64,000 nucleotides of DNA from assembly GCA_036703985.1 (NCBI GenBank), contig DATNQN010000001.1, positions 30,232 through 94,231 of the forward strand, given 5' to 3'. The number at the start of each line of letters is the position of its first letter. Positions within the stretch are counted from its first letter, which is position 1. Below, in pieces: positions 1-64,000 of the stretch. The position numbers and the translations under genes are program-made. The notes beneath the pieces are model-generated. The model searched no databases. It was given only the letters and a program-made list of their open reading frames with translations, and had not been told where the DNA came from. Origin of the DNA: Leptolyngbyaceae cyanobacterium (GTDB lineage: Bacteria > Cyanobacteriota > Cyanobacteriia > Cyanobacteriales > Aerosakkonemataceae).

Positions 1-111
1 ATTATGGATTCTTCCTTAGCGGAACTATTCCGACTTAGAGCGATAGCCAAAATAATTTCAATCAGTTTGAATGTTCTCTATCAGAAGTGGGAATACGAAA
101 ACTGGCAATAG
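1..111 (+). CDS. Possible 3' end of a gene cut by the window edge
   Basis: The first reading frame is open from base 1 to a TAG at 109-111 and would encode a 36-residue tail ending in KWEYENWQ. It has no match I recognise. It could be the end of an upstream gene or simply chance, since an open stretch of this length is not significant. An in-frame ATG lies at base 4. Confidence 0.22.
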   Translation: MMDSSLAELFRLRAIAKIISISLNVLYQKWEYENWQ

Positions 112-146
112 CTGTAACTTTACTATAAAGAGCTAGGAACTAATTT

Positions 147-1616
147 ATGCAGATAAATACTCCAGATTGGGTCAAACACGCTGTTTTCTACCAAATTTTT
201 CCGGATCGATTTGCCAGAAGCAAACAGCCACGCAAGCGAGTTTTAAAAAATGCTTCATGGGAAGCTTGGGATGATATGCCAACCCTCCAAGGTTATAAAG
301 GTGGTGATTTGTGGGGGGTAATGGAACAGTTAGATTATTTACAAGATTTGGGGATAAATGCTATTTATTTTACGCCCATTTTTCAGTCGGCTAGTAATCA
401 CCGTTATCACACTCATGATTATTACCAAGTCGATCCAATGTTAGGGGGAAATCCCGCTTTTAAGGAATTATTAGATGCTGCCCACGAACGCAATATTAAA
501 GTGGTGCTGGATGGAGTATTTAATCATGCTAGTCGTGGTTTTTTCTTTTTTCATGACATCTTAGAAAATGGCCCTCATTCCCCTTGGCTAGATTGGTTTA
601 AAGTTGAAGGTTGGCCTGTATCTCCTTACAATGGTGAATATCCAGCTAACTATCGTGGTTGGGCGGGAAATCGGGCTTTACCTGAGTTTAATCATGATAA
701 TCCGGAAGTGCGGGAATATATCATGGAAATTGCCGAATATTGGATTAAATTCGGTATTGATGGTTGGCGGTTAGATGTGCCTTTTGAAATTAAGACGCCT
801 GGGTTTTGGCAGGAGTTTCGCGATCGCGTAAAAGCGATCAATCCAGAAGCCTACATCGTTGGGGAAGTTTGGCTAGACGCCCGTGAATGGCTGGATGGTA
901 CGCAATTTGACGGAGTGATGAATTATTTATTCACTGGGCCAACGATTGCTTTTACGGCTGGCGATCGCGTCGATCTAGAACAAGTGCAAGACCGATCTTA
1001 CCATCCCTATCCACCTTTATTTGCTAAAGAATATGGCGAAAAAATTCAGCATTTACTGCAACTGTATCCTTGGGAAATTCAACTCACCCAACTTAATTTA
1101 TTAGCAAGTCACGATACGGCGCGACTGATTTCTATTGCTAATGATGATAAAGCAAGTGTAGAATTAGCTACTTTATTGCTGCTAACTTTTCCCGGCGCAC
1201 CCAGCATTTACTATGGGGATGAAGTTGGTTTACCCGGTAAGCTAGATCCAGATTCACGGCGTGGTTTTCCGATGGAAGATCATTGGGATATTTACATTTT
1301 AAAATATCACCAAAAGCTGATTACTATGCGCCATAAATACCCCGCTCTCCGCACTGGTTCTTATCAAATTTTATTTGCCGAAGGCACAGTTTATGCTTTC
1401 GCTCGTACTTTGGGAACAGAAGAATTAATTGTGGCGGTTAATGTCGGTACATCAGAAGCTAATGCCAGCTTTGAAGTAACTAATTTGCCATCTCAACCCA
1501 ATCATTTATTGTATGGTAACGCTGAATTTTCGTGGAGTAATGGTGAAGAAAAAGCCACTCAATTAACTTTAAATCTTCCGGCTCGCTCTGGCTGTATTCT
1601 CGGCCCGATCGATTAA
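147..1616 (+). CDS. GH13 alpha-amylase family glycosidase
   Basis: A 489-residue glycoside hydrolase of family 13, probably acting on maltodextrins, cyclodextrins or pullulan (cyclomaltodextrinase/neopullulanase-like). The (beta/alpha)8 catalytic barrel fills most of the protein, with a small C-terminal beta domain after about residue 410. The three catalytic acids are visible: nucleophile Asp210 in DGWRLDVP, acid/base Glu240 in VGEVW and Asp323 in ASHDTAR. An early GVFNH motif (conserved region I) is also present. There is no signal peptide, so it should be cytosolic and act on glycogen-derived oligosaccharides. No N-terminal CBM34 domain precedes the barrel, unlike classical neopullulanases. 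The exact substrate cannot be read from sequence. It is convergent with the fasciclin gene downstream, with a perfect palindrome between them. Confidence 0.9.
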   Translation: MQINTPDWVKHAVFYQIFPDRFARSKQPRKRVLKNASWEAWDDMPTLQGYKGGDLWGVMEQLDYLQDLGINAIYFTPIFQSASNHRYHTHDYYQVDPMLGGNPAFKELLDAAHERNIKVVLDGVFNHASRGFFFFHDILENGPHSPWLDWFKVEGWPVSPYNGEYPANYRGWAGNRALPEFNHDNPEVREYIMEIAEYWIKFGIDGWRLDVPFEIKTPGFWQEFRDRVKAINPEAYIVGEVWLDAREWLDGTQFDGVMNYLFTGPTIAFTAGDRVDLEQVQDRSYHPYPPLFAKEYGEKIQHLLQLYPWEIQLTQLNLLASHDTARLISIANDDKASVELATLLLLTFPGAPSIYYGDEVGLPGKLDPDSRRGFPMEDHWDIYILKYHQKLITMRHKYPALRTGSYQILFAEGTVYAFARTLGTEELIVAVNVGTSEANASFEVTNLPSQPNHLLYGNAEFSWSNGEEKATQLTLNLPARSGCILGPID

Positions 1617-1638
1617 TTAATTTACCGCAATACGGGAT

Positions 1639-1671
1639 AGAAACCCGGTTTCTTCAAGAAACCGGGTTTCT
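1639..1671. terminator. Perfect palindrome between convergent genes (repeat family)
   Basis: Two 16-base arms (AGAAACCCGGTTTCTT and its exact complement) are separated by one base. The palindrome lies between the convergent amylase and fasciclin genes, so it could end transcription from both sides. The same motif recurs at 54980-55012 and as a half copy near 47793, so it is an interspersed palindromic repeat rather than a private terminator. Confidence 0.7.
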
Positions 1672-1682
1672 GCATACTGCCT

Positions 1683-2084
1683 TTATTCGGGAACCAATAC
1701 CGTGTCAATTACATGAATAACGCCGTTGTCCGCTTCCACATCTGGCGTAACAACGTTAGCATCATTTATCTTAACTCCATCAGCAGTATAAATTTTGAGA
1801 TCTAAACCTTCAATTGTGGTAGCTTTATCTAAGTTCGCTACATCTTTTGACATTACTTTCCCTTCTAAGACATGATAACTGAGAATTTTCCTTAATTGAG
1901 GAACGTCTCCGAGCAATTTCTCGATCGTTCCTGATGGAAATTGAGCAAAAGCTTCATCGGTTGGCGCGAATACAGTAAACGGGCCAGCACCTTTTAGGGT
2001 TTCTAATAAACCAGCTACCTTAATAGCTTCTAGCAATGTTTGAAAAGAACCGACTTGATCGGCGGTATCTACGATATCAGCCAT
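1683..2084 (-). CDS. Fasciclin (FAS1) domain protein, copy 1
   Basis: A 133-residue protein made almost entirely of one FAS1 domain, a fold used in cell adhesion and surface proteins. The family motif TVFAPTDEAF lies near residues 37-46, and the YHV of the second conserved motif follows near residue 70. There is no signal peptide or lipobox, as is common for short cyanobacterial FAS1 proteins, so export is uncertain. It is a paralogue of the next gene (2334-2753) in the same orientation. The 249-bp gap between them holds a MITE-like element, so co-transcription is doubtful. Confidence 0.9.
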   Translation of the reverse strand: MADIVDTADQVGSFQTLLEAIKVAGLLETLKGAGPFTVFAPTDEAFAQFPSGTIEKLLGDVPQLRKILSYHVLEGKVMSKDVANLDKATTIEGLDLKIYTADGVKINDANVVTPDVEADNGVIHVIDTVLVPE

Positions 2085-2138
2085 GTGTTTTACCTGTTAA
2101 ATAGATGAAAAAATTGATAAAAATCTTGGAATTCTTTA

Positions 2139-2330
2139 AGTTCGTAGTGAAGACTTCATACCAAATCCGGTTCAATTAACCCGTTTATAACGAACCGCAG
2201 AGGCGCAGAGAGCGCAGAGAGAAGAGGAAGAGGAAGAAGATAAAGGGGGTTGTTAACTCGGATTTGGTATCAGTCCTCGATTTAGGAACAAATCCCCAGT
2301 TAAGGACTCGCATTCCTTACTACAAACTTG
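2139..2330. repeat. GTTCGTAGTGA-type interspersed repeat split by a MITE
   Basis: The sequences GTTCGTAGTGAAGACTT at the left and AGTCCTCG...TCCTTACTACAAAC at the right look like the two halves of a common foldback repeat. Intact relatives lie at 20671-20700 and 43451-43486. The two halves are separated by the element at 2159-2269, which suggests that the element inserted into this repeat. Confidence 0.5.
2159..2269. mobile_element. MITE-like element, copy 1, with TCA target duplication
   Basis: A 111-bp element with imperfect terminal inverted repeats. Both ends begin TACCAAATCCG, and the similarity continues inward to an AACCC(CC)TTTAT block. It is flanked on both sides by the same three bases TCA (2156-2158 and 2270-2272), as expected for a target-site duplication. 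The interior holds a GCAGAG-type repeat (AACCGCAGAGGCGCAGAG, from 2191) that also occurs inside metH. It has no coding capacity, so it must be moved by a transposase encoded elsewhere, if it still moves. A relative lies at 24579-24696. Confidence 0.7.
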
Positions 2331-2333
2331 GAG

Positions 2334-2753
2334 TTAGTGAAAAGCTACCATTGCAGGCATTAACACAGTGTCAATGACGTGGATAACGCCGTTGTCAGTG
2401 AGAATATCTTGTTTTACTACTTTGGCATCATTTACTTTTACACCATTTGAGCTATTTTCTATTGCCACAATTGAACCTTCTAGAGTAGGGGCTTCATCTA
2501 TTTGAATTAAATCGTCGGATCTGACATCTCCCGGTACTACATGATAAGCGACAATTTTCTTGAGTTTGGGGATATCTTCCATCCAAGAAGCTATAGCATT
2601 AGCTGGTATTTTGGCGAAAGCTTCGTCGGTCGGTGCAAAAACGGTGTAAGGGCCGGGGCTGTTTAGAATATCTAAAAGACCAGCCGCTTCTAACACATTT
2701 GCTAATGTTTTAAATTGGCCTGCGCTGACAGCAGTCTCGACAATGTTTGCCAT
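2334..2753 (-). CDS. Fasciclin (FAS1) domain protein, copy 2
   Basis: A 139-residue single FAS1-domain protein with TVFAPTDEAF near residues 37-46, YHVVPGD near 70-76 and the closing VIHVIDTVLMP. It is clearly homologous to the 133-residue protein downstream on the same strand. The two probably arose by tandem duplication, although their sequences have diverged widely. No secretion signal is visible. The likely role is cell-surface adhesion or stress-related aggregation, by family analogy only. Confidence 0.9.
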   Translation of the reverse strand: MANIVETAVSAGQFKTLANVLEAAGLLDILNSPGPYTVFAPTDEAFAKIPANAIASWMEDIPKLKKIVAYHVVPGDVRSDDLIQIDEAPTLEGSIVAIENSSNGVKVNDAKVVKQDILTDNGVIHVIDTVLMPAMVAFH

Positions 2754-2830
2754 GAGTTTCTTTTAATTAAGGTATCCTACTATAGGGGATACAACCGTTA
2801 AACTGGCAGCGCATCTTTCAAGGGTGTGAA

Positions 2831-3811
2831 TCAACTACTGGCGTGAATTCCCCGTTGTTGTAATTCTTCTATGAAAAACTCTTCTAAAGAGGGACGAGCG
2901 ACATTTAAAGAGATGATTTGTGCTTCCATTAGACGTAGACTGGAGAGAAAATCTTGTAAATCTCCTTGTAAATGTCCTTGCCAATTACCTACTTCAAATT
3001 CTAGGTCTGGTATCCATCTTTTGAGAATTTCTAATTTGCCGCCTTTGCCTTTTATTCGGTAGAAGTCTGTGCTGCCTAAAAGTTCATCCAAAGAGCCGAT
3101 ACAAATTAGTTCGCCTTGTGCAAGTATGGCGATGCGATCGCAAATCATTTCCACATCAGATAAAATGTGGCTGTTGAAAAAGATGGTTTTCCCTTGGGCT
3201 TTCAGGGATAATATAATTTCTCGAATTTGGTAGCGCCCCATCGGATCGAGTCCCGACATCGGTTCATCTAAAAATACCAATTCCGGATCGTTAATTAATG
3301 CTTGCGCCATCCCGATGCGTTGCACCATCCCTTTGGAATATTGGCGCAGTTGCTTTTTCTTGGCGGCAGATTGAGCTAATCCCACCATATCTAACAGTTG
3401 GGGAATGCGCTTGCGTTGCACCGAATCTGGTATTTCAAATAGTCCGGCGGTCATTTGCAATAATTCCCATCCGGTTAAATTGTCGTAGTAATAGGCATTT
3501 TCCGGCAAATAACCGATTTTTTGCTTGACAGCCCGATCGCCCAACGGCTGGTCGAATATTGTCCCATGTCCGGAAGTCGGACGCACGATACCCAGGAGGG
3601 TTTTCAGCAGGGTGGTTTTCCCAGCCCCATTGGGCCCCAACAGTCCAAAGGTTTCTCCCTTATAAAGGCTGAGGGTGCAGTTTTTCAGTGATTGAATTTT
3701 TTGATTTAAAAAGAAGCCAGTTAAATAGGTTTTGCTCAAATTATAGGTTTGCACGACGGGTTCCCGTGCGCGGACAATGGCTTTTTCTTGGCTATCGGTA
3801 GTAGAAGTCAT
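2831..3811 (-). CDS. ABC transporter ATP-binding protein
   Basis: An ATPase subunit of about 326 residues from an ABC-type exporter or gliding/bacitracin-type system. Walker A is GPNGAGKTT, the signature region is YSKGMVQRIG (the motif is degenerate compared with LSGGQ) and Walker B is LVFLDEPMSGLDP, followed by the switch histidine in NSHIL. I prefer the ATG at 3811, because a longer frame starts only with GTG at 3838. The C-terminal 90 residues resemble the accessory domain of CcmA/NatA-like ATPases. No permease gene lies next to it. The upstream side is a pseudogene region and the downstream side the fasciclin genes, so its partner must be elsewhere. Confidence 0.9.
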   Translation of the reverse strand: MTSTTDSQEKAIVRAREPVVQTYNLSKTYLTGFFLNQKIQSLKNCTLSLYKGETFGLLGPNGAGKTTLLKTLLGIVRPTSGHGTIFDQPLGDRAVKQKIGYLPENAYYYDNLTGWELLQMTAGLFEIPDSVQRKRIPQLLDMVGLAQSAAKKKQLRQYSKGMVQRIGMAQALINDPELVFLDEPMSGLDPMGRYQIREIILSLKAQGKTIFFNSHILSDVEMICDRIAILAQGELICIGSLDELLGSTDFYRIKGKGGKLEILKRWIPDLEFEVGNWQGHLQGDLQDFLSSLRLMEAQIISLNVARPSLEEFFIEELQQRGIHASS

Positions 3812-4125
3812 ATCAGTTCGGCTATATGCTGCGGTCACTGAGTTCCATGATTCCCTATTGTGCAGGATTTTGTGTCAGTTCGGGGAGTTAAGAAAGGAAA
3901 TGATTCGATCGCGCTGACAAAAATTCACTGTCATCCCGTAAAAATTGAGATTATTATTGCTACTAGAAAACCTTATTTTTGTTTGATTAATAATTGCAAA
4001 TTTGGTGTTTTCCTAGTAAGCAAATTCTTCTAATTCTCGATCGCTTTCTGTTTCTAAGCATTTGGCTAATTTTGGAGAAGGTAGTCGTCGATTGTTGGTG
4101 CTGGGAAGGGCAAAATATTTGGGGG

Positions 4126-4369
4126 AAATGCGATCGCATCCTTCCGCCGCCACGCACAATTCCCTTCCGAAGGTGCAGCACTCCCAGCCCAAATTCCCGG
4201 TGTAGGGTGGTCCGATCGATGGTCGTTTTGGCAAGCAGGCTATCCGGGAATCATGGTAGCGGACACCGCACCCTATCGATATCCTTACTATCACACTGCT
4301 CAGGATACGATCGATAAAATTGACTTCAAGCGACTGGCGCGGGTAGTAGCTGAATTGGAAAAAGTCATT
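4126..4369 (+). pseudogene. Duplicated 3' fragment of the M28 peptidase gene
   Basis: These 244 bases match the reverse complement of 38289-38532, inside the 3' part of the M28 peptidase gene, with only seven substitutions that I count (about 97% identity). The peptidase frame is still open (AIASFRRHAQFPSEGAALPA... to ARVVAELEKVI) but has no start, catalytic domain or native stop. The left boundary lies at a HIP1 site (GCGATCGC). The fragment seems to sit inside minus-strand coding remnants: a short frame starting MMSQNQDLIFEEPKSNHIQ (4465 down to about 4370) and one ending ESDRELEEFAY (4125 down to 4013). These may be two halves of a gene it interrupted, which I do not recognise. Confidence 0.8.
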
Positions 4370-4576
4370 CTGAGATCGGACGTTAGAGTTATGAATATTA
4401 ACAATTGCCTGAATATGATTACTTTTAGGTTCTTCAAAAATTAAATCTTGGTTCTGGCTCATCATATGCTACTCTCATCCTCAAACACTCCCAATTCTAC
4501 TTAAAATAAATAACACGCCCAGCAAAGCTTCGGCAAATACACCTCTCCAGAAAAGATTGCATACAACTAATTCAAA

Positions 4577-4613
4577 GCGTCTTTCTGTAATTACCGATAG
4601 CAGAAAGACGCTC
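4577..4613. terminator. Hairpin downstream of the DUF4342 gene
   Basis: Perfect 12-base arms AGCGTCTTTCTG and CAGAAAGACGCT enclose a 13-base loop. It lies just past the 3' end of the minus-strand gene at 4665-5030. The minus-strand tail is only weakly T-rich (TTTGAATTAG), so termination is likely but not certain. Confidence 0.55.
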
Positions 4614-4664
4614 ATTTGTTTCTAAGTTAAACTAGGAGAGTTGGCAAATGCGATCGTCAAATTA

Positions 4665-5030
4665 TTAGACGGCTTCTTCTTGACGTTCGATAACGAGAGT
4701 AAGTTTAGCACCAAACACAGCAACAGCAGCTACCACAGTTGCAAATGGAAATAAAAGCGTAGCACCTGTTAAACCTACAGCAGCAGGAATCAAAGGAACT
4801 TTAACCAGCGTATTTCCCTGCTTTCCTTTCACTGCTACTTGGCGTAGCTTACCTTGATGAATGACTTTTTTGAAAAAGCCAAGTACGCTATCGTGATTTA
4901 TGTTGAATTCCTCTACCCGTTCTTTTTCGTTAGTTTCCGACTCAACGGGAGTACTGTCAACAACTACGGTAGTTACTTGGTCTTCAATTCGTTCAACTTG
5001 TGCGTTCATTTTTTGCTTAAGCGGTAACAT
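4665..5030 (-). CDS. DUF4342 domain protein
   Basis: A protein of about 121 residues whose second half (FNINHDSVLGFFKK to LTLVIE) matches the DUF4342 pattern: a short helical segment, a KGN-LVKVP strand, and a hydrophobic stretch (about residues 80-110) that could insert into a membrane. The function of the family is unknown. The first third is acidic and probably disordered. I chose the ATG at 5030 because GGGCGGGA lies just upstream. A longer frame begins only with GTG at 5102, and an inner ATG at 5009 lacks a ribosome site. It is transcribed away from the methyltransferase gene side with its own hairpin terminator. Confidence 0.75.
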   Translation of the reverse strand: MLPLKQKMNAQVERIEDQVTTVVVDSTPVESETNEKERVEEFNINHDSVLGFFKKVIHQGKLRQVAVKGKQGNTLVKVPLIPAAVGLTGATLLFPFATVVAAVAVFGAKLTLVIERQEEAV

Positions 5031-5116
5031 TGTTTCCCGCCCCAATCCTTGATGATTTAATTCTGCCAAGCTTAAGTGATAACTACAACGAACAAACCGC
5101 ACTCTTGTGGTAGTAT

Positions 5117-5911
5117 TTACCCTATCAAACCAACGACTTCACACCAAGACTGTGCAAATATTCCATCTGGTTGTTGACTCCACTTTCGTAAAGCTTCAGC
5201 CATTTGCGTTAGCGTCAATTCAGAAGTCCATTTATTTTCTGGTGAGCTTTCCAGCTTTTCTGACGCTTCAATTCTCAACGCTAAGTATTCTGCGATTCGA
5301 TCGAGCGATTCATAACACTGATAAGATGCAGAAAATTTCAGGTCGCTAAAACCTGCCTTTCTCAGCAAACTTTTCAACTCTCTACCGACATAAATATTTC
5401 CGCCATTCTGTTGCTGGAGAAATTGGTAAAACGCGATCGCTTTTTTCACTTGTGGCGTCTCCGGTGCGATCAAGAATCCCCCCCAATCAGGGCTGCGAAT
5501 TCCTACTTTACCCCCCGGCTTTAAAACTCTTTTGATTTCCGATAATGCTTTGAGGGGTTCTGCAAGATGCTCGAACAAAGCATGAGAAAATACAGCATCA
5601 AAAGAACGATCGGGAAAAGGTAGATTGTAAATACTTCCTGGGATGAAGTCAGCATTGGTAATATCTTGCTTTTGAGCATTTGCGATGGCGATGCTAATTT
5701 GCGATATTTCTCGATCGATTCCCGTCACCGTACCGGGAGAAATAATTCGTGCTAAACCCAAACTAATCGTACCAGGGCCACAACCGCAATCGAGCAATCT
5801 CATTCCCGAATATAAGTGAGGTATAAAAAATGCGCCATGACTTTCTACCGTGCGGTGTGCCATAAAATTTGTTGCATTGCTCGAATATCCAGGGGTGTAA
5901 TTTTCTGCCAT
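5117..5911 (-). CDS. Class I SAM-dependent methyltransferase
   Basis: A 264-residue soluble methyltransferase of the Methyltransf_11/UbiE-like group. The SAM-binding motif I is LLDCGCGPGTIS near residues 39-50, followed by the acidic residue after strand 2 (TGIDRE) and motif LFEHLAEP with the KRVLKPGGKVGIRSPDWGG region typical of the superfamily. The acceptor cannot be predicted; small molecules are more likely than nucleic acid. It is divergent from the LysR-type gene at 6014 across 102 bp. That arrangement often means the regulator controls its neighbour. Confidence 0.88.
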   Translation of the reverse strand: MAENYTPGYSSNATNFMAHRTVESHGAFFIPHLYSGMRLLDCGCGPGTISLGLARIISPGTVTGIDREISQISIAIANAQKQDITNADFIPGSIYNLPFPDRSFDAVFSHALFEHLAEPLKALSEIKRVLKPGGKVGIRSPDWGGFLIAPETPQVKKAIAFYQFLQQQNGGNIYVGRELKSLLRKAGFSDLKFSASYQCYESLDRIAEYLALRIEASEKLESSPENKWTSELTLTQMAEALRKWSQQPDGIFAQSWCEVVGLIG

Positions 5912-5940
5912 CCATTAACTCTTGAATTACCTACTTAAAG

Positions 5941-5986
5941 CATCATAAGTAGGCTCTTTTTAGTTGTCCAATATATATTTATGATG
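5941..5986. promoter_or_regulatory. Inverted repeat in the divergent LysR/methyltransferase promoter region
   Basis: CATCATAA (5941-5948) and TTATGATG (5979-5986) form an 8-base inverted repeat in the 102-bp gap between two divergent genes. The A/T-rich segment between the arms could hold promoter elements for both. LysR proteins usually bind dyads in such positions, but the spacing here is wider than the classic T-N11-A site, so this is only a candidate operator. Confidence 0.35.
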
Positions 5987-6013
5987 AATTAAGACTTTTA
6001 AAATATCAAATCA

Positions 6014-6934
6014 ATGGAACTGCGACATTTGCGCTATTTTATGGCAGTAGCAGAAGAACTGCACTTTAGCAAAGCTGCCGAACGATTGCACATCGCGCAA
6101 CCACCTTTAAGTCAGCAAATTCAACAATTAGAAGCAGAATTGGGAGTTGAACTGTTTCAACGGAAAACTAAGCGACAAGTGCAGCTAACAGACGCCGGAA
6201 AGGTATTTTTGCAGGAGGCTTATCAGCTATTTGTGCAATTGGAACAAGCGATACAAGTCACTCGACGGGTAGGACGAGGGGAAGCAGGACAGTTGCGGGT
6301 GGGATTTATCAGTTCCGTGACTTATGACGTGCTACCCGTGATTCTGCGTCAGTTTCGAGAACGATTTCCCGATGTCGAATTGGTGTTGATCGAGTTAACT
6401 ACCATAGAGCAAGAGCAGGCGTTAAGAGAGAATCGCATTGAAGTGGGATTCGTTCATCCCCCTTTAGGAGATGATAATCTTGCTTGTGAGTGCGTTCAGC
6501 AACAGCCTTTGATCGTTGCATTACCTGAAGGTCATCGGTTAACTTTACAAAAAAAGGTAAAGATAAGTCAGTTGGTAGAGGAGTCTTTTGTGTTGTTTCC
6601 CCGTCAAAAGGGGTTAGGATTGTACGATCGCATTCTAACTCTCTGCCAGCAAGCAAATTTCACGCCGAAAATCGGACAACAAGCCATTCAAATGCAGACG
6701 ATGATCGGTTTAGTATCTGCTGGAATGGGAATTGCCATCATCCCGTCTTGTTTGCAAAATCTTCAAAGGTCCGGGGTAGTTTATCGCTGTTTCGAGGAAG
6801 AAACACCCTTAGTAGAAGTGGCGCTAGCGTGGCGAGATGGAGAGGAAACACCAATTTTGCGGCAGTTTTTGCAAATAACAAGACTAGTTTGCAATCAGCT
6901 GGAATCTCACGCTCTTGGCGGAAAATTTGATTAA
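6014..6934 (+). CDS. LysR-family transcriptional regulator
   Basis: A 306-residue LysR-type regulator. The N-terminal winged helix-turn-helix spans about residues 1-60 (MELRHLRYFMAVAEELHFSK, AAERLHIAQPPLSQQIQQLE), and the two-lobed effector-binding domain spans about 90-295. The N-terminus resembles the CatR/BenM-like branch. The effector is unknown. By the usual LysR arrangement it may autoregulate and control the divergent methyltransferase gene. It does not look like the cyanobacterial CO2 regulators (CcmR/NdhR), which are not placed this way, but this is a judgement from memory of the family. Confidence 0.92.
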   Translation: MELRHLRYFMAVAEELHFSKAAERLHIAQPPLSQQIQQLEAELGVELFQRKTKRQVQLTDAGKVFLQEAYQLFVQLEQAIQVTRRVGRGEAGQLRVGFISSVTYDVLPVILRQFRERFPDVELVLIELTTIEQEQALRENRIEVGFVHPPLGDDNLACECVQQQPLIVALPEGHRLTLQKKVKISQLVEESFVLFPRQKGLGLYDRILTLCQQANFTPKIGQQAIQMQTMIGLVSAGMGIAIIPSCLQNLQRSGVVYRCFEEETPLVEVALAWRDGEETPILRQFLQITRLVCNQLESHALGGKFD

Positions 6935-7212
6935 CCTAAATATGCAATTAAAATGCTGTCATATTTGTGCTGTAGTTCTTTTACCGATTCACTTGCTTTG
7001 GTGTCACAAATCTTTCCCCCTGCCCGAGTAGCCCCCTGCCCCTTGCCAAAATCATCAATGCGATCGCGCTTAAGTCAAGTGATATTACTATATTTCCTGG
7101 CGGTTTCCGTAGCGAATGGAAAACCTATCTTGAAATACGATCGCTCTTGAGTTATGTCACGACTATTAATATAGTTGTTAATCTGTTCTCAGCCTAACTG
7201 CGCCTATTCTGC

Positions 7213-8130
7213 ATGAATGTTGATTCTTCTAATTCTTACTTTGTGAAAGTTATACCCCAAACTACTCCGACATCCCTGTCAGTAGAGACACCCAAAGAGA
7301 CACCCAAGGAAAGTACGCCTCCATCTGCGCCAACGCCAACTCCTTTATCAGTAGAGACGATTTCAGAAACTCCCCTACCATCAGTTTTGCCTTTACAAGT
7401 TCACTTGAAAAGCCAAGAGGGGCGGCTGTTGTTAATCTTGCCATCAGAAACGGCTAATTTGTCGGATGCTTCCGTTGCTGCCCTCCCTTGGCCCGATATT
7501 TGGCTGCAACTGAAACAGCGCTTGAATGCTGGGGAACGTTTTTGGCTACCAAACACGCCCGTACATCTGATCGCCCAAGATAGACTCTTAGACGGACGAC
7601 AATTACAAGAAATTGCCGATGCGCTGGCAGAATCTCAACTTCAGTTACAAGGAGTTGCCACCAGTCGCCGTCAAACTGCGGTAGCGGCGGCGGCGGCGGG
7701 TTATTCGGTGGAACAAAAATCAGCTGCCAGAGCCTTTCTCAATAGTCAGCCCGCTCCGGAAACAGTACAAGCAATGCTGGAACCCCTCTACCTGGAAACT
7801 ACCTTACGTTCTGGGGTAGAAATTCGTCATCCGGGTACTGTGATAATCTTGGGAGACGTTAATCCTGGTAGTTCGGTAATTGCTGATGGCGATATTCTAG
7901 TTTGGGGTCGTCTGCGCGGTTTAGTTCATGCGGGTGCGAAAGGTAATCCCCAAAGCTTAATTATGGCTCTCCAGATGGAACCCACTCAGCTGCGAATAGC
8001 CGATAGTGTAGCTAGGTCACCGGAAAAGCAGCCTGCTGAATTTCATCCGGAGGTGGCTTACGTTACTCCCCAAGGTATTCGCATTGCCAAAGCAGCTGGT
8101 TTTACCAGACCCAATTGGCAAGGAAAGTAA
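7213..8130 (+). CDS. minC: Septum site-determining protein MinC
   Basis: A 305-residue MinC, the FtsZ-antagonising part of the Min system. The C-terminal beta-helix domain (about residues 190-290) carries the family hallmarks HPGTVIILGDVNPGS, ADGDILVWGRLRGLVHAGAKGN and the closing LRIAD. The N-terminal domain (about 60-160) is diverged, and the first 55 residues are Pro/Thr/Glu-rich and probably disordered, as in other cyanobacteria. It is the first gene of minC-minD-minE on one strand. The 200-bp gap to minD contains no gene I can support. Confidence 0.95.
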   Translation: MNVDSSNSYFVKVIPQTTPTSLSVETPKETPKESTPPSAPTPTPLSVETISETPLPSVLPLQVHLKSQEGRLLLILPSETANLSDASVAALPWPDIWLQLKQRLNAGERFWLPNTPVHLIAQDRLLDGRQLQEIADALAESQLQLQGVATSRRQTAVAAAAAGYSVEQKSAARAFLNSQPAPETVQAMLEPLYLETTLRSGVEIRHPGTVIILGDVNPGSSVIADGDILVWGRLRGLVHAGAKGNPQSLIMALQMEPTQLRIADSVARSPEKQPAEFHPEVAYVTPQGIRIAKAAGFTRPNWQGK

Positions 8131-8330
8131 AGACTGGGTACTGGCGATATTACTTCCGTTGACACGGGTATTGTTAAGAATGAAAAGGAAAAAGAAAACA
8201 GGAGGAAAAGCATTAACTTTCACTACCTAAACGGACAAAGTATGAAAAAGAACTGGGAAATCATTTTCCCGATCGATTATCATCAATTACCAAATTTGAC
8301 TAATTACCAATCACCGAATCCACAATAGTT

Positions 8331-9137
8331 ATGAGTCGCGTTATTGTAATCACTTCTGGTAAAGGAGGGGTGGGAAAAACCACTTCAACCGCTAATATTG
8401 GAATGGCTCTAGCCTCTCGCGGTCATCAAGTTGCCGTAGTGGATGCTGATTTTGGTTTGCGAAATCTCGACCTATTGTTAGGTTTAGAAAATCGCATCGT
8501 TTACACGGCGGTAGATGTGCTGGCGGGTGAATGTTCTCTAGAAAAAGCTTTAGTGAGAGATAAGCGACAACCCAAATTAGTGCTGCTACCAGCTGCCCAA
8601 AATCGCACGAAAGAAGCTGTAAATCCCGATCAAATGAGGCTTTTGGTGGCTGAGTTGGCAAAAACTTATCAATATGTTTTGATTGATAGTCCGGCGGGAA
8701 TTGAGATGGGTTTTAGAAATGCGATCGCAGGTGCCAAAGAAGCGATCATCGTCACTACTCCAGAAATTGCCGCCGTTCGGGATGCTGACCGCGTAATTGG
8801 TTTATTAGAAGCTCATAGTATCAAACGGATTCAGTTAGTAGTTAACCGGATCAGACCGGCAATGGTGCAGGCTAACGATATGATGTCGGTACAAGACGTA
8901 CAAGAAATTCTCGCTATTCCAATAGTTGGCGTAATTCCCGATGATGAAAAAGTGATTGTTTCTACCAACCGTGGAGAACCTTTGGTATTAGGAGGAACTT
9001 CTTCCCAAGCCGCCACCGCATACAATAATATTGCTCGTCGCTTGGAAGGAGAAAAGGTTCCTTTGATTAATTTAGATGCTCCTTCCGATGGTTTCTTCTC
9101 TCGCGTTCGCCGCTTTTTCGGTGGTAAACCTCGGTAG
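8331..9137 (+). CDS. minD: Septum site-determining ATPase MinD
   Basis: A 268-residue ParA/MinD-type ATPase that recruits MinC to the membrane and oscillates under MinE control. The deviant Walker A motif KGGVGKTT is at residues 11-18, switch I contains DADFGLRNLDLLLG, and the DSPAGIE Walker B segment is near residue 118. The C-terminus SRVRRFFGGKPR is the amphipathic membrane-targeting helix. The protein is of full length. It lies between minC and minE. Confidence 0.97.
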   Translation: MSRVIVITSGKGGVGKTTSTANIGMALASRGHQVAVVDADFGLRNLDLLLGLENRIVYTAVDVLAGECSLEKALVRDKRQPKLVLLPAAQNRTKEAVNPDQMRLLVAELAKTYQYVLIDSPAGIEMGFRNAIAGAKEAIIVTTPEIAAVRDADRVIGLLEAHSIKRIQLVVNRIRPAMVQANDMMSVQDVQEILAIPIVGVIPDDEKVIVSTNRGEPLVLGGTSSQAATAYNNIARRLEGEKVPLINLDAPSDGFFSRVRRFFGGKPR

Positions 9138-9295
9138 TTACTCGCTTTCATTTAAGAAGCAACCAAAGGGAAACAAAACTTATCAGATGATTTAAAATCG
9201 ATCGTCTGAAGCGGGAAGTGGTAAAAATTAAAAATGAAATTTTTTATCTTTCATTTTTAATTTTTCATTTTTATTTATTAATTATCTGGTCTACC

Positions 9296-9598
9296 ATGAT
9301 TAACGAACTTTTAGAAAAACTTTTTCCTTGGACAACGGTTACTAACAGCCGAGAAGACGTTAAGCGACGGCTAAAATTGGTGATCGCCCACGATCGCGCC
9401 GGACTTCCTCCGGAAGTATTAGAAGCAATGCGAAAGGAAATCCTCGAAGTGGTTTCCCGCTACGTAGAACTGGATGGTGAGGGGTTGGAATTCGCGATCG
9501 AAAGTCACGAACGCGCTACTGCTTTGATTGCTAATCTCCCCATTCGGAGAGTCAAGCAAGAACTTGAGGAACCAGAAGTTAACCAAGAACCATCTTGA
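9296..9598 (+). CDS. minE: Cell division topological specificity factor MinE
   Basis: A 100-residue MinE that stimulates MinD ATPase and restricts division to mid-cell. The N-terminal membrane/MinD-binding segment ([12 protein letters not shown]) is followed by the anti-MinCD region ([20 protein letters not shown], here [16 protein letters not shown]) and the topological specificity domain. I start it at ATG 9296. The same frame extends back to 9218, but those 26 extra residues come from an A/T-rich spacer and are not part of the family. A clear intrinsic terminator follows. Confidence 0.95.
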
Positions 9599-9605
9599 CA
9601 ATCTC

Positions 9606-9638
9606 ACCGTCAAGCTATGTCGTGACGGTCATCTTTTT
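9606..9638 (+). terminator. Intrinsic terminator of the min operon
   Basis: Stem arms ACCGTCA (9606-9612) and TGACGGT (9623-9629) with a 10-base loop are followed by CATCTTTTT. The hairpin starts 8 bases after the minE stop codon. The next 304 bases, up to the tRNA, hold no gene I can support. Confidence 0.8.
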
Positions 9639-9942
9639 GGATTAATTTTAGATAAATTAAACCATTTCACTGAAAACTTATCTCGTTTACTATTCTGGCA
9701 AGCGAGCAGACGGAGGAAGGAAAATTCCTAACATTGTTAAAGTGAATTAGTAAAAAACTAACTAATATAAATATTCCGGCAACTTCATATTTATCTAGTA
9801 AACCTGTTCGGCTAACAGGGAGATGATTCTTTTTGTGAATTTGGATATAGTAGCAAATAAATTAGCACGATTAAATGTAAACGATCGCTCTGAAAAGTTG
9901 ATATTTCACAAACCGTTTACTCTATAAGGATTGATTCGGAAA

Positions 9943-10013
9943 GCTGGTGACGGGATTTGAACCTGCGACCGGCTGATTACAAATCAGCTGCTCTACCACT
10001 GAGCTACACCAGC
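9943..10013 (-). tRNA. trnT: tRNA-Thr (anticodon UGU)
   Basis: On the minus strand the sequence starts GCTGGTG and ends CACCAGC, giving a perfect 7-bp acceptor stem. The D arm is GCTC-AGTGGTA-GAGC, and the anticodon arm GCTGA-TTTGTAA-TCAGC has UGU as anticodon. The T loop TTCAAAT is standard. The T stem (GCAGG with CCCGT) has an A-C mismatch and a G-U pair, which is unusual. The length is 71 nt. The CCA end is not encoded (AATTT would follow the last base in reverse, i.e. TTGCT on the gene strand). Confidence 0.9.
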
Positions 10014-10322
10014 AATTTAATACACCTATGTAATCATAGCACACATTTAACGATCGATGACAATGCGATCGCGTATCATCCAAAATTCATAGCAAGTCGA
10101 ATTTTCACGTAAACGATAAATAATCATCCTCTGACATTAAGCGATCGCCTAAATCCCACCACAGCAACTCTCAACCTGATTGTGGATCGAGCTTTCCGGC
10201 TGATACCATAACATATTGCCAAAAAACAGCAAAACATTTAGGCACGACCGCTAGATAGCATAGTTGATAGCGAACTAATAAAAAAAGCGCCCCGCATTGG
10301 ATCGAAACCAGGAGAACACATT
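10014..10322. other. 309-bp leader between tRNA-Thr and leuC
   Basis: This spacer holds the divergent promoters of the tRNA and leuC but no gene I can support. Three HIP1-type sites occur. The leuC ribosome site CCAGGAGA ends about eight bases before its ATG. I saw no T-box, leucine leader peptide or other recognisable regulatory RNA. Confidence 0.5.
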
Positions 10323-11645
10323 ATGGGGATGACCCTTACCGAAAAAATTTTGGCACGCGCCGCAGGTCGGTCTGTCGTCGAACCGGGAGAAAACATTTGG
10401 GTTAATGTAGATGTACTGATGACCCACGATGTTTGCGGCCCGGGAACGATCGGCGTTTTTAAACGGGAATTTGGTGCGGATGCCAAAGTTTGGGACCCCG
10501 AAAAAATCGTCCTTATACCGGATCATTACATTTTTACTGCCGACGAACGGGCTAACCGCAACGTAGATATTTTGCGGGATTTTGCTAAAGAGCAAGGTAT
10601 CAAATATTTCTACGATATAACCGATCGCGGTAACTTTAAAGCCAACCCTGATTACAAAGGCGTTTGCCATATCGCCCTCGCCCAAGAAGGACACACTCGA
10701 CCGGGCGAAGTGCTTTTCGGCACTGACTCCCACACCTGTAACGCGGGTGCTTTCGGTCAGTTCGCTACCGGGATCGGCAACACTGACGCCGCCTTCATCT
10801 TGGGAACTGGTAAGCTGCTGATTAAAGTGCCAGCCACCATGCAGTTTATCCTGGATGGGGAAATGCCCAATTACTTGTTGGCAAAAGATTTAATTTTGCA
10901 AATTATCGGCGATATCAGCGTAGCCGGTGCTAACTATCGGACAATGGAATTTGCGGGCAGCACCGTGGAAGCCATGTCGATGGAAGAACGGATGACGCTT
11001 TGCAATATGGCGATCGAAGCTGGTGGCAAAAATGGTACGGTGGCAGCTGACCAAACTACCTTTGATTATGTTCGCGCCCGTACACATAAGCCATTCGAGG
11101 CAGTTTACACCGACAGTGACGCCAAATTCTACAGCCAACACCGTTACGATGTTAGCAAACTCGAACCTGTCGTCGCTAAACCGCACTCCCCCGATAACAA
11201 AGCATTAGCAAGAGAGTGCCGTGATGTGAAGATCGATCGAGTTTACATCGGTTCTTGCACTGGTGGGAAAACCTCTGATTTTCTCCACGCCGCCCAAATT
11301 CTGAAAGGTCGCAAAGTCAAGGTTCCCACTTATATAGTTCCCGCCACTCAGAAAGTCTACGAAGACTTATTTACCATCAAGCATGAAGGACAAACTCTCT
11401 CTGAGATTTTATTAGATGCTGGTTGTATCGAACCTGCTGCACCTTCCTGCGCCGCTTGTTTAGGTGGGCCAAAAGATACTTTCGGGCGCTTGAACGAACC
11501 AGAAGTTTGCGTTTCCACCACCAATCGTAACTTCCCCGGTCGGATGGGAAATAAAGAAGCGCAAATTTATCTAGCTTCTCCCTATACCGCCGCAGCTTCA
11601 GCGCTGACTGGATATGTGACAGATCCAAGGGAGTTTTTAAGTTAA
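10323..11645 (+). CDS. leuC: 3-isopropylmalate dehydratase large subunit (LeuC type)
   Basis: A 440-residue aconitase-family large subunit that isomerises 2- to 3-isopropylmalate in leucine synthesis together with LeuD. The 4Fe-4S ligands are the cysteines in IGSCTGGKTSDF and in the SCAACLGG motif. GTDSHTCNAGAFGQFATGIG is the substrate-binding signature. It belongs to the shorter LeuC2/HacA-like branch used by cyanobacteria. Homoaconitase cannot be strictly excluded, but a role in leucine synthesis fits the lineage. leuD is not in this window. A hairpin follows at 11652-11672. Confidence 0.92.
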   Translation: MGMTLTEKILARAAGRSVVEPGENIWVNVDVLMTHDVCGPGTIGVFKREFGADAKVWDPEKIVLIPDHYIFTADERANRNVDILRDFAKEQGIKYFYDITDRGNFKANPDYKGVCHIALAQEGHTRPGEVLFGTDSHTCNAGAFGQFATGIGNTDAAFILGTGKLLIKVPATMQFILDGEMPNYLLAKDLILQIIGDISVAGANYRTMEFAGSTVEAMSMEERMTLCNMAIEAGGKNGTVAADQTTFDYVRARTHKPFEAVYTDSDAKFYSQHRYDVSKLEPVVAKPHSPDNKALARECRDVKIDRVYIGSCTGGKTSDFLHAAQILKGRKVKVPTYIVPATQKVYEDLFTIKHEGQTLSEILLDAGCIEPAAPSCAACLGGPKDTFGRLNEPEVCVSTTNRNFPGRMGNKEAQIYLASPYTAAASALTGYVTDPREFLS

Positions 11646-11651
11646 AACCGA

Positions 11652-11672
11652 TGGGTGGGCATTGCCCACCCA
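11652..11672. terminator. Hairpin after leuC (GGGTGGGC repeat family)
   Basis: Ten-base arms TGGGTGGGCA and TGCCCACCCA face each other across one base, just after the leuC stop. There is no T tract on the plus strand. The same GGTGGGC/GCCCACC core occurs at 50837-50858 and, weaker, at 13458-13482, so it is an interspersed palindrome that may act as a terminator. Confidence 0.5.
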
Positions 11673-11790
11673 CCTAAAAACTTTCAGCGATTCGCCCCTG
11701 GCTAGAACAATTGCTATATCTGCCATCCAATTATGGTAAAAATTACTATAATTGGATTAACCAATAAAAAACAACGGAGATTAAAGGCAG

Positions 11791-12834
11791 ATGGCAATAG
11801 CAATTGATGAATCACTTCAGTTATGGTCAGACATAAAAGATCAGTTTCATTCTGGCGGTATTTTACTCGGAAACGGTTCTAGCTGTGCGGTTTGGGAAAA
11901 GTTTAATTACTCATCACTTTATAAAAAAGCTTGTCATGGTATAGAACATCCTTTATCAGAAGAAAACCAAGCTCTCTTTAAATCAATGAAAACTGAAAAT
12001 TTTGAAGGAGTTCTGGCTGCTCTTGCGACGGCTAAGATGGTGAATCGTTTATTAAGGCAGGATTACTCAGTTATTGAAGAGCCTTACAAAAGTATCCAAT
12101 TAGCTTTGGTAGAAGCTGTTAAACAAGTTCATATTCGTTGGCAGAATATTGAAAATAAAAATATATTACCCAAAATACGAAAAGAACTTCTAAAGTATAA
12201 GTTTGTCTATACTACTAACTACGACTTACTAATTTATTGGGCTGTTAATATAGATGATCATAAAAAAGTAAAACTTAAAGATTATTTCTTTAAAATAGCA
12301 AATAATAATTTATTGTTTGACATCGCTGATACAAGTGTTGACGAGAAACGAACAAAAGTCTTTTACCTTCACGGAGGACTCCATCTTTACAAAAAGCTTT
12401 CAGGAGGGACAATTAAACGTAAACAAGAAAATGGTAGAAACCTTTTAGATTTATTCGGGACTCCACTAAATGGTGAAGAAACAGTTCCTTTATTTGTTGC
12501 AGAAGGTAACGCAGAAGATAAATTAAGCACTATAAAGAGTTCTGATTATCTTTCATTTGCTTATGGTGAATTTGCAAAACACAAAGGCTCGCTTGTTATA
12601 TTTGGTCATGGTTTGGGAGAGAGTGACCAACATATTTTGGATGCTATACGCAAAGCGAAACCTGGCAAAATTGCTATTTCTATTAGAGGACAAACTCCTC
12701 CTGAAGATATTAAATGCCGCAAAGCAGAACTGCAAAAAAAATTGTCTGGCTCGATAAATCCAAAAAACTTAATTTTCTTTGATGCCCAAACTCATCCTTT
12801 AGGTTCACCGGAGATCAATGTGAACGTAAATTAA
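11791..12834 (+). CDS. DUF4917 / SIR2-like protein, possible defence effector
   Basis: A 347-residue protein that fits the DUF4917 family, a group related to the SIR2/NADase-like Rossmann fold. Visible motifs are LLGNGSS near residue 26 (nucleotide-binding loop), TTNYDLLIYW near 142, FYLHGGLHLYK near 191 and FGHGLGESDQHI near 270; together they follow the order seen in SIR2-like proteins. Several SIR2-domain proteins protect bacteria from phage by degrading NAD+, but DUF4917 itself has no proven role that I know of. It is a single gene: its neighbours are leuC and an interspersed repeat, so no partner is obvious. The codon use is A/T-rich compared with leuC, which suggests transfer. Confidence 0.72.
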   Translation: MAIAIDESLQLWSDIKDQFHSGGILLGNGSSCAVWEKFNYSSLYKKACHGIEHPLSEENQALFKSMKTENFEGVLAALATAKMVNRLLRQDYSVIEEPYKSIQLALVEAVKQVHIRWQNIENKNILPKIRKELLKYKFVYTTNYDLLIYWAVNIDDHKKVKLKDYFFKIANNNLLFDIADTSVDEKRTKVFYLHGGLHLYKKLSGGTIKRKQENGRNLLDLFGTPLNGEETVPLFVAEGNAEDKLSTIKSSDYLSFAYGEFAKHKGSLVIFGHGLGESDQHILDAIRKAKPGKIAISIRGQTPPEDIKCRKAELQKKLSGSINPKNLIFFDAQTHPLGSPEINVNVN

Positions 12835-12877
12835 CGTGAGTTCGATGAAGGCTGAAAAACTTATTCCTTCGGCTTGT

Positions 12878-12984
12878 TACCAGGCTCTGGCCTGGTAACA
12901 CAATTCTAGATAGAGGCTCTGCCTCCCTCATCTACCAGAGGCAGAGCCTCTAAAACAGCATTCCCAGGTGGAACCTGGGAACGA
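12878..12984. repeat. Triple-hairpin interspersed repeat
   Basis: Three hairpins in a row: TTACCAGGCT...GGCCTGGTAA, GAGGCTCTGCCTC...GAGGCAGAGCCTC and TTCCCAGGTGGAACCTGGGAA, ending GAACGAGCTAG. I recognise this as a common interspersed non-coding repeat of cyanobacterial genomes. It lies between the convergent SIR2-like and cyanase genes and could also terminate transcription. Confidence 0.7.
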
Positions 12985-12997
12985 GCTAGCCCTTGAT

Positions 12998-13435
12998 TTA
13001 CCACTTTTTGTAAGGCAAAAACTTGCCATTCATAATAACTTTTACTCGATCGCCTTTCGGATCTTCCTCTTTCTCCACATCCAAAGTAAAGTCGATCGCA
13101 CTCATAATGCCATCACCGAATTTTTCGTGAATCACCTCTTTAAGAGGCATTCCGTAAACTTGCATAATTTCGTAAAAACGATAAATTAAAGGATCGGTAG
13201 GCACGATCGGCCCTAATCCCTTTACCGGATATTCCATCAGTTCTTTAACATCACTGGGATCAAGTCCCAAAGCATCGATCAGTTTAGTTGCTTCTGCTTC
13301 CGAAGCACTGGCTTGACGGTAAATTAAAGCCGCGATCCAAACCTCATCTCGACCTAAAAGTTTTTCCAGATCGGCAAAACTCAAACTCTTTTCTTGTTTA
13401 GCAGCTAACAGTTTTTTCGTAATTTCTGGAATCAT
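12998..13435 (-). CDS. cynS: Cyanate hydratase (cyanase)
   Basis: A 145-residue cyanase that converts cyanate and bicarbonate to carbon dioxide and carbamate, giving ammonia. The N-terminal helix-turn-helix-like part (about 1-75) precedes the unique catalytic dimer domain. The catalytic Arg and Glu in LIYRFYEI and the Ser in GIMSAIDF are all present. The ATG at 13435 is preferred over a GTG at 13450. Its downstream end meets the triple-hairpin repeat. There is no cyanate transporter (cynABD) nearby, which is unlike some cyanobacteria, where cynS follows it under NtcA control. I did not find a clear NtcA site. Confidence 0.95.
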
Positions 13436-13457
13436 GTGGAAATCAAACACTCCCTAA

Positions 13458-13482
13458 GTAGGGTGAGCATAGCACACCCTAC
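13458..13482. repeat. GTAGGGTG/CACCCTAC hairpin between fructokinase and cynS
   Basis: Perfect 8-base arms with a 9-base loop lie in the 73-bp gap upstream of cynS. It belongs to the same GTAGGGTG(GGC) repeat family as 50837-50858. It may separate cynS from the fructokinase transcript. Confidence 0.45.
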
Positions 13483-13508
13483 ATCTTTGTAGGTAGCTGT
13501 TTTTGTGC

Positions 13509-14495
13509 TTAAAACGACAAATCTGGATGTAAGCGCAAAAACTTTTCCACTTCAGCAGGAGTAGGTTGAGCAGCGATCGCACCTGGTTTAGTAGTAGTCA
13601 AAGCACCTACAGCACTGGCATATCGAACAATTTGTTTAGCTTGTGCGGGATCGCTCAAACATTTAATGCCATATTTGCACAACTGGTGAACGAAACCAGC
13701 CACAAAACAATCTCCCGCACCAGTAGTATCAACTACATCCACAGGAAAAGCAGGCACTCTCCCTTCATTTTCCGATAAATAGTAAGCGCAGCCGTGTTCC
13801 CCGCCAGTGACGAGAATGCCTTCACAGTCATTGAGTTTAGAAGCGATCGCGCCCGGGTCGGTAGTATTAAATAACCATTGTGCTTCTTCCTCAGAAAACT
13901 TAATAAAATCAACTCGCTTTAAAATATCTTTGATGACGTGGCTGGCTAAATCTGGATAAGGCCAAAATACCGGACGCCAATTAACATCGACCAAAATTTT
14001 GAGATAGTAATCATCTGCCAAATTCAAAGCTCGCATAATCGCTTCCCGCGTTTGCGGATAAGCTAGTTCGAGAGTTCCTAAAACCAAAAAATCTGCCTCT
14101 TCAAACAGTTTTACAGGTAATTCCGAGGCAGGGAAGCGGGTATCGGCAAATTGGGTAGTGTCGTAGTCTCCAAAACCAGCGAAATGGCGATCGCCTGATT
14201 CGGAACGCAGCACGTAAACTTGCCGGGTGGGTGCCAGGGGATGACGCTGGACGCCTGTTACATCCACTTCCAGAGTTTGTAGAAGATCCACCAAACTAGT
14301 TCCCGTTTCATCCTCACCGACACAACCGATAAACCCAGCAGATGTTCCCAACTTCACCAAAGCGCAGGCAACATTAGCTGGTGCGCCTCCTGGATAAGGA
14401 GTCCAGGACTCTACTTCTTCTAGTCGGCGTCCGGGTTGATCCGCTAGACAGTCAAAGAGGATTTCACCAAGACAGAGAACACGGATATGACTCAC
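13509..14495 (-). CDS. PfkB-family carbohydrate kinase (probable fructokinase)
   Basis: A 328-residue ribokinase/PfkB-family sugar kinase. Signature 1 is GGAPANVACALVKLG near residues 35-49 and signature 2, with the catalytic base, is DTTGAGDCFVAGF near 246-258. The N-terminus VLCLGEILFD is typical of fructokinases. Fructose from sucrose breakdown is the likely substrate, but other sugars are possible. The start is a GTG at 14495, and no better ATG exists. It is divergent from the PedR-like gene across 90 bp. Confidence 0.88.
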   Translation of the reverse strand: MSHIRVLCLGEILFDCLADQPGRRLEEVESWTPYPGGAPANVACALVKLGTSAGFIGCVGEDETGTSLVDLLQTLEVDVTGVQRHPLAPTRQVYVLRSESGDRHFAGFGDYDTTQFADTRFPASELPVKLFEEADFLVLGTLELAYPQTREAIMRALNLADDYYLKILVDVNWRPVFWPYPDLASHVIKDILKRVDFIKFSEEEAQWLFNTTDPGAIASKLNDCEGILVTGGEHGCAYYLSENEGRVPAFPVDVVDTTGAGDCFVAGFVHQLCKYGIKCLSDPAQAKQIVRYASAVGALTTTKPGAIAAQPTPAEVEKFLRLHPDLSF

Positions 14496-14585
14496 AGTTG
14501 CATTCCTTTATGGGTATTGGTATTAGGGCAATGTGGAGTATCCTAAAATTGTAATAGGTACTTTTACAGGGTATAGGAATCCATT

Positions 14586-14861
14586 ATGGCTGGTGGCACA
14601 TCTGGAGCCCCTGCGTCCCTTTCCGAGAGAGAACTGCAAATCATTGAGTTGGTAGCCTCTGGCTTAACCAACGAAAAGATTGCCGAGAAGCTGGAAATTA
14701 GCAAACGCACCGTTGATAACCACATTAGTAACATTTTGACGAAAACAGCCACCGATAACCGAGTGGCTCTAGTGCGTTGGGCGCTGCAATGGGGCAAAGT
14801 TTGTATAGATGAAGTCAATTGTTGTACTCTCCCAACTCCCAAAGATGAAGTAATTTCTTAA
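14586..14861 (+). CDS. Small LuxR-type regulator, PedR-like
   Basis: A 91-residue protein that is little more than a LuxR/GerE helix-turn-helix (LSERELQIIELVASGLTNEKIAEK, ISKRTVDNHISNILTKT, residues 12-80), with no receiver domain. In size and layout it resembles cyanobacterial PedR, a redox-responsive regulator of photosynthesis genes whose activity depends on photosynthetic electron transport. The position 0.8 kb upstream of psaE fits that idea but proves nothing. Two cysteines near the C-terminus (NCC) could be redox-active; that is my inference. Confidence 0.8.
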   Translation: MAGGTSGAPASLSERELQIIELVASGLTNEKIAEKLEISKRTVDNHISNILTKTATDNRVALVRWALQWGKVCIDEVNCCTLPTPKDEVIS

Positions 14862-14957
14862 ACTTTTACGTACAAAAATTTGCACCACCTGGCGGATATC
14901 AACGATAGAGTTGAAGAAAAATGGCGTTGTTTTTCCGCTTGGCGGATTTTTGCTGAC

Positions 14958-15584
14958 ATGACAACCTCTGCTTCCAGTCAAATTCCCTTTGACTTTTTTG
15001 GCTTGGATTGGACTGCACCCCATCCCAGGCAGGATACGGATTTACTTAATCAATTTTCTTTTATTCCCGGTTTAAAAGAACTTTTAATGGTACGACAGGT
15101 ACACGCTTTAGAACACGCTACCGTTTGGGTCTTAAGCGAGTTGGCTTCTGCTTCTACTACGGAAAGAGCAGATAATCAAATGTTGGGGGGAATGTCTACC
15201 GAGAGAGGATTTTATATTTACGGGAACGTCAACACCGCCAGCCTACAGCGAGCGGTGCGTACAGCGTTGCAGCGAATTACCAGTGGAGAATGGAATTTGG
15301 CAGTACATCCCCGCTGCGGGACTAATTTATCGGTGGGAATGTTAGTGACGGCGGGAGTTGCCTTAGGGGTTCATCTGGTGCTACCAAAAGGGCCTTTAGA
15401 ACAACTGATCGCGCTCGGCTTGGCCACCAGCGCTGCCACCCATTTAGCCCCAGATTTGGGTACTTTAGCTCAAAAATACATCACCACGGCGATTCCATTT
15501 AATCTGGAGATCGCTGATATCAGCTTCACGCACGATTTCTGGGGGCGTCCTGCCCATTTCGTGCGACTGCGCTGGTCAGAATAG
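14958..15584 (+). CDS. DUF6391 family membrane protein
   Basis: A 208-residue protein with the conserved HALEHATVWVL motif near residue 49 and two hydrophobic segments near residues 130-175 (GMLVTAGVALGVHLVL and the following LIALGLATSAATHLAP). It matches my memory of the cyanobacterial DUF6391 family, whose function is unknown. The His-Glu-His pattern could bind metal. I start it at ATG 14958; a longer frame begins only with TTG at 14880. It runs in the same direction as the PedR-like gene, 96 bp away. Confidence 0.75.
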   Translation: MTTSASSQIPFDFFGLDWTAPHPRQDTDLLNQFSFIPGLKELLMVRQVHALEHATVWVLSELASASTTERADNQMLGGMSTERGFYIYGNVNTASLQRAVRTALQRITSGEWNLAVHPRCGTNLSVGMLVTAGVALGVHLVLPKGPLEQLIALGLATSAATHLAPDLGTLAQKYITTAIPFNLEIADISFTHDFWGRPAHFVRLRWSE

Positions 15585-15691
15585 CAATAAAACTTAAAAA
15601 AACAACCCTAACAGATCGCCCCTGTCGAGTAGTACTCTGAAAAACAACTACTCTATGGGTAGGTAATTAATCTACGAAAGGAAAAGCAATC

Positions 15692-16054
15692 ATGCCAATT
15701 CAACGTGGTTCAACGGTAAGAATCCTCCGCAAAGAATCCTACTGGTTTCAAGATGTGGGAACTGTTGCTTCTGTAGATCAAAGCGGGATCAAATACCCCG
15801 TGATCGTTCGCTTTGAGAGGGTAAACTACGCTGGTGTAAATACCAACAACTTTTCCTTGGATGAAGTACTAGAAGTGCAAGGGCCAAAAGTAGGAGCTAA
15901 AGCTAACAAGAGTGGCTCTACTCCTGTCGAAGCAGGTACCCGCAAAACAGGTCAAGGTGCTAAAAGCAATGCCAAACCAGGTGCTAAAGCAGAGTCTGGA
16001 GAAGGCAGTGCTGTTGTAGAAGGCTCCCCCAATCAAGGAACTGATTCACGTTAA
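15692..16054 (+). CDS. psaE: Photosystem I subunit PsaE with a C-terminal extension
   Basis: The first 65 residues are PsaE ([19 protein letters not shown], then [19 protein letters not shown] and [15 protein letters not shown]), the stromal SH3-like subunit that helps ferredoxin and FNR dock on photosystem I. Typical PsaE ends near 70 residues. Here a further 55 residues follow, rich in Gly, Ala, Lys, Ser and Glu, probably disordered. Extended PsaE forms exist in some cyanobacteria, but this one is long. A good ribosome site (GAAAGGAAAA) precedes the ATG. mutM starts 3 bases after the stop, so the two are probably co-transcribed. Confidence 0.95.
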
Positions 16055-16057
16055 GTT

Positions 16058-16972
16058 GTGCCGGAACTCCCAGAAGTAGAGACAGTTAGACAAGGACTCG
16101 AAAGAGTTACCTTGAATTATGTTATTGAGGGTGGGGAAGTGTTGCTACCACGCACGATTTCTCACCCCATTTCTGCGATCGATTTTCTCGTCGCACTAAA
16201 AGGCGTCACCATTATCAAGTGGCATCGACGCGGTAAGTATTTGTTGGCAGAATTGACTAGAGAAGTAGGGGAAAGCCGTAGAGCGGTAGAGCCAACGAAT
16301 TTTCACCCCATCCCCCCATCCCCCCATCCTCTCACCCATCCCGCTGGCTGGCTAGGCGTTCATTTGCGAATGACCGGTCAATTATTGTGGTTGAATCGGA
16401 ATGAACCGTTACAGAAACACGCCAGAGTCAGATTGTTTTTTGCCGAAGGTTGGGAATTGCGTTTCGTGGATCAGCGCACTTTCGGTAAGATGTGGTGGGT
16501 ACCGCCTTCCGAACAACCAGAAGATATTATTACGGGACTGAAAAAACTTGGCCCAGAACCTTTTTCACCTGAGTTTACGATCGCATCTCTAACTGAAAAA
16601 CTTAAAAATCGTCGCACTGCGATTAAAACTGCTTTGTTGGATCAGGAGTTAGTGGCAGGATTGGGTAATATCTATGCCGATGAAGCTTTGTTTTTGAGCG
16701 GCGTATCACCAACTACTTTATGTACTGAATTAAACAAAAAGCAAATTGAGCGCTTGCACGATGCGATCGTACAAGTATTGAAAACGGCCATAAACGCCGG
16801 AGGAACTACCTTTAGCAACTTTTTGAACGTTCAAGGGGTAAATGGTAACTATGGCGGTGTCGCTTGGGTTTATCATCGGACTGGCGAACCTTGCCGAGTC
16901 TGCTCTACCCCCCTGCAACGACTAAAATTGGCAGGGCGATCGAGCCACTTTTGCCCGCAATGCCAGAAGTAG
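16058..16972 (+). CDS. mutM: Formamidopyrimidine-DNA glycosylase (Fpg/MutM) with an internal insert
   Basis: A 304-residue DNA repair glycosylase/lyase that removes 8-oxoguanine. The catalytic N-terminus PELPEVETV is intact after a GTG start. The zinc finger at the end has four cysteines (PCRVC and FCPQC), and NGNYGGVAWVYHRTGEPC is the usual approach to it. Between GKYLLAEL and GWLGVHLRMTG the protein carries about 30 extra residues (roughly 66-97), rich in Pro and His, encoded partly by a CCCCATC tandem repeat. That loop follows the N-terminal domain strands, so function may survive. The GTG is only 3 bases from the psaE stop. Confidence 0.93.
   Translation: MPELPEVETVRQGLERVTLNYVIEGGEVLLPRTISHPISAIDFLVALKGVTIIKWHRRGKYLLAELTREVGESRRAVEPTNFHPIPPSPHPLTHPAGWLGVHLRMTGQLLWLNRNEPLQKHARVRLFFAEGWELRFVDQRTFGKMWWVPPSEQPEDIITGLKKLGPEPFSPEFTIASLTEKLKNRRTAIKTALLDQELVAGLGNIYADEALFLSGVSPTTLCTELNKKQIERLHDAIVQVLKTAINAGGTTFSNFLNVQGVNGNYGGVAWVYHRTGEPCRVCSTPLQRLKLAGRSSHFCPQCQK
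16303..16340. repeat. CCCCATC heptamer repeat inside mutM
   Basis: About four imperfect units of a C-rich heptamer (CACCCCATCCCCCCATCCCC, continuing) lie inside the mutM reading frame. The complementary GATGGGG form occurs in non-coding DNA at about 43540-43575, and CCCCCATCTCCCC ends the window. This is a short-tandem-repeat family that has entered a coding region without breaking the frame. Confidence 0.65.
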
Positions 16973-17227
16973 GGAAAGGAATCGGAGAAATAGTACCACT
17001 TCACTTAAACGCTGTCACTTTTAATTTTGGCAGGGGGCAGGGGGAAAGATAAATGACACGGTTAAGGTGAATTGGTATAGGAGATGGCGAGACGCCGGAA
17101 CGCGAGGACAATTTTATACTTCATACTTCATCCTTTATCCTTCATCCTTCCCAAAAATGTTGTCACAATTTCTCGTAGTAGTCGATAATTTTGAGAAAAG
17201 ACATCAGCAGAAAATCCAGAGAAAATT

Positions 17228-17443
17228 ATGGCACTTAAAAAGGGTGATTTGGTTTACGCTGTTCGCGAGAAGTTGCAGAATAGTCTAGAAGCAAAGGCAA
17301 GCGATACCCGCTTTCCCCCTTATTTGTTTGATAGTAAAGGAGAAGTGGTAGACTTGCGAGGAGATTACGCACTTGTTAAATTTGGTTTAGTGCCAACTCC
17401 CAATATGTGGCTGCGAGCGGATCAACTAGAAGTAGCAAAATGA
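17228..17443 (+). CDS. ndhO: NAD(P)H-quinone oxidoreductase subunit O
   Basis: A 71-residue NdhO, a small peripheral subunit of the cyanobacterial/plastid NDH-1 complex, which works in respiration, cyclic electron flow and CO2 uptake. The family pattern [19 protein letters not shown], then [24 protein letters not shown] and PTPNMWLR, is complete. The ATG has a weak ribosome site (GAGAAAA). It stands alone, 255 bp after mutM; that gap contains CATCCTT-type tandem repeats. Confidence 0.95.
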
Positions 17444-18143
17444 ACTTCCGTTCATTCCCTCTCCCTTGATGCAGCCCAGTGAGGTACGCAGAAACCGACT
17501 TTATTTCGCGTACTTCACGGGACTGCAAAACACAAGTAAATTCTGCGATCGAATATTTTTCAAAGGCAACTTTAATTATTGTTATCAATTAAATAAATAT
17601 AATAATTTGTTATCTAAAAGCTCAAATAGATAGACAATCACCCTTTTGAGCGATTTGAAATCTTACCGATTTTTCTATAATCCTTTTATATGAGTATTAC
17701 TTTTAGTTCTAGGGTTAGAGCGTACTTTTTTTGATAGATGCTTGACGCATCTACTTTGTCATCTCCCTACAATGTCTATCACTAGTAAGTTAAATAGCTC
17801 TTAATTTTGATGTTTTTCTATTCTTAATTGCAAACAAGCGCTATTGCAAAGTAGAAACTTCACAGAATAAAAGGGCAAAAAGAAACATTATGGTTTGGTT
17901 GGGTTAGCTTAGTCTGGAACTAAAGCGGGTTTAGAGAAGTCTGTAGCTGTTAAACTCAGTTTCTATTCTCGAAAATCTCTCTTTTTGGCTTATTAAGCAG
18001 AAAATACCGTTTTTAACAGCTTCTGCTGAGACTGTTCAATTAGCGCCTAAGTGTTATACTTACGTAGCTTCGCGTAAAAACAGTGAAAGCTATCCTCCTA
18101 ACCTGCGGGTAAACCATCTTTTATTTCAGGATGCAAAAGTGCT
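17444..18143. other. 700-bp non-coding stretch before the 458-residue gene
   Basis: I find no gene here. It begins with a strong hairpin (17471-17525, separate entry). The remainder is A/T-rich and holds short open frames of fewer than 20 codons that I do not believe. A long 5' leader or a small RNA for the downstream gene is possible. Confidence 0.4.
17471..17525. other. Long hairpin, possible ncRNA or terminator
   Basis: Nineteen-base arms (GCAGCCCAGTGAGGTACGC and GCGTACTTCACGGGACTGC) pair with two mismatches and one G-U around a 17-base loop. It begins 27 bases after the ndhO stop. There is no T tract after the stem on the plus strand, so it may stabilise the ndhO mRNA end or be a structured RNA. 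Confidence 0.45.
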
Positions 18144-19520
18144 ATGACAGTAATGAAGGATAGAAAACGTGAAACCACTATGGGTGCTTTGCTAGATGAA
18201 CCGCTAACGGAAGCCTCGTGTGAACTAAATACGCAAATCCGCCGCGTTGTTAACGATTCCCAGAAAACAATTTATACTCTCTTGTTGGATCTTGTTAAAA
18301 GAAAACATCCATCTTTTGTTTTAGCGCTATTTAAAGATTTGTTTATTAATTTGGTCGAGAATGTTAGTTCCGCACCTTCACAAGCCATTCACAAACTTGT
18401 TGAGGCAAATAATGGAACTGAGTTTAGGAATACTCTCAAACGATGTTGCTATATTTTGGTTAATAACTGGGAGGTGTCACGAGATTATCAAGCCATTCGA
18501 GAATTAATTGATTTATTTAATGACCCGGTAATTAATCAAAAAACACCTTTTGTAAAAATTGCTCGTTTGAGAAAATGGTTGAATATTTTTTTAAATAGTA
18601 AAGATTACGAAGAACTAAAAATCTATTCTTTAAGGCATGAAATTGGAGAGAATATTCATTGGAGTTATCGATATTCTTCTTATTTGCTAGTCAATCAATA
18701 TACTGATACTACTAACCCTGTTGAGCAAAGAAAAGCAGCCAGAACAAGATCCAAAGAACTAAAACAGAAGTTTAAATTTGACTTAGCAATGTACACGGCT
18801 CGCGCTAGTTCTCCTACATTAAAAGAGCAACAACTAAATAATCCTACTAGTTTAGGAGATGATGTAATTAATTTAATTAAACTGATTTTAGCGAAAAGAG
18901 GGCAGTTTAATTACGTGAATCTTGCCAATATTTTTGGGGAACAAACGCAACATTTGAACTATGCTGATTTTAAAGAGAGTCTCAAAAATTATTTAATTTT
19001 TTCTTTGGACAATAAAGATTTGGCAATTTTGTTGAGGGCGAAACTAGATGAAAAACTAAATAATCTGTACGATTGCTATAATGATGAACCAGTAACTAAG
19101 CTGTTGTTATTAAAGACCTGCCAACACCTGATAGAGTATTTTACCACGGAAAATAAACAATCTCCTGCGGAAATTTTTCTTTTATTTATTTTTCAACAAA
19201 CTCCTTTAGCTTTAGTTATTTTACTACTCAAAGTGGTATTGATATGTCAGCCGTCGCGCTTACACTTGGAAACTTGTATAGCTAATTTGATTAGATATTA
19301 TGAAGATTTGCCAGAAGAAGAGTGTAAATGGGTAATTAACTTTATCGACATTTTTAATATTGCTTTTACTATTTATACGGAAGATGTAGAGTATAACTTG
19401 ATTAAGATGAGTCAGGTAAACGGAAGTAATCAATCAGTTCCGAGTTGGGAAAATTACCGAGTTTTTTCACAAGTAAAGGGTAATCAAATGCTAGAGTTGC
19501 CTCGGGGAGAAGTGAAATAA
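18144..19520 (+). CDS. Conserved cyanobacterial protein of unknown function
   Basis: A 458-residue protein that I cannot assign to a named domain. It looks entirely alpha-helical and soluble, with no signal peptide. The stretch RYSSYLLVNQYTDTTNPVEQ to FKFDLAMYTARA (about residues 170-222) looks like the most conserved core; I have an impression of similar proteins in many cyanobacteria. It stands alone, with 700 bp of non-coding DNA in front and 549 bp behind. Codon use is A/T-rich. Confidence 0.7.
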   Translation: MTVMKDRKRETTMGALLDEPLTEASCELNTQIRRVVNDSQKTIYTLLLDLVKRKHPSFVLALFKDLFINLVENVSSAPSQAIHKLVEANNGTEFRNTLKRCCYILVNNWEVSRDYQAIRELIDLFNDPVINQKTPFVKIARLRKWLNIFLNSKDYEELKIYSLRHEIGENIHWSYRYSSYLLVNQYTDTTNPVEQRKAARTRSKELKQKFKFDLAMYTARASSPTLKEQQLNNPTSLGDDVINLIKLILAKRGQFNYVNLANIFGEQTQHLNYADFKESLKNYLIFSLDNKDLAILLRAKLDEKLNNLYDCYNDEPVTKLLLLKTCQHLIEYFTTENKQSPAEIFLLFIFQQTPLALVILLLKVVLICQPSRLHLETCIANLIRYYEDLPEEECKWVINFIDIFNIAFTIYTEDVEYNLIKMSQVNGSNQSVPSWENYRVFSQVKGNQMLELPRGEVK

Positions 19521-20069
19521 TTGAAGAATTGCGGCATTTCTTATCTTGTTGTTCTTAGCTTTATCCCAGTGTTAGCACGCGAGTTAGAAAATCTACTACT
19601 AGCAGTCGAGTTTTTAACTATTGTAAACCCATAATTACAGCCTATTCTATGTAGATGCAGTACAGTTGACTCATCGAACAGAGAAATTTTTTGTTTCTGT
19701 TTCACTATTTTTGTCCCATAATTCGGTACAAAAGCGACTTGTGAATTACACAATAATGCAATTCTTTGGAGGCTATGCCCGTATCGCTGGGAATGGTTGC
19801 AATTTCCCCTTTCCCCTTTTTCCCTCGCCCTTCGCCCCTCTTCTACCCGTCGGTAGATGAATTTGTCATAGTCCGTTGACTTTTAAGCAGCTTTGTATAA
19901 AAAAGTAGTCTAAGATACAGAAATTTACAAAAATTTTCTAATTTTGTGCCTGGGATCACAACCAACCAGGCTCATAAGACGCTACCTTAATAATTAATAG
20001 AGCGATCCCCACGGGGATCGAAATTTTTATCAAAACAAGTTGACATAACTCGATGGGAGACCCAATTTT
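19521..20069. other. 549-bp spacer with a small hairpin
   Basis: No gene is supported. At 20003-20020 CGATCCCC and GGGGATCG form a tight hairpin followed by AAATTTTTA; this may be a terminator or a leader structure of the DUF4278 gene, which starts 50 bases further on. Confidence 0.4.
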
Positions 20070-20483
20070 ATGAAACTCAGTTATCGCGGCATCAATTACC
20101 AGAACGATTTACCTACTATTGACATGATGGAAGGAGAGGTTGGCGGTCAATATCGGGGTCAAGCTTGGACACAACGGTATCCCAGGCATATTCCCGTACC
20201 CCAACAACTTACACCTCAGTTGAAATATCGTGGTGTTAGCTACTGCAATAATCCCCGTGCAAATGCAGAAGCTTGTTTTGCCGCACCCTCAGCAGAAGTC
20301 CCGGATCGAGTTGGGCCAACTTGTGAAATTCATCCCAAAGCTTGCAGTCCGATCGAAAAAACTCACTTAGCTAATATCCGCCGCCGCTTGGAATATCGCT
20401 TGGCAGTGGCAAAAAACCAAGGCGATCGCAATTTGGTGCAGATGTTAGAAGCAGAATCAAAGCAGTTAGCTGGTAGATGCTAG
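20070..20483 (+). CDS. DUF4278 domain protein
   Basis: A 137-residue protein with the DUF4278 signature, a short motif of the form LxYRGxxY, found at the N-terminus (MKLSYRGINY) and again near residue 51 (LKYRGVSY). The C-terminal half (about 85-137) is a predicted helical segment with three cysteines upstream. DUF4278 proteins are small, mostly cyanobacterial, and of unknown function. The terminal cysteine is GRC. An intrinsic terminator built from HIP1 follows 150 bp later. Confidence 0.8.
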   Translation: MKLSYRGINYQNDLPTIDMMEGEVGGQYRGQAWTQRYPRHIPVPQQLTPQLKYRGVSYCNNPRANAEACFAAPSAEVPDRVGPTCEIHPKACSPIEKTHLANIRRRLEYRLAVAKNQGDRNLVQMLEAESKQLAGRC

Positions 20484-20484
20484 T

Positions 20485-20522
20485 GGAAGAAGGCTGAAGG
20501 ATAAAGGCTGAAGGCTGAAGGA
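20485..20522. repeat. GGCTGAA heptamer tandem repeats
   Basis: Imperfect GAAGGCT/AAAGGCT heptamers follow the DUF4278 stop. The same family is present at 23680-23720, and its complement type (CATCCTT) at 17108-17150 and 48100-48140. These are short tandemly repeated repetitive sequences known from filamentous cyanobacteria. Confidence 0.55.
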
Positions 20523-20635
20523 ATATTGCTTGTACAGTCAACTTTTAACCTTTTTCCAGTAGTCACCCTACACTAGTTAACTCTTCGTTAGTCAACAACT
20601 TTACTTTTCAAATCCATAGGGTCTCAGGGACAAGA

Positions 20636-20665
20636 AAGCGATCGCAAAATGCGATCGCTTTTTTT
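20636..20665 (+). terminator. Intrinsic terminator made of two HIP1 sites
   Basis: Arms AAGCGATCGCA and TGCGATCGCTT (20636-20646, 20650-20660) with a 3-base loop are followed by a run of T. Each arm contains the HIP1 octamer. It lies between the convergent DUF4278 and gcvP genes and shows how HIP1 pairs are used as terminators. Confidence 0.7.
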
Positions 20666-20670
20666 ATACT

Positions 20671-20705
20671 TGGTTCGTAGTAAGGACTTTAGTCCTTAAT
20701 CCTTA
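20671..20705. repeat. GTTCGTAGTAAGGACTTTAG foldback repeat
   Basis: GGTTCGTAGTAAGGACTTTA followed by GTCCTTAATCCTTAAAC is a member of the interspersed family also present at 43451-43486 and, split, at 2139-2330. It overlaps no gene. Confidence 0.5.
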
Positions 20706-20739
20706 AACGGGAAGAAGGACGGAACTTTTCACTATGAAC

Positions 20740-23613
20740 TTAGGTTTCTGCATAAGCTTCCATCGGGAGACAAGAACAAACGAAATTACGATCGCCAAAC
20801 GCATTGTCAATTCGTCCCACCGCCGGCCAAAATTTATGTTCGCGAGTCCAAGGTGCGGGATAAGCAGCTTGTTCGCGAGAATAAGCATGATTCCAATCGG
20901 AAGAAATCAAACTTTCTGCGGTGTGGGGTGCATTTTTCAGCACGTTATCTTCCGGATTTGCCTTACCTTGTTCGATTTCCTCAACCTCCCGGCGAATCGA
21001 AATCATCGCATCGCAAAAACGATCTAACTCTTCTTTCGATTCGCTTTCCGTTGGTTCCACCATAATCGTACCCGCGACCGGCCAAGATACGGTAGGTGCG
21101 TGGAAACCGTAATCCATCAAGCGTTTGGCGATATCTTCTACTTCAATTTGGGCAGATTTTTTCAGCGATCGCAAATCCAAAATACACTCATGGGCGACAA
21201 AACCATGCGTTCCTCGATACAACACCGGATAGAAACTTTCTAACCGATGGGCAATATAATTAGCATTCAAAATTGCCACCTTCGTTGCGTGGGTCAACCC
21301 TTGGGCACCCATCATCGCAATATACATCCAAGAAATCACCAAAATGCTAGCACTACCCCAAGGTGCAGCAGAAACCGCCCCAATGCTTCCCTTATCTCCC
21401 AATTGCACCACCGAATGACCGGGTAAAAACGGCACCAAGTGCTGGGCAACCCCGATCGGCCCCATACCCGGGCCACCACCACCGTGAGGAATACAGAAAG
21501 TTTTGTGCAGATTCAAATGACAAACATCAGCGCCGATATCACCCGGACTGCACAAACCTACTTGGGCGTTCATATTCGCCCCATCCATATAAACTTGGCC
21601 GCCATTCTCATGAATAATCGCACAAATTTCCTTAATTTCTTCCTCAAAAACCCCGTGAGTTGATGGATAAGTCACCATCAAAGCCGCCAGTTCCTTGCTG
21701 TATTTTTCTGCCTTATTTTTCAGGTCATTAAGATCGATATTTCCCTGTTTATCACAAGCAACGGGAACAACTTTAAAACCACACATTACCGCACTAGCGG
21801 GATTAGTTCCATGTGCAGATTCGGGAATCAAACAAATATTGCGATGAGTGTCTCCCCGACTTTCATGATATTGGCGAATTACCAATAAACCAGCATATTC
21901 CCCTTGCGATCCCGCATTTGGTTGCAAAGAAATTCCCGCAAAACCAGTAATTTCTGCCAACCATGCTTCTAATTGCTGGAATAAAACTTGATAACCGCGC
22001 GTTTGGGATGCAGGTGCAAAGGGATGAATATTCCCAAATTCCGGCCAAGTTACTGGGATCATTTCCGCCGTTGCATTCAGTTTCATCGTACAAGAACCCA
22101 AAGGAATCATCGATGTAGTTAAAGATAAATCTTTTGATTCCAATCGATGCAAATATCGCAGTAGTTCTGTTTCGGAATGGTAGCTGTTAAAGACAGGATG
22201 AGTTAAATAGCTACTTTGGCGGTTAAATGATTCTGGGAATGATGAATCAGCAGCAATTTCATCAATAGTAAATGACAACTCTTTTTTACCAGCAAAGACT
22301 TGCCATAATTCGATTAGATCCTTAATTGTAGTTGTTTCATCCAGGGAAATTCCGATCGTATTTTTATCCAATTTCCGCAGATTAATTTGACGAGATTCAG
22401 CGGTTTGGATGATTTCGTCTAAACTATGCGATCCCAATTCTACTCGCAAAGTATCGAAGTAATTATCGGAGCTAATTTTGTACCCTAAACGCTTCAGCCC
22501 TTCTGCTAGAATAACTGTTAGTTTATGGATATTTTCAGCAATTTCTTTCAGTCCTTGCGGGCCGTGATAAACTGCATACATAGAAGCAATTACCGCTAGC
22601 AAAACTTGGGCAGTACAGATATTGCTAGTTGCTTTTTCTCGGCGGATATGTTGTTCGCGAGTTTGCAAAGCTAAACGCAAAGCTGGCTTACCATTAGAAT
22701 CTTTCGATACGCCGACAATTCGCCCTGGCACTTGTCTTTTATATTCTTCTTTGGTGGCGAGATAAGCGGCGTGAGGGCCACCGTATCCCAAGGGAACGCC
22801 AAAGCGTTGAGTGCTGCCAACTGCTAAGTCAGCGCCGAATTCTCCCGGCGGAGTGAGGAGAGTCAGGCTTAAAATATCGGCGGCTACTGTTACTAATGCA
22901 CCAACTTCATGAGCTTTTTCGATAAAATTTCGATAATCGTAAATGATACCGTCGCTAGCCGGATATTGAAGAATCGCTCCAAATATTACGGTTTGGAAAT
23001 CAAACGTTTGATGGTCACCGATAATAATTTCAATGTCTAATGGTTTAGCGCGAGTTTGCAATACTTCAATAGTTTGGGGATGACAATCTTTAGAAACAAA
23101 GAAAGCTTTGGCTTTATTTTTAGAAATCCCATAACTCATAGTCATGGCTTCGGCGGCGGCGGTTGCTTCATCTAATAAGGAAGCGTTGGCAATTTCTAAC
23201 CCGGTGAGGTCGATTACCATTGTTTGAAAATTCAGCAACGCTTCTAATCTTCCTTGAGCAATTTCGGCTTGGTAGGGAGTGTAAGCAGTGTACCAACCAG
23301 GATTTTCTAAGATATTGCGTAGTATCACTGGTGGGGTGATGCAATTGTAATAACCCATGCCAATGAAAGAGCGAAATATCTGATTTTTTGAGGCAATTTC
23401 TTTTAATTGCGCGATCGCAGTATATTCGCTTTGGGGTGCTGGTAATTGTAGCGGTTGCTGGAGGCGAATAGCGGGGGGTATCGCGCGATCGATCAATGTA
23501 TCGAGATTGGGAACGCCTAATAATTCCAGCATTTCCTGTATTTTCTCAGGCGTTGGCCCAATATGCCGCCCCATAAAAGAGCTTGATTGTATATGAGTGG
23601 TATAATTGACCAC
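20740..23613 (-). CDS. gcvP: Glycine dehydrogenase (decarboxylating), P protein
   Basis: A 957-residue P protein of the glycine cleavage system, which decarboxylates glycine and passes the aminomethyl group to the lipoyl arm of GcvH. It has the fused two-half architecture. The PLP lysine is in the [17 protein letters not shown] motif near residue 705. The length is standard. The frame starts with GTG at 23613; an ATG at 23574 (MGRHIGPT) is an alternative that would lose little. gcvH lies 162 bp upstream on the same strand, so the two form a likely operon. In cyanobacteria it serves photorespiratory glycine. Confidence 0.97.
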
Positions 23614-23775
23614 AACTAAATCTCCAAAATTGAGTCCTTATTAATTTGTAACAAGAATTCCTCAATTAGGAGGATGATTCAGGAGGCTAAAGGCTGAAGG
23701 CTGAAGGTAGGAGTCAGGAGTCAGAATTCTGAAAATCAATTGAATTTCTCTCCCCATCCCCCTCATCCCTTCATA

Positions 23776-24165
23776 CTAGTCCCCTTCTACCTGTATGCGA
23801 TACTCGTCAGATGATAGAGCTTCATCAAGTTCGCTGGGATCGTCGATGCGAACTTTCAGCAACCAACCTTCGCCGTAAGGATCTTCTCCCACCAGTTCAG
23901 GGGACTCTACCATCGGATCGTTGCGTTCTACAACGGTGCCGGTGATGGGAGAATTAAGGTCTTCCACGGCTTTCACCGATTCAATTGTTCCGAAAGCGTT
24001 TCCCTTTTCTAGCTTTTCTCCCACATCGGGGAGTTCCAGAAATACGATATCCCCTAATTGATCTACAGCAAAGGCACTGATGCCGATCGTAGCAATCTCC
24101 CCATCCAGTCGTACATATTCGTGGCTGTCGAGGTATTTTAGGTCATCAGGATATTCTAAAGACAT
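23776..24165 (-). CDS. gcvH: Glycine cleavage system H protein
   Basis: A 129-residue lipoyl carrier that shuttles the aminomethyl group among the P, T and L proteins. The lipoylated lysine is Lys65 in [15 protein letters not shown]. The length matches the family. It precedes gcvP on the same strand; the gap has heptamer repeats (AGGCTGA, then GGAGTCA) but no gene. I looked for a glycine riboswitch upstream and saw none. Confidence 0.96.
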
Positions 24166-24409
24166 TTCACTTCCTCAATACACAACTAAAGATTAAGCTA
24201 GGTAGCTTCGCAAGCAGATAAGATAGTTGCACGAAGTCGCAAACAGGTAGATGCTGGTTACCAATACGGATGATTCAGCTTTTTGTCCTGACAAGCTGAC
24301 AGAAACAGCTTTTTAGTTTACTATCTTTTTCCAAGCGATCGCACTTGCCCACATTTCACTTTACTGGAATTTATTTGTAGTGGTTTGTTCAGTTGACCGG
24401 AGGGTTGCA

Positions 24410-24535
24410 CAAGTAGAGGTGCTTTCCTCACCTACCTAAAAGAGGAAGGAGTCAAAGAGCACACCTCTTACCAAACCCGATTTTCGGTGAGTTAAGGAAG
24501 GTGGCATCGCAGACGGTACATTTGCGGTGAGGACA
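24410..24535. repeat. Repeat related to 26931-26994 (longer copy)
   Basis: From GTTGCACAAG at 24413 and again from GGTGAGTTAAGGAAGGTGGC at 24487 to GCGGTGAGGACAA, this segment matches the one before the hydrolase gene (about 49 bases with about six differences, plus the GTTGCACAAG lead). The copy here has about 63 additional bases between the two matching blocks. No protein is recognisable in it. Confidence 0.55.
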
Positions 24536-24578
24536 ACTTTGCCATCGCGATCGTACCTCCAGCCATAAGCCTATTTGA

Positions 24579-24696
24579 TACCAAATCAGGGTTATTTACC
24601 CCCGTGATGATTGAGGGAATGAATTTAGTCAAAACCTTCCCGTAGAAGGTTTTGACCACTCAAAGCAAAAAGGGGGTTTTTTACCCTGATTTGGTA
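24579..24696. mobile_element. MITE-like element, copy 2, with TGA target duplication
   Basis: A 118-bp element beginning TACCAAATCAGGGT and ending with the exact complement ACCCTGATTTGGTA. The similarity of the ends continues to an ACCCCC block. Identical TGA triplets flank it (24576-24578 and 24697-24699). An inner hairpin (GTCAAAACCTTC with GAAGGTTTTGAC) fills the middle. It shares its termini with the element at 2159-2269 but not its interior, which suggests a family mobilised in trans. Confidence 0.72.
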
Positions 24697-24971
24697 TGAG
24701 TGATTTCGCTGAATTTTGTTTTATAGGGAGATCGCGATCGCTTTATTCAAAAGTATGCACAATCAGCTTATTTTGTCAAGTCTCAAAGGTAATTAAGGTA
24801 AAAATAAATATCCCTAATCTTTTGATGGGAAGCTATTAGCATAACAATAAATTACTAAGGAATAATTAATCATTACTATAGTTATTATTTAATCATAGGT
24901 TATTGCCCTAAAATCAACTCCAGTTTAGGATTACTATACCGATTAACTATATTTTGTGTGTGAGGATTCAG

Positions 24972-26768
24972 GTGAATTACTATCTACAACGCATCAGAAA
25001 AAATTTTTTTCCTTTCTTAGTTCTTAGTGTTTTTCATTTCAAGTCTCTTCCTGCTTTAGCTCAATTAGCCTCATCAGAAGATCCACTCAGCCAAGTTACA
25101 TCAGTTTCGCAACTATCAGATGTAAACCCAACCGATTGGGCATTTCAAGCACTACAATCTTTGGTGGAACGCTATGGTTGCATTGAGGGCTACCCTGACA
25201 GAACTTTTCGTGGAAATCGTGCCATTACCCGTTATGAATTTGCAGCGGGTTTAAATGCTTGTTTAAGCAGGATCTCTGAATTGATAGGAACTACTAAACC
25301 CGAATCGATCGATAAAGAAGACTTAGCTACAATCGAAAAATTGCAGCAGGAATTTGCTGATGAACTAACAAAACTCAGAGGTCGAATTGATGCTATAGAA
25401 ACTCGCACTGCCAAGTTAGAAGCACAACAATTTTCAGCTACCACTAGGTTGAGTGGAGAAGCGATTTTTAGCCTAGCGAGTGCCTATTCTGCTTACCCAG
25501 GCGGAAATCCGGCATTTATCAACAATACGAATGCTGGTACGGGAGAAATACCTCAGGCAGGCACAGATGCCAATATCGTTTTTAACAATCGCATTCGACT
25601 CAATCTATTAACCAGTTTTTCGGGCAAAGATTTACTGATTACAGGGCTTCAAGCTTACAATTTTGGTGGTGGCCCAAGTGCAGCATTTCCTTCTTTTACA
25701 ACTGGTGGTAGCCTTGCTGGAACATTAGGTTATGGCGATGTAGTGTTTGGGAATGCTAGTAATGTACGCTTATCTTACGAACCGCAATTTCCTACAGTGA
25801 ATCCTTCCAATCTGGAAACTACTGGCGGTAACAATAGCGTCCATCTTTATAAATTACTCTACATTTTTCCAGTCGCTAACAAGTTAACTTTATTTGCTGG
25901 AACTAATGCAGAAGTAACTGATGCTTTCCCTTCAATTCTACCTTTTGCAGGAGAAGGACAAGGATCGATTTCCCGTTTTAGCAATCTACCAGCAGCGCAA
26001 CGAGTATCTGGAGGTACTTCACAAACTGGATTAGCGTCAGCGGCGGGATTTATCTGGAATATCTCAAACGCATTAGATCTGCGCGGATTATATGGATCGG
26101 TGCAAGCGAATATTCCAACTAATGAAGGATTTCCCGGTACTCCTTTAGGTTCGGGTCTTTTTAATGGCAGTTATGTTGCAGCAACTCAACTAACAATTAA
26201 ACCATCCAAAAATATCGATATTGGTTTGAATTACGCTCATAGTTATCACCAGATCAATATTTTGGGAACGGGTCTAAGTTCATCTGATATTGGCTCAATT
26301 TTATTTAACCCCGATGCAAATGAATTAGCAAAAGCAAATGGTTCTGGTTTAGTAGCAATTGCTAATCAAGGAATTACACTTGATACTTTCGGTAGTTCGG
26401 TTGCTTTTAAGTTGAATCCATCTGTTACTCTTGCTGGTTCATTCACGTACATTTTTAGTAACTTGACAGATGTTGATGCCTCCACTAATTTTATGAGTTG
26501 GTTAGTTGGGGTTCATTTTAAAGATCTAATTACTAAGGGAGGTTCAGCGGGAATTATTTTTGGTAGTCCTCTCTCTCGTGATTCGGCTGGCGGTAGAGCA
26601 TATAATCCGGAAACAGCTACCCCTTATCAACTGGAGGGATATGTCAACTTTAAAGTCTCGGATAATATTAGTATTACTCCTGGCTTGTTTGTGATTTTTA
26701 ATCCTGAAGGTTTTAAGGCTAATCCAACAACTTACGTGCCAGTTGTTAGGACTACCTTTAGTTTCTAA
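24972..26768 (+). CDS. SLH-domain porin (iron-uptake porin/OprB-like)
   Basis: An outer-membrane porin of about 598 residues. A signal peptide ends near PALAQLASS. An SLH-type domain (about residues 40-105: VNPTDWAFQALQSLVERYGCIEGYPDRTFRGNRAITRYEF) anchors it to the cell wall, followed by a short coiled coil (about 110-150, KLQQEFADELTKLRGRIDAI) and a beta-barrel from about 155 to the C-terminal Phe (VRTTFSF). This is the standard layout of the abundant cyanobacterial porins. I start it at GTG 24972; an upstream TTG and GTG are also in frame. Substrate: inorganic ions, probably including iron. Confidence 0.9.
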   Translation: MNYYLQRIRKNFFPFLVLSVFHFKSLPALAQLASSEDPLSQVTSVSQLSDVNPTDWAFQALQSLVERYGCIEGYPDRTFRGNRAITRYEFAAGLNACLSRISELIGTTKPESIDKEDLATIEKLQQEFADELTKLRGRIDAIETRTAKLEAQQFSATTRLSGEAIFSLASAYSAYPGGNPAFINNTNAGTGEIPQAGTDANIVFNNRIRLNLLTSFSGKDLLITGLQAYNFGGGPSAAFPSFTTGGSLAGTLGYGDVVFGNASNVRLSYEPQFPTVNPSNLETTGGNNSVHLYKLLYIFPVANKLTLFAGTNAEVTDAFPSILPFAGEGQGSISRFSNLPAAQRVSGGTSQTGLASAAGFIWNISNALDLRGLYGSVQANIPTNEGFPGTPLGSGLFNGSYVAATQLTIKPSKNIDIGLNYAHSYHQINILGTGLSSSDIGSILFNPDANELAKANGSGLVAIANQGITLDTFGSSVAFKLNPSVTLAGSFTYIFSNLTDVDASTNFMSWLVGVHFKDLITKGGSAGIIFGSPLSRDSAGGRAYNPETATPYQLEGYVNFKVSDNISITPGLFVIFNPEGFKANPTTYVPVVRTTFSF

Positions 26769-26930
26769 ATTCACGAGCCTCAGAAACGTGGCAATACTGC
26801 TTGAGTTTTGGGGAAAAGGTGAAGGTGGAAAGGATGGAATTGTTCCCTTCACCTTTTACCTTTAACCTTTTTACCACCCTATTAATAGGTTTTTAATGCA
26901 AAACCCAAGCAGTTTATTTTAATATGAAGA

Positions 26931-26994
26931 TGTTGCACAAGAAGGGTGAGTTAAAGAAGGTGGCGTCATAGAGGGTACATTTGCGGTGAGGACA
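26931..26994. repeat. Repeat related to 24410-24535 (shorter copy), overlapping the hydrolase start
   Basis: GTTGCACAAG is followed almost directly by GGTGAGTTAAAGAAGGTGGC and the rest of the shared 49-base block. The final GCGGTGAGGACAA contains the GTG used here as the start of the hydrolase gene, so the repeat supplies the first codons of that gene. Confidence 0.55.
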
Positions 26995-27909
26995 AAACTC
27001 AGACGCTTGTTAGTCGGTGATTTTTCGGTTAAACGGCTGATCCGCTCTGTTATATTTATTTACGCTTGTTTGTGCATTTACGGTTATTTCTTTACCGATT
27101 GGATGATATTTAAGCCGCAACCATCTACCTATGAAGACAGCAAAGATATTCTCAAGCTGACAGCTACTGATGGGGTGAAAATTTCGGCAATTCACCTGCC
27201 TAATCCTAAAGGAAGTTTTACTATTTTGTACAGTCACGGTAACGCGGAAGATTTGGGAGATATGTTGCCAATACTGCAAAGATTGCGAGACTTGGGATTT
27301 TCTGTATTTGCCTACGATTATCGCGGATACGGTACGAGTCAGGGAACGCCTACAGAAAGTAATGTTTATAAAGATATCGATGCTGCTTACAATTATTTGA
27401 TAACTAAGTTAAAAGTTTCGCCTGAGAGGATTATAGTTTACGGGCGATCGGTTGGTGGCGGCCCATCGGTGGATTTGGCTTCTCGCAAAGCAGTGGGGGG
27501 TTTAATTTTGGAAAGTACGTTTGTTAGTGCGTTTCGGGTGGTTACTCGAATTGCGATCGTACCTTTTGATAAGTTTGCCAATATCGATAAAATTAAAAGG
27601 GTACGTTGTCCGGTTTTAGTAATACATGGAACTAGCGATCGCGTAATTCCTTTTTGGCACGGACAAGCGCTTTTTGCAGCAGCTAATCAACCAAAGCGCT
27701 TTTTGTGGATAGAAGGAGCAGACCACAATGAAGATTTTAGCTTGGTGGCAGGCGATCGCTATTCTAAAACTCTCCACGAGTTTGTTTCTTACCTTTCTTA
27801 CTTTTCCTATATTTCTTACTTTTCCTATATTTCTTACTTTTCCTATACTTCTTACTTTTCCTATACTTCTTACTTTTCCGACTTAAAAGATTACTATTTT
27901 TTTTGTTAA
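26986..27909 (+). CDS. Alpha/beta hydrolase with a tandem-repeat tail
   Basis: A 307-residue membrane-anchored serine hydrolase of the BEM46/ABHD13-like group. One N-terminal transmembrane helix (about 17-38) is followed by the hydrolase fold: oxyanion segment YSHGNAEDLG, nucleophile Ser in GRSVGGGPS (near 152), Asp in HGTSDRVIPF and His in GADHNEDF. The last 40 residues are a repeat of SYFSYI/SYFSYT encoded by an 18-bp tandem repeat, which replaces the natural C-terminus. The GTG start lies within a repeat element; a TTG at 27007 is an alternative. Its substrate is unknown. Confidence 0.85.
   Translation: MRTKLRRLLVGDFSVKRLIRSVIFIYACLCIYGYFFTDWMIFKPQPSTYEDSKDILKLTATDGVKISAIHLPNPKGSFTILYSHGNAEDLGDMLPILQRLRDLGFSVFAYDYRGYGTSQGTPTESNVYKDIDAAYNYLITKLKVSPERIIVYGRSVGGGPSVDLASRKAVGGLILESTFVSAFRVVTRIAIVPFDKFANIDKIKRVRCPVLVIHGTSDRVIPFWHGQALFAAANQPKRFLWIEGADHNEDFSLVAGDRYSKTLHEFVSYLSYFSYISYFSYISYFSYTSYFSYTSYFSDLKDYYFFC
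27788..27880. repeat. 18-bp tandem repeat at the hydrolase 3' end
   Basis: Five units of TTCTTACTTTTCCTATAT with C/T variants. The repeat is in frame with the hydrolase and adds an aromatic, Ser-rich tail of about 30 residues. Its length (18 bp) keeps the frame whatever the unit number. Confidence 0.75.
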
Positions 27910-28639
27910 TGTCTTTACCGTAACCACTTTTTTAGTTATTATTAGTTTCAGCATTTTATAACTGTGTTTTTCTCATACCAAGTGCTCTCAACTTGATAAG
28001 AGACCGCGCTTTGTATTTACCTATGGCAACCGAAAGATAGCGATAGGTAGATGTAAAATTATTTTGTATAGCCTGAAATGCTCATAGTTCCAGAGTTTAA
28101 TCAAGTAAATTTAATAGGTGGAATTAACTAATTAGGAATAAAAATCGTGACGAACCAAAAATCGTTAAATGAAGGGTCGGGAAATACGGTTACAGATAAA
28201 ATGAGTAAGGCGAATAACGTTACTATTAACGGTGTAACTTGGCTGTTTTCGCCACTAATATTGCCAAATGGTTTGCAGGCGATCGCCCGAGCAAATTCCA
28301 CGCATACTCGAATAACTTTGGTTTGAGCCAATCTGTCTTACCTCTACCCTGACATTGCTAAACCGGAGCTAGCTAATACTCATTTAGCCCAAATCAATAG
28401 GTAGGGAGACCCTACACATTTAGATTCATATACTTGGCAAATAATTATCAGGTGGTGAATGCGAGTGGATTCGCTCATCAAATTTGCTTGTTCAATTACC
28501 TTGGTAAGTCGTGCTGAGCAATTGATATTGGGACAGCTAGATGAGGCTATCAGCTATCAAATTAATTGAACAAAAAAGATAGTGCGACCGCATCAACTAA
28601 CAAACTAAAACCTTTCATTCTTTTACAAAGGAGTAAATT
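27910..28639. other. 730-bp leader of the LamG/LTD cluster
   Basis: This gap holds the likely promoter of the six-gene cluster and one short frame (28147-28326, entered separately). Otherwise I see no gene. A good ribosome site (CAAAGGAGT) precedes the first gene of the cluster. Confidence 0.4.
28147..28326 (+). CDS. Possible small protein (59 residues)
   Basis: A GTG-started frame encodes MTNQKSLNEGSGNTVTDKMS and 39 further residues ending TRITLV. The composition (Asn/Thr-rich, then a hydrophobic stretch) is plausible for a small protein, but there is no ribosome site I trust and no family I know. It could be chance or a remnant. Confidence 0.22.
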   Translation: MTNQKSLNEGSGNTVTDKMSKANNVTINGVTWLFSPLILPNGLQAIARANSTHTRITLV

Positions 28640-30712
28640 ATGGCTGACCAACAATGCGTATTATCGTTTGATGGATACGATGATTATGTCAATTTGGGCA
28701 AAAAGCCTGAATTTAAAATTGACAAAAACCTCACCATAGAAGCTTGGATTTATGTGTCGTCTCACAAACCTTGGGCTGGTATTATTTCTAATATTTTCGA
28801 TACTGGCACTACAAACAGTGGCTACGGTCTACTCCTCGATTATTCTGCTGCTGCCGTCTGTTTTGGCGTAGTAGTTATTTCTACTGAAATTCACTATACC
28901 CGTACCGCACCTAACACCATTAACTTTTATCAGTGGCATCATATTGCGGGGACTTATGATGGGAAGGAAGCAAAACTGTATGTTGATGGTGTAGAAAAAG
29001 GAACAGCAGCGATTCCCGGAGCCAACATTAATTACAATCCAGAAAATGACCTGTTGCTTGGCAGGTTCAAAGATGATGATGAATCATACTTCTTTCCAGG
29101 AAAAATAGCTGAAGTCCGGCTGTGGAATGTGGTTCGTTCTCCAGAAGAAATTAAAGCCGCAATGAATCATCGTCTCACAGGTAATGAGCCTGGACTGGTT
29201 GGTTACTGGCCTTTAAATGAATGCTCTGGAAATACTATTACTGACAGAACTGGCAAAGGGAATAACGGCACCATTATCAGCACAACTTGGCAGCAACAAG
29301 AATTACCCATCCAACCTGCACCTGCACCAGAAGAGAAGAAGCCAGAACAAGCGTCCAAGTTTGTCAAAGTTGGGACAAAAGGTGGCGCGATCGCAGGCAA
29401 AGATTTTGACTTCCAACCAAAAGATACGGCATCCCGACTGAAAAAGATCGGAATGATGGCAGCTTGGGCGATCGGTACTTTTGAAGTTGAATACGAGAAT
29501 ACTACCTCTAGCCCTACCGAAACCTATCGTTTTGGCCCAGTTGGAAGCGGCGGTGGTCAAAAGGTAGAAGTCTCTATAGAACCAGGAGATTATCTCACTA
29601 AATTAACAGGAACTTGGGGACGGCAAGCACCCGGATATCCCAAGGAAGAAATCATTACCCTTCAGTTTGAAACTCATAAAGGTATTAAATCTTCCGTATT
29701 TGGTGGCGGAAGTGGACAATCAGAAACGGAACCCTTTATTTTAGAAGCCCCTGAAGGGCATGAAATTATTGGTTTCTTCGGCACTCATGGTGGCCCGCAA
29801 GACCTGATCGTTCGCTTGGGAATTTATTGCCAACCCGTTCAGCAACCCGCCACACCGCAACCGACAACAACTGAAGAGGGCGATCCTGAAGAGGTAGTTG
29901 AGAAGTTTGTAGAAGAGGAAAAGACGGGAACGGCAATTGGAGAAATTGCGATCGCAGACATCTCCTACAAAGGTAAAGTCAAGCGCACTCAATCTGATGA
30001 ATATGTTGAGATTGTCAACAAAGGTACAGCAACCGTCGATCTATCCGGTTGGAAAATTTCCTCTGGTTTGAGTAAGAGACAAGCCTTTACTTTCCCCTCC
30101 GGAACCAAGTTAGAAGCAGGCAAAAGTTTCCGAGTTTATACTAACGAAGTTCACCCAGAAACAGGCGGTTTTAGTTTTGGTAGTGGATCGGGTATTTGGA
30201 GCGATAAAGGCGACGAAGCCAAACTATTTGATGCCCAAGGCAATCAAGTTGCAACTTTAGCCTATGGTGCGAGCAGTATTCCTGGCATCAAAGCAGAATT
30301 AGGTGTACCTCAACTAACAGTAAAAGTCAGCCCATCAGCAATTAATAAACAGAGCGCAATGGGAAGTAAGGTCACTTTCGTTGATGCCCTGAAACTAGCA
30401 ATTCAAAGTTTCTTAGAAGATGATACCGAGATTGAAAGCCCATTGGCTCAAATGCTCAACGATCCAGGTGCTTATGGTTTACCACAGGGAGCAGATAAAG
30501 CAGCAGCAACAAAAGTGTTGCGTTCTTATCTGAATCAATCCACCTCTACTCTGACATTGCAAACAGCCAAGAGCCAGTATCCACCAGAAAATGGTGAAAA
30601 AGTTGATAATAACTGGATCTTTTTGTTGGAACTTCAGGAAATGAGCGGTCTGTATTGGGTGATTATCGATCGTTCGGGTACAAAAGCACCCTACAACTAC
30701 GGCGTGAGCTAA
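28640..30712 (+). CDS. LamG-jacalin-LTD protein (cluster gene A)
   Basis: A 690-residue multidomain protein. Residues 1-205 are a LamG/concanavalin-like lectin domain (MADQQCVLSFDGYDDYVNLG, WHHIAGTYDGKEAKLYVDGV, VRLWNVVRS, GLVGYWPLNE). About 240-405 resemble a jacalin-type lectin (ITLQFETHKG, then HEIIGFFGTHGG). About 433-545 are a lamin-tail domain (DEYVEIVN, DLSGWKI, FTFPSGT, RVYTNEVHPETGGFSFGSG). About 550-690 are the C-terminal domain shared with genes B, C and E, ending VIIDRSGTKAPYNYG. There is no signal peptide or membrane helix. Such domains bind sugars or proteins, so an adhesive or scaffold role is inferred. It is the first of six genes on one strand. Confidence 0.85.
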   Translation: MADQQCVLSFDGYDDYVNLGKKPEFKIDKNLTIEAWIYVSSHKPWAGIISNIFDTGTTNSGYGLLLDYSAAAVCFGVVVISTEIHYTRTAPNTINFYQWHHIAGTYDGKEAKLYVDGVEKGTAAIPGANINYNPENDLLLGRFKDDDESYFFPGKIAEVRLWNVVRSPEEIKAAMNHRLTGNEPGLVGYWPLNECSGNTITDRTGKGNNGTIISTTWQQQELPIQPAPAPEEKKPEQASKFVKVGTKGGAIAGKDFDFQPKDTASRLKKIGMMAAWAIGTFEVEYENTTSSPTETYRFGPVGSGGGQKVEVSIEPGDYLTKLTGTWGRQAPGYPKEEIITLQFETHKGIKSSVFGGGSGQSETEPFILEAPEGHEIIGFFGTHGGPQDLIVRLGIYCQPVQQPATPQPTTTEEGDPEEVVEKFVEEEKTGTAIGEIAIADISYKGKVKRTQSDEYVEIVNKGTATVDLSGWKISSGLSKRQAFTFPSGTKLEAGKSFRVYTNEVHPETGGFSFGSGSGIWSDKGDEAKLFDAQGNQVATLAYGASSIPGIKAELGVPQLTVKVSPSAINKQSAMGSKVTFVDALKLAIQSFLEDDTEIESPLAQMLNDPGAYGLPQGADKAAATKVLRSYLNQSTSTLTLQTAKSQYPPENGEKVDNNWIFLLELQEMSGLYWVIIDRSGTKAPYNYGVS

Positions 30713-30774
30713 TACCAATTTCCTGCCAATTCATCCAGACTTTATCTTGTAACAATTACTAACACAAGGTTGAG

Positions 30775-30804
30775 GCGATCGCATTTGATGATGGATGCGA
30801 TCGC
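30775..30804. terminator. HIP1-pair hairpin after cluster gene A
   Basis: GCGATCGCAT (30775-30784) and ATGCGATCGC (30795-30804) form a perfect 10-base stem between genes A and B. There is no T tract, so it could be an attenuating or mRNA-protecting structure. Confidence 0.5.
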
Positions 30805-30891
30805 TCTCATCTCCCCCCTTTCCTAGAAGCTCATTAGACTTCTCAAAAAAATCAACAGCTTTGTTATTTACCTCAATTAGGCGCTAATCAA

Positions 30892-32322
30892 ATGGACAAG
30901 AAATTCGGTAAAATATTTGTTGTCAATTCTGGTTCAACTTTCAGTAATACTGGATTTGAAAAATCTCCAGATACCGCAACTTTTGTACAAAATCTAGCGA
31001 ACTGGTTTACGGGCGGTCGTCCGAGCAAGTTTTATTTCTACAGCGAAGAGGATGATTCATCTTATTCAACGTTGATAGAAGCGATCGCTCAAGCAGGTCA
31101 TACCTGGAATACAGAATATAATGAACTCGAAAATGTCGATGTCATTTTTACATCTCTGTCTATTGATTTTCCTGAAGATCTGTTGATGAATGCGGTAAAG
31201 AGCGGAATCAGCATTTGCATAATGCCTGATTGCGATACCCCTCAGAGTGAAAAAGATAACGAAGGAGGAGGGATTGGCTGGAACTGGTCTCTTTTACCTT
31301 TTGGTTTACAGTACAACAATCGTTATAACGGGATTTCTGGCAATCAACCCATTAATAGCAACCATCCGATTTTTGCAGGAATTAAATCTCTGTATCAAGT
31401 CAATGGCACTTCGATTATGGATTTCCAACCTGAAGAATCAGCTAATCAAATTTTGGTTTCTCACGATGGAGAAGGGTTGTATGCAATCTTCGATTTGGCA
31501 AAGGCTTCAACACGGGTAAGAATTTCCCGAATTTTTTCGGATGGAACTGTTAAAGCTACCGAAGCTGATGAATATATCGCTATTACCAATGATGGGTTAG
31601 TGGAAATAGATATTTCGGACTGGAAAATTCACGCCGTTAGTCGTAACCAAGACTTTACGTTTCCCCCAGGCACAAAACTAGGTAAAGGAGTCAAGTTCAA
31701 AGTTTATACAAACGAAGTTCATCCAGAGTCAGGCGGTTTTTCTTTCGGTAGCAAACGCTCTGTTTGGAATAACAAAAGTGATGAGGCACAACTGTATGAT
31801 GCTCAAGGAAATTTGGTGTCTAGCTATGCTTATACCGAACACAGTCAAAAATTAGCTAACTTAATGGCAAATTTAGACGTGTCCGTCTACCGCGAGGATG
31901 AAGAAGCTGGCATTCTAGAAGCTGATGCCGCCGCAATTAAAGCACAAAAAGCTTTAGACAATAAGATCGGTTTTGAGGAAGCCGTGGCACTTGCCTACGA
32001 GTGCTTTGCTTATTACAACGAAGAAGATGGCGTTGGCACTGCTTACGAAACAATTGGCGCTCGTGCTGATGCTGCGGGCGTGCCATACCCCTATTTTATT
32101 GATGGCGAGATCTTCCCTTCGTCTTGGCACTACTTGCAAAAACCCAATACTACAATTACTCTGTGTACGTCAGAAACCCCCGCGCTGCCAACTAAAGGGG
32201 AAGGCATAGAAGCTAACTGGATATTGATGTTAAAAGTTCCCGAACTCAACAGCGTACATTGGGCAATTATCGATCGCACGGGGGAAAAGGAACCTTACAA
32301 CTACGGGACTCAATTGTCCTGA
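30892..32322 (+). CDS. Amidotransferase-like-LTD protein (cluster gene B)
   Basis: A 476-residue protein. The first 205 residues have the look of a class I glutamine-amidotransferase/ThuA-like Rossmann domain (KIFVVNSGSTFSNTGF, NVDVIFTSLSIDFPEDLLM, SNHPIFAGIKSLYQVNGTS). I see no catalytic Cys-His pair, so it may be a binding module. Residues 208-313 are a lamin-tail domain (DEYIAITN, DISDWKI, VYTNEVHPESGGFSFGS), and 320-476 are a diverged version of the shared C-terminal domain with NWILMLKVPELNSVHWAIID and PYNYG. It replaces the LamG domain of its neighbours with another head. No signal peptide. Confidence 0.78.
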   Translation: MDKKFGKIFVVNSGSTFSNTGFEKSPDTATFVQNLANWFTGGRPSKFYFYSEEDDSSYSTLIEAIAQAGHTWNTEYNELENVDVIFTSLSIDFPEDLLMNAVKSGISICIMPDCDTPQSEKDNEGGGIGWNWSLLPFGLQYNNRYNGISGNQPINSNHPIFAGIKSLYQVNGTSIMDFQPEESANQILVSHDGEGLYAIFDLAKASTRVRISRIFSDGTVKATEADEYIAITNDGLVEIDISDWKIHAVSRNQDFTFPPGTKLGKGVKFKVYTNEVHPESGGFSFGSKRSVWNNKSDEAQLYDAQGNLVSSYAYTEHSQKLANLMANLDVSVYREDEEAGILEADAAAIKAQKALDNKIGFEEAVALAYECFAYYNEEDGVGTAYETIGARADAAGVPYPYFIDGEIFPSSWHYLQKPNTTITLCTSETPALPTKGEGIEANWILMLKVPELNSVHWAIIDRTGEKEPYNYGTQLS

Positions 32323-32345
32323 GCAATTTTTGTTGCAACAGATGA

Positions 32346-32394
32346 ATGCGGCGACCGCTCTACAAAAACTTAACAGAAAAGAGAGGGCGGTCGC
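32346..32394. terminator. Hairpin with GCGACCGC arms after cluster gene B
   Basis: GGCGACCGCTCT and AGAGGGCGGTCGC can pair with one slipped base. It is in the same position as the HIP1 hairpins after the other genes of the cluster but uses a GCGACCGC core. Confidence 0.4.
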
Positions 32395-32433
32395 ATACAC
32401 TAGAAACTTTTACTTTTTCAAAATGAGGAAATT

Positions 32434-34035
32434 ATGGCTGACCAACAATGCGTGCTGTCATTTGATGGACAAGATGATTCGGTCAATTTAGGCAGAAAAC
32501 CCGAATATAAAGTTGCCAGAACCATCACTCTAGAAGCTTGGATTTGTGCATCTGCTCAAAAACAATGGGCTGGGATTATCACGAATATTTACGACACTGG
32601 TGGGGCGGAAAGTGGATATGGTCTACTTTTGGATGGCGGTAGCGGCTTCTACTTTGGCTTAAAACTGCCATCATCGGGAATTAACTATCCCTATACTACT
32701 GAAGCCAACACAATTAAACTCAATCAGTGGCATCACATTGCGGGGACTTATGACGGACAACAGATGAAGTTGTATGTCGATGGTGTGGAAAAAATCAAAA
32801 AAGAGATCGCCGCTAACAGCATTGATTACAGCATCGAAAATGACTTACTGCTGGGGATGTACAAAGATAACGATGAATTTCACGCATTTCCAGGGAAAAT
32901 AACCGAAGTTCGTCTGTGGAATGTCGCTCGTTCGGCAGAAGAAATCAAAGCCACAATGAATCAGCGTCTGCAAGGCAATGAAGCCGGACTGGTAGGCTAT
33001 TGGCCTTTGAATGAGTGTTCTGGCGAGCAAGTTACTGACCAAACAGGTAAAGGTAACAACGGCACGATTAATGGCGCGACTTGGGTACGGGAAGAATTAC
33101 CCATTCAACCTGCAACAACATCAAAACCAGAAGAGAAGCAGCCAGAAACAACCGTTACTCCGCAAGTAGAAATTACCCATATTCTCTACAAAGGTGAAGT
33201 CAAGAGAACTCAATCCGACGAGTACGTAGAGATTACCAATCAGGAAGATAAACCTGTCGATATATCAGGCTGGCAAATTGCTTCTGGGGTAGGACGCAAT
33301 AAATTTTTCACGTTTCCTGCTGGAACAACACTAACCGCAGGTCAAAAAGTTCGAGTTTATACTAATGAAGTGCATCCAGAGACAGGTGGTTTTAGTTGCG
33401 GTAGCAAGCTGTCACTTTGGAAAGACACTGGTGATGAGGCAAAACTTTTAGATGCTAAAGGAAATTTGGTATCTGGTTTAGCCTATGACAGCAAAGGTAA
33501 TTTCACGAAAATTACTAACGAGCAGACATCAGAAGCTACTTTCGAGAGCGTTAAAGCAGAACTGGGCGTTCCTAATCTCAAGCATAATATCAACGATGCT
33601 GATGTCAAAGCACAAACGACACCTCAGACAAAAGTAAGTTGCGTTGATGCTTTTAGAAAGGCTCTCAAGAGCTTTATTGAAGATGGCACTGACGACTTAA
33701 GTGCATTTGCAGAGGTTCGGGAATTCCCCTCTATGTACGACCTACCCGATGGTAATAATGATGCGAAAGTGATTAGTGAGAAGGTACGGGAAACGCTTAA
33801 TAATCACTGCCACATCAAATTATTAACGCTCAAGTCTCAAGACCCAGAAGATAACGAATATTCTTTCTGGAAAGATCAGATTGAAGGGTATGCAGATCGT
33901 TACAATTGCCCTTCTAATCTTAATGATTCCTGGATTTTCGTGTTGGATTCCAACAAATTTAATAATTACAACTGTGCTGTGGTTGATAAAGCCGGAGCGA
34001 AACCAACTGTTAACTGGGGCTTTTTATACGGTTAA
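32434..34035 (+). CDS. LamG-LTD protein (cluster gene C)
   Basis: A 533-residue paralogue of gene A without the jacalin part. LamG covers about 1-225, and its opening is almost identical to gene A (MADQQCVLSFDGQDDSVNLG). LTD covers about 244-350 (TQSDEYVEITNQEDKPVDIS, then VYTNEVHPETGGFSCGSK). The shared C-terminal domain covers about 365-533, including VSCVDAFRKALKSFIEDG and DSWIFVLDSNKFNNYNCAVVD, but with an extra loop near 470-500. A strong ribosome site (GAGGAAAT) precedes the ATG. No export signal. Confidence 0.82.
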   Translation: MADQQCVLSFDGQDDSVNLGRKPEYKVARTITLEAWICASAQKQWAGIITNIYDTGGAESGYGLLLDGGSGFYFGLKLPSSGINYPYTTEANTIKLNQWHHIAGTYDGQQMKLYVDGVEKIKKEIAANSIDYSIENDLLLGMYKDNDEFHAFPGKITEVRLWNVARSAEEIKATMNQRLQGNEAGLVGYWPLNECSGEQVTDQTGKGNNGTINGATWVREELPIQPATTSKPEEKQPETTVTPQVEITHILYKGEVKRTQSDEYVEITNQEDKPVDISGWQIASGVGRNKFFTFPAGTTLTAGQKVRVYTNEVHPETGGFSCGSKLSLWKDTGDEAKLLDAKGNLVSGLAYDSKGNFTKITNEQTSEATFESVKAELGVPNLKHNINDADVKAQTTPQTKVSCVDAFRKALKSFIEDGTDDLSAFAEVREFPSMYDLPDGNNDAKVISEKVRETLNNHCHIKLLTLKSQDPEDNEYSFWKDQIEGYADRYNCPSNLNDSWIFVLDSNKFNNYNCAVVDKAGAKPTVNWGFLYG

Positions 34036-34095
34036 ATTCCATTTTTGGTAATCAAATCGACGGGAAGGGAAAGCGTCAGTAGAACATCGCTCAAA

Positions 34096-34138
34096 TTAGG
34101 CAAATCGAATTAATAAATTATTAATTCGATTTGCCTAA
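34096..34138. terminator. Perfect 21-bp palindrome between cluster genes C and D
   Basis: Two 21-base arms, starting TTAGGCAAATCG, are exact complements around a single central A (34117). It lies 61 bases after gene C and 40 bases before gene D. Followed by AAC rather than T, it could be a stabilising hairpin, a protein-binding dyad or a cruciform. Confidence 0.6.
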
Positions 34139-34177
34139 AACAAGCAAACTAATCACCTCAAAAAAGGATTTGCAGTC

Positions 34178-35962
34178 ATGGTAGATAAGAGAAAAGTTCT
34201 GGCATTCGATGGGGTTCAAAATTATGTGAATTTGGGAAATAAACCTGAATTCAAAATTCAAGGTCAATTAACTTTAGAAGCTTGGGTTTATGTACAAGAA
34301 TTTCAAGATATCTATTATGCTGGGATTTTTAGTAAGGCGCATTACCGCGAAGAGGGTGCATATAGTCTATATATTCACCAAGCCAATAAGGGTCTAGAAT
34401 TTAGGATAGACTCGTACACTGTAGGTTCTTATTTTAATCTCCTCGTGAATCAGTGGTATCACGTTGCCGCCACCTACGATGGTGAAATGATGAGATTATA
34501 CGTTGATGGCACTGAACTTGACGTAAAGACTAAATACGTTCCCCGACAAGGACTAATTTCCTATCCTGAAGCTGATTTGCTATTGGGGTCATACTATTCA
34601 GACAAGCATCGTTATTTGCATGGAAAAATGTCCGAAGCTCGACTTTGGAAGATTGCTCGTTCCCAAGAAGAAATCAGAAAGGATATGCAGCGACGTTTAA
34701 CGGGGACAGAACCAGGATTAGTAGGCTATTGGCCTTTAGATGAAGGGACGGGTGATATTATTCATGACAAGAGCGCAACTGGAAATCATGGCTCAATTGT
34801 TGGCCCAATTTCTTGGGAAGAAGCTGATTTAAGTCAACCTAAAAATGGATCGGGAGTCCTTTCATGCGACGGTACCGAGGTGCTATTGAGGGACAGACCT
34901 CAATTCAGAATCCAAGGTCAAATGACGTTAGAAACTTGGGTTTATGTGGAGAAAATAAACACTTCGTATGATGGAATTTTTTGTATTTTATACTATGATG
35001 ATGGTTGGCAAGGATATGGCTTGTATTTCTCTTATTCAGGTAACGAATTAACGTTCAGGATTGCAGGATGTACTGTAAGTTGTGGTATTGCCCTCAAACA
35101 GTGGTTTCATATTGCTGCTGCCTTTGATGGTCAGGTGATGAGGCTTTATATCAATGGAGAAGAAAAAGCCAAAGGCAATGGTCCTACCTCAATTCCCTAC
35201 AGCAATACACCGCTATCAGGATCGGGTCCTATGCCTTTGAGATTAGCGGATTATCACGATCGCAGAGAATTTCATTGTTTTACGGGAAAAATGACGGAAG
35301 CCCGACTGTGGAATGTGGTTCGCTCCCCAGAAGAAATCAAAGCAAATATGCAGCGACGTTTAACGGGGAAAGAAGCAGGATTAGTCGGCTGTTGGCCTTT
35401 GAATGAAGGGGTTGGTAGTAAAGCATTTGATAAGACTGCTAATGGATTTCACGGCACTATCATTCGATATAGAGAGAGTACTAATAATTGGGTTGAGTCG
35501 GATTTAGAACTGTCTAGTTTAGAACCTCCAGAAGAAAGCAGTGCTAATAAAACACCAGAAGGCAATTCTAATCAAACAGAAACAACCCCCACACCGCAAG
35601 TAGAAATTACCCATATTTTCTACAAAGGTGTGGTCAAGAAAACTCAATCAGACGAATACGTTGAGATTACCAATCAAGAAAGTAAACCAGCCGATATATC
35701 CGGTTGGCAAATTGCTTCTGGGATAGGACGCAATAAATTCTTTACTTTTCCTGCCGGCACCACACTAGCTGCGGGTCAAAAGATTCGGGTTTATACCAAT
35801 GAAGTACATCCAGAGACAGGTGGTTTTAGTTGCGGTAGCAAGCTGTCACTTTGGAAAGATTCAGGAGATGAGGCAAGACTGTTGGATGCTAAAGGAAATT
35901 TGGTATCGGGTTTAGCTTATGACAGCAAAGGTAATTTCACAAAAACGCACGCTACCAAATAA
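34178..35962 (+). CDS. Double-LamG-LTD protein (cluster gene D), lacking the C-terminal domain
   Basis: A 594-residue protein with two LamG domains in tandem (about 1-215 and 226-440), each with its own GLVGYWPL/GLVGCWPL ending, followed by a Ser/Thr/Asn linker and an LTD (about 475-590). The LTD is nearly identical to that of gene C, also at DNA level, which points to recent duplication or gene conversion. The protein stops at FTKTHATK, just where gene C continues into the shared C-terminal domain, so gene D is truncated or naturally short. No signal peptide. Confidence 0.82.
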   Translation: MVDKRKVLAFDGVQNYVNLGNKPEFKIQGQLTLEAWVYVQEFQDIYYAGIFSKAHYREEGAYSLYIHQANKGLEFRIDSYTVGSYFNLLVNQWYHVAATYDGEMMRLYVDGTELDVKTKYVPRQGLISYPEADLLLGSYYSDKHRYLHGKMSEARLWKIARSQEEIRKDMQRRLTGTEPGLVGYWPLDEGTGDIIHDKSATGNHGSIVGPISWEEADLSQPKNGSGVLSCDGTEVLLRDRPQFRIQGQMTLETWVYVEKINTSYDGIFCILYYDDGWQGYGLYFSYSGNELTFRIAGCTVSCGIALKQWFHIAAAFDGQVMRLYINGEEKAKGNGPTSIPYSNTPLSGSGPMPLRLADYHDRREFHCFTGKMTEARLWNVVRSPEEIKANMQRRLTGKEAGLVGCWPLNEGVGSKAFDKTANGFHGTIIRYRESTNNWVESDLELSSLEPPEESSANKTPEGNSNQTETTPTPQVEITHIFYKGVVKKTQSDEYVEITNQESKPADISGWQIASGIGRNKFFTFPAGTTLAAGQKIRVYTNEVHPETGGFSCGSKLSLWKDSGDEARLLDAKGNLVSGLAYDSKGNFTKTHATK

Positions 35963-35978
35963 GTATTAGTCAGGTTTA

Positions 35979-36019
35979 GCGATCGCATCCATCCAGTCCC
36001 CAGAATTTAATGCGATCGC
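35979..36019. terminator. HIP1-pair hairpin after cluster gene D
   Basis: GCGATCGCAT (35979-35988) and ATGCGATCGC (36010-36019) pair with a 21-base loop and are followed by ATTTTCTC. It sits between genes D and E. Confidence 0.5.
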
Positions 36020-36059
36020 ATTTTCTCGCCACCGAACACACAAAGGATGTAATAGCAAA

Positions 36060-36938
36060 ATGTACCAAGTAGAAATCACCGATATTTGCTATAAAGGCAC
36101 TGTCAAAAGAACTCAAACTGATGAATACGTTGAAGTTACCAATTTAGACAAAGAATCAGCCGATATATCTGGTTGGATGCTCTGTTCATCCGAGGGCCAA
36201 TTTAATGTTTTTACTTTCCCTGACGGAACTCTATTAGCTCCTAGTCAAAGCGTTAGGGTTTATACCAACGAGGTACATCCCGAATCGGGTGGCTTTAGTG
36301 CCAATAGTCGCATACCCATTTGGAAAGACTTAGGGGATGAAGCATTGCTGTACGATGCTAATCGTTTCATGAGGTCTTCTTTAGCCTATGACAGCAAGGG
36401 TAATTTCACCAGAACTCTCAGTGCAAATATGTTCGCTACTGATTTTGAACGTGCAAAAGCTAAATTTGACGTTCCTAATCTCAAAGTTGAAATCAGTCTT
36501 GCCGAGATTGAGGCGCGAGTGACCCCTGAGACAACCAGAAATTGTGTAGATGCGCTATTGTTTGCGCTCCAGAGCTTTATTCTGGATCAATATCAGCCTC
36601 ATTCCATAGGTAACGAAGTGAAGGAAAACCCGGAATGTTTTGGCTTAGCTGAAGGTGATGAAGTTACCACTATAGTAGCCGAACAAAAGGTGCGAGAAAG
36701 ACTAAATTCTGATGCCGTTATCTCATTGTGGCAGGGAGAGATACCCGCCGATCCCGAAGCTGCCTCTAATCCCTTGGACGATGCGGTTAAGGTTTTCTTT
36801 GAGTTTAACGAGTTAGAACCGAGTGATTTTTGGGTATTTCGACTGGACGGATTTAAGAATTATTATTTCGCTGCTTCTGACAAAAAAGGACATCATAATA
36901 CTCAAACCTGGGGCGTTAGTCCAGATGATTTAATCTGA
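36060..36938 (+). CDS. LTD protein with shared C-terminal domain (cluster gene E)
   Basis: A 292-residue protein that begins directly with the lamin-tail domain (residues 3-115: VEITDICYKGTVKRTQTDEY, DISGWMLCSS, RVYTNEVHPESGGFSANS) and ends with the shared C-terminal domain (about 130-292, NCVDALLFALQSFILDQ, DFWVFRLDGFKNYYFAASDK, TQTWGVS). It corresponds to the part that gene D seems to be missing plus its own LTD, so D and E may be products of one ancestral gene split by recombination. There is no signal peptide. Confidence 0.8.
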   Translation: MYQVEITDICYKGTVKRTQTDEYVEVTNLDKESADISGWMLCSSEGQFNVFTFPDGTLLAPSQSVRVYTNEVHPESGGFSANSRIPIWKDLGDEALLYDANRFMRSSLAYDSKGNFTRTLSANMFATDFERAKAKFDVPNLKVEISLAEIEARVTPETTRNCVDALLFALQSFILDQYQPHSIGNEVKENPECFGLAEGDEVTTIVAEQKVRERLNSDAVISLWQGEIPADPEAASNPLDDAVKVFFEFNELEPSDFWVFRLDGFKNYYFAASDKKGHHNTQTWGVSPDDLI

Positions 36939-36955
36939 AAAATTCCTTGGCGTTG

Positions 36956-36992
36956 GCGATCGCACTTGAGCAGGTACGTGCGATCGCTTTTT
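36956..36992 (+). terminator. HIP1-pair intrinsic terminator after cluster gene E
   Basis: GCGATCGCAC (36956-36965) and GTGCGATCGC (36978-36987) form a perfect stem followed directly by TTTTT. This is the only hairpin of the cluster with a good T tract, so gene F may have its own promoter or depend on readthrough. Confidence 0.65.
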
Positions 36993-37019
36993 CCCAATCA
37001 TCACTAAAACACAAAAGAT

Positions 37020-38111
37020 ATGAGCCAAAAACAACAAATTATTCCCACTGTCCGCCCTTGTGGAATCAGCCGCACCACCGCAGATCCGGTAGATTTGGTT
37101 GTCGTTATCGATACTAGCCCCTCGATGAAAGATGAAGCGAGTGACCTGAGCAATGCCGCCGCTGCTGCGATTTCTGCTGCTGCTGCTAGTTGTCCTTGCG
37201 ATTTGAGAGTAATATGGTTTGGGGTCGAAGGTACTTGGAAAGGGACAAATTTTAATCGGACTCTACGGGATTATCTCTTGAAAGAGTGCAAAGTTGCCGA
37301 TGCAGAGTTGCGATCGAGACGGCGAGGAGAATTAGCTGAAGCTGGAGCGCAGGAAGATGCGGCGCGGACTGTAGAAGATATCTCAAATCATTTTGATTGG
37401 CGCGCGGGTGCCGCGCGATCGATTTTATATTTGGGAGATGAAGCACTCGAAGGTGGAGGAGAGAAAACGGAAGAAGAAGATATTATCGGCGCAAACAAGG
37501 CGATCGCAACCGCGAAACAGGCGGGAGTAAAAGTTCATACTTATTTTGGTACGACCAAGAGCAAGTTTAAAGAAGGGATGGAGCAAGAATACGCCCGATT
37601 AGCGAGAGAAACAGGCGGAATAGCTTTCACGGATCGGGATTCTATTGGCGGCTTTACAGAGGTTTTGCAAAAGGTGATTTGCAATAGCCGTCCTGTAGGG
37701 ATTCAGTGGGAGATTCCTCAGCCGCTACCCTGTTTTGAATTAAGGAGCGATCGCCAACCATTGGCAACCCAGGGAGCGGAAAAAATTGCAGTTGTAGCCT
37801 CTAATTGTTACTCGAATGTCACGTTTAAAAATTTAACAGCAGTTTTATCGGTCGTTTCAAAATCTGATGGAACTTCGATTCCTAATTTAGTCGATGGAAG
37901 ACCCGCTGTGGTTATTAAACCATCTCCCGAAATCGTTTTTGGTGATTTATTTCCTCTAGGTTCCGATCGGTCTGAATCTTCTGTCGTGAAAGAAATTATC
38001 ATCGAAACCAATAGTGCAAATCGTGGAGACTATCAGCTAAAACTCGAACACTCCTTTGCAGCAGAATTTCATTTTCAAAGTAGCGATGAATTTGCGTTAG
38101 GGACTTCTTAA
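37020..38111 (+). CDS. VWA-domain protein (cluster gene F)
   Basis: A 363-residue protein with a von Willebrand factor A domain at about 22-225. The metal-site motif DxSxS is present as DTSPS at residues 31-35, so a divalent metal can probably bind. A beta-rich domain (about 230-363) follows that I do not recognise. There is no signal peptide. VWA domains mediate metal-dependent protein contacts and often chaperone assembly of multiprotein systems. It is the last gene of the LamG/LTD cluster on the same strand, 81 bp after gene E. Confidence 0.82.
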   Translation: MSQKQQIIPTVRPCGISRTTADPVDLVVVIDTSPSMKDEASDLSNAAAAAISAAAASCPCDLRVIWFGVEGTWKGTNFNRTLRDYLLKECKVADAELRSRRRGELAEAGAQEDAARTVEDISNHFDWRAGAARSILYLGDEALEGGGEKTEEEDIIGANKAIATAKQAGVKVHTYFGTTKSKFKEGMEQEYARLARETGGIAFTDRDSIGGFTEVLQKVICNSRPVGIQWEIPQPLPCFELRSDRQPLATQGAEKIAVVASNCYSNVTFKNLTAVLSVVSKSDGTSIPNLVDGRPAVVIKPSPEIVFGDLFPLGSDRSESSVVKEIIIETNSANRGDYQLKLEHSFAAEFHFQSSDEFALGTS

Positions 38112-38192
38112 TAAAACAAAATTAATTGAATGGATATTTGTGATAGGCTTGAAAAGCCAGTAAGAGGGGATTACTTCAGCAGGAATTTTTAA

Positions 38193-38224
38193 AGCGATCG
38201 CATTCGATGATTAATGCGATCGCT
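38193..38224. terminator. HIP1-pair hairpin between the VWA and M28 peptidase genes
   Basis: AGCGATCGCAT and ATGCGATCGCT pair with a 10-base loop in the gap between the convergent cluster gene F and the M28 peptidase gene, so it can serve both. Confidence 0.55.
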
Positions 38225-38257
38225 ATCGTCAAACTTTACAAGATTTTGCACAATTGA

Positions 38258-39286
38258 TTAATCAATCTCAACTATTGCCAAATCGGAAATGACTTTTTCT
38301 AATCCAGCTACTACCCGCGCCAGTCGCTTGAAGTCAATTTTATCGATCGTATCCTGAGCAGTGTGATAGTAAGGATATCGATAGGGTGCGGTGTCCGTTA
38401 CCATGATTCCCGGATAACCTGCTTGCCAAAACGACCATTGATCGGACCAACCGACACCGGGAATTTGGGCTGGGAGTGCTGCACCTTCGGAAGGGAATTG
38501 TGCGTGGCGGCGGAAGGATGCGATCGCATTTCTCACTAAATTACCAGATTTGATATTACCAATAAAAGCAATAAAATTTCCACTAGATGGATAAACAAAA
38601 TTTAGAGGAAAGGGATATTTCTGCGTTCCCGGTTCATCCGAATAGTAACCCATCGTTTCTAAACTCAGCATCGCAACGATATTTTCCCCAGTTTCGCGGC
38701 ATTTTCGAGCATAAACTAAGCTTCCCATATCGGCAGTTTGAAAAAAAGGCGGTTCCTCATTTACAAATTCCACAAAACGCAGAGTTCTGGCGGTTTTTTT
38801 ATGGACAAAATTTCTCGCCAATGCCAATACTGCCGCTGCACCAGTAGCGTTATCATTAGCACCGGGGCTATCGAGGTTAGAATCATAGTGAGCGCCTATA
38901 ATTATTATTTCATTAGCGCGACTTTCACCCGGCATTTCTGCTATTAAATTAGCGTACTCTCGTTTGGCAATTTGATATTTTTGATGGGTTATTTTCCATC
39001 CCGCACTAGTCAAAGAAGATGACAAATAATTAACCACTTTTAACAGATTTTTGTAATCGGAAAAATTATGCTCTCCGATTTCTTCCGATAACTTTTGGAT
39101 ATCTTGCTTTAAAGCTGCTTGTAGCTGAATTTCTCCGGGTGTTAGAGGCAGTAATTCTTCTCGGTAACTACTCAGAGGCATTCGGATACAGACGAGCCAT
39201 ATAAAAACAAGTATGAAGCTGAAGATGATGGTAAAAATCGTCAGCCTGCCTAATGCTTTGCGAGTAACTAGTTTTATTATTGGCAT
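38258..39286 (-). CDS. M28-family zinc peptidase
   Basis: A 342-residue peptidase of the aminopeptidase Y/glutaminyl cyclase group. An N-terminal hydrophobic helix (about 12-35) is likely a signal anchor placing the enzyme outside the cytoplasmic membrane. Metal-ligand motifs are GAHYDSNLDSPGANDNATG (about 132-150), NEEPPFF, and the C-terminal HTAQDT. Three zinc-binding regions are in place, so it should be active. A 244-bp segment of its 3' part is duplicated at 4126-4369. It is convergent with the LamG/LTD cluster and not obviously part of it. Confidence 0.88.
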   Translation of the reverse strand: MPIIKLVTRKALGRLTIFTIIFSFILVFIWLVCIRMPLSSYREELLPLTPGEIQLQAALKQDIQKLSEEIGEHNFSDYKNLLKVVNYLSSSLTSAGWKITHQKYQIAKREYANLIAEMPGESRANEIIIIGAHYDSNLDSPGANDNATGAAAVLALARNFVHKKTARTLRFVEFVNEEPPFFQTADMGSLVYARKCRETGENIVAMLSLETMGYYSDEPGTQKYPFPLNFVYPSSGNFIAFIGNIKSGNLVRNAIASFRRHAQFPSEGAALPAQIPGVGWSDQWSFWQAGYPGIMVTDTAPYRYPYYHTAQDTIDKIDFKRLARVVAGLEKVISDLAIVEID

Positions 39287-39321
39287 TATATAGAAGTGAT
39301 TTTCTTGATTATAGCGAATAT

Positions 39322-41841
39322 TTATGGAGTAAATTTTTGCTTAATTGGTATTTCTATGACAAATTCCGTACCCTGTTCCGGTTCGGTAATACAATGTAAA
39401 GAACCTCCGTGTTTTTCCACGACAATTTGATATGCGATTGACAATCCTAATCCAGTTCCTTTACCAACAGGTTTGGTAGTAAAAAATGGATCGAATAAGC
39501 GCTGTTTTACTTCTTTTGTCATACCTTTACCATTATCTTTAATTCGGATCGCTATACGTTCTTTATCTACGACTTCCGTGCAAATTAAAATGGTAGGGTT
39601 TTGACTGGGCAATTCTTCCAAGGCGTCAATCCCATTATTCAATATGTTCATCAATACTTGGTTGAGTTGTCCGGCATAGCAATATACTAAAGGTAGGTTA
39701 CCATATTGTTTGACGATTTGAATACGGACATTTCTAAGTGGATTTTCCCCATTAGTTCCTTTAGTTTGAAAGTTCAATCGATGCTGGATAATCATCAACG
39801 CGCTATCAATTCCTTCATGGATATTGACTAACTTTAATTCTGCTTCATCAAATCGAGAAAAGTTACGTAAAGAAATAATAATTTGCCGAATGCGATCGGC
39901 CCCAGATTTCATGGATTTTAACAAATTTGGTAAGTCTTCGATCGCAAAATCAAGGTCTACTTCTTCTATTTTTTCTTTAATTTCTGGTGTTGCTTGGGGA
40001 TAATATTTTTGGTATAGTTGTACAACTTCGATCAAGTGCTGGGTATATTCGTTGGCGTGGCTGAGATTGCCGTAAATAAAACTGACGGGGTTGTTAATTT
40101 CGTGAGCCATTCCAGCTACAAGTTGACCTAAGCTGGACATTTTTTCGCTTTGAATTAATTGCGTTTGGGTTTTTTGGAGTTCTGCTAATGTTTGCTTGAG
40201 TTGTGTAGCTTGTTGGCTGAGGATGGTCACTTGTTCTGATGTTTGAGTTAGCAAGCGGGATTGCTCGATCGCGATCGCTAATTGCTCGGTAACATTATAC
40301 AACAAATTTTTTTCGCGATCGCTCCAAATCCAAGGTTTACTGCGAATAGCAAAAAGATAACCGGGTGAATGACTTTGCACCTGCACTGGTAAAGCTAAAA
40401 AGCTTTGAATTGAAGGAAGCAAATTATTTTGATAAATCCTATTATCACCAATAATATCTTTCACATCGTTTATACATATTACCTCTAAGCAATGGCAGCG
40501 ATCGATTACATCTGTAATATTTTTAATTTTACTGATTTCCCAATTTTCACATACTTTATTTTGGCGATTTTCGCAAATTATTTCTAGTTTTCTGGCATCT
40601 GGTCGATACCAACAAAAACTAACTACATCCAACTTTAATAATGTAGCAACTTCATCCACTGTTGTCTGTAATATTGTTTCAATTTCCAGCGACTCTCGAA
40701 TGCGTGCGGTAATTCCATTAATCATTTCTTCTTCATCTGCTTTCTGCCTGGTTTGATTTAGTAATTGCAATTGGCGAATCGCGATCGCAGTTGCTAAAAT
40801 CAATATGATTGCTATACCAGAAGCTAATATATTTAGAGGTGCTAGTTTACTTTCTAAATTTTCGACGGGGATCGCTAAGGCGATCGACCAATTTGCCCGA
40901 CCTATGGCGGTGTAAGCAATGTAATACAATTGGCGATCGATTTCTACTCGATCGATATTTTGTTGATGATTTACCATTCCTTGATAAATCTTTGCCAATT
41001 TTCGATCGTGATGATTTAAAAGCGTTTTGGCTTCTTGCAATATGTGTCGATCGGGATATGCGATCGGCACTCCTTGGGAATCGAGAACAAAAGCGTAACT
41101 ACCTTTGCCATGATAAATTTCTGTCACGACTTTGGTTACGTGGTATACTGGAACTTGACCTGTCAATACCCCAATTGTTTGCGGTTTTTGCAGGGGATCG
41201 GAGCGAATATTTAAAGCCTTTAAACTTTGGGTGGAAATGGGAGAATAAATCTGAGTAATATGATTTTTATGGATGGCAGGAACAGACCAAATTGGCGCAA
41301 CAACGTTGATTTGTCTTACTCCTGTAGCGCGAGAAATTAACAAATCGGAAACGTAGGTTTTCCCTGACATACCTTCTTGAAAGTGACGGCGATCGCGCAA
41401 ATTTTTTCCTTTGACTAATCCAGTTTTAGTTGTATAATAACTACCGTCTGGTCGGATTATACTAAATATGTAATAATCCGATAATCGCGCTAGTTCTATT
41501 TGTAAAAATGGTTCGGCTACCGACCATTGCATCGATCTAACTGCGGAATTGTTAGCAATAGTTTCTACTTCAGATTGCAAAGAAGCTAGCCATTCATCGA
41601 TTTCGCTAGCTGATTTTTCAACTTTTAGTAACGCATTTTCCTTTAAATTTTCCAAAATTAAGTTGCGAACGATTCCGTAGGTGCCGATCGCAGTTGTACC
41701 CACAGCTAAAATGATGCCATAAGCGATCGTTGAAGGAATCAAGCTTTTAGGTTGCCATCTTTTTTTGTTGGCGTTCCACAATTGAACTAGGCTACTTTGG
41801 TTGAACTCCTTTCTCAGTGGGAGTTGAAATGGGAAAAGCAC
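39322..41841 (-). CDS. Sensor histidine kinase with dCache and GAF domains
   Basis: An 839-residue kinase. Two transmembrane helices (about 38-62 and 331-352) enclose an extracytoplasmic dCache-like sensor (about 65-325). A GAF domain (about 375-540) and a short coiled coil (540-575, LSQQATQLKQTLAELQKTQ) follow. The phospho-accepting His is in GMAHEINNPVS near 586, and the ATPase has LNQVLMNILNNGIDAL (N box), DNGKGM and LFDPFFTTKPVGKGTGLGLS. No HAMP domain or receiver is evident, and no response regulator lies next to it. The start is GTG. The signal is unknown. Confidence 0.9.
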   Translation of the reverse strand: MLFPFQLPLRKEFNQSSLVQLWNANKKRWQPKSLIPSTIAYGIILAVGTTAIGTYGIVRNLILENLKENALLKVEKSASEIDEWLASLQSEVETIANNSAVRSMQWSVAEPFLQIELARLSDYYIFSIIRPDGSYYTTKTGLVKGKNLRDRRHFQEGMSGKTYVSDLLISRATGVRQINVVAPIWSVPAIHKNHITQIYSPISTQSLKALNIRSDPLQKPQTIGVLTGQVPVYHVTKVVTEIYHGKGSYAFVLDSQGVPIAYPDRHILQEAKTLLNHHDRKLAKIYQGMVNHQQNIDRVEIDRQLYYIAYTAIGRANWSIALAIPVENLESKLAPLNILASGIAIILILATAIAIRQLQLLNQTRQKADEEEMINGITARIRESLEIETILQTTVDEVATLLKLDVVSFCWYRPDARKLEIICENRQNKVCENWEISKIKNITDVIDRCHCLEVICINDVKDIIGDNRIYQNNLLPSIQSFLALPVQVQSHSPGYLFAIRSKPWIWSDREKNLLYNVTEQLAIAIEQSRLLTQTSEQVTILSQQATQLKQTLAELQKTQTQLIQSEKMSSLGQLVAGMAHEINNPVSFIYGNLSHANEYTQHLIEVVQLYQKYYPQATPEIKEKIEEVDLDFAIEDLPNLLKSMKSGADRIRQIIISLRNFSRFDEAELKLVNIHEGIDSALMIIQHRLNFQTKGTNGENPLRNVRIQIVKQYGNLPLVYCYAGQLNQVLMNILNNGIDALEELPSQNPTILICTEVVDKERIAIRIKDNGKGMTKEVKQRLFDPFFTTKPVGKGTGLGLSIAYQIVVEKHGGSLHCITEPEQGTEFVIEIPIKQKFTP

Positions 41842-42166
41842 GACTTAAATCTCCTGATAAATTTAATGATTTATTAACTAAAAACTTTTGTTGGGGATAA
41901 TTTTAATGATTTTTTAACTAATGCTATATATAATTTTCAACTTTCTAAAGGATATTTTGTTTATAAAATAAGGCAAAGGAAAAAAACAACCGCCAAATCA
42001 ATGAATTTATCTCGTTTCTGGTTATATGGTTACTGTATAATAGGGCTGATTTTGTCAGAAATTTATCCTACTGCAATCGGGAAAGCTCTCAGACGATCCG
42101 ATCGAAAAGCGGCGGGAGCCAAAAAGTCCCAGCCGCTGTAAATTTTATTTAGCTTGGCAAAATGAA
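41842..42166. other. 325-bp spacer between kinase and gcvT
   Basis: This is the kinase promoter side and the gcvT 3' end. Apart from the gcvT terminator (42108-42137), no gene or element is seen. Confidence 0.45.
42108..42137 (-). terminator. Intrinsic terminator of gcvT
   Basis: On the minus strand AGCGGCTGGGA and TCCCGCCGCT pair around a 9-base loop and are followed by TTTTC. It lies 29 bases past the gcvT stop. Confidence 0.65.
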
Positions 42167-43294
42167 TTAAGTCCGAGAAGCCGAACGGTAAAAAGGCTTT
42201 TTCACTACCACACCAGGGTAAGTTTTACCGCGAATTTCTACTTCTAGCTGTTGACCGATTTGAGCTAATGGTGTGGGAACATATGCTAATGCGATCGCGC
42301 TTTCCAATGTAGGCGACCAACTACCACTCGTTACTTCTCCCACCTTTTCCCCATCGTGCAACACCTGATAACCATGACGGGCGATATTGCGTCCTTGCAT
42401 TTGCAAACCAACTAACCTACGCTGTACGCCAGTTTGCTTTTGTTGTTGCAAAATTTCTTTACCGATAAAATCGCCTTTCGTATCCAAGTGAACCAACCAA
42501 CCTAATCCGGCTTCCAGCGGCGTAGTACGATCGTCAATATCCTGCCCGTAAAGTGCCATAGCAGCTTCCAATCGCAGGGTATCTCTCGCACCCAAACCGC
42601 AGGGAACGACACCCGCCGCCTGCAAAGTGCGCCACAATTGTACTCCCACTTCCGGGTCTACCATCACCTCAAAACCATCTTCTCCCGTGTAACCAGTCCG
42701 CGCGATAAAAGCTGGTTGACCTAACACCGTTGCTTGCAAATGACCGAAAGATTTAATTGTCGTTAAATCTTCTTTAACAACTTGCTGCAAATACGACGCA
42801 GCCTGTGGCCCTTGTACGGCAATTAAAGTGTTTGCCTGAGAAATATCTTCAAAAATGAGTTTATTTGAATCAATATTTGCCAATAACCAATCTTTATCCT
42901 TAGATGTCGTGGCGGCATTGACGATCGTTACTGCTCGCTCATCCCCATTATCATCCAAACCTTGATAATAAAAAATAATATCATCTAAAATACCGCCGTC
43001 TTTGTTGAGCAAAACGCTATACTGAGCTTGACCGGGTTGCAGCCGACTTAAATCAGAAGGCACTAAATACTGAAGTTGAGAAACTACTTCCTTTCCCCGC
43101 AAGGTAAATTTGCCCATGTGGGAGATATCAAACATTCCTGCTGTGGTTCTTACTGCTTGATGTTCTTGTGCAATTCCAGAAAATTGTACGGGCATTTCCC
43201 ATCCAGCAAAGGGAGTCAGTCTGGCTTTTAATTCTACTGCTTGCTCGAATAAGGGAGTACGTAACAGAGGTAAAGATGTTTCGGATTTAGTCAT
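42167..43294 (-). CDS. gcvT: Aminomethyltransferase, glycine cleavage T protein
   Basis: A 375-residue T protein that transfers the aminomethyl carbon from GcvH to tetrahydrofolate, releasing ammonia. It shows LTPFAGWEMPVQF near residue 24, the catalytic Asp region FDISHMGKFTLRG near residues 55-67, and GYTGEDGFEVMVD. The length matches the family. It lies 19 kb from gcvP-gcvH rather than next to them, so the three are not one operon here. Confidence 0.96.
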   Translation of the reverse strand: MTKSETSLPLLRTPLFEQAVELKARLTPFAGWEMPVQFSGIAQEHQAVRTTAGMFDISHMGKFTLRGKEVVSQLQYLVPSDLSRLQPGQAQYSVLLNKDGGILDDIIFYYQGLDDNGDERAVTIVNAATTSKDKDWLLANIDSNKLIFEDISQANTLIAVQGPQAASYLQQVVKEDLTTIKSFGHLQATVLGQPAFIARTGYTGEDGFEVMVDPEVGVQLWRTLQAAGVVPCGLGARDTLRLEAAMALYGQDIDDRTTPLEAGLGWLVHLDTKGDFIGKEILQQQKQTGVQRRLVGLQMQGRNIARHGYQVLHDGEKVGEVTSGSWSPTLESAIALAYVPTPLAQIGQQLEVEIRGKTYPGVVVKKPFYRSASRT

Positions 43295-43660
43295 TGGAAA
43301 TATTTGAGAAGCGGTCGCTTTAGTATAGTTTAGTTCACCACTAAATATCGAAAATTACAAATATTTTTAACAGTTAATTGTGAAAACATTTCGATTAACA
43401 ATTAGCATTAATATCAGATTGTTTCAGTTACCAATCATAACGCTGTGCTGGTTTGTAGTGAAGGACTAAAGCCCTCACTACAAACAAGTTTTATTATGGG
43501 TGAGCTAAGCTGCTACGCATTTAATTTTGATATTGAGCTTGATGGGGAGATGGGGGGATGGGGGGATGGGGAGAGGGATTGACAGTTTTCCTCGACACTC
43601 GGAAATATACAAATTAGATGCGATGCAAGCTTACCAGATATGATATGCTCTACTTTGATT
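43295..43660. other. 366-bp spacer with repeats upstream of gcvT
   Basis: No gene is supported. It holds a GTTTGTAGTGAAGGACTAAA foldback (43451-43486) and a GATGGGG heptamer run (about 43540-43575), members of two repeat families seen elsewhere in the window. A 75-codon minus-strand frame across it is made of this repeat and overlaps the next gene, so I do not count it. Confidence 0.5.
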
Positions 43661-44017
43661 TTACTTTTTTTCAATAAATTGACTGGCAATGCGATCGGTT
43701 TTCGCAGCCATAATGAAATCATTCTTGTGCAATCCGCCAATGGAATGCGTCCACCAGCTAACCGTTACTTTACCCCATTCTGTGAGTAAAGCTGGGTGAT
43801 GTCCGGCTTTTTCTGCGGCATCACCGACTTGATTGGTAAAATCTAAAGCTGTCAGAAAGTTAGGGAATTTGTAGGTGCGCTTGAGGCGAGATTCTCCTTC
43901 CTCTTCGACAATACTCCAATCAGGAATTTGCGGTTTGAGTTGGGCAATTTCCGGTTCGCTAATCTGGGTTGAATCGCCCGTGCAAGCGACACATTTCTGT
44001 TGTGCTAGTTGTTCCAT
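43661..44017 (-). CDS. Pterin-4a-carbinolamine dehydratase
   Basis: A 118-residue PCD/DCoH-like protein that dehydrates 4a-hydroxytetrahydropterins. The active-site pattern is AEKAGHHPALLTEW near residue 68, with the later His in WWTHSIGGLHKNDF. I start it at ATG 44017, which has GAGGA upstream; the frame runs back to a TTG at 44122 without family support. Its role in cyanobacteria is not settled (pterin recycling is one option). Upstream is an imperfect 130-bp foldback (44127-44256). Confidence 0.88.
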   Translation of the reverse strand: MEQLAQQKCVACTGDSTQISEPEIAQLKPQIPDWSIVEEEGESRLKRTYKFPNFLTALDFTNQVGDAAEKAGHHPALLTEWGKVTVSWWTHSIGGLHKNDFIMAAKTDRIASQFIEKK

Positions 44018-44126
44018 ATCTTTCTGTCCTCGCTTGAAGTTTTGCAATGCACGAGCAGTTAGCGTTGAGTTTGACTGGATTTTAGCAAAAACACTTCTTT
44101 TCGCTACTTTATCATAATCCAAATTG

Positions 44127-44256
44127 TCATATTATGTCCGGTTGCATATACTGTCTGGAAGGGCGGGGTTTGACAAAAAATTGTTTGTTTGTGACCACGA
44201 TTGTGCGCTAAACTCGCCCCTAGTATACACAACCAATGCTACCGGACACGATATTA
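44127..44256. repeat. Imperfect foldback, TGTCCGGT ends
   Basis: ATTATGTCCGGTTGCAT at the left and ATGCTACCGGACACGATAT at the right are imperfect complements, and inner segments (GGGCGGGGTTT with AAACTCGCCCC) extend the symmetry. It looks like a MITE-type foldback in the promoter region of the pterin dehydratase gene. I found no certain target duplication. Confidence 0.4.
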
Positions 44257-44282
44257 TAATAGGTTTCCCTTCTCAATTCTGA

Positions 44283-44328
44283 CTCCTGAATTCTGAATCC
44301 TGAATTCTGAATTATGAATTATGACTTC
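44283..44328. repeat. CTGAATTCTGA-type heptamer repeats
   Basis: A run of CCTGAATTCTGAATCCTGAA-like heptamers and variants. It is a short tandem repeat downstream of the pentapeptide/TPR gene, of the same type as 63800-63850 on the other side of the window. Confidence 0.55.
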
Positions 44329-44331
44329 TAA

Positions 44332-45099
44332 TTAAAAGAATAATTGCAGCCCCAAATTAGCAAGACCGCTCAGAAAATTGAGGAAATTAGAACCGCCGCC
44401 GCCTCTTTTGGGTTTATTAACTTCTTCGATCTTTTTAATGACAGCTTGGGCTAATTCATAGCCTTGTTGATTGCCTTGTTTAGTGTAGAGTTGGGCAGCT
44501 TGTTGACTATCTGCGATCGCACCTGGTTTGTCGCCTTGCTGGTAGCGAACCATACCGCGACCGATATAAGCATTAGCAAAGTCGGGCTTAATCGCCAGTG
44601 CTTGGTTAAACAATTGTATCGCGCGGTTGTGGTTATCCTTTTCTGCTTCTGCCATTGCCCAGCGATAAAAATCTTCCGCATCCCCAGTATAGGTTGGTAC
44701 ACCTACGGCACCGAGTAAATTAGCATTGACCAGGCTAGCACCTACCAAATTAGCTTGTTCTAAAAAGGCATCTCTTAAGTCAGTTGCATTCAAATTGGCG
44801 CCGCTGAGGTTAGCACCTGTTAAGTTCGCACCATATAAACTAGCACTAGTCAGGTTAGCACCGCTTAAGTCTGCGCCAGTTAGATTGGCACGACTGAGAT
44901 TAGCACGAGTTAAGTCAGCACCTCTCAAGTCGGCCCCCACCAAATTAGCCATAACCAGTCCGGCATTACTCAAGTTGCATCCCGCGCATTGTCTGGTAGA
45001 AAGTAATTGCCTGGTATGTTCGGAATTAACTGCTTTGACGGGATTTGCCAAGCTGACGGTAGTGAGAAAGGTCGCGCCTGCTAGAAATTGTAGTTTCAT
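44332..45099 (-). CDS. Secreted pentapeptide-repeat and TPR protein
   Basis: A 255-residue protein with a signal peptide (about residues 1-23, ending PVKA). Pentapeptide repeats A(N/D)LxX run from about 44 to 130 (for example GADLRGADLTRANLSRANLT) and form a right-handed beta-helix, preceded by CAGCNLSNAGL. A TPR region follows (about 143-212). The last 25 residues are Gly-rich and hydrophobic. It is probably periplasmic or thylakoid-lumenal. The function is unknown; pentapeptide proteins with TPRs are common in cyanobacteria. Confidence 0.88.
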   Translation of the reverse strand: MKLQFLAGATFLTTVSLANPVKAVNSEHTRQLLSTRQCAGCNLSNAGLVMANLVGADLRGADLTRANLSRANLTGADLSGANLTSASLYGANLTGANLSGANLNATDLRDAFLEQANLVGASLVNANLLGAVGVPTYTGDAEDFYRWAMAEAEKDNHNRAIQLFNQALAIKPDFANAYIGRGMVRYQQGDKPGAIADSQQAAQLYTKQGNQQGYELAQAVIKKIEEVNKPKRGGGGSNFLNFLSGLANLGLQLFF

Positions 45100-45329
45100 A
45101 AGCTTATTTGATTTTAGATTTTAGATTTTCGATTGATAACTGAGATTGAATTTTAGATTGACAAGTAAGATTATGTCACCATTAGCTCAAGACAGATCTG
45201 TTTTCAATCTGAGGGTGCTACTGCTTTTACCATTTTTTGTCAATTTTGGCAAGAGAATGAGGAAACACATATAACGGTAGATTTTACAACATCAATCCAT
45301 CGGAACCAAGGATTTAAAGGGATGTAATC

Positions 45330-46757
45330 ATGGGATTTGAGTACGATATAGTAATCATTGGTGGCGGTTCTGCGGGTTTGGTCGTTGCTAGCGCCGCTGC
45401 CCAACTAAAAGCAAAAGTAGCCCTAGTAGAACGGGACCGCCTGGGAGGAGATTGTCTTTGGTATGGCTGCGTTCCTAGTAAGTCGATAATTCATGCTGCG
45501 AGAGTTGCTTATGAAGTAAAAAATGCGGCACGTTTTGGCATTTACTGCGATCGTCCGCAAATTGAATTTGCCAAAGCAATGGGTCACGTTCAAAATGCGA
45601 TCGCAGCTATTCAACCCAACGATTCCCCAGAAAGATTTGCTTCATTAGGAGTAGAAGTAATCTTTGGTTCCGGTCAATTTATCGACGAACGAACTTTTTC
45701 CATTAACAACCGGCGCTTAACAGCCAGAACGTTTGTGATATCTACGGGTTCCCGTCCGGCAATTCCTCCGATTACCGGATTAGAACAAGTTGATTATCTA
45801 ACTAACGAACAAATTTTTGAGATTACCGAACGTCCCGAATCTTTAGCTATTATAGGTGGCGGCCCGATCGGTTGCGAATTGGGGCAAGCATTTTCTCGTT
45901 TGGGTTCTCAAGTAACAATTATCGCCAGTAGCGATCGCATCTTACCAAAAGAAGACCCGGCAGCAGCCCGAGTCGTGCAATCTCAATTTGCCTCAGAAGG
46001 CATTCGCTTAATTCTCAACACGCGAGTAGAAAAAATCGAAGTTGTAGAAGGGAAAAAAATAGTTTCAGCAGGAGAAGAAAAAGTAGTTGTCGATCGAATT
46101 TTAATCGCCACCGGAAGACGACCAAATGTAGAATTACTCAACTTAGAAGCTGCCGGAGTTGAATATACCAACAAAGCCATCAAAGTTAACGACAAACTCC
46201 AAACAACTAACCCGCGCATTTATGCTTGCGGTGATGCGATCGGCGGTTACCAATTTACTCATGTTGCTAGCTATGAAGCCAGCATCGTTCTCAAAAATGC
46301 CTTATTTTTTCCCCTCACCAAAACAAACTATCGAGTCATTCCTTGGGCAACCTTTACCGATCCGGAACTAGCGCGAGTTGGCTTAACCGAATCACAAGCT
46401 AGAGAAAAATACGGCGACGATATTTACATTTTGCAGCAAGATTTTGCCGATGTCGATCGCGCCCAAGCAGAAGCTGCCACTAGCGGATTCGCTAAAATTA
46501 TCACTCGTAGCAATGGAGAAATTCTCGGTGCAACTTTAGTAGGCCCTTCGGCTGGAGAATTAATTCACGAAGTAGTGTTGGCAATGTCTTACAACTTAAA
46601 AGTTTCTGCCCTTAGCAGTATTATCCACATTTATCCCACCTTGGCAGAAGTTAATAGTAAAGCCGCACTTCAGCTAACAAAACAAAAATATGCCAAAAAC
46701 CCAACATTGCAAAATTTGTTAACTAAATTCTTTCAGTTCCGACGCAAGTTCGGCTAA
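45330..46757 (+). CDS. FAD-dependent disulfide oxidoreductase, mercuric-reductase-like
   Basis: A 475-residue flavoprotein of the dihydrolipoamide dehydrogenase/mercuric reductase superfamily. FAD is bound at GGGSAGLVVASAAAQL, the redox disulfide is CLWYGC (Cys42 and Cys47), NAD(P)H binds near GGGPIGCELGQAF (about 177) and the C-terminal dimer domain has HIYPTLAEVN. The C-terminal Cys pair and N-terminal heavy-metal domain of true MerA are missing, so mercury reduction is unlikely. It might act on another substrate, or as a second lipoamide dehydrogenase for glycine cleavage; sequence alone cannot decide. Confidence 0.85.
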   Translation: MGFEYDIVIIGGGSAGLVVASAAAQLKAKVALVERDRLGGDCLWYGCVPSKSIIHAARVAYEVKNAARFGIYCDRPQIEFAKAMGHVQNAIAAIQPNDSPERFASLGVEVIFGSGQFIDERTFSINNRRLTARTFVISTGSRPAIPPITGLEQVDYLTNEQIFEITERPESLAIIGGGPIGCELGQAFSRLGSQVTIIASSDRILPKEDPAAARVVQSQFASEGIRLILNTRVEKIEVVEGKKIVSAGEEKVVVDRILIATGRRPNVELLNLEAAGVEYTNKAIKVNDKLQTTNPRIYACGDAIGGYQFTHVASYEASIVLKNALFFPLTKTNYRVIPWATFTDPELARVGLTESQAREKYGDDIYILQQDFADVDRAQAEAATSGFAKIITRSNGEILGATLVGPSAGELIHEVVLAMSYNLKVSALSSIIHIYPTLAEVNSKAALQLTKQKYAKNPTLQNLLTKFFQFRRKFG

Positions 46758-46893
46758 ACCCTCCACATCCCGAACTGTCATCATATTTTCTCGACTAATG
46801 ACCAATGACTAATGACTAATGAAAGTTAAAAACGTGACATTCAAATTTTCTGTAGTTATGCTGGAAATGGCCATCCGGTAATCTTTCAGCTTT

Positions 46894-47721
46894 ATGCACA
46901 GGTTTCTCACAGGGCCCTTAACGGTGGAAAATGTCACAGTTGCGATCGCAGATTTACCCCCATCGTTACAAGGCATCAAAATCGTACAGTTGTCTGATTT
47001 CCACTATGATGGTCTGCGACTATCGAACAAATTGCTACAACAAGCAATAGATGTTTGCAATCAAGTAGAACCCGATATGATCGTACTCACGGGCGACTAC
47101 GTAACCACCGATCCCAAGCCAATTCACGACCTAGTATCATACCTCAAGAATTTGCAAAGTCGCATCGGCATCTACGCCATTTTAGGCAACCACGACCTCT
47201 TCTATGCCAACTCAAAAAAAGAAATCCGCACCGCCCTCACGAGTATCGGTATTCAAGTACTCTGGAATCAAATTGCTTATCCATTTGGCCCGGGATTAGC
47301 CTTAGTCGGTTTAGCAGATTTTCGTTCCGCTAAATTCAAACCCGCCTCAGTCATGAAACAGCTAAACCCCACCATTCCCCGTATAGTTTTATCCCACAAT
47401 CCCGATAGCGCCCCACACTTACAACAATGGCGAGTAGATTTACAACTCTCCGGTCATACCCACGGCGGTCAAATTCATCTGCCCAACTTAGGACCACTAC
47501 CCAGTTACTTCCCTATCCTCGCCAACTTCATCCCCAAACCCCTGCGTTCCTACCTGCCATATTTCCGCAAAGATTTTCGTAAAGTATTTCAACATTGGGA
47601 ATGGTCGCAAGGATTGCACCAAATTGGCAATAACCGTTTATATATTAATCGCGGATTGGGTACTTACTTCCCCGGACGTTTATTTTGTCCCCCAGAAGTT
47701 ACCGTGATTGAATTAACTTAG
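46894..47721 (+). CDS. Metallophosphoesterase (YkuE-like)
   Basis: A 275-residue calcineurin-like phosphoesterase. The metal-ligand motifs are LSDFHYD (near 32), LTGDYVT, ILGNHDLF, LSHNPD and LSGHTHGGQ (near 187). There is no signal peptide. It resembles the YkuE/UDP-diacylglucosamine-hydrolase-like group, but the substrate is unknown. It follows the flavoprotein gene by 136 bp on the same strand. Confidence 0.88.
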   Translation: MHRFLTGPLTVENVTVAIADLPPSLQGIKIVQLSDFHYDGLRLSNKLLQQAIDVCNQVEPDMIVLTGDYVTTDPKPIHDLVSYLKNLQSRIGIYAILGNHDLFYANSKKEIRTALTSIGIQVLWNQIAYPFGPGLALVGLADFRSAKFKPASVMKQLNPTIPRIVLSHNPDSAPHLQQWRVDLQLSGHTHGGQIHLPNLGPLPSYFPILANFIPKPLRSYLPYFRKDFRKVFQHWEWSQGLHQIGNNRLYINRGLGTYFPGRLFCPPEVTVIELT

Positions 47722-47842
47722 ATCTTGCACCAGAGTTATCATCTTAGTTTCTTGCAAATATCCTTACCTGAAAGCCTATATTTTTCCTTTAGAAACCCGG
47801 TTTCTTTAGCCTTATTGAGAAAGGTGCAAGACCTGAGTTAAC

Positions 47843-47951
47843 TTACAGCGGTTTTCTCTGTTATGAGGTACAGTCAGAATTTACCAAACTTATTTCTTAC
47901 AGTCTCTACCACTATATTTGGTGTACCTCACTACTGCGGGAACCGCTGTAA
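47843..47951. mobile_element. MITE-like foldback with TTACAGCGGTT ends
   Basis: A 109-bp element with perfect 11-base terminal inverted repeats (TTACAGCGGTT and AACCGCTGTAA). Inner arms (TGAGGTACA with TGTACCTCA) extend the symmetry. I recognise this type (ACAGCGGTTTTC with a GAGGTAC core) as common in cyanobacterial genomes. No coding capacity. Confidence 0.6.
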
Positions 47952-47954
47952 CTA

Positions 47955-48054
47955 TAGCGATCCTAAATGAATTGCCAACAACTAAACCACACCCAACCCT
48001 CCCCTTGGTAAGGGGAGGGCTAGGGTGGGGTTGATTATTGAAATAGGATCGCTA
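47955..48054. mobile_element. MITE-like foldback with TAGCGATCCTA ends
   Basis: A 100-bp element with perfect 11-base terminal inverted repeats (TAGCGATCCTA and TAGGATCGCTA). Its centre is a strong hairpin, CCCAACCCTCCCC with GGGGAGGG, followed by GGGTGGGG. It lies only three bases after the preceding element. Confidence 0.6.
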
Positions 48055-48610
48055 GATTTGAGTTGCTATTAAAGAATGGGAAGGTGAGCAGATGAGGAGA
48101 TTTCATATTTCATCCTTCATACTTTATCCTTCATCCTTCAAAAGCTTCAACCCGCCTCGTTACTTGGGAGAAGTTTAAGTAACTTAAGGCGGGCTATCAT
48201 GTAAATGAACGGTCGAGTTGATTTGGAACGATTTACGAAACAGTTGTTTAACAGAGATGGAACTTAACGTTATAGAAATTGAACGTAACTCACAACACGA
48301 TCGGGTGCCAACCTTCTACATCACCTCCGTCTGGATCTAAATTACATCACACTTAACTTAAACTGAACGTAATGCAATTGTTCTTAGATGAATCAGACCG
48401 ATTCCGTGTTGTGCTTGGATTGAGAGCGGGAAGGCACAAGCTCAAATCCAAAGTTTTTACTTAATCCGTTTATTTCTGCGTGCCTTATATTTTTTAAGTT
48501 AACACCTAAATCTGAAGAAATCATCACTGTTTAACCAAACTTTATATTCTTTGATTTGTTGTAATAACCGATCAATTTTATTCATTCTAATAATAGTTAC
48601 TACTCAGCAA

Positions 48611-48639
48611 TAAAAACCCCCTGATTATCTCAAGGGGTT
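48611..48639 (-). terminator. Intrinsic terminator of the Gly/Thr-rich protein gene
   Basis: On the minus strand AACCCCTT and AGGGGGTT pair around a short loop, followed by TTTTATTG. It lies 58 bases downstream of the stop at 48697. Confidence 0.6.
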
Positions 48640-48696
48640 GAAGCCATGAAGACCATTAGGAAGCTATTGCAAAACCGAATTAAAACAGTTTGATAT

Positions 48697-49572
48697 CTAT
48701 TGACCTGCGCCACCCGTACCAGTACCACCGCTTGTACCATTAGCACCGTTTGTACCAGTAGCACCGTTTGTACCAGTAGCACCGCTTGTACCAGTAGCAC
48801 CGCCTGTACCAGTAGCGTCACCCGTACCAGTATTACCGTCTGTACCAGTACCACCTATACCAGTAGTACCAGCAGTGCCACTTGTACCAGTACTACCACC
48901 TGTAGTAGTACCAGGAGTACCTGTAGAGGTGTCGTTACCAAAGTTGGTAGTATCCGAGCCAGTTCTACCAGAAGTACCTGATGTAGTATCATCTGTCTGG
49001 AGTCCCGAACCTTGAGGCGTAGTAGTATTACCTTGATTTTGCGGGATGGAAGGGGGTACGGTAATGTTAACGTCTGGTGCTGGTGAAGTAGCTGGTGGTT
49101 GCTGAATATTAATGTTTGGCTGAGGTGACGGAGATGCGGGTGTTTCTGTTTGAGGAACTGGAACTACTTGAGGAACTCTCTCGATCGTCCTTTCTCGTTG
49201 GATGATCGTTCGTTCTGGTGCGGGAGTAGGTGATTGAGTTGCTCTAGGTTGTGGATTAATAATCACGGGTGCAGGTGTTGGTTCTTCCCGCTGATTTAGA
49301 AAGTAATACAATCCAGCACCTAAACCAGCTAAAGAAGTAAGTATAATCCCGATTAACAAACCACGAGCAGCGTTATTATTATCGCGAACGACTTGGTTGT
49401 CTTGCACGTAGCGGCGTTCTGCTACTCTACCATGCGTGTAACCGTCGCGATATTCGTCAGATAAGTTATTGTTAACAGTTTCCCTGCTTTGGGTTACTCT
49501 AGTATGAGTATTTCCTTCAGGGTCTTGATAATATTCACGTTCAGATTTTATACGATTATTAGGGTCAGTCAT
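48697..49572 (-). CDS. Membrane-anchored protein with a Gly/Thr-rich repeat tail
   Basis: A 291-residue protein. A polar N-terminal region (1-69, many Arg/Asp/Asn) is followed by one transmembrane helix (71-91), then a Pro-rich linker with a charged ERTIIQRERTIERV segment (about 118-135), and from about 190 a low-complexity tail rich in Gly, Thr and Asn. The tail ends in six-residue units of the form GATGTN/GATGTS encoded by an 18-bp tandem repeat. I recognise no domain. By topology the long tail may lie outside the membrane. A possible surface or wall protein, by inference only. Confidence 0.75.
   Translation of the reverse strand: MTDPNNRIKSEREYYQDPEGNTHTRVTQSRETVNNNLSDEYRDGYTHGRVAERRYVQDNQVVRDNNNAARGLLIGIILTSLAGLGAGLYYFLNQREEPTPAPVIINPQPRATQSPTPAPERTIIQRERTIERVPQVVPVPQTETPASPSPQPNINIQQPPATSPAPDVNITVPPSIPQNQGNTTTPQGSGLQTDDTTSGTSGRTGSDTTNFGNDTSTGTPGTTTGGSTGTSGTAGTTGIGGTGTDGNTGTGDATGTGGATGTSGATGTNGATGTNGANGTSGGTGTGGAGQ
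48720..48860. repeat. 18-bp tandem repeat coding the Gly/Thr tail
   Basis: Units such as CACCGTTTGTACCAGTAG vary at a few positions over about eight copies. They code Gly-(Ala/Asn)-Thr-Gly-Thr-(Asn/Ser) on the minus strand. Unit number can change without changing the frame. Confidence 0.7.
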
Positions 49573-50013
49573 AGCAGTTGATTCGACTCCTTAGACAAAT
49601 AAACAAACCCAAGAAACTGCTAAATCCGCATTAAAAGCAGATTGAACAATGATTTAAAGGTTTATTATTAACGGAAGAACAACTATGGTTGTTCGTTCTG
49701 TATAGCTACAATAACTGTTGCGATCGCGTGGTTGGATCTATCTGGAGTTGCGATCGCGTTCCATCAAAAGATTGAATTCACGATAATCTAAAGGATGATA
49801 AGCCAGAAAGTACGGGTTTGCAAACAAAGACTTGGTTCGTTAAACTACCTTATTAACTCTCGTAAGTATACTTGGGTGGAATCATCCCGTTATGGGAAAA
49901 AGCACTACTTTCAAGTTTCATAGTTTTAACATTTGCTTTTAAACGGGGATTGATTTGGAGGGGTTGCGAGAGAGAAGTGCGATCGCGTCTTCCAGAATCG
50001 CTTGCTGCAACAT
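49573..50013. other. 441-bp spacer with HIP1 sites
   Basis: No gene is supported. Three HIP1 octamers and one degenerate copy are present, with no palindrome or repeat of note. It should contain the promoter of the Gly/Thr-rich protein gene. Confidence 0.4.
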
Positions 50014-50427
50014 TTAATTGAGCGATGTCGCCGATTGGGTAATATATTCGATAATTAATAAACGCAGATAGTTGAGGGTTTCTGCATAGCGTTTGAGTTG
50101 GGGGTAATCAGAGTCATGGGAAAAATACCACTCGGTAAAATAGCTCACATCAAATATTTTTAGTTTTTGTAAATTTTCCAGGATTTCTTGAGAATTTTCT
50201 AAATTATCCTTAACGATAACTTGCGCAGCGTAGCCGCGAATATCAGTGGTAAAAATTTCGATGACACCTAAGATACTGAACTCTTGTGACTCTTCCCATA
50301 ATGCTATTTTATGCCTTTCTTCTTTAGTGTGCTGATAATCAGTTAGCAATTGTTTTGCTACGCGATCGATATATTCTTTAGCAGCTTTGGCATTGTCGGA
50401 TTTGTTTTTTAGGTCTAAGTTTTGCAT
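50014..50427 (-). CDS. Unknown protein, second gene of a two-gene operon
   Basis: A 137-residue, mostly helical, charged protein with no domain I recognise. It contains a central SILGVIEIFTTDIRGYAAQV strand region. The ATG at 50427 has GAGGA right upstream; that ribosome site overlaps the stop of the preceding gene (TGAGGA), so translation is coupled. Two-gene operons of small unknown proteins of this kind can be toxin-antitoxin or toxin-immunity pairs; here this would be the partner (immunity) candidate. Confidence 0.6.
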   Translation of the reverse strand: MQNLDLKNKSDNAKAAKEYIDRVAKQLLTDYQHTKEERHKIALWEESQEFSILGVIEIFTTDIRGYAAQVIVKDNLENSQEILENLQKLKIFDVSYFTEWYFSHDSDYPQLKRYAETLNYLRLLIIEYITQSATSLN

Positions 50428-50435
50428 AGCTTTCC

Positions 50436-50777
50436 TCAATTTTCACCGTATGATATAATTTTTCCATCTCTTTCTATTATAAATTCAATGCCTTTATTCC
50501 ATCTTAATGCGCCATTAGGTAAGAGTTTCTTTCGCGCACCTTTTTTATTAAAGTTATTGGCTTTTCTCAAATATTTTAAATAATTACCTGTAAATCCGTG
50601 TCGATCGGCATGATCTACAATACTGTTAGCTACAGTGGGATAGGTTGCTTTATCCCATTTTTCTATGATAGCTTTGATTTCTGCTATCTCTGCATCTGTG
50701 TATCGCTCAAACAGTATTTGTTCATAAGGATCTGTTTTTTCACTTCGATCGATCTCATCATGGTTATCAGGGTTCAT
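50436..50777 (-). CDS. Unknown protein, first gene of a two-gene operon
   Basis: A 113-residue protein. The C-terminal half (NNFNKKGARKKLLPNGALRW and the following EFIIERDGKIISYGEN) is basic with alternating strands and looks like the C-terminal toxin modules of polymorphic toxins, but I know no exact family. The N-terminal half is acidic and helical. It overlaps nothing and is followed after 8 bp by its partner. The function is not known; the toxin-like look is an impression. Confidence 0.6.
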   Translation of the reverse strand: MNPDNHDEIDRSEKTDPYEQILFERYTDAEIAEIKAIIEKWDKATYPTVANSIVDHADRHGFTGNYLKYLRKANNFNKKGARKKLLPNGALRWNKGIEFIIERDGKIISYGEN

Positions 50778-50836
50778 TCAAAGATAGATATTCTTTATCT
50801 GCGTTTCAATTATAGCTGCCAATTCTCAGCCAAAGT

Positions 50837-50858
50837 AAGGTGGGCTTTTGCCCACCCT
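50837..50858. terminator. GGTGGGC hairpin near the metH 3' end
   Basis: AAGGTGGGC and GCCCACCCT pair across TTTT, 8 bases past the metH stop. Same family as 11652-11672. It may terminate metH before the small two-gene operon. Confidence 0.5.
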
Positions 50859-50866
50859 ACTACTAA

Positions 50867-53800
50867 TTAAGCGCTGAAGTATTTCGCAACTGGGTGATAG
50901 GTGATAATCGCAGTTGTAGATTGTTCGGGATAAATTTGTTCGCTTTCATCCATATAAAGATTGATTCGTTCAGCCCCTAACAATTCCAACTGTTTATACT
51001 GATCTTGAATATTCGGACAAGCCGGATATCCAAAACTGTAACGAGAACCGCGATAACGTTGTGCAAGCATATCCCGAATATTATTCGGTTCCTCACTAGC
51101 AAAACCCAACTCGCGACGAATGCGGGCGTGTAGCCATTCTGCCAAAGCTTCCGCAGTTTGCACAGCTAAACCATGAAAATACAAATAATCAGTATATTGA
51201 TTATCTGCAAACAATTTCTGGGCAAACTCCGTCGCAATATTTCCCACCGTTACCGCCTGCATTGGAAACACATCAATCTTCCCAGTTTCCACAGGTGCAA
51301 AGAAATCAGCAATGCACAAACGCCGCATTGACTTTTGCCGAGGAAAATCAAACCTCGCTACCTCTTTCTTCTCTGCGCCCTCTGCGTCTCTGCGGTTCAT
51401 TATTTCCGGATCGTAAATACGCAGTGAATTTCCTTCTGCTTGGCAAGGGAAATAACCGTAAACTACGTGAGGATGTAATAATTTTTCCTCAATAACTCGC
51501 TGCTTCCAATGTTCCAAAACAGGATAAACCTTTTCAGCCAGGAAATTATCGTACTCTTCCCTTGACTGTTCTTTTGGTTTGCGGAATTGCCATTGTCCAG
51601 CAATCAAAGCTTGCAAATCCAAATACCAAAAAATCTCCTCCAAAGAGATATCTTCCGGCTGTAAAACTTGCGTTCCCCAGAAAGGCGGTGTTGGGCGATC
51701 GATCTCCACTGCTACAGCCTCAGAACGCCTGGTATCAACCTCTTGCGGTTCTTTGACTGCAACATCACCATTAGACTCACGCACAGATTTCTCTTCAATC
51801 TGCGTTAATCTGCGTGCATCTGCGGTTTCATCCAAAAATCCCTGCAAATCATCCCAATTACCAGCAGATTTAGCAGGCATTAATTTATCCATAAAATGCA
51901 AATCTGCAAACGCATCTTTGCCATAAATCACTTTACCTTTGTAGGCATTCTGACAATCTTCATGGACAAATTTGGGAGTCAGCGCCGCACCACCTAAAAT
52001 CACCGGAACGGTAATTCCCCTTTCGTTGAATACCTCCAAGTTCTCCTTCATAAATGCAGTGGATTTTACTAACAATCCACTCATGGCAATGCAATCAGCT
52101 TTATGCTGTTGGTAAGCATCAATGATGTTATCAACTGGCTGTTTAATTCCCAAGTTAACAACTTTGTAGCCGTTATTAGAAAGGATGATATCGACGAGGT
52201 TTTTACCAATATCGTGAACATCACCTTTAACTGTGGCAATTACCACCGTTCCCTTCGCATTATTACCCGCATCTTGCTTTTCCATGAAAGGTTCCAGGTA
52301 GGCGACTGCTGCTTTCATGGTTTCGGCTGATTGCAATACGAAAGGTAGTTGCATTTGTCCCGATCCGAACAATTCACCTACTACTTTCATGCCATCTAGC
52401 AAGAAGGTATTGATAATTTCTAGAGGGCGATATTTTTCTAGTGCTTTTTTCAGTTGTTCTTCTAAACCAATGCGTTCGCCGTCGATGATATGTTGCTTGA
52501 GACGTTCTTCAACAGGGAGGTTGTTGTCTTCGCTGCGATCGCGTTTTGTCGTCTTTCCTTCAAACAGCGTAGTTAACTCTCCCAAAGGATCGTAAACGCA
52601 CACATCGCCGTCGAATTGCCGTTCGTCATAAATCAATTTGCGGCAAACTTCTTGGTGTTCCGGTTCAATTTTCGCTAACGGCAAAATCTTGCTGGCGCTA
52701 ACAATTGCCGCATCCATCCCAACTGCCATTGCTTCGTGCAAGAACATGGAATTCAGTACAACTCTCGCCGCCGGATTTAAGCCGAATGAAACGTTAGAAA
52801 CGCCTAGAATAACATGACATCCCGGTAATTCTTGCCGGATGCGACGAATCGATTCAATTGTTGCTTTTCCGTTAGCGCGATCTTCTTCAATCCCCGTTGA
52901 AATCGGCAATGCAAGGGTATCGAAAAAGATTTCTTGAGGTGGAATTCCGTATTCTACAGCTTGGCGATAAGCGCGTTGGGCGATCGCAAATTTCTTATCT
53001 GCCGATCGCGCCATTCCCTCTTCATCAATTGTACCGATTACTACACCAGCACCATACTTTTTTGCCAACTCCAAAACCTTGAAGAAACGTTCTTCCCCAT
53101 CTTCATAGTTTGTCGAGTTAAGTATACACTTACCTCCGGCAACTTTCAGACCAGCCTCCATTTTTTCCCATTCGGTCGAGTCTAGCATCAGCGGCAAAGT
53201 TACATTTGTTACTAACCTTGATGCCAATTCCTTCATATCTCGCACGCCGTCTCGTCCCACGTAATCCACGTTTACGTCGAGAACGTGCGCCCCTTCCCGT
53301 ACTTGGGCTTTGGCTAAAGACACCAATCCATCCCAATCTTCAGCGTTTAGCAAGTCGCGGCACTTCTTGGAACCACTGGCGTTGAGGCGTTCGCCCACAA
53401 TCAAAAATGAGTTATCCTGCTCGTAGGGCTGTGCAGTATAAATGGATGCTGCGGATGGTTCGTAGTTGGGATGGCGTTCTTTCGGCTTGAGATTTTGGCC
53501 GATTTCTGCTAATGCTTGAATGTGTTCGGGGCGAGTCCCGCAACAACCGCCAATTACTTGCACGCCCCAATCTTCGACGAATTTGGTCAGCGCCATCCGT
53601 AATTCCATCGGGGTGAGTTTGTAATGTGCGTGACCGCCGATGTTTTCGGGTAAACCTGCGTTGGGGACGCAGGAAACCACAAATGGGGAATTTTCGCACA
53701 GATATTTGATGTGTTCGGCCATTCTATCTGGCCCGGTGGCGCAGTTTAGACCGAGAATATCGATCGCATAAGGTTGCAAAATCGTCAGCACTGCACTGAT

Positions 53801-54424
53801 ATCGGAACCGACGAGCATTGTACCCGTGGTTTCCATTGTTACCGACACCATCAACGGGATGCGCTGTCCTTTTTTCTGGAAAACTTCTTCAATTCCATTC
53901 AGCGCCGCCTTGATTTGCAGCACATCCTGGCAAGTTTCCACGATGAACAAGTCAACGCCGCCATCGAAAAGTCCTTCTGCTTGTTCGGCAAATGCGGATT
54001 TCAGCGTGTCAAAATCGATATGTCCGAGGGTAGGTAATTTTGTGCCGGGGCCGATCGAACCTGCCACAAAACGGGGTTTCTCTGGTGTGGAGAATTCGTT
54101 GGTGACGCGCTTAGCGAGTTCCGCCGCAGCTTTGTTGAGATAATACGCTTTATCTGCCAAATCATACTCTGCCAGCACTACCGAAGTACCGCCAAAGGTA
54201 TCGGTTTCGATCACATCTGCACCAGCGGCGAGAAAGTCGCGATGCACTATGGCGACTGCTTCCGGTTTAGTGTGGACGAGGTATTCATTGCAACCTTCAT
54301 ATTCTGGCCCTCCGAAATCGGCGGCTGTGAGGTTTTGCTTTTGCAAGTTAGTTCCCATCGCACCATCGAAGACGATGACGGGACGTTCGGGACTGTGCAG
54401 GCGTTGGAGGAAGGGATGAGTCAT
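50867..54424 (-). CDS. metH: Cobalamin-dependent methionine synthase
   Basis: A 1185-residue methionine synthase that transfers methyl from methyltetrahydrofolate to homocysteine through B12. Domains in order: homocysteine-binding barrel (1-310, zinc cysteines in GLNCATGPD and [10 protein letters not shown]), pterin-binding barrel (about 340-600), cap and cobalamin domain (about 650-850, B12-ligand His in [10 protein letters not shown]), and AdoMet-dependent reactivation domain (about 900-1180). ATG 54424 is preferred to a TTG at 54445. Two segments ([12 protein letters not shown] at 51366-51401 and [12 protein letters not shown] at 51790-51835) are translations of interspersed DNA repeats and not native sequence. 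No cobalamin riboswitch fits in the 85-bp upstream gap. Confidence 0.95.
51366..51401. repeat. GCAGAG-type interspersed repeat inside metH (activation domain)
   Basis: The plus strand reads CTCTGCGCCCTCTGCGTCTC, then TGCGGTT, the complement of the AACCGCAGAG(A)CGCAGAG repeat seen at 2191-2225. Here it is in frame within metH and codes [11 protein letters not shown]. Confidence 0.7.
51790..51835. repeat. ATCTGCG-type interspersed repeat inside metH (linker)
   Basis: Repeated TCTGCG units (AATCTGCGTTAATCTGCGTG, then CATCTGCGGTTTC) form a second repeat in frame in metH, in the linker between the B12 and reactivation domains. It codes [13 protein letters not shown] on the minus strand. Confidence 0.65.
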
Positions 54425-54509
54425 AAGTGCAAAACGATTTTTCAAATAGCTATTCGCGTTAATCTTGGAATCAGTTGCTTAATCTATTTTGCACTACAGG
54501 ATATAGAGG

Positions 54510-54971
54510 ATGCTTAAAAATTATCTCGGTGAGGATGAGGGATTTATCCGTTTAACTACTGAGAAAGTAAAGGATAAGTTGATGGATGCGATCGCGCAAG
54601 TGATGTGCGATCGAAACCGCTTTCTTTTACTGCAAGCAGGAAAAGAGGTAGCAGCGATCGTTCCCATTGAGGAGTTTGAGCAATTAGAATATCTCTTGGA
54701 GCGGATTAAACCTTCACAATTCAATCTTAGCGAAGAGGAAAATTACGAAAATGAAAGAGGAATTCATTGCCTAGATATTGATGAATTTAAAGTTGATTTT
54801 GATGACATAATTGCTGCTGTTGCAGAATATGGCGAGATTTATGGTTTTCTCCCTACTCCTAATTTAGGCGGCAAAGAAGTTGATATCTTTATGCCTGTGG
54901 CAATTTTGATGCCGATCCATAAATTTTGGGTGACTGAATACTTTATTGTTGCTGCTAACAATGAGATATAA
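54510..54971 (+). CDS. Orphan Phd/YefM-like protein
   Basis: A 153-residue protein. Residues 15-65 (TEKVKDKLMDAIAQVMCDRN and the RFLLLQAGKEVAAIVPIEEF strand-turn-helix) resemble the DNA-binding fold of Phd/YefM antitoxins. The remaining 85 residues are acidic, then hydrophobic, and not from a known family. No RelE/Doc-like toxin follows; the next gene is a Uma2 nuclease, 66 bp away after a palindrome. It is divergent from metH, so it may also act as a local regulator. Confidence 0.55.
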   Translation: MLKNYLGEDEGFIRLTTEKVKDKLMDAIAQVMCDRNRFLLLQAGKEVAAIVPIEEFEQLEYLLERIKPSQFNLSEEENYENERGIHCLDIDEFKVDFDDIIAAVAEYGEIYGFLPTPNLGGKEVDIFMPVAILMPIHKFWVTEYFIVAANNEI

Positions 54972-54979
54972 TGGACAAG

Positions 54980-55012
54980 AGAACCCCGGTTTCTTCAAGA
55001 AATCGGGTTTCT
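54980..55012. repeat. AGAAACCCGG palindromic repeat, copy 2
   Basis: AGAACCCCGGTTTCTT and AAGAAATCGGGTTTCT, separated by one base, are a variant of the palindrome at 1639-1671 with changes on both arms. It lies between the Phd-like and Uma2 genes and may end the first transcript. Confidence 0.65.
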
Positions 55013-55037
55013 AATTTTCCAACAAGAGGAATAAAAA

Positions 55038-55712
55038 ATGAATGTTGAAACAGTTAGTAAATCAACACTTCCAAAAGAAAAAGTTTCTCCTGGCAATAAT
55101 ATTGTGATGAATGGCATTAAATGGGAAACTTATAAAGCATTGATGGCAGATGTCGGTGACGGCAGAGCGTGGAGAATTGCTTATGATGAAGGAGTGTTAG
55201 AAATTAGGATGCCACTTACAGAACATGAAGAGCCTAAAATTCTAATCGGAAGTTTCGTTGAAGCTATAGCAGACGAGCTTGAAATTGAAATTAGACAGTT
55301 GGGTGCTTTACTCCTAGAACGGGAAGATTTAACTCGTGCTGTCGAACCAGATACTTGTTTTTACATTCAAAATGAATTGATAGTACGAGGTAAAAAAAGC
55401 ATTGAACTTCCGAACGATCCACCTCCCGATTTAGTAGTTGAATCAGATTATACCAGTTCTTCCTTGAATAAATTCACAATTTATGCTTCTCTGGGAGTAC
55501 CGGAATTATGGAGATATCGCAACGAAAGTTTGCAAGTTTATCAACTGGTAGAAGGGAAATACGAGCAAACTGATAAAAGTTTGGCTTTTTCATTTTTGCC
55601 TATTGCAGAAGTGCCTGGATTTATCGAGCAAAGTATTAGTATTGGACAGCGATCGGCTGTGCGTTTGTTTCGGGAAAGAATTAGGGAAATATTGCAGAAT
55701 AGGGAGGGATGA
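55038..55712 (+). CDS. Uma2-family endonuclease (DUF820)
   Basis: A 224-residue protein of the Uma2/DUF820 family, abundant in cyanobacteria, with a PD-(D/E)XK-type fold. The core is EPDTCFYIQNELIVRGK then DLVVESDYTSSSLNKFTIYA (about 108-160), giving the Asp, Glu and Lys positions expected for the nuclease fold, though biochemical activity is not proven for most members. The gene ends GGGAGGGATGA with the next gene's ATG directly after the TGA, so the next protein is translated from a ribosome site inside this gene. Confidence 0.85.
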   Translation: MNVETVSKSTLPKEKVSPGNNIVMNGIKWETYKALMADVGDGRAWRIAYDEGVLEIRMPLTEHEEPKILIGSFVEAIADELEIEIRQLGALLLEREDLTRAVEPDTCFYIQNELIVRGKKSIELPNDPPPDLVVESDYTSSSLNKFTIYASLGVPELWRYRNESLQVYQLVEGKYEQTDKSLAFSFLPIAEVPGFIEQSISIGQRSAVRLFRERIREILQNREG

Positions 55713-56357
55713 ATGAGTGGAAATTTGGATGCGATCGCCTGCCAACCTCACCCAGTCGAACCTAAAGATTTTAATCCTAATGCGAATATACCTTATGGCT
55801 GTACCACCGAACATATTCGGCTGGCGATGAATGATTTTATTGAATTTTTAGGTTTTATCAATCAACAGCTATATGGAAGAGGATTAGAACGCTTTGAAAA
55901 TATGCTCATGCCAGCTAACTTTAGCAGCTTAGTTGGCGAATTTATGATTACAACTATTCCTAAATATTGTTCGACTATTGCCAAGAATCAATATCATAAT
56001 GGACATCCCGATCTAATTCCGACAGGAATGTTTCCTAATAATGCCGTTCAATATGCTAGCGAAGGTATAGAAGTTAAAGCTTCTCGTTATTTGAGAGGAT
56101 GGCAAGGTCACAACCCAGAAGCAATTTGGTTGATGGTATTCGTGTTTGATAGCAACCGCCCCAGTGATGCTGTTAAAAATATTCAACCAAAACCTTTTAG
56201 GTTTGTGAAAGTTTGTGGGGCGATGCTGACCAAAAATGATTGGTCTTTTTCGGGACGATCTGAAAATAGCCGTCGTACTATTACTGCCAGTGTCAATAAT
56301 TCTGGCTACCAGAAAATGATCGCCAATTGGATTTATCAAGAACCTAGTTTACCATAA
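55713..56357 (+). CDS. Probable restriction endonuclease
   Basis: A 214-residue protein that I read as a type II restriction enzyme. It has a PD-(D/E)XK-like core: Asp in GHPDLIP and E-x-K in GIEVKASR, about 30 residues later. It is convergent with a DNA methyltransferase gene, overlapping it by 9 bp tail to tail, as expected for a restriction-modification pair. Its ATG follows the Uma2 stop without a gap. I cannot predict the recognition site. Alternative: a non-R-M nuclease of unknown role. Confidence 0.65.
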   Translation: MSGNLDAIACQPHPVEPKDFNPNANIPYGCTTEHIRLAMNDFIEFLGFINQQLYGRGLERFENMLMPANFSSLVGEFMITTIPKYCSTIAKNQYHNGHPDLIPTGMFPNNAVQYASEGIEVKASRYLRGWQGHNPEAIWLMVFVFDSNRPSDAVKNIQPKPFRFVKVCGAMLTKNDWSFSGRSENSRRTITASVNNSGYQKMIANWIYQEPSLP

Positions 56358-57311
56358 TGTTAATTGCTGGTATTCTATCTCTTCAATTGGCTTTTTTAAA
56401 TCATTCTTTTGGTTGGAAATATCCAATGCTGCCAGTTTGGGAATAGCAAGACGACTCATCTCGTAATATTCTGGATATCTCTCAATACCAATACAAGAAA
56501 CACCCACCGCTTCTGCTGCGGCGACTGTGGAACCTGAACCCATAAAAGGATCGATGATAATTCCTTCACCAAGAGGAAGAGAAGCATAAACTATTTGGCG
56601 CATAAAAGACTGGGGTTTGATACTTGGGTGATTCGCAATTTCCCGTTCTTGCTGAGGTGTTCTTTCGCTAAATATTACATCATTAAATGGGTTGCCATCG
56701 GGGTTTCTTCTTAGTCCTCCAGTTTGGAATTTTCGCAGGCAATCACTAACTTTCATTCCCGAAGGTATCGCTTTGCGAAAAATACCCCAAGGTTCGTAAC
56801 ATCCGCGAGGCATTGATGATACGTTGGGAAATTCTTGTTCGGCATTTTTGGGCCGATCGCCACCGCGAAGCGTTCTCACCAGGCGAATTAATTCGCCGCG
56901 AAATTCTAAACCACCTTCAACTAAAGCAGCAAAAACTAGCTGAGAAAGAAAGGCGTTACTGGCAATAAAAACATGACCACCAGGCAGCATTACGCGCCCT
57001 ACTAATTTAGCCCAGTCGATGAAAAAGCACTTCAATTTTTCTCTTTCTTTTTGAGTGAGTGCGGTAAATCTTGGCAAAGGCGATCGCTGATGTCCATCAA
57101 AGGAAGGCGGTATTCTCCAAACTCCACCATTTCCATTTTCCCGTTTGGCAATTTGTTCTAAATCGTATTCTTTTACCCCATAAGGCGGATCTGTCACAAC
57201 TGCATGAATGCTATTTTCTGGCATTCGATTTAGCCACTCGAAACAGTCTGCTTGTAGAATGAGAGAATGACCTATTTGTTTTGATGGGTAATCAAAGTTA
57301 AAATTGTTCAT
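56349..57311 (-). CDS. DNA methyltransferase (beta class, N4-C or N6-A)
   Basis: A 320-residue methyltransferase. The catalytic motif TDPPYGVKEYD (near 39) precedes the SAM-binding motif IIDPFMGSGSTVAAAEAVG (near 250), the order of the beta class. DPPY suggests N6-adenine methylation, but N4-cytosine is possible. It is the modification partner of the probable restriction enzyme on the other strand; the two genes end tail to tail. It follows the 288-residue GIY-YIG-like gene by 32 bp on the same strand, so they form a likely operon. Confidence 0.88.
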   Translation of the reverse strand: MNNFNFDYPSKQIGHSLILQADCFEWLNRMPENSIHAVVTDPPYGVKEYDLEQIAKRENGNGGVWRIPPSFDGHQRSPLPRFTALTQKEREKLKCFFIDWAKLVGRVMLPGGHVFIASNAFLSQLVFAALVEGGLEFRGELIRLVRTLRGGDRPKNAEQEFPNVSSMPRGCYEPWGIFRKAIPSGMKVSDCLRKFQTGGLRRNPDGNPFNDVIFSERTPQQEREIANHPSIKPQSFMRQIVYASLPLGEGIIIDPFMGSGSTVAAAEAVGVSCIGIERYPEYYEMSRLAIPKLAALDISNQKNDLKKPIEEIEYQQLTLW

Positions 57312-57343
57312 TTTTCAATTTTTAGACTTTACATATAAGCAAT

Positions 57344-58210
57344 TTACAATAATTTACACTTTAACAATTGCTTTTCAGTTTTAAAAAGACAAAGCTTTGC
57401 TACAATACTTTCATCTGGGAAAATATATTCTTCATTTTTAAAGTGCCAGGGTAGGCATAGTTTTTGAAGATGTTTTTCAGTTCTCCATCGATATTTACAC
57501 TCAATGGAATGAATTAATTCGCCTCTTTGCTCTTCGATTCTTTCTTGAGGAGTTCGACTTGTACATCCTATTTTATATCGGGTTATTTGTCCAATGCTTT
57601 TGTCAGGTAGGCGTCCAATATAAACAAATCCATAAACTGTATCTGCGCCTATCTCTTTATGATGCTTGATAATTTTATTGATTTCGGAGCAAGACAACTT
57701 TTTACCCAGGTTTAAATGAAGAAGTATTTCTTTTTTAGCTTCGTCTGGAGTACTTTCTTTGCCTATTTCATAAAGTGAAGATATATCATCTATCATATCA
57801 AATATCTCGGCAAATTCTAACGATTCCCTAATCTTAGCTACATTCATAGCTCTTTCAGCTTGTTTTTTGCTATCATTCCAATAGCACGAAAGCCATTCGA
57901 CAAATTTTCCACGACCAATAATTTTTTTTGCCTCTAAAAGGTTATTTCCTTTATCAGCTACTTCATACTTAACTGCTTTTTCTCTCCTTAGCTTCTCTCC
58001 AATTTTTATTAGTTTATGTTTATCTTGTTCATCAAGGTTATCATAAATTTTATTATCAGCGCTTACCGACTGCTGATAATCTTGGGTTAAACTTGATTTT
58101 TGCTCAAAATACTTTCCATTTTTCAGGGAAAGAGCTAAGTCCAGCAGTACCGATAACTGCTCGTCTGAAAGTAGTTCGATCGCACTCAAAAGTTTTTCGC
58201 GAATATTCAT
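57344..58210 (-). CDS. Putative GIY-YIG (T5orf172-like) protein with a DUF3102-like middle
   Basis: A 288-residue protein. The N-terminus (1-90) is helical. A segment near 95-130 (GRGKFVEWLSCYWNDSKKQA) resembles DUF3102-type phage/plasmid proteins. The C-terminus (about 195-285) has YGFVYIGRLPDKS then YKIGCTSRTPQERIEEQRG, which follows the GIY-YIG/T5orf172 nuclease pattern (YIG, KIG with Arg). It is co-directional with the methyltransferase, 32 bp upstream. It could be a nuclease of the same R-M locus, or an accessory or regulatory protein. Active-site Glu is not certain. Confidence 0.6.
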   Translation of the reverse strand: MNIREKLLSAIELLSDEQLSVLLDLALSLKNGKYFEQKSSLTQDYQQSVSADNKIYDNLDEQDKHKLIKIGEKLRREKAVKYEVADKGNNLLEAKKIIGRGKFVEWLSCYWNDSKKQAERAMNVAKIRESLEFAEIFDMIDDISSLYEIGKESTPDEAKKEILLHLNLGKKLSCSEINKIIKHHKEIGADTVYGFVYIGRLPDKSIGQITRYKIGCTSRTPQERIEEQRGELIHSIECKYRWRTEKHLQKLCLPWHFKNEEYIFPDESIVAKLCLFKTEKQLLKCKLL

Positions 58211-58288
58211 AGTATTTTCGCTCGATAGCTAGGTTTAATTTATACCACAAAACGCGTAAATTTTATCATACAATAAACAGATTTTAAC

Positions 58289-58379
58289 TCATCTGCGCTC
58301 CCGCTTAATTTGTGCGATCGCATCCTCAAAACTAATTACCTCATCATCGCCAGCTTTAGCAGCATCATAGTCATTCTTC
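58289..58379 (-). pseudogene. Remnant of an antitoxin-like gene
   Basis: After the 107-residue gene, minus-strand bases 58379-58289 read NDYDAAKAGDDEVISFEDAI then AQIKRERR and a stop, with no start codon (TAG lies just upstream). The pattern YDxAKAxxDEVIxFExAI is, in my memory, the C-terminus of small cyanobacterial antitoxins. This seems to be a decayed copy; no toxin follows in the same direction. Confidence 0.45.
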
Positions 58380-58694
58380 TACTATGACCCCCTCTAAAAG
58401 TGCATCTGCTTCCGCTTTCATCTCCTCTGTATAAGGCACAAGAATAGACGGATCTTTGATCACATCTGCCATCAACGCATCTAAGAAAAGTTTCAACATT
58501 TTCTGGTCTTCCTCTTCTTCGTCATCCTCATCTTCAAGGACTAATTTTACCAGGAGAGTTTTATCAGATAAAACCTCAATTTTCACGCTGGCATTAGTCC
58601 ATTGTGGATGCTCTTTATAAAATGATTCTGGCAGCGATAAACTGGGTAAATCATCTGTTTGGGTGGCACTCAAAGAATAAATTTTTGATGCCAT
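58371..58694 (-). CDS. Small acidic protein of unknown function
   Basis: A 107-residue protein with a very acidic middle (EDEDDEEEED, about 54-63). The beta-rich first half (LSLPESFYKEHPQWTNASVK) could be an AbrB-like or PrlF-like swapped-hairpin antitoxin fold, but I cannot confirm it. It overlaps by a few bases an antitoxin remnant and lies between the GIY-YIG gene and the DUF488 operon, all on the same strand. The ribosome site GGAAGTG is good. Confidence 0.5.
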   Translation of the reverse strand: MASKIYSLSATQTDDLPSLSLPESFYKEHPQWTNASVKIEVLSDKTLLVKLVLEDEDDEEEEDQKMLKLFLDALMADVIKDPSILVPYTEEMKAEADALLEGVIVEE

Positions 58695-58745
58695 AATTTC
58701 ACTTCCTTTGTTGCGACTACTTATGCTGATTATACCATCGTAAAT

Positions 58746-59459
58746 TCAAAACGGCAGATCGTCATACTCATCGATTTTTACCTCTACTTTCTTCTTTTCT
58801 GTATCAGATAACTCTATTACACCCGCAATCAATTTCCAGCAAGGATCGCCTTTTTCCCAATCGGGAGGTCGCCAAGGCATACTCAAACTAACTGTTACTA
58901 AACAATGATTTTTCGGACGATATCCTAAATCTAATTTCCTGACAAATACCGGATCTGTGATAGTTGTTGTTAATGATTGCCCATTTTCCGTGACAATCGT
59001 ACCTGACCATTTTTGGCTACCTTCATATTTAACACCAAGGGGTTTAACTGATATTTCTACTGTTTTTACCAGTTCCAAGGTGCGACGCTGAGATAGTGGT
59101 AATGATTGCAAATATGGCACTTCCACATATCTCAAATCGTTGTGCAGAATATATTCCTCTTTGCTACAATATTGCAGCAGATAACCGGGTGGAACTTGTC
59201 CGACTCGCTGCCATTTTCCCGGTAAAATAGATAGGTTTTCACTCTCAAAACCGTAATCAGGCCCCGTTTTGGCTAAGGGAATTTCTAAAATATCTAATAA
59301 CGCTGGTTCTAGTCCCCCAATTTGTCGCATTTCTTTAGGAACTTTCCCATCGGGTAAATCGGAAACAGCACGAATCCATTGTCCTTTAAATGTAGTAATT
59401 CCGGCGATGCACCTTTCGCCTCGCTTCCATGAATTAGCAAGGCAAATTATCCTGGTCAT
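58746..59459 (-). CDS. Dual-OB-type (DuOB) protein
   Basis: A 237-residue protein resembling the dual OB-fold family, seen in predicted prokaryotic conflict systems. The N-terminus TRIICLANSWKRGERCIAGI followed by GQWIRAVSD is the typical opening; a second OB segment starts near 110. I start it at ATG 59459, since ATGA overlaps the stop of the preceding DUF488 gene; a longer frame begins at 59486. OB folds bind nucleic acid or small ligands. It is the last gene of DUF488-DUF488-DuOB. Confidence 0.65.
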   Translation of the reverse strand: MTRIICLANSWKRGERCIAGITTFKGQWIRAVSDLPDGKVPKEMRQIGGLEPALLDILEIPLAKTGPDYGFESENLSILPGKWQRVGQVPPGYLLQYCSKEEYILHNDLRYVEVPYLQSLPLSQRRTLELVKTVEISVKPLGVKYEGSQKWSGTIVTENGQSLTTTITDPVFVRKLDLGYRPKNHCLVTVSLSMPWRPPDWEKGDPCWKLIAGVIELSDTEKKKVEVKIDEYDDLPF

Positions 59460-59908
59460 AGATGGCATATTTTTACATTTCCCCATTTATCATTTAAATA
59501 TTCAGCAACTAAACGGCGATGACAATGGTGGGGTTTTGCTTCGCTGCATAAAAGACAGCCACTATCTAAAATATATGGTGAAATTTTATCCTCAATCTTC
59601 CGTTTTCCGATTAAATCTAAAAACTTCTTTTCGTAAGTTTCCCAGTCACCGCCTTTTTTCTTGTAGTCATCCAATATATCCTTAGTTGGTGCAAGTTCTA
59701 AAATGTGAACGTATTCGATATTGCCTATTTTTTGCAGAAAATATTCTAAATCTTTGCGTTTGGCAAAGCCTGCTAATTGGGAAACATTATTTAATCGAGT
59801 GTCTATTACTCGTTTTACCCCAGATTTGAGGATGGTTTCAAAAAATTGCTCGGCACTTTTTTGGGTAAAGCCAATGGTAAATAAGTTAATCTCTTTATTC
59901 ATTTTCAT
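59456..59908 (-). CDS. DUF488 protein, short
   Basis: A 150-residue DUF488 protein with the motifs NLFTIGFTQKSAEQFFETI, DTRLNN, FAKRKDLEYFL and CSEAKPHHCHR. Cys and His of the last motif are conserved in the family, whose biochemical role is unknown; they suggest a phosphatase- or nucleotidyl-type or metal site. It overlaps the upstream DUF488 gene by 14 bp and the DuOB gene by an ATGA, so the three are translationally coupled. It is diverged from its larger neighbour (LNNVSQLAGFA instead of HPYSRRLPHFN). Confidence 0.85.
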   Translation of the reverse strand: MKMNKEINLFTIGFTQKSAEQFFETILKSGVKRVIDTRLNNVSQLAGFAKRKDLEYFLQKIGNIEYVHILELAPTKDILDDYKKKGGDWETYEKKFLDLIGKRKIEDKISPYILDSGCLLCSEAKPHHCHRRLVAEYLNDKWGNVKICHL

Positions 59909-60548
59909 TGTGATTCTGCTCTATTTTTACATAAGCGATTTCATTGCCTTGCCGATTATAAGCTTCTTCTAGGTCAACTTCCTCCTGTGTTTGTTGCGGT
60001 TCTAATTCAAACAAACTTAACTGAATCGGTGTATCCAAGTTTTTGGATTTGTTAAATTTATTTAAAAGCCTTTTCTCGATGTCTTCTTGGGATTCTAAAC
60101 TACCATCTGATAAAATATGAGAAATTATTGCTGAGAACTTTTTGAGTTCGCGACAAACTAAAATAGTGCGATGGCAAGTTAGGGGGTCTTTTTCTGCACA
60201 CATGAGAGCAATCTGGTAATCTTGTGCGCCTTTGAGTAAACGCTGGATTCCTTCTGTAAATAGATTAGTTCCAGCAATTCTCTCGTATAAAGCTTTACCA
60301 GTGGTATCGTAACAGCTTAAATCTTGGGGTCTTGCGCCTAATTCACGACCTAGAAAAACATAGCGAATACCGACATTTAACAAAGATGTTTTTAAGGCAG
60401 ATTGATTGAAATGGGGTAATCGGCGGCTATATGGGTGGGAACGCACATCTGCTACTGCGGTAATATTATGTTGTTGGAGTAAAGCGATCAAAGCTTCAAT
60501 GGTGAGATTGGAGTGTCCGATCGTAAATAATTTCTTGTGCTTGCTCAT
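59895..60548 (-). CDS. DUF488 protein, long
   Basis: A 217-residue DUF488 protein, first gene of the three-gene operon. It carries IGHSNLTIEALIALL near 10-24, VADVRSHPYSRRLPHFN near 32-48, and CAEKDPLTCHR near 117-127. The C-terminal 50 residues are acidic and Gln/Glu-rich, possibly disordered. Two different DUF488 proteins next to a dual-OB protein is a gene order I associate with predicted stress or anti-phage systems; whether it is active is unknown. Confidence 0.88.
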   Translation of the reverse strand: MSKHKKLFTIGHSNLTIEALIALLQQHNITAVADVRSHPYSRRLPHFNQSALKTSLLNVGIRYVFLGRELGARPQDLSCYDTTGKALYERIAGTNLFTEGIQRLLKGAQDYQIALMCAEKDPLTCHRTILVCRELKKFSAIISHILSDGSLESQEDIEKRLLNKFNKSKNLDTPIQLSLFELEPQQTQEEVDLEEAYNRQGNEIAYVKIEQNHNENE

Positions 60549-60913
60549 AGGTTGAAATGTATTGTAGCGATCGATTTTACCAATAGCTTGGTAAAGACAG
60601 CTTAGATAAGTATTATTGCTTACTTAGATTACCGCAATTGGCTGGTCATAAAACTCGATCGAAATTGGAAAATCGATACAAGCCATTGATGAAAGAGCCG
60701 TGAAAAGCCGGAAAACTATATCTGTAGAGTCAAGTATTTAATGTAACATATCCAAAATAAATTGATTTTATTTTGGATATGTTTCCGGAATGATAGATAG
60801 CTCAGCTGTATTTATTAATAAACTTTACTTCATTACAAGATAGCCGAACCATCAAATCAAGCGATCGCAGACAAACAAGAAGTCTTCTTTAACCCAGCCA
60901 TCTGGAATTATCA
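60549..60913. other. 365-bp spacer with a perfect hairpin
   Basis: No gene is supported. At 60747-60781 CATATCCAAAATAAA and its exact complement enclose a 5-base loop. It is A/T-rich, followed by TTTCC, and lies in the upstream region of the DUF488 operon and the 110-residue gene, so a regulatory role or a terminator for a small RNA is possible. Confidence 0.45.
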
Positions 60914-60925
60914 GTGCAATCAGTT

Positions 60926-61258
60926 ATGTTACGCACACACTCTTCATCCAAATCCCCACCCCGGCTCAAAGTGCCATTCGAGCTATTGGCGCTAGTTTTT
61001 TACATTTTTGCTGCCGGGTATACAGTGACGCGATGTTTTATAGATCACGCTAATTTTGTCAAAGGACACCAGGCGTACCAAAATTCAGATTGCGCTTTAG
61101 CTGTTACCCATTTTGACAATATTATCAATGGTTGGCGATTGACTGATGTTTATAACTATTCTGCTCGCGCTCAGCAGAAAAAATCAGAATGTCTCAACCT
61201 GATATCAGCACAAGGAAAAAGTTTTTTTGGTGAAACGACAAGTGAAGCCAATCACTAA
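60926..61258 (+). CDS. Small single-pass membrane protein
   Basis: A 110-residue protein with one transmembrane helix (residues about 18-36, LLALVFYIFAAGYTVTR) and a short helical segment that looks like a single TPR (FVKGHQAYQNSDCALAVTHF). I start it at ATG 60926; a GTG at 60914 is in frame. Its stop is directly adjacent to the stop of the convergent 842-residue gene. The function is unknown. Confidence 0.55.
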   Translation: MLRTHSSSKSPPRLKVPFELLALVFYIFAAGYTVTRCFIDHANFVKGHQAYQNSDCALAVTHFDNIINGWRLTDVYNYSARAQQKKSECLNLISAQGKSFFGETTSEANH

Positions 61259-63787
61259 CTAATTAACCACAATAACCGCCCATAAACCCATACCAATTAT
61301 TACCATAGCTAAATGCTGCGGTAATAATTGTTTAAGAGGCTGACGAGCAATTTTTTGGGTTAATAGTATGCTCAAAAGTACGGAAATAATCAAAGTCGCT
61401 CCTTGCAAAAAGTCAATCACGGCTGGATGAGATACCAAAATCGGTAATCCTTCTCCGCTAAAGCCAAAGGTGGCAAAACTTAAGGGCAAAATTCTACCAG
61501 CTTCTCCTAACCCAAGCCGTAAATAATGAGCTAAATTCCCACCTAATACCAGGGGCAAATAACCGTAAGCTAGCTCTACGAACGAGCGAGGTTTGAGTGA
61601 ACCGTGAAATAGCTGAATCAAACCGTAAGCTAATAAGCTAATCGCCGTAGGAATAATTAAAGCTACTAAGGAAAATCCGAAATGAGGCCAAAAGAAATGC
61701 AAGTTAAAATCCAACCCTAACCAAGATTGCAATTCTGGTAAACGATGAAGAAAAATACCTCCAAAAAGAAGCATTAATAAGGCTACTTCATAAGCGTGGG
61801 GTACGTGAGTTGTCCATAATTCAATTCCTGGGGGACGCAAATTTAACTCCACGGAACGGTGAGGGCAAGCTTTCAAGCAAGTCATGCACAATACGCAATC
61901 TTTGTTATCTTCTAATTGCGCTGGATGAGAATATAAAGGGCATCCATTGGTTGCTAAACCTTCTCCTTTTTGCGGCCCGCCTTTATAACATTGATAGGTA
62001 GTACATTCAGCGGAACAAGTTCCTTGCTGCGCTCTTAATTCAGTCATCGATAATTTAGCAAATAATCCGTTCATGCCACCAATTGGACAGAGATATCGGC
62101 ACCAAAATCGACGTTCAAAAATGGCAGAAAAAATCATTGCTCCGGCAGTAATTAGTAGCAATAAACAAGCAGATAGATAAGCTGTGTCTTCTAAATTCCA
62201 GAGTTCTTCCCAGAGATAAATTAAAGTAAATAAGCCGAATAAAAACCATCCTCCCCATTTTTCGACTGATTCTCTAGGCCAGCTTTTTAGTTGACGCGGC
62301 CAAAGCCAGAGCGAGAGTTTTTGGGTGACTTCGCCGTAAATCATGAAAGGACAAACAGCACACCACAATCTACCCACAAAGGGAAAAGCTAGGAGTATTA
62401 GAGGCCACCACCAAGCCCAAAATAAATTTAAAGCTACGTTTTGATTTCGCTGTTGAGGGCCAAGAAATAATATGGCAATGACGATCGCAAAAAAGCCGAG
62501 AGTAAACCCGTAATTAATTCGATCGGGCCACCAAGGACTCCGCAAAAACCTTCTCAGCCAAGGATAAGCATTTAATAGATTAACTCGAAATTGTTTTTTC
62601 TTAGTTTCTGCCGACCAAAAAACTGCTTCCGTTAATTCTTTAGTATCGGGAGATTGGCGAATTGCTCTTTCGAGTAAACTTTGCAATTCTCTTAAATTTC
62701 CGGGAAAATCGTAGGATTGCAAGCGCCGTAATGCTTCTGCTGTTAGGTGAGGTTTTTTAATTCCTTTAGTTTGACAAAATAACCTGAGATAATATTCGAT
62801 TTGATCGCTGATATCGGCTTTTCTGACTCGCAGTGGCGGTACTTTAATTAAACGATCGACAAAGCGATCGATATTCGGCAACTTTTTTTCGGAAATCATC
62901 ATGATGCGTGCCATACACCGAATTTTTGGTGCAGACTCTTCCTGCTGATTTCCAACTGGAATATAGCTACCAGTTTCTAGTAATTGGGCAATTTTGGGCT
63001 TTAATTCCCCTGGCAGTTCTTGGATGTTATTCAGTAGTAATGTTCCTTCTCCTAACCATTCAATTAATCCAGGTTTTCCACCCGCACGACCGAATAGTTC
63101 GGCGCCGCTTGCCTGCAATTTACTGCAATCTACTTTAATCATCGGTTCTCGTCGTTGCGGGGAACTAAAATGAATTAAAGCAGCGATATTATCTTTTTCT
63201 AGTCCCGGTTCTCCAAAAATTAATACCGAACTTTTGTCTTCTGTTGCTTGTTTGATTTGTTGCCGCAAACGCACGGCGTAACGACTTTTCCCGACTACTC
63301 CTCGTTTGGCTTTCGTGACTAAATACGATCGCAAAATCGCTTGCCGTTCCTGTTCGTAGGTAAGCTGAGAGGATATTTGCGCCAATTCCATCGCTAATTG
63401 TTGGGAAAAAGCCTGGGTAATTTCCGGGTATCGGGCAATTAATTGGCGAAATTCCTCAGCCGGAATAAACCACAACGAACACTCATTCAGAGATCCGATC
63501 GTTCTCTGCGCTAATTGACCGAATAGTAGCTCTTGCAAATGTATAATAGCGCCAGGGAGTAAACTAATCGCCCAGACGGAATTAATTTGATTTAGTCGAT
63601 CGCCCTCCAGTCGCCCTTGCTTGAGAATGTAAAGTCCTTCCGGTGTCGTGTCTTCCTGCACTAAGCGAGTTTGCGGCGATACTATTTTTTCTTGTAGAAT
63701 TTTTGCGATCGCCTCTAACACCTCTAGCCGCAATACACTAAAAGCCGTGCGCTCTTGTAACCATATCACTTTATCGATCGCTGTCAT
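61259..63787 (-). CDS. Fusion of cNMP-binding, degenerate NtrC-type AAA+ and polyferredoxin membrane domains
   Basis: An 842-residue protein. Residues 1-150 are a CRP-like cyclic-nucleotide-binding domain. About 160-400 resemble the AAA+ domain of sigma-54 activators, but Walker A is GEPGLEKDN, the GAFTGA loop is missing (LFGRAGGKPGLIEW instead) and Walker B reads LLLNNIQELP where DE is expected. About 425-545 are membrane helices with WCAVCPF; 555-650 hold RFWCRYLCPIGG and CVLCMTCLKACPH, two cysteine clusters for 4Fe-4S centres as in NapH/CcoG-type proteins; further helices follow to the end. So it is likely a redox membrane protein with regulatory front domains. Cyanobacteria lack sigma-54. 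Confidence 0.85.
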   Translation of the reverse strand: MTAIDKVIWLQERTAFSVLRLEVLEAIAKILQEKIVSPQTRLVQEDTTPEGLYILKQGRLEGDRLNQINSVWAISLLPGAIIHLQELLFGQLAQRTIGSLNECSLWFIPAEEFRQLIARYPEITQAFSQQLAMELAQISSQLTYEQERQAILRSYLVTKAKRGVVGKSRYAVRLRQQIKQATEDKSSVLIFGEPGLEKDNIAALIHFSSPQRREPMIKVDCSKLQASGAELFGRAGGKPGLIEWLGEGTLLLNNIQELPGELKPKIAQLLETGSYIPVGNQQEESAPKIRCMARIMMISEKKLPNIDRFVDRLIKVPPLRVRKADISDQIEYYLRLFCQTKGIKKPHLTAEALRRLQSYDFPGNLRELQSLLERAIRQSPDTKELTEAVFWSAETKKKQFRVNLLNAYPWLRRFLRSPWWPDRINYGFTLGFFAIVIAILFLGPQQRNQNVALNLFWAWWWPLILLAFPFVGRLWCAVCPFMIYGEVTQKLSLWLWPRQLKSWPRESVEKWGGWFLFGLFTLIYLWEELWNLEDTAYLSACLLLLITAGAMIFSAIFERRFWCRYLCPIGGMNGLFAKLSMTELRAQQGTCSAECTTYQCYKGGPQKGEGLATNGCPLYSHPAQLEDNKDCVLCMTCLKACPHRSVELNLRPPGIELWTTHVPHAYEVALLMLLFGGIFLHRLPELQSWLGLDFNLHFFWPHFGFSLVALIIPTAISLLAYGLIQLFHGSLKPRSFVELAYGYLPLVLGGNLAHYLRLGLGEAGRILPLSFATFGFSGEGLPILVSHPAVIDFLQGATLIISVLLSILLTQKIARQPLKQLLPQHLAMVIIGMGLWAVIVVN

Positions 63788-63796
63788 ACTTAGCCT

Positions 63797-63855
<59 letters not shown>

Positions 63856-63892
63856 TCAGAATTTTGTTTTCTATAACATCAAAAAAACTAAA

Positions 63893-63982
63893 ATGTCTCA
63901 AGAACTAATCGATCTCTGGGTTCCCTTCACACTATTAGGCTTGATAATTTTAGCAGCTATTTTCTTTAGTCGCAGCAATTGA
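63893..63982 (+). CDS. Possible 29-residue single-helix membrane peptide
   Basis: ATG to TGA gives MSQELIDLWVPFTLLGLIIL then AAIFFSRSN, a perfect single transmembrane helix with charged ends, the shape of small photosystem or cytochrome subunits. I do not recognise it as PetG, PetL, PetM, PetN, PsbM or PsaM. There is no clear ribosome site. It could be a real microprotein or chance. Confidence 0.35.
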   Translation: MSQELIDLWVPFTLLGLIILAAIFFSRSN

Positions 63983-64000
63983 CATCCCCCCATCTCCCCA

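Follow-up and report, generated by a model that had tools for sequence, protein, structure and literature searches.

A 64,000-nucleotide stretch of a Leptolyngbyaceae cyanobacterium genome (the window) contains six genes on one strand, A–F, in which lectin-like and lamin-tail modules recur in changing combinations next to a VWA gene. The locus raises the question of whether these genes are a chance tandem array or belong together, and what they might then do. A preliminary description, made from the letters alone, read them as an assembled scaffold, lectin surface or contact system; the insertion of the genes and the ties of their relatives to lipases and PatA/PatG-type proteases lay beyond its reach.

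Module composition of genes A–F

Profile searches and predicted structures bear out the six same-strand genes and the modules that the preliminary description had assigned to them (Table 1). The LamG / ConA-like lectin profile PF13385 matches A, C and D with 96–146 bits (cut-off 27.6), the jacalin-like lectin profile PF01419 matches A with 55.3 bits (cut-off 22), and the lamin tail domain (LTD) is recognized in the cluster proteins by a PF00932 match above cut-off and by a lamin Ig fold. Three of the five tail-bearing proteins thereby carry predicted sugar-binding heads, and to judge from their sequences these heads probably bind sugars. The motif GGPQD was spotted by eye in A, as a predicted case of the GxxxD near the C-terminus that we take to be the sugar-binding motif of jacalin-like lectins.

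A C-terminal domain (CTD) is common to A, B, C and E and absent from D; as had been proposed, it is by sequence comparison a real domain, conserved across genomes, and it has no match in Pfam. The folds of B and F were predicted with AlphaFold2. None of the solved structures listed as matches to the B model spans the CTD; as the lamin domain dominates these lists, this does not speak for a new fold. The F model has an alpha/beta VWA fold plus a beta-sandwich, and the intact DTSPS reported earlier is a conserved DxSxS metal site. Profile searches of A–F found no known enzyme domain, lipases and proteases included, and specifically no Tle1-like or patatin lipase catalytic domain. The cluster does not represent the PADLOC system C3a212 (SNc+LTD), matches being limited to profile positions 199–278 of 279, the LTD part. 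By hydropathy alone, the N-termini of A–E are without a hydrophobic stretch; missing signal peptides are compatible with export by another route.

Table 1. Features of the inserted block and its borders (window coordinates)
Feature	Position	Strand	Composition or remarks
Alpha/beta-hydrolase gene	26986..27909	+	3′ end displaced by the insertion
35-bp imperfect direct repeat, left copy	27750..27784	+	borders the insertion
18-bp tandem repeat	27794..27879	+	4.8 copies, just within left junction
Seventh-gene remnant	28165..28340	+	frames broken; 28165-28242 from the end of a LamG, 28236-28340 from part of a B head
Gene A	28640..30712	+	690 aa; LamG, jacalin, LTD, CTD (profiles)
Gene B	30892..32322	+	476 aa; Rossmann/glutaminase-like head, LTD, CTD (profiles and predicted structure)
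Gene C	32434..34035	+	533 aa; LamG, LTD, CTD (profiles)
Gene D	34178..35962	+	594 aa; LamG, LamG, LTD, without CTD (profiles)
Gene E	36060..36938	+	292 aa; headless LTD, CTD (profiles)
Gene F	37020..38111	+	363 aa; VWA with DTSPS metal-site motif (~20-222), beta-sandwich (~237-350)
35-bp imperfect direct repeat, right copy	38214..38248	+	here the displaced 3′ part of the hydrolase gene begins
M28 peptidase gene (PF04389)	38258..39286	-	right-hand neighbour; abuts the hydrolase gene in relatives

A 10.4-kb insertion in a hydrolase gene

An alpha/beta-hydrolase gene is interrupted in its 3′ end by a 10.4-kb insertion made up of genes A–F and a decayed seventh gene; the six genes are one inserted block, which was probably acquired. 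In three relatives (G003, G004 and G009) the flanking genes touch, so that the same spot is seen without the block, and the junctions and the lost hydrolase C-terminus were mapped by comparison with relatives. The matches of the hydrolase to its nearest relatives end at residues 269–275, beyond which the 18-bp tandem repeat supplies the reading frame with a new repetitive tail; the old C-terminus continues from the right 35-bp repeat, 26/35 identical to the left one, to a stop at 38290–38292. The empty site makes the block a clean gain, removable and testable.

The block consists of A–F and the remnant only, with no export gene among its ORFs and no MoxR AAA+ ATPase or VMAP beside F. Its LTD and LamG repeats are recognisable at the DNA level. 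Promoter-like sites (20, against 20.4 in shuffles) and terminator-like sites (11 against 9.2) do not rise above shuffled sequence, and inverted repeats, some found by eye, lie in the spacers, so that a single transcript would be conjectural. Several vehicles and partners were considered and rejected. No relative of F or of the CTD was confirmed in viral contigs (40 and 88 candidate stretches); matches of F in plasmid records are two Proteus records only, of ~4 Mb each, and those of E are four Vibrio or Halobaculum records covering 31–37% of its length, which is its LTD. The two sheath-type genes of the genome, which might have suggested a contractile injection system, sit on other contigs.

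The LTD-CTD tail in other genomes

Across the order, 388 whole genomes were searched and the CTD is present in 26, the window's own included (6 of the 25 others match in part only), usually once per genome and behind varying heads; an extra search in the family of G063 found it in 2 of 61 genomes. Twenty CTD regions were fetched, 19 of which gave a CTD ORF, and in 15 of these 19 an LTD stands ahead of the CTD. The heads that precede the tail are LamG, jacalin, tectonin and the head seen in B, and one weakly resembles a beta-trefoil, with a match below cut-off. Most of the genes are single and isolated, and in L108, L111 and L113 the CTD is a stand-alone protein of 151–163 aa. No secretion gene recurring beside the CTD was seen when the 19 loci were read by eye.

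Comparison of A with L099, P0243 and P0244 separates tail from head, the tails being 84–92% identical and the LamG/jacalin heads 48–66%. Silent sites of the tail are 55–56% identical, against 43% in GcvP, from which we conclude that its conservation is mostly due to selection; a recent transfer of the tail of A between the window genome and G291 was rejected, the silent sites being just somewhat closer than those of GcvP. At the level of sequence the LTD-CTD is a conserved cassette; if the defence reading given below is right, it would offer a handle by which genes of this kind could be found in any genome. Because the C-termini look alike and PatA/PatG-type subtilases lie close to the genome's second VWA locus, the CTD was considered as a relative of PatG_C (PF18065), an idea dropped at an hhalign probability of 1.2%.

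F-type VWA genes and their neighbours

By the preliminary description, the cluster would be a chance array if its genes were kept together in no other genome or if the C-terminal domain were not shared; the outcome is mixed. F-type VWA genes occur in 31 of the 388 genomes and together with the CTD in 3, where 2.1 would be expected if the two were independent; the LTD-CTD adjoins a VWA gene in the window's own genome only, and in the other two the genes lie far apart or on other contigs. Against this, five CTD proteins have a longest contig of the same size, to the base pair, as that of an F-family protein. Same-size matches involve 6 of the 120 F-family entries listed (0.22 expected), or 5 above 5 kb (0.06 expected), and in three of the sets the two families are the same. 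Judged by these identical sizes, four other contig sets carry both LTD-CTD and VWA: P0102/P0152 (7,171 bp), P0094/P0261 (9,831 bp), P0091/P0107/P0264 (Microcoleus, 81,798 bp) and P0002/P0252 (354,929 bp). The pair P0015/P0232 (2,491 bp) is in the count and was dropped as linkage, being too short for both genes whole, and P0012/P0161, P0027/P0157, P0082/P0182 and the Rivularia chromosome pair P0047/P0336 were left uncounted, as their LTD proteins have no CTD match. The earlier interpretation is partly supported, by the conservation of the CTD and by the same-size contigs, and not by co-location in other whole genomes. The cluster is very probably not a chance tandem array.

In 15 of 21 loci of F-type VWA genes a lipase, a PatA/PatG-type or other subtilase, or a nuclease/phosphatase-family gene lies within ~5 kb, and in 13 the neighbours within this distance include PatA/PatG-type proteases (6), Tle1-like lipases (5) or patatins (2). 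Of the 11 Tle1-like domains in the 21 VWA-bearing genomes, 8 either lie no more than 8 kb from an F-type VWA gene (5) or share a reading frame with LamG (3, all from one genus); 12 of the 21 genomes have no Tle1-like gene, and neither has the window's own. Fusion proteins of other cyanobacteria join LamG or jacalin to a patatin, a Tle1-like or a Dyp peroxidase domain, and the LTD to a class-3 lipase. The window's genome carries two PatG_C subtilases, 0.7 kb and 6.8 kb from its double-VWA gene on the same contig; in L062 a full PatG with an oxidase domain is separated by 1.1 kb from an F protein of 64% identity; and two LamG proteins related to A, P0292 and P0320, have a PatC/TenC/TruC domain at their C-terminus, with scores above cut-off.

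Possible roles

That the block is inserted, that its modules are those given above, that heads change across genomes while the tail stays constant, and that such heads and VWA genes are joined to lipases and proteases lead us to favour, tentatively and at somewhat under even chances, the reading that the block encodes cytosolic chimeric lectins and a VWA partner, a defence kit against grazers or competitors. Proteins A–E would remain in the cytosol and, once the cell is damaged or eaten, would bind glycans of the grazer or competitor that is their putative target. The tail may oligomerise the proteins or carry the active part, and F could be the partner of the tail proteins, possibly by way of an acidic side chain held at its metal site. 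Since A–F have no known enzyme domain, harm would come through cross-linking of target glycans or through the CTD. The absence of a lipase or protease in A–F and of a Tle1-like gene in the genome counts against the defence reading, as do the isolation of most CTD genes, the lack of co-location of F and LTD-CTD elsewhere among the 388, the 12 VWA-bearing genomes without a Tle1-like gene, and the inverted repeats and unremarkable promoter- and terminator-like sites of the spacers.

A lectin coat or adhesion system, the view of the preliminary description, is a rather unlikely alternative; in it the CTD would export and anchor the proteins, while the variable heads would attach to adjacent cells or to polysaccharide of the sheath. 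A common C-terminal domain on otherwise unlike proteins without an N-terminal signal does resemble a sorting domain, and the VWA folds and beta-sandwiches among the structure matches of F are frequent in adhesion proteins. However, no known sorting domain scores above cut-off (Por_Secre_tail reaches merely E 0.17, in B), no export gene is seen among the ORFs of the block and, by eye, no recurring secretion gene in the 19 CTD loci, and the CTD also stands alone. We consider it distinctly improbable that A–F are a module for attack that aims lipases or proteases encoded elsewhere, such as the subtilases at the genome's second VWA locus: those two genes, the lectin–lipase fusions of relatives and the enzyme neighbours at 13 of 21 loci agree with it, whereas the enzyme-free block, the missing Tle1-like gene and the lack of kinship between CTD and PatG_C in the profile comparison do not.

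The PatC-tailed relatives and the VWA genes beside PatA/PatG proteases point to a link with cyanobactins for which the defence reading does not account. They could mean that LamG and VWA proteins assist the maturation, storage or release of PatA/PatG-cut peptides, the six loci, L062 among them, speaking for this; yet the block has no PatA/PatG protease, A–F match no NCBIfam cyanobactin model (PatC/TenC/TruC, PatA/PatG) at E up to 1, and VWA genes also lie near Tle1-like lipases and patatins without such a link, which leaves this role very improbable. There is little likelihood, too, that a gained CTD lectin gene was multiplied by unequal crossing-over into an array without joint function, F being a passenger. 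The repeats visible in the DNA, the decayed seventh gene, the absence of the CTD from D and the lack of co-location with F in other sampled genomes would fit such a history, but the heads are of different kinds and not simply diverged, open reading frames are kept in four copies of the CTD, selection acts on this domain, and LTD-CTD and VWA proteins share same-size contigs elsewhere.

Relationship to known systems

The closest analogues of the favoured defence reading may be fungal cytoplasmic defence lectins and chimerolectins (CGL2, tectonin 2, MOA, CCTX2), which are soluble and without secretion signal, as A–E may be. The accessible part of PMC6272156 describes fruiting-body lectins as cytoplasmic and without a signal sequence, and CCTX2, as far as it is outlined in the corresponding part of PMC13324453, resembles the cluster lectins. 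Fungal chimerolectins have multiple lectin domains of varied folds, tectonin included, and a C-terminal non-lectin domain; likewise A and C join LamG (plus jacalin in A) to a non-lectin LTD-CTD. In contrast to the fungal lectins, the cluster is bacterial, places one tail on many heads and arranges its genes in tandem with a VWA gene. Any likeness in defence role, and any toxicity of the cluster proteins, would be putative.

Other bacterial LTD proteins, such as lamin-tailed extracellular nucleases and lipases, differ in that here the LTD stands between heads and CTD and neither a nuclease nor a signal peptide is seen. In the vWA-MoxR ternary conflict systems, as presented in the accessible part of Kaur et al. 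(2020, eLife 52696), VWA proteins are coupled to effector domains of many kinds, cyanobacteria being among the bacteria concerned; the block shares such a coupling, but has no MoxR AAA+ or VMAP, and its variable parts are lectins. With the cyanobactin PatC/TenC/TruC and PatA/PatG proteins the likeness lies in the two PatC-tailed relatives of A and in the PatA/PatG-type proteases beside F-type VWA genes at 6 of 21 loci. A genome-wide survey of cyanobacterial lectins (PMC10655256) reports jacalin and OAA-type lectins and proteins of two lectin families; the words lamin, concanavalin and chimer are absent from its main text as available, and LTD-CTD tails or a VWA link were not seen there. Our literature search, of titles, abstract openings and few subscription papers, found no description of cyanobacterial lectin chimeras that combine an LTD with a VWA link.

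It is conceivable, if rather doubtful, that the block belongs to a new polymorphic conflict system, in which exchangeable lectin heads on the LTD-CTD tail would join a VWA partner in complexes aimed at glycans, would swap Tle1-like, patatin or PatA/PatG-type subtilase warheads between genes and genomes, and would spread in cassette form, of which the 10.4-kb block would be an example. Should the favoured defence reading be right, bacteria would have an equivalent of the defensive lectins that mushrooms keep in the cytosol, made by head swapping on a constant tail, and this could also account for the recurrence of F-type VWA genes beside lipases and proteases.

An inserted block and its two neighbors

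The block formed by genes A–F and the remnant of a seventh gene is an insertion, with an alpha/beta-hydrolase gene upstream and an M28 peptidase gene downstream on the opposite strand. In three relatives from the same family and two other genera (G003, G004 and G009) these two genes lie tail to tail, with the matched stretches separated by 4 bp in G003 and G004 and overlapping by 2 bp in G009. In G007 the hydrolase gene and a 36-residue peptidase fragment overlap by 2 bp, and the adjoining pair was not found in the remaining five relatives of the family. Relative to G003, homology ends at 27786 on the left and resumes at 38216 on the right, with junction ends that vary by tens of bases depending on the relative and the aligner. 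The right copy of a 35-bp border stretch continues as the former C-terminus of the hydrolase, and from the mapped junctions and the doubled border the gain is about 10.4 kb. No transposase or integrase ORF was seen among the ORFs of the block. All four LamG matches of the genome, and all five of its above-cut-off matches to the lamin tail domain (LTD, PF00932), fall inside the block; a sixth LTD match, below cut-off, lies outside.

Several other repeats are present. A 3′ part of the peptidase gene occurs again about 34 kb away through a recent partial duplication, and the C–D spacer contains an inverted repeat. Pairs of GCGATCGC (HIP1) were seen by eye in three other spacers of the block, the pair before F being followed by a T run.

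Features of the block, genes near F-type VWA genes, and enzyme fusions among relatives of the parts of A
Feature	Location	Remarks
Border stretch, 35 bp, two copies	27750–27784 and 38214–38248	26/35 identical
Tandem repeat, 18 bp	27794–27879	left edge of block; present end of hydrolase ORF
Seventh-gene remnant	28165–28340	LamG end then B-head piece, frames broken; between tandem repeat and A
Inverted repeat, 21 bp	34096–34138	perfect, 1-base loop
Peptidase gene copy, 245 bp	4125–4369	inverted, 97% identical to 38288–38532
PatA/PatG-type subtilase near VWA	L012, L053, L056, L057, L058, L062	within about 5 kb
Tle1-like lipase near VWA	L044, L046, L047, L048, L049	within about 5 kb
Patatin near VWA	L059, L060	within about 5 kb
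Endonuclease/phosphatase family near VWA	L045	within about 5 kb
Other subtilase plus LamG protein near VWA	L061	within about 5 kb
LamG–patatin	P0276, P0297	relatives of A's parts
Tectonin–jacalin–Tle1-like	P0295	relative of A's parts
Jacalin or LamG with Dyp peroxidase	P0325, P0344	relatives of A's parts
Class-3 lipase with LTD	P0336	relative of A's parts

A constant tail with changing heads

Genes A, B, C and E share a tail in which the LTD is followed by a common C-terminal domain (CTD). The tails of three related proteins (L099, P0243 and P0244) are 84–92% identical to that of A, and their LamG and jacalin heads 48–66%; GcvP is 79% identical between this genome and G291, the source of L099. 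Because four-fold silent sites are 55–56% identical in the tail (103 sites), compared with 43% in GcvP and 38–43% in the heads, the tail is held mainly by selection. Among the positions that at least 80% of 45 CTD rows have in common there is no His or Cys, and the charged ones are D594, E653 and R678 in A, which leaves no obvious active site.

An HMM built from the four CTDs of the window and run on 388 genomes of the order matched 26 genomes in 17 of 149 genera, six of them (G037, G130, G167, G209, G306 and G329) with a domain fragment only. Twenty regions around matches were fetched, omitting five of the fragment-only genomes, and all but L117, a fragment, contain an ORF with the CTD. The LTD precedes it in 15 of these 19 ORFs (in L102 within a split reading frame); the CTD stands alone in L108, L111 and L113, and in L116 it accompanies a DUF6923 propeller match without an LTD. 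The heads are a B-head, the Rossmann/glutaminase-like domain of gene B, in ten (in L102 in the neighboring frame), LamG in five, jacalin in L099, tectonin in L110 (PF19193, 99 bits against a cut-off of 30) and a below-cut-off DUF569 beta-trefoil match in L104. The genes are mostly single, with two adjacent LamG–LTD genes in L109. The L102 gene (B-head–LTD–CTD, 5809–9467) is broken into two frames of 984 and 201 aa.

The VWA family of gene F

The F family is present in 31 of the 388 genomes, as a fragment match only in seven and as the VWA part only in most others. Of 21 loci examined, 15 have one of the neighbors listed in the table no more than about 5 kb away. At the other six (L043, L050, L051, L052, L054 and L055) no lipase or subtilase was found among 13 scanned neighbors, a subset comprising asparaginase, DUF29, histidine kinase, periplasmic-binding-like, AAA, methyltransferase, phycobilisome linker, oxidoreductase, pentapeptide repeat, transposase, LpxD-like and bestrophin genes and one without a match. 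One VWA protein, P0068, is fused to a patatin. The second VWA locus of this genome (L012, 4427–15037) has a double-VWA gene with PatA/PatG-type subtilases 0.7 kb and 6.8 kb away.

Individual loci have further features. In L062 (4163–10291) a full PatG-type gene, with ThcOx, subtilase, PatG_D and PatG_C domains, is 1.1 kb away from an F homolog (64%). In L048 (4190–8620) a globin–nitric oxide synthase–reductase fusion gene adjoins the VWA gene, the Tle1-like lipase gene and an H-type-lectin match too weak to reach the cut-off. A small thioredoxin-type ORF recurs at five loci (Pfam-confirmed in L044 and L053, by eye in L045, L046 and L047). Two Proteus mirabilis records, about 4 Mb in size and labelled plasmids but probably mislabelled chromosomes, contain an F-like VWA (41% identity; L119, 9869–10828).

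Association of the tail with VWA genes

The preliminary description treated the tail genes and the VWA gene as one system whose parts should recur together, and this is borne out in part. The LTD–CTD tail and VWA co-occur in three of 388 genomes, with 2.1 expected if independent: this genome, G072 (VWA fragment 166 kb off) and G360 (separate contigs), so that they lie apart in both of the others. No VWA match is present in the 20 fetched CTD regions, and among VWA loci only L061 matches any part of A–E, namely LamG. On the other side, five CTD proteins have exactly the same longest-contig size as listed F-family proteins (7,171; 9,831; 81,798; 354,929; and 2,491 bp), and such equality, a comparison of sizes alone, is strong but indirect evidence for tail and VWA on one contig. 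Six of 120 listed F-family entries equal one of 35 CTD-protein contig sizes (0.22 expected), and above 5 kb there are five coincidences against 0.06 expected; the expected values come from jittering the sizes by 20%, with maxima of 4 and 2, respectively, in 20,000 trials. The 7,171, 9,831 and 81,798 sets comprise the same two families (N-domain–VWA of 393–396 aa and B-head–LTD–CTD of 480–491 aa), possibly from close relatives, and thus are not three independent events. The 354,929 set pairs a protein 80% identical to F with a LamG–LTD–CTD protein resembling C.

Lectin heads, enzymes and a possible role

Precomputed Pfam assignments place an enzyme domain in about 10 of 120 listed relatives of A's parts (of 154), and two LamG relatives (P0292 and P0320) have a 34-residue PatC/TenC/TruC cyanobactin domain at the C-terminus. 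Among 21 genomes picked for carrying VWA, nine contain 11 Tle1-like domains and 12, this genome included, have none. Five of the 11 are no more than 8 kb from an F-type VWA gene, three are in one open frame with LamG (two genomes, one genus), and three are neither; by estimate, in genomes of 4–9 Mb fewer than 1 in 100 copies would fall by chance as close as 10 kb to any one gene.

The separate modules of A–F are already known, and in the literature searched we found no description of the LTD–CTD cassette, head exchange, VWA link or insertion. Lectins combining two lectin families are known from a cyanobacterial survey, the main text of which does not contain the words lamin, concanavalin or chimer (PMC10655256). 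We place A–F with modular lectins, a known kind; there is a smaller chance that they are a new conflict system, and vWA–MoxR systems, as far as the available account goes, are made of other parts (Kaur et al. 2020, eLife 52696). On our preferred reading the block would encode cytosolic chimeric lectins whose heads may bind a target, the constant tail serving for assembly or as the active part and F being a putative partner; when cells lyse or are ingested, they may defend against grazers or competitors. The model draws on likeness to fungal cytoplasmic lectins, its source (PMC6272156), and to the chimerolectin CCTX2, in which four beta-trefoil domains are joined to a C-terminal alpha+beta domain whose function is unknown and nematotoxicity requires both terminal domains (PMC13324453). 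Distant from the cluster, contigs C67 and C97 of this genome (L162 and L163) carry two tail-sheath-type genes (PF04984), possibly of contractile injection systems or prophages.
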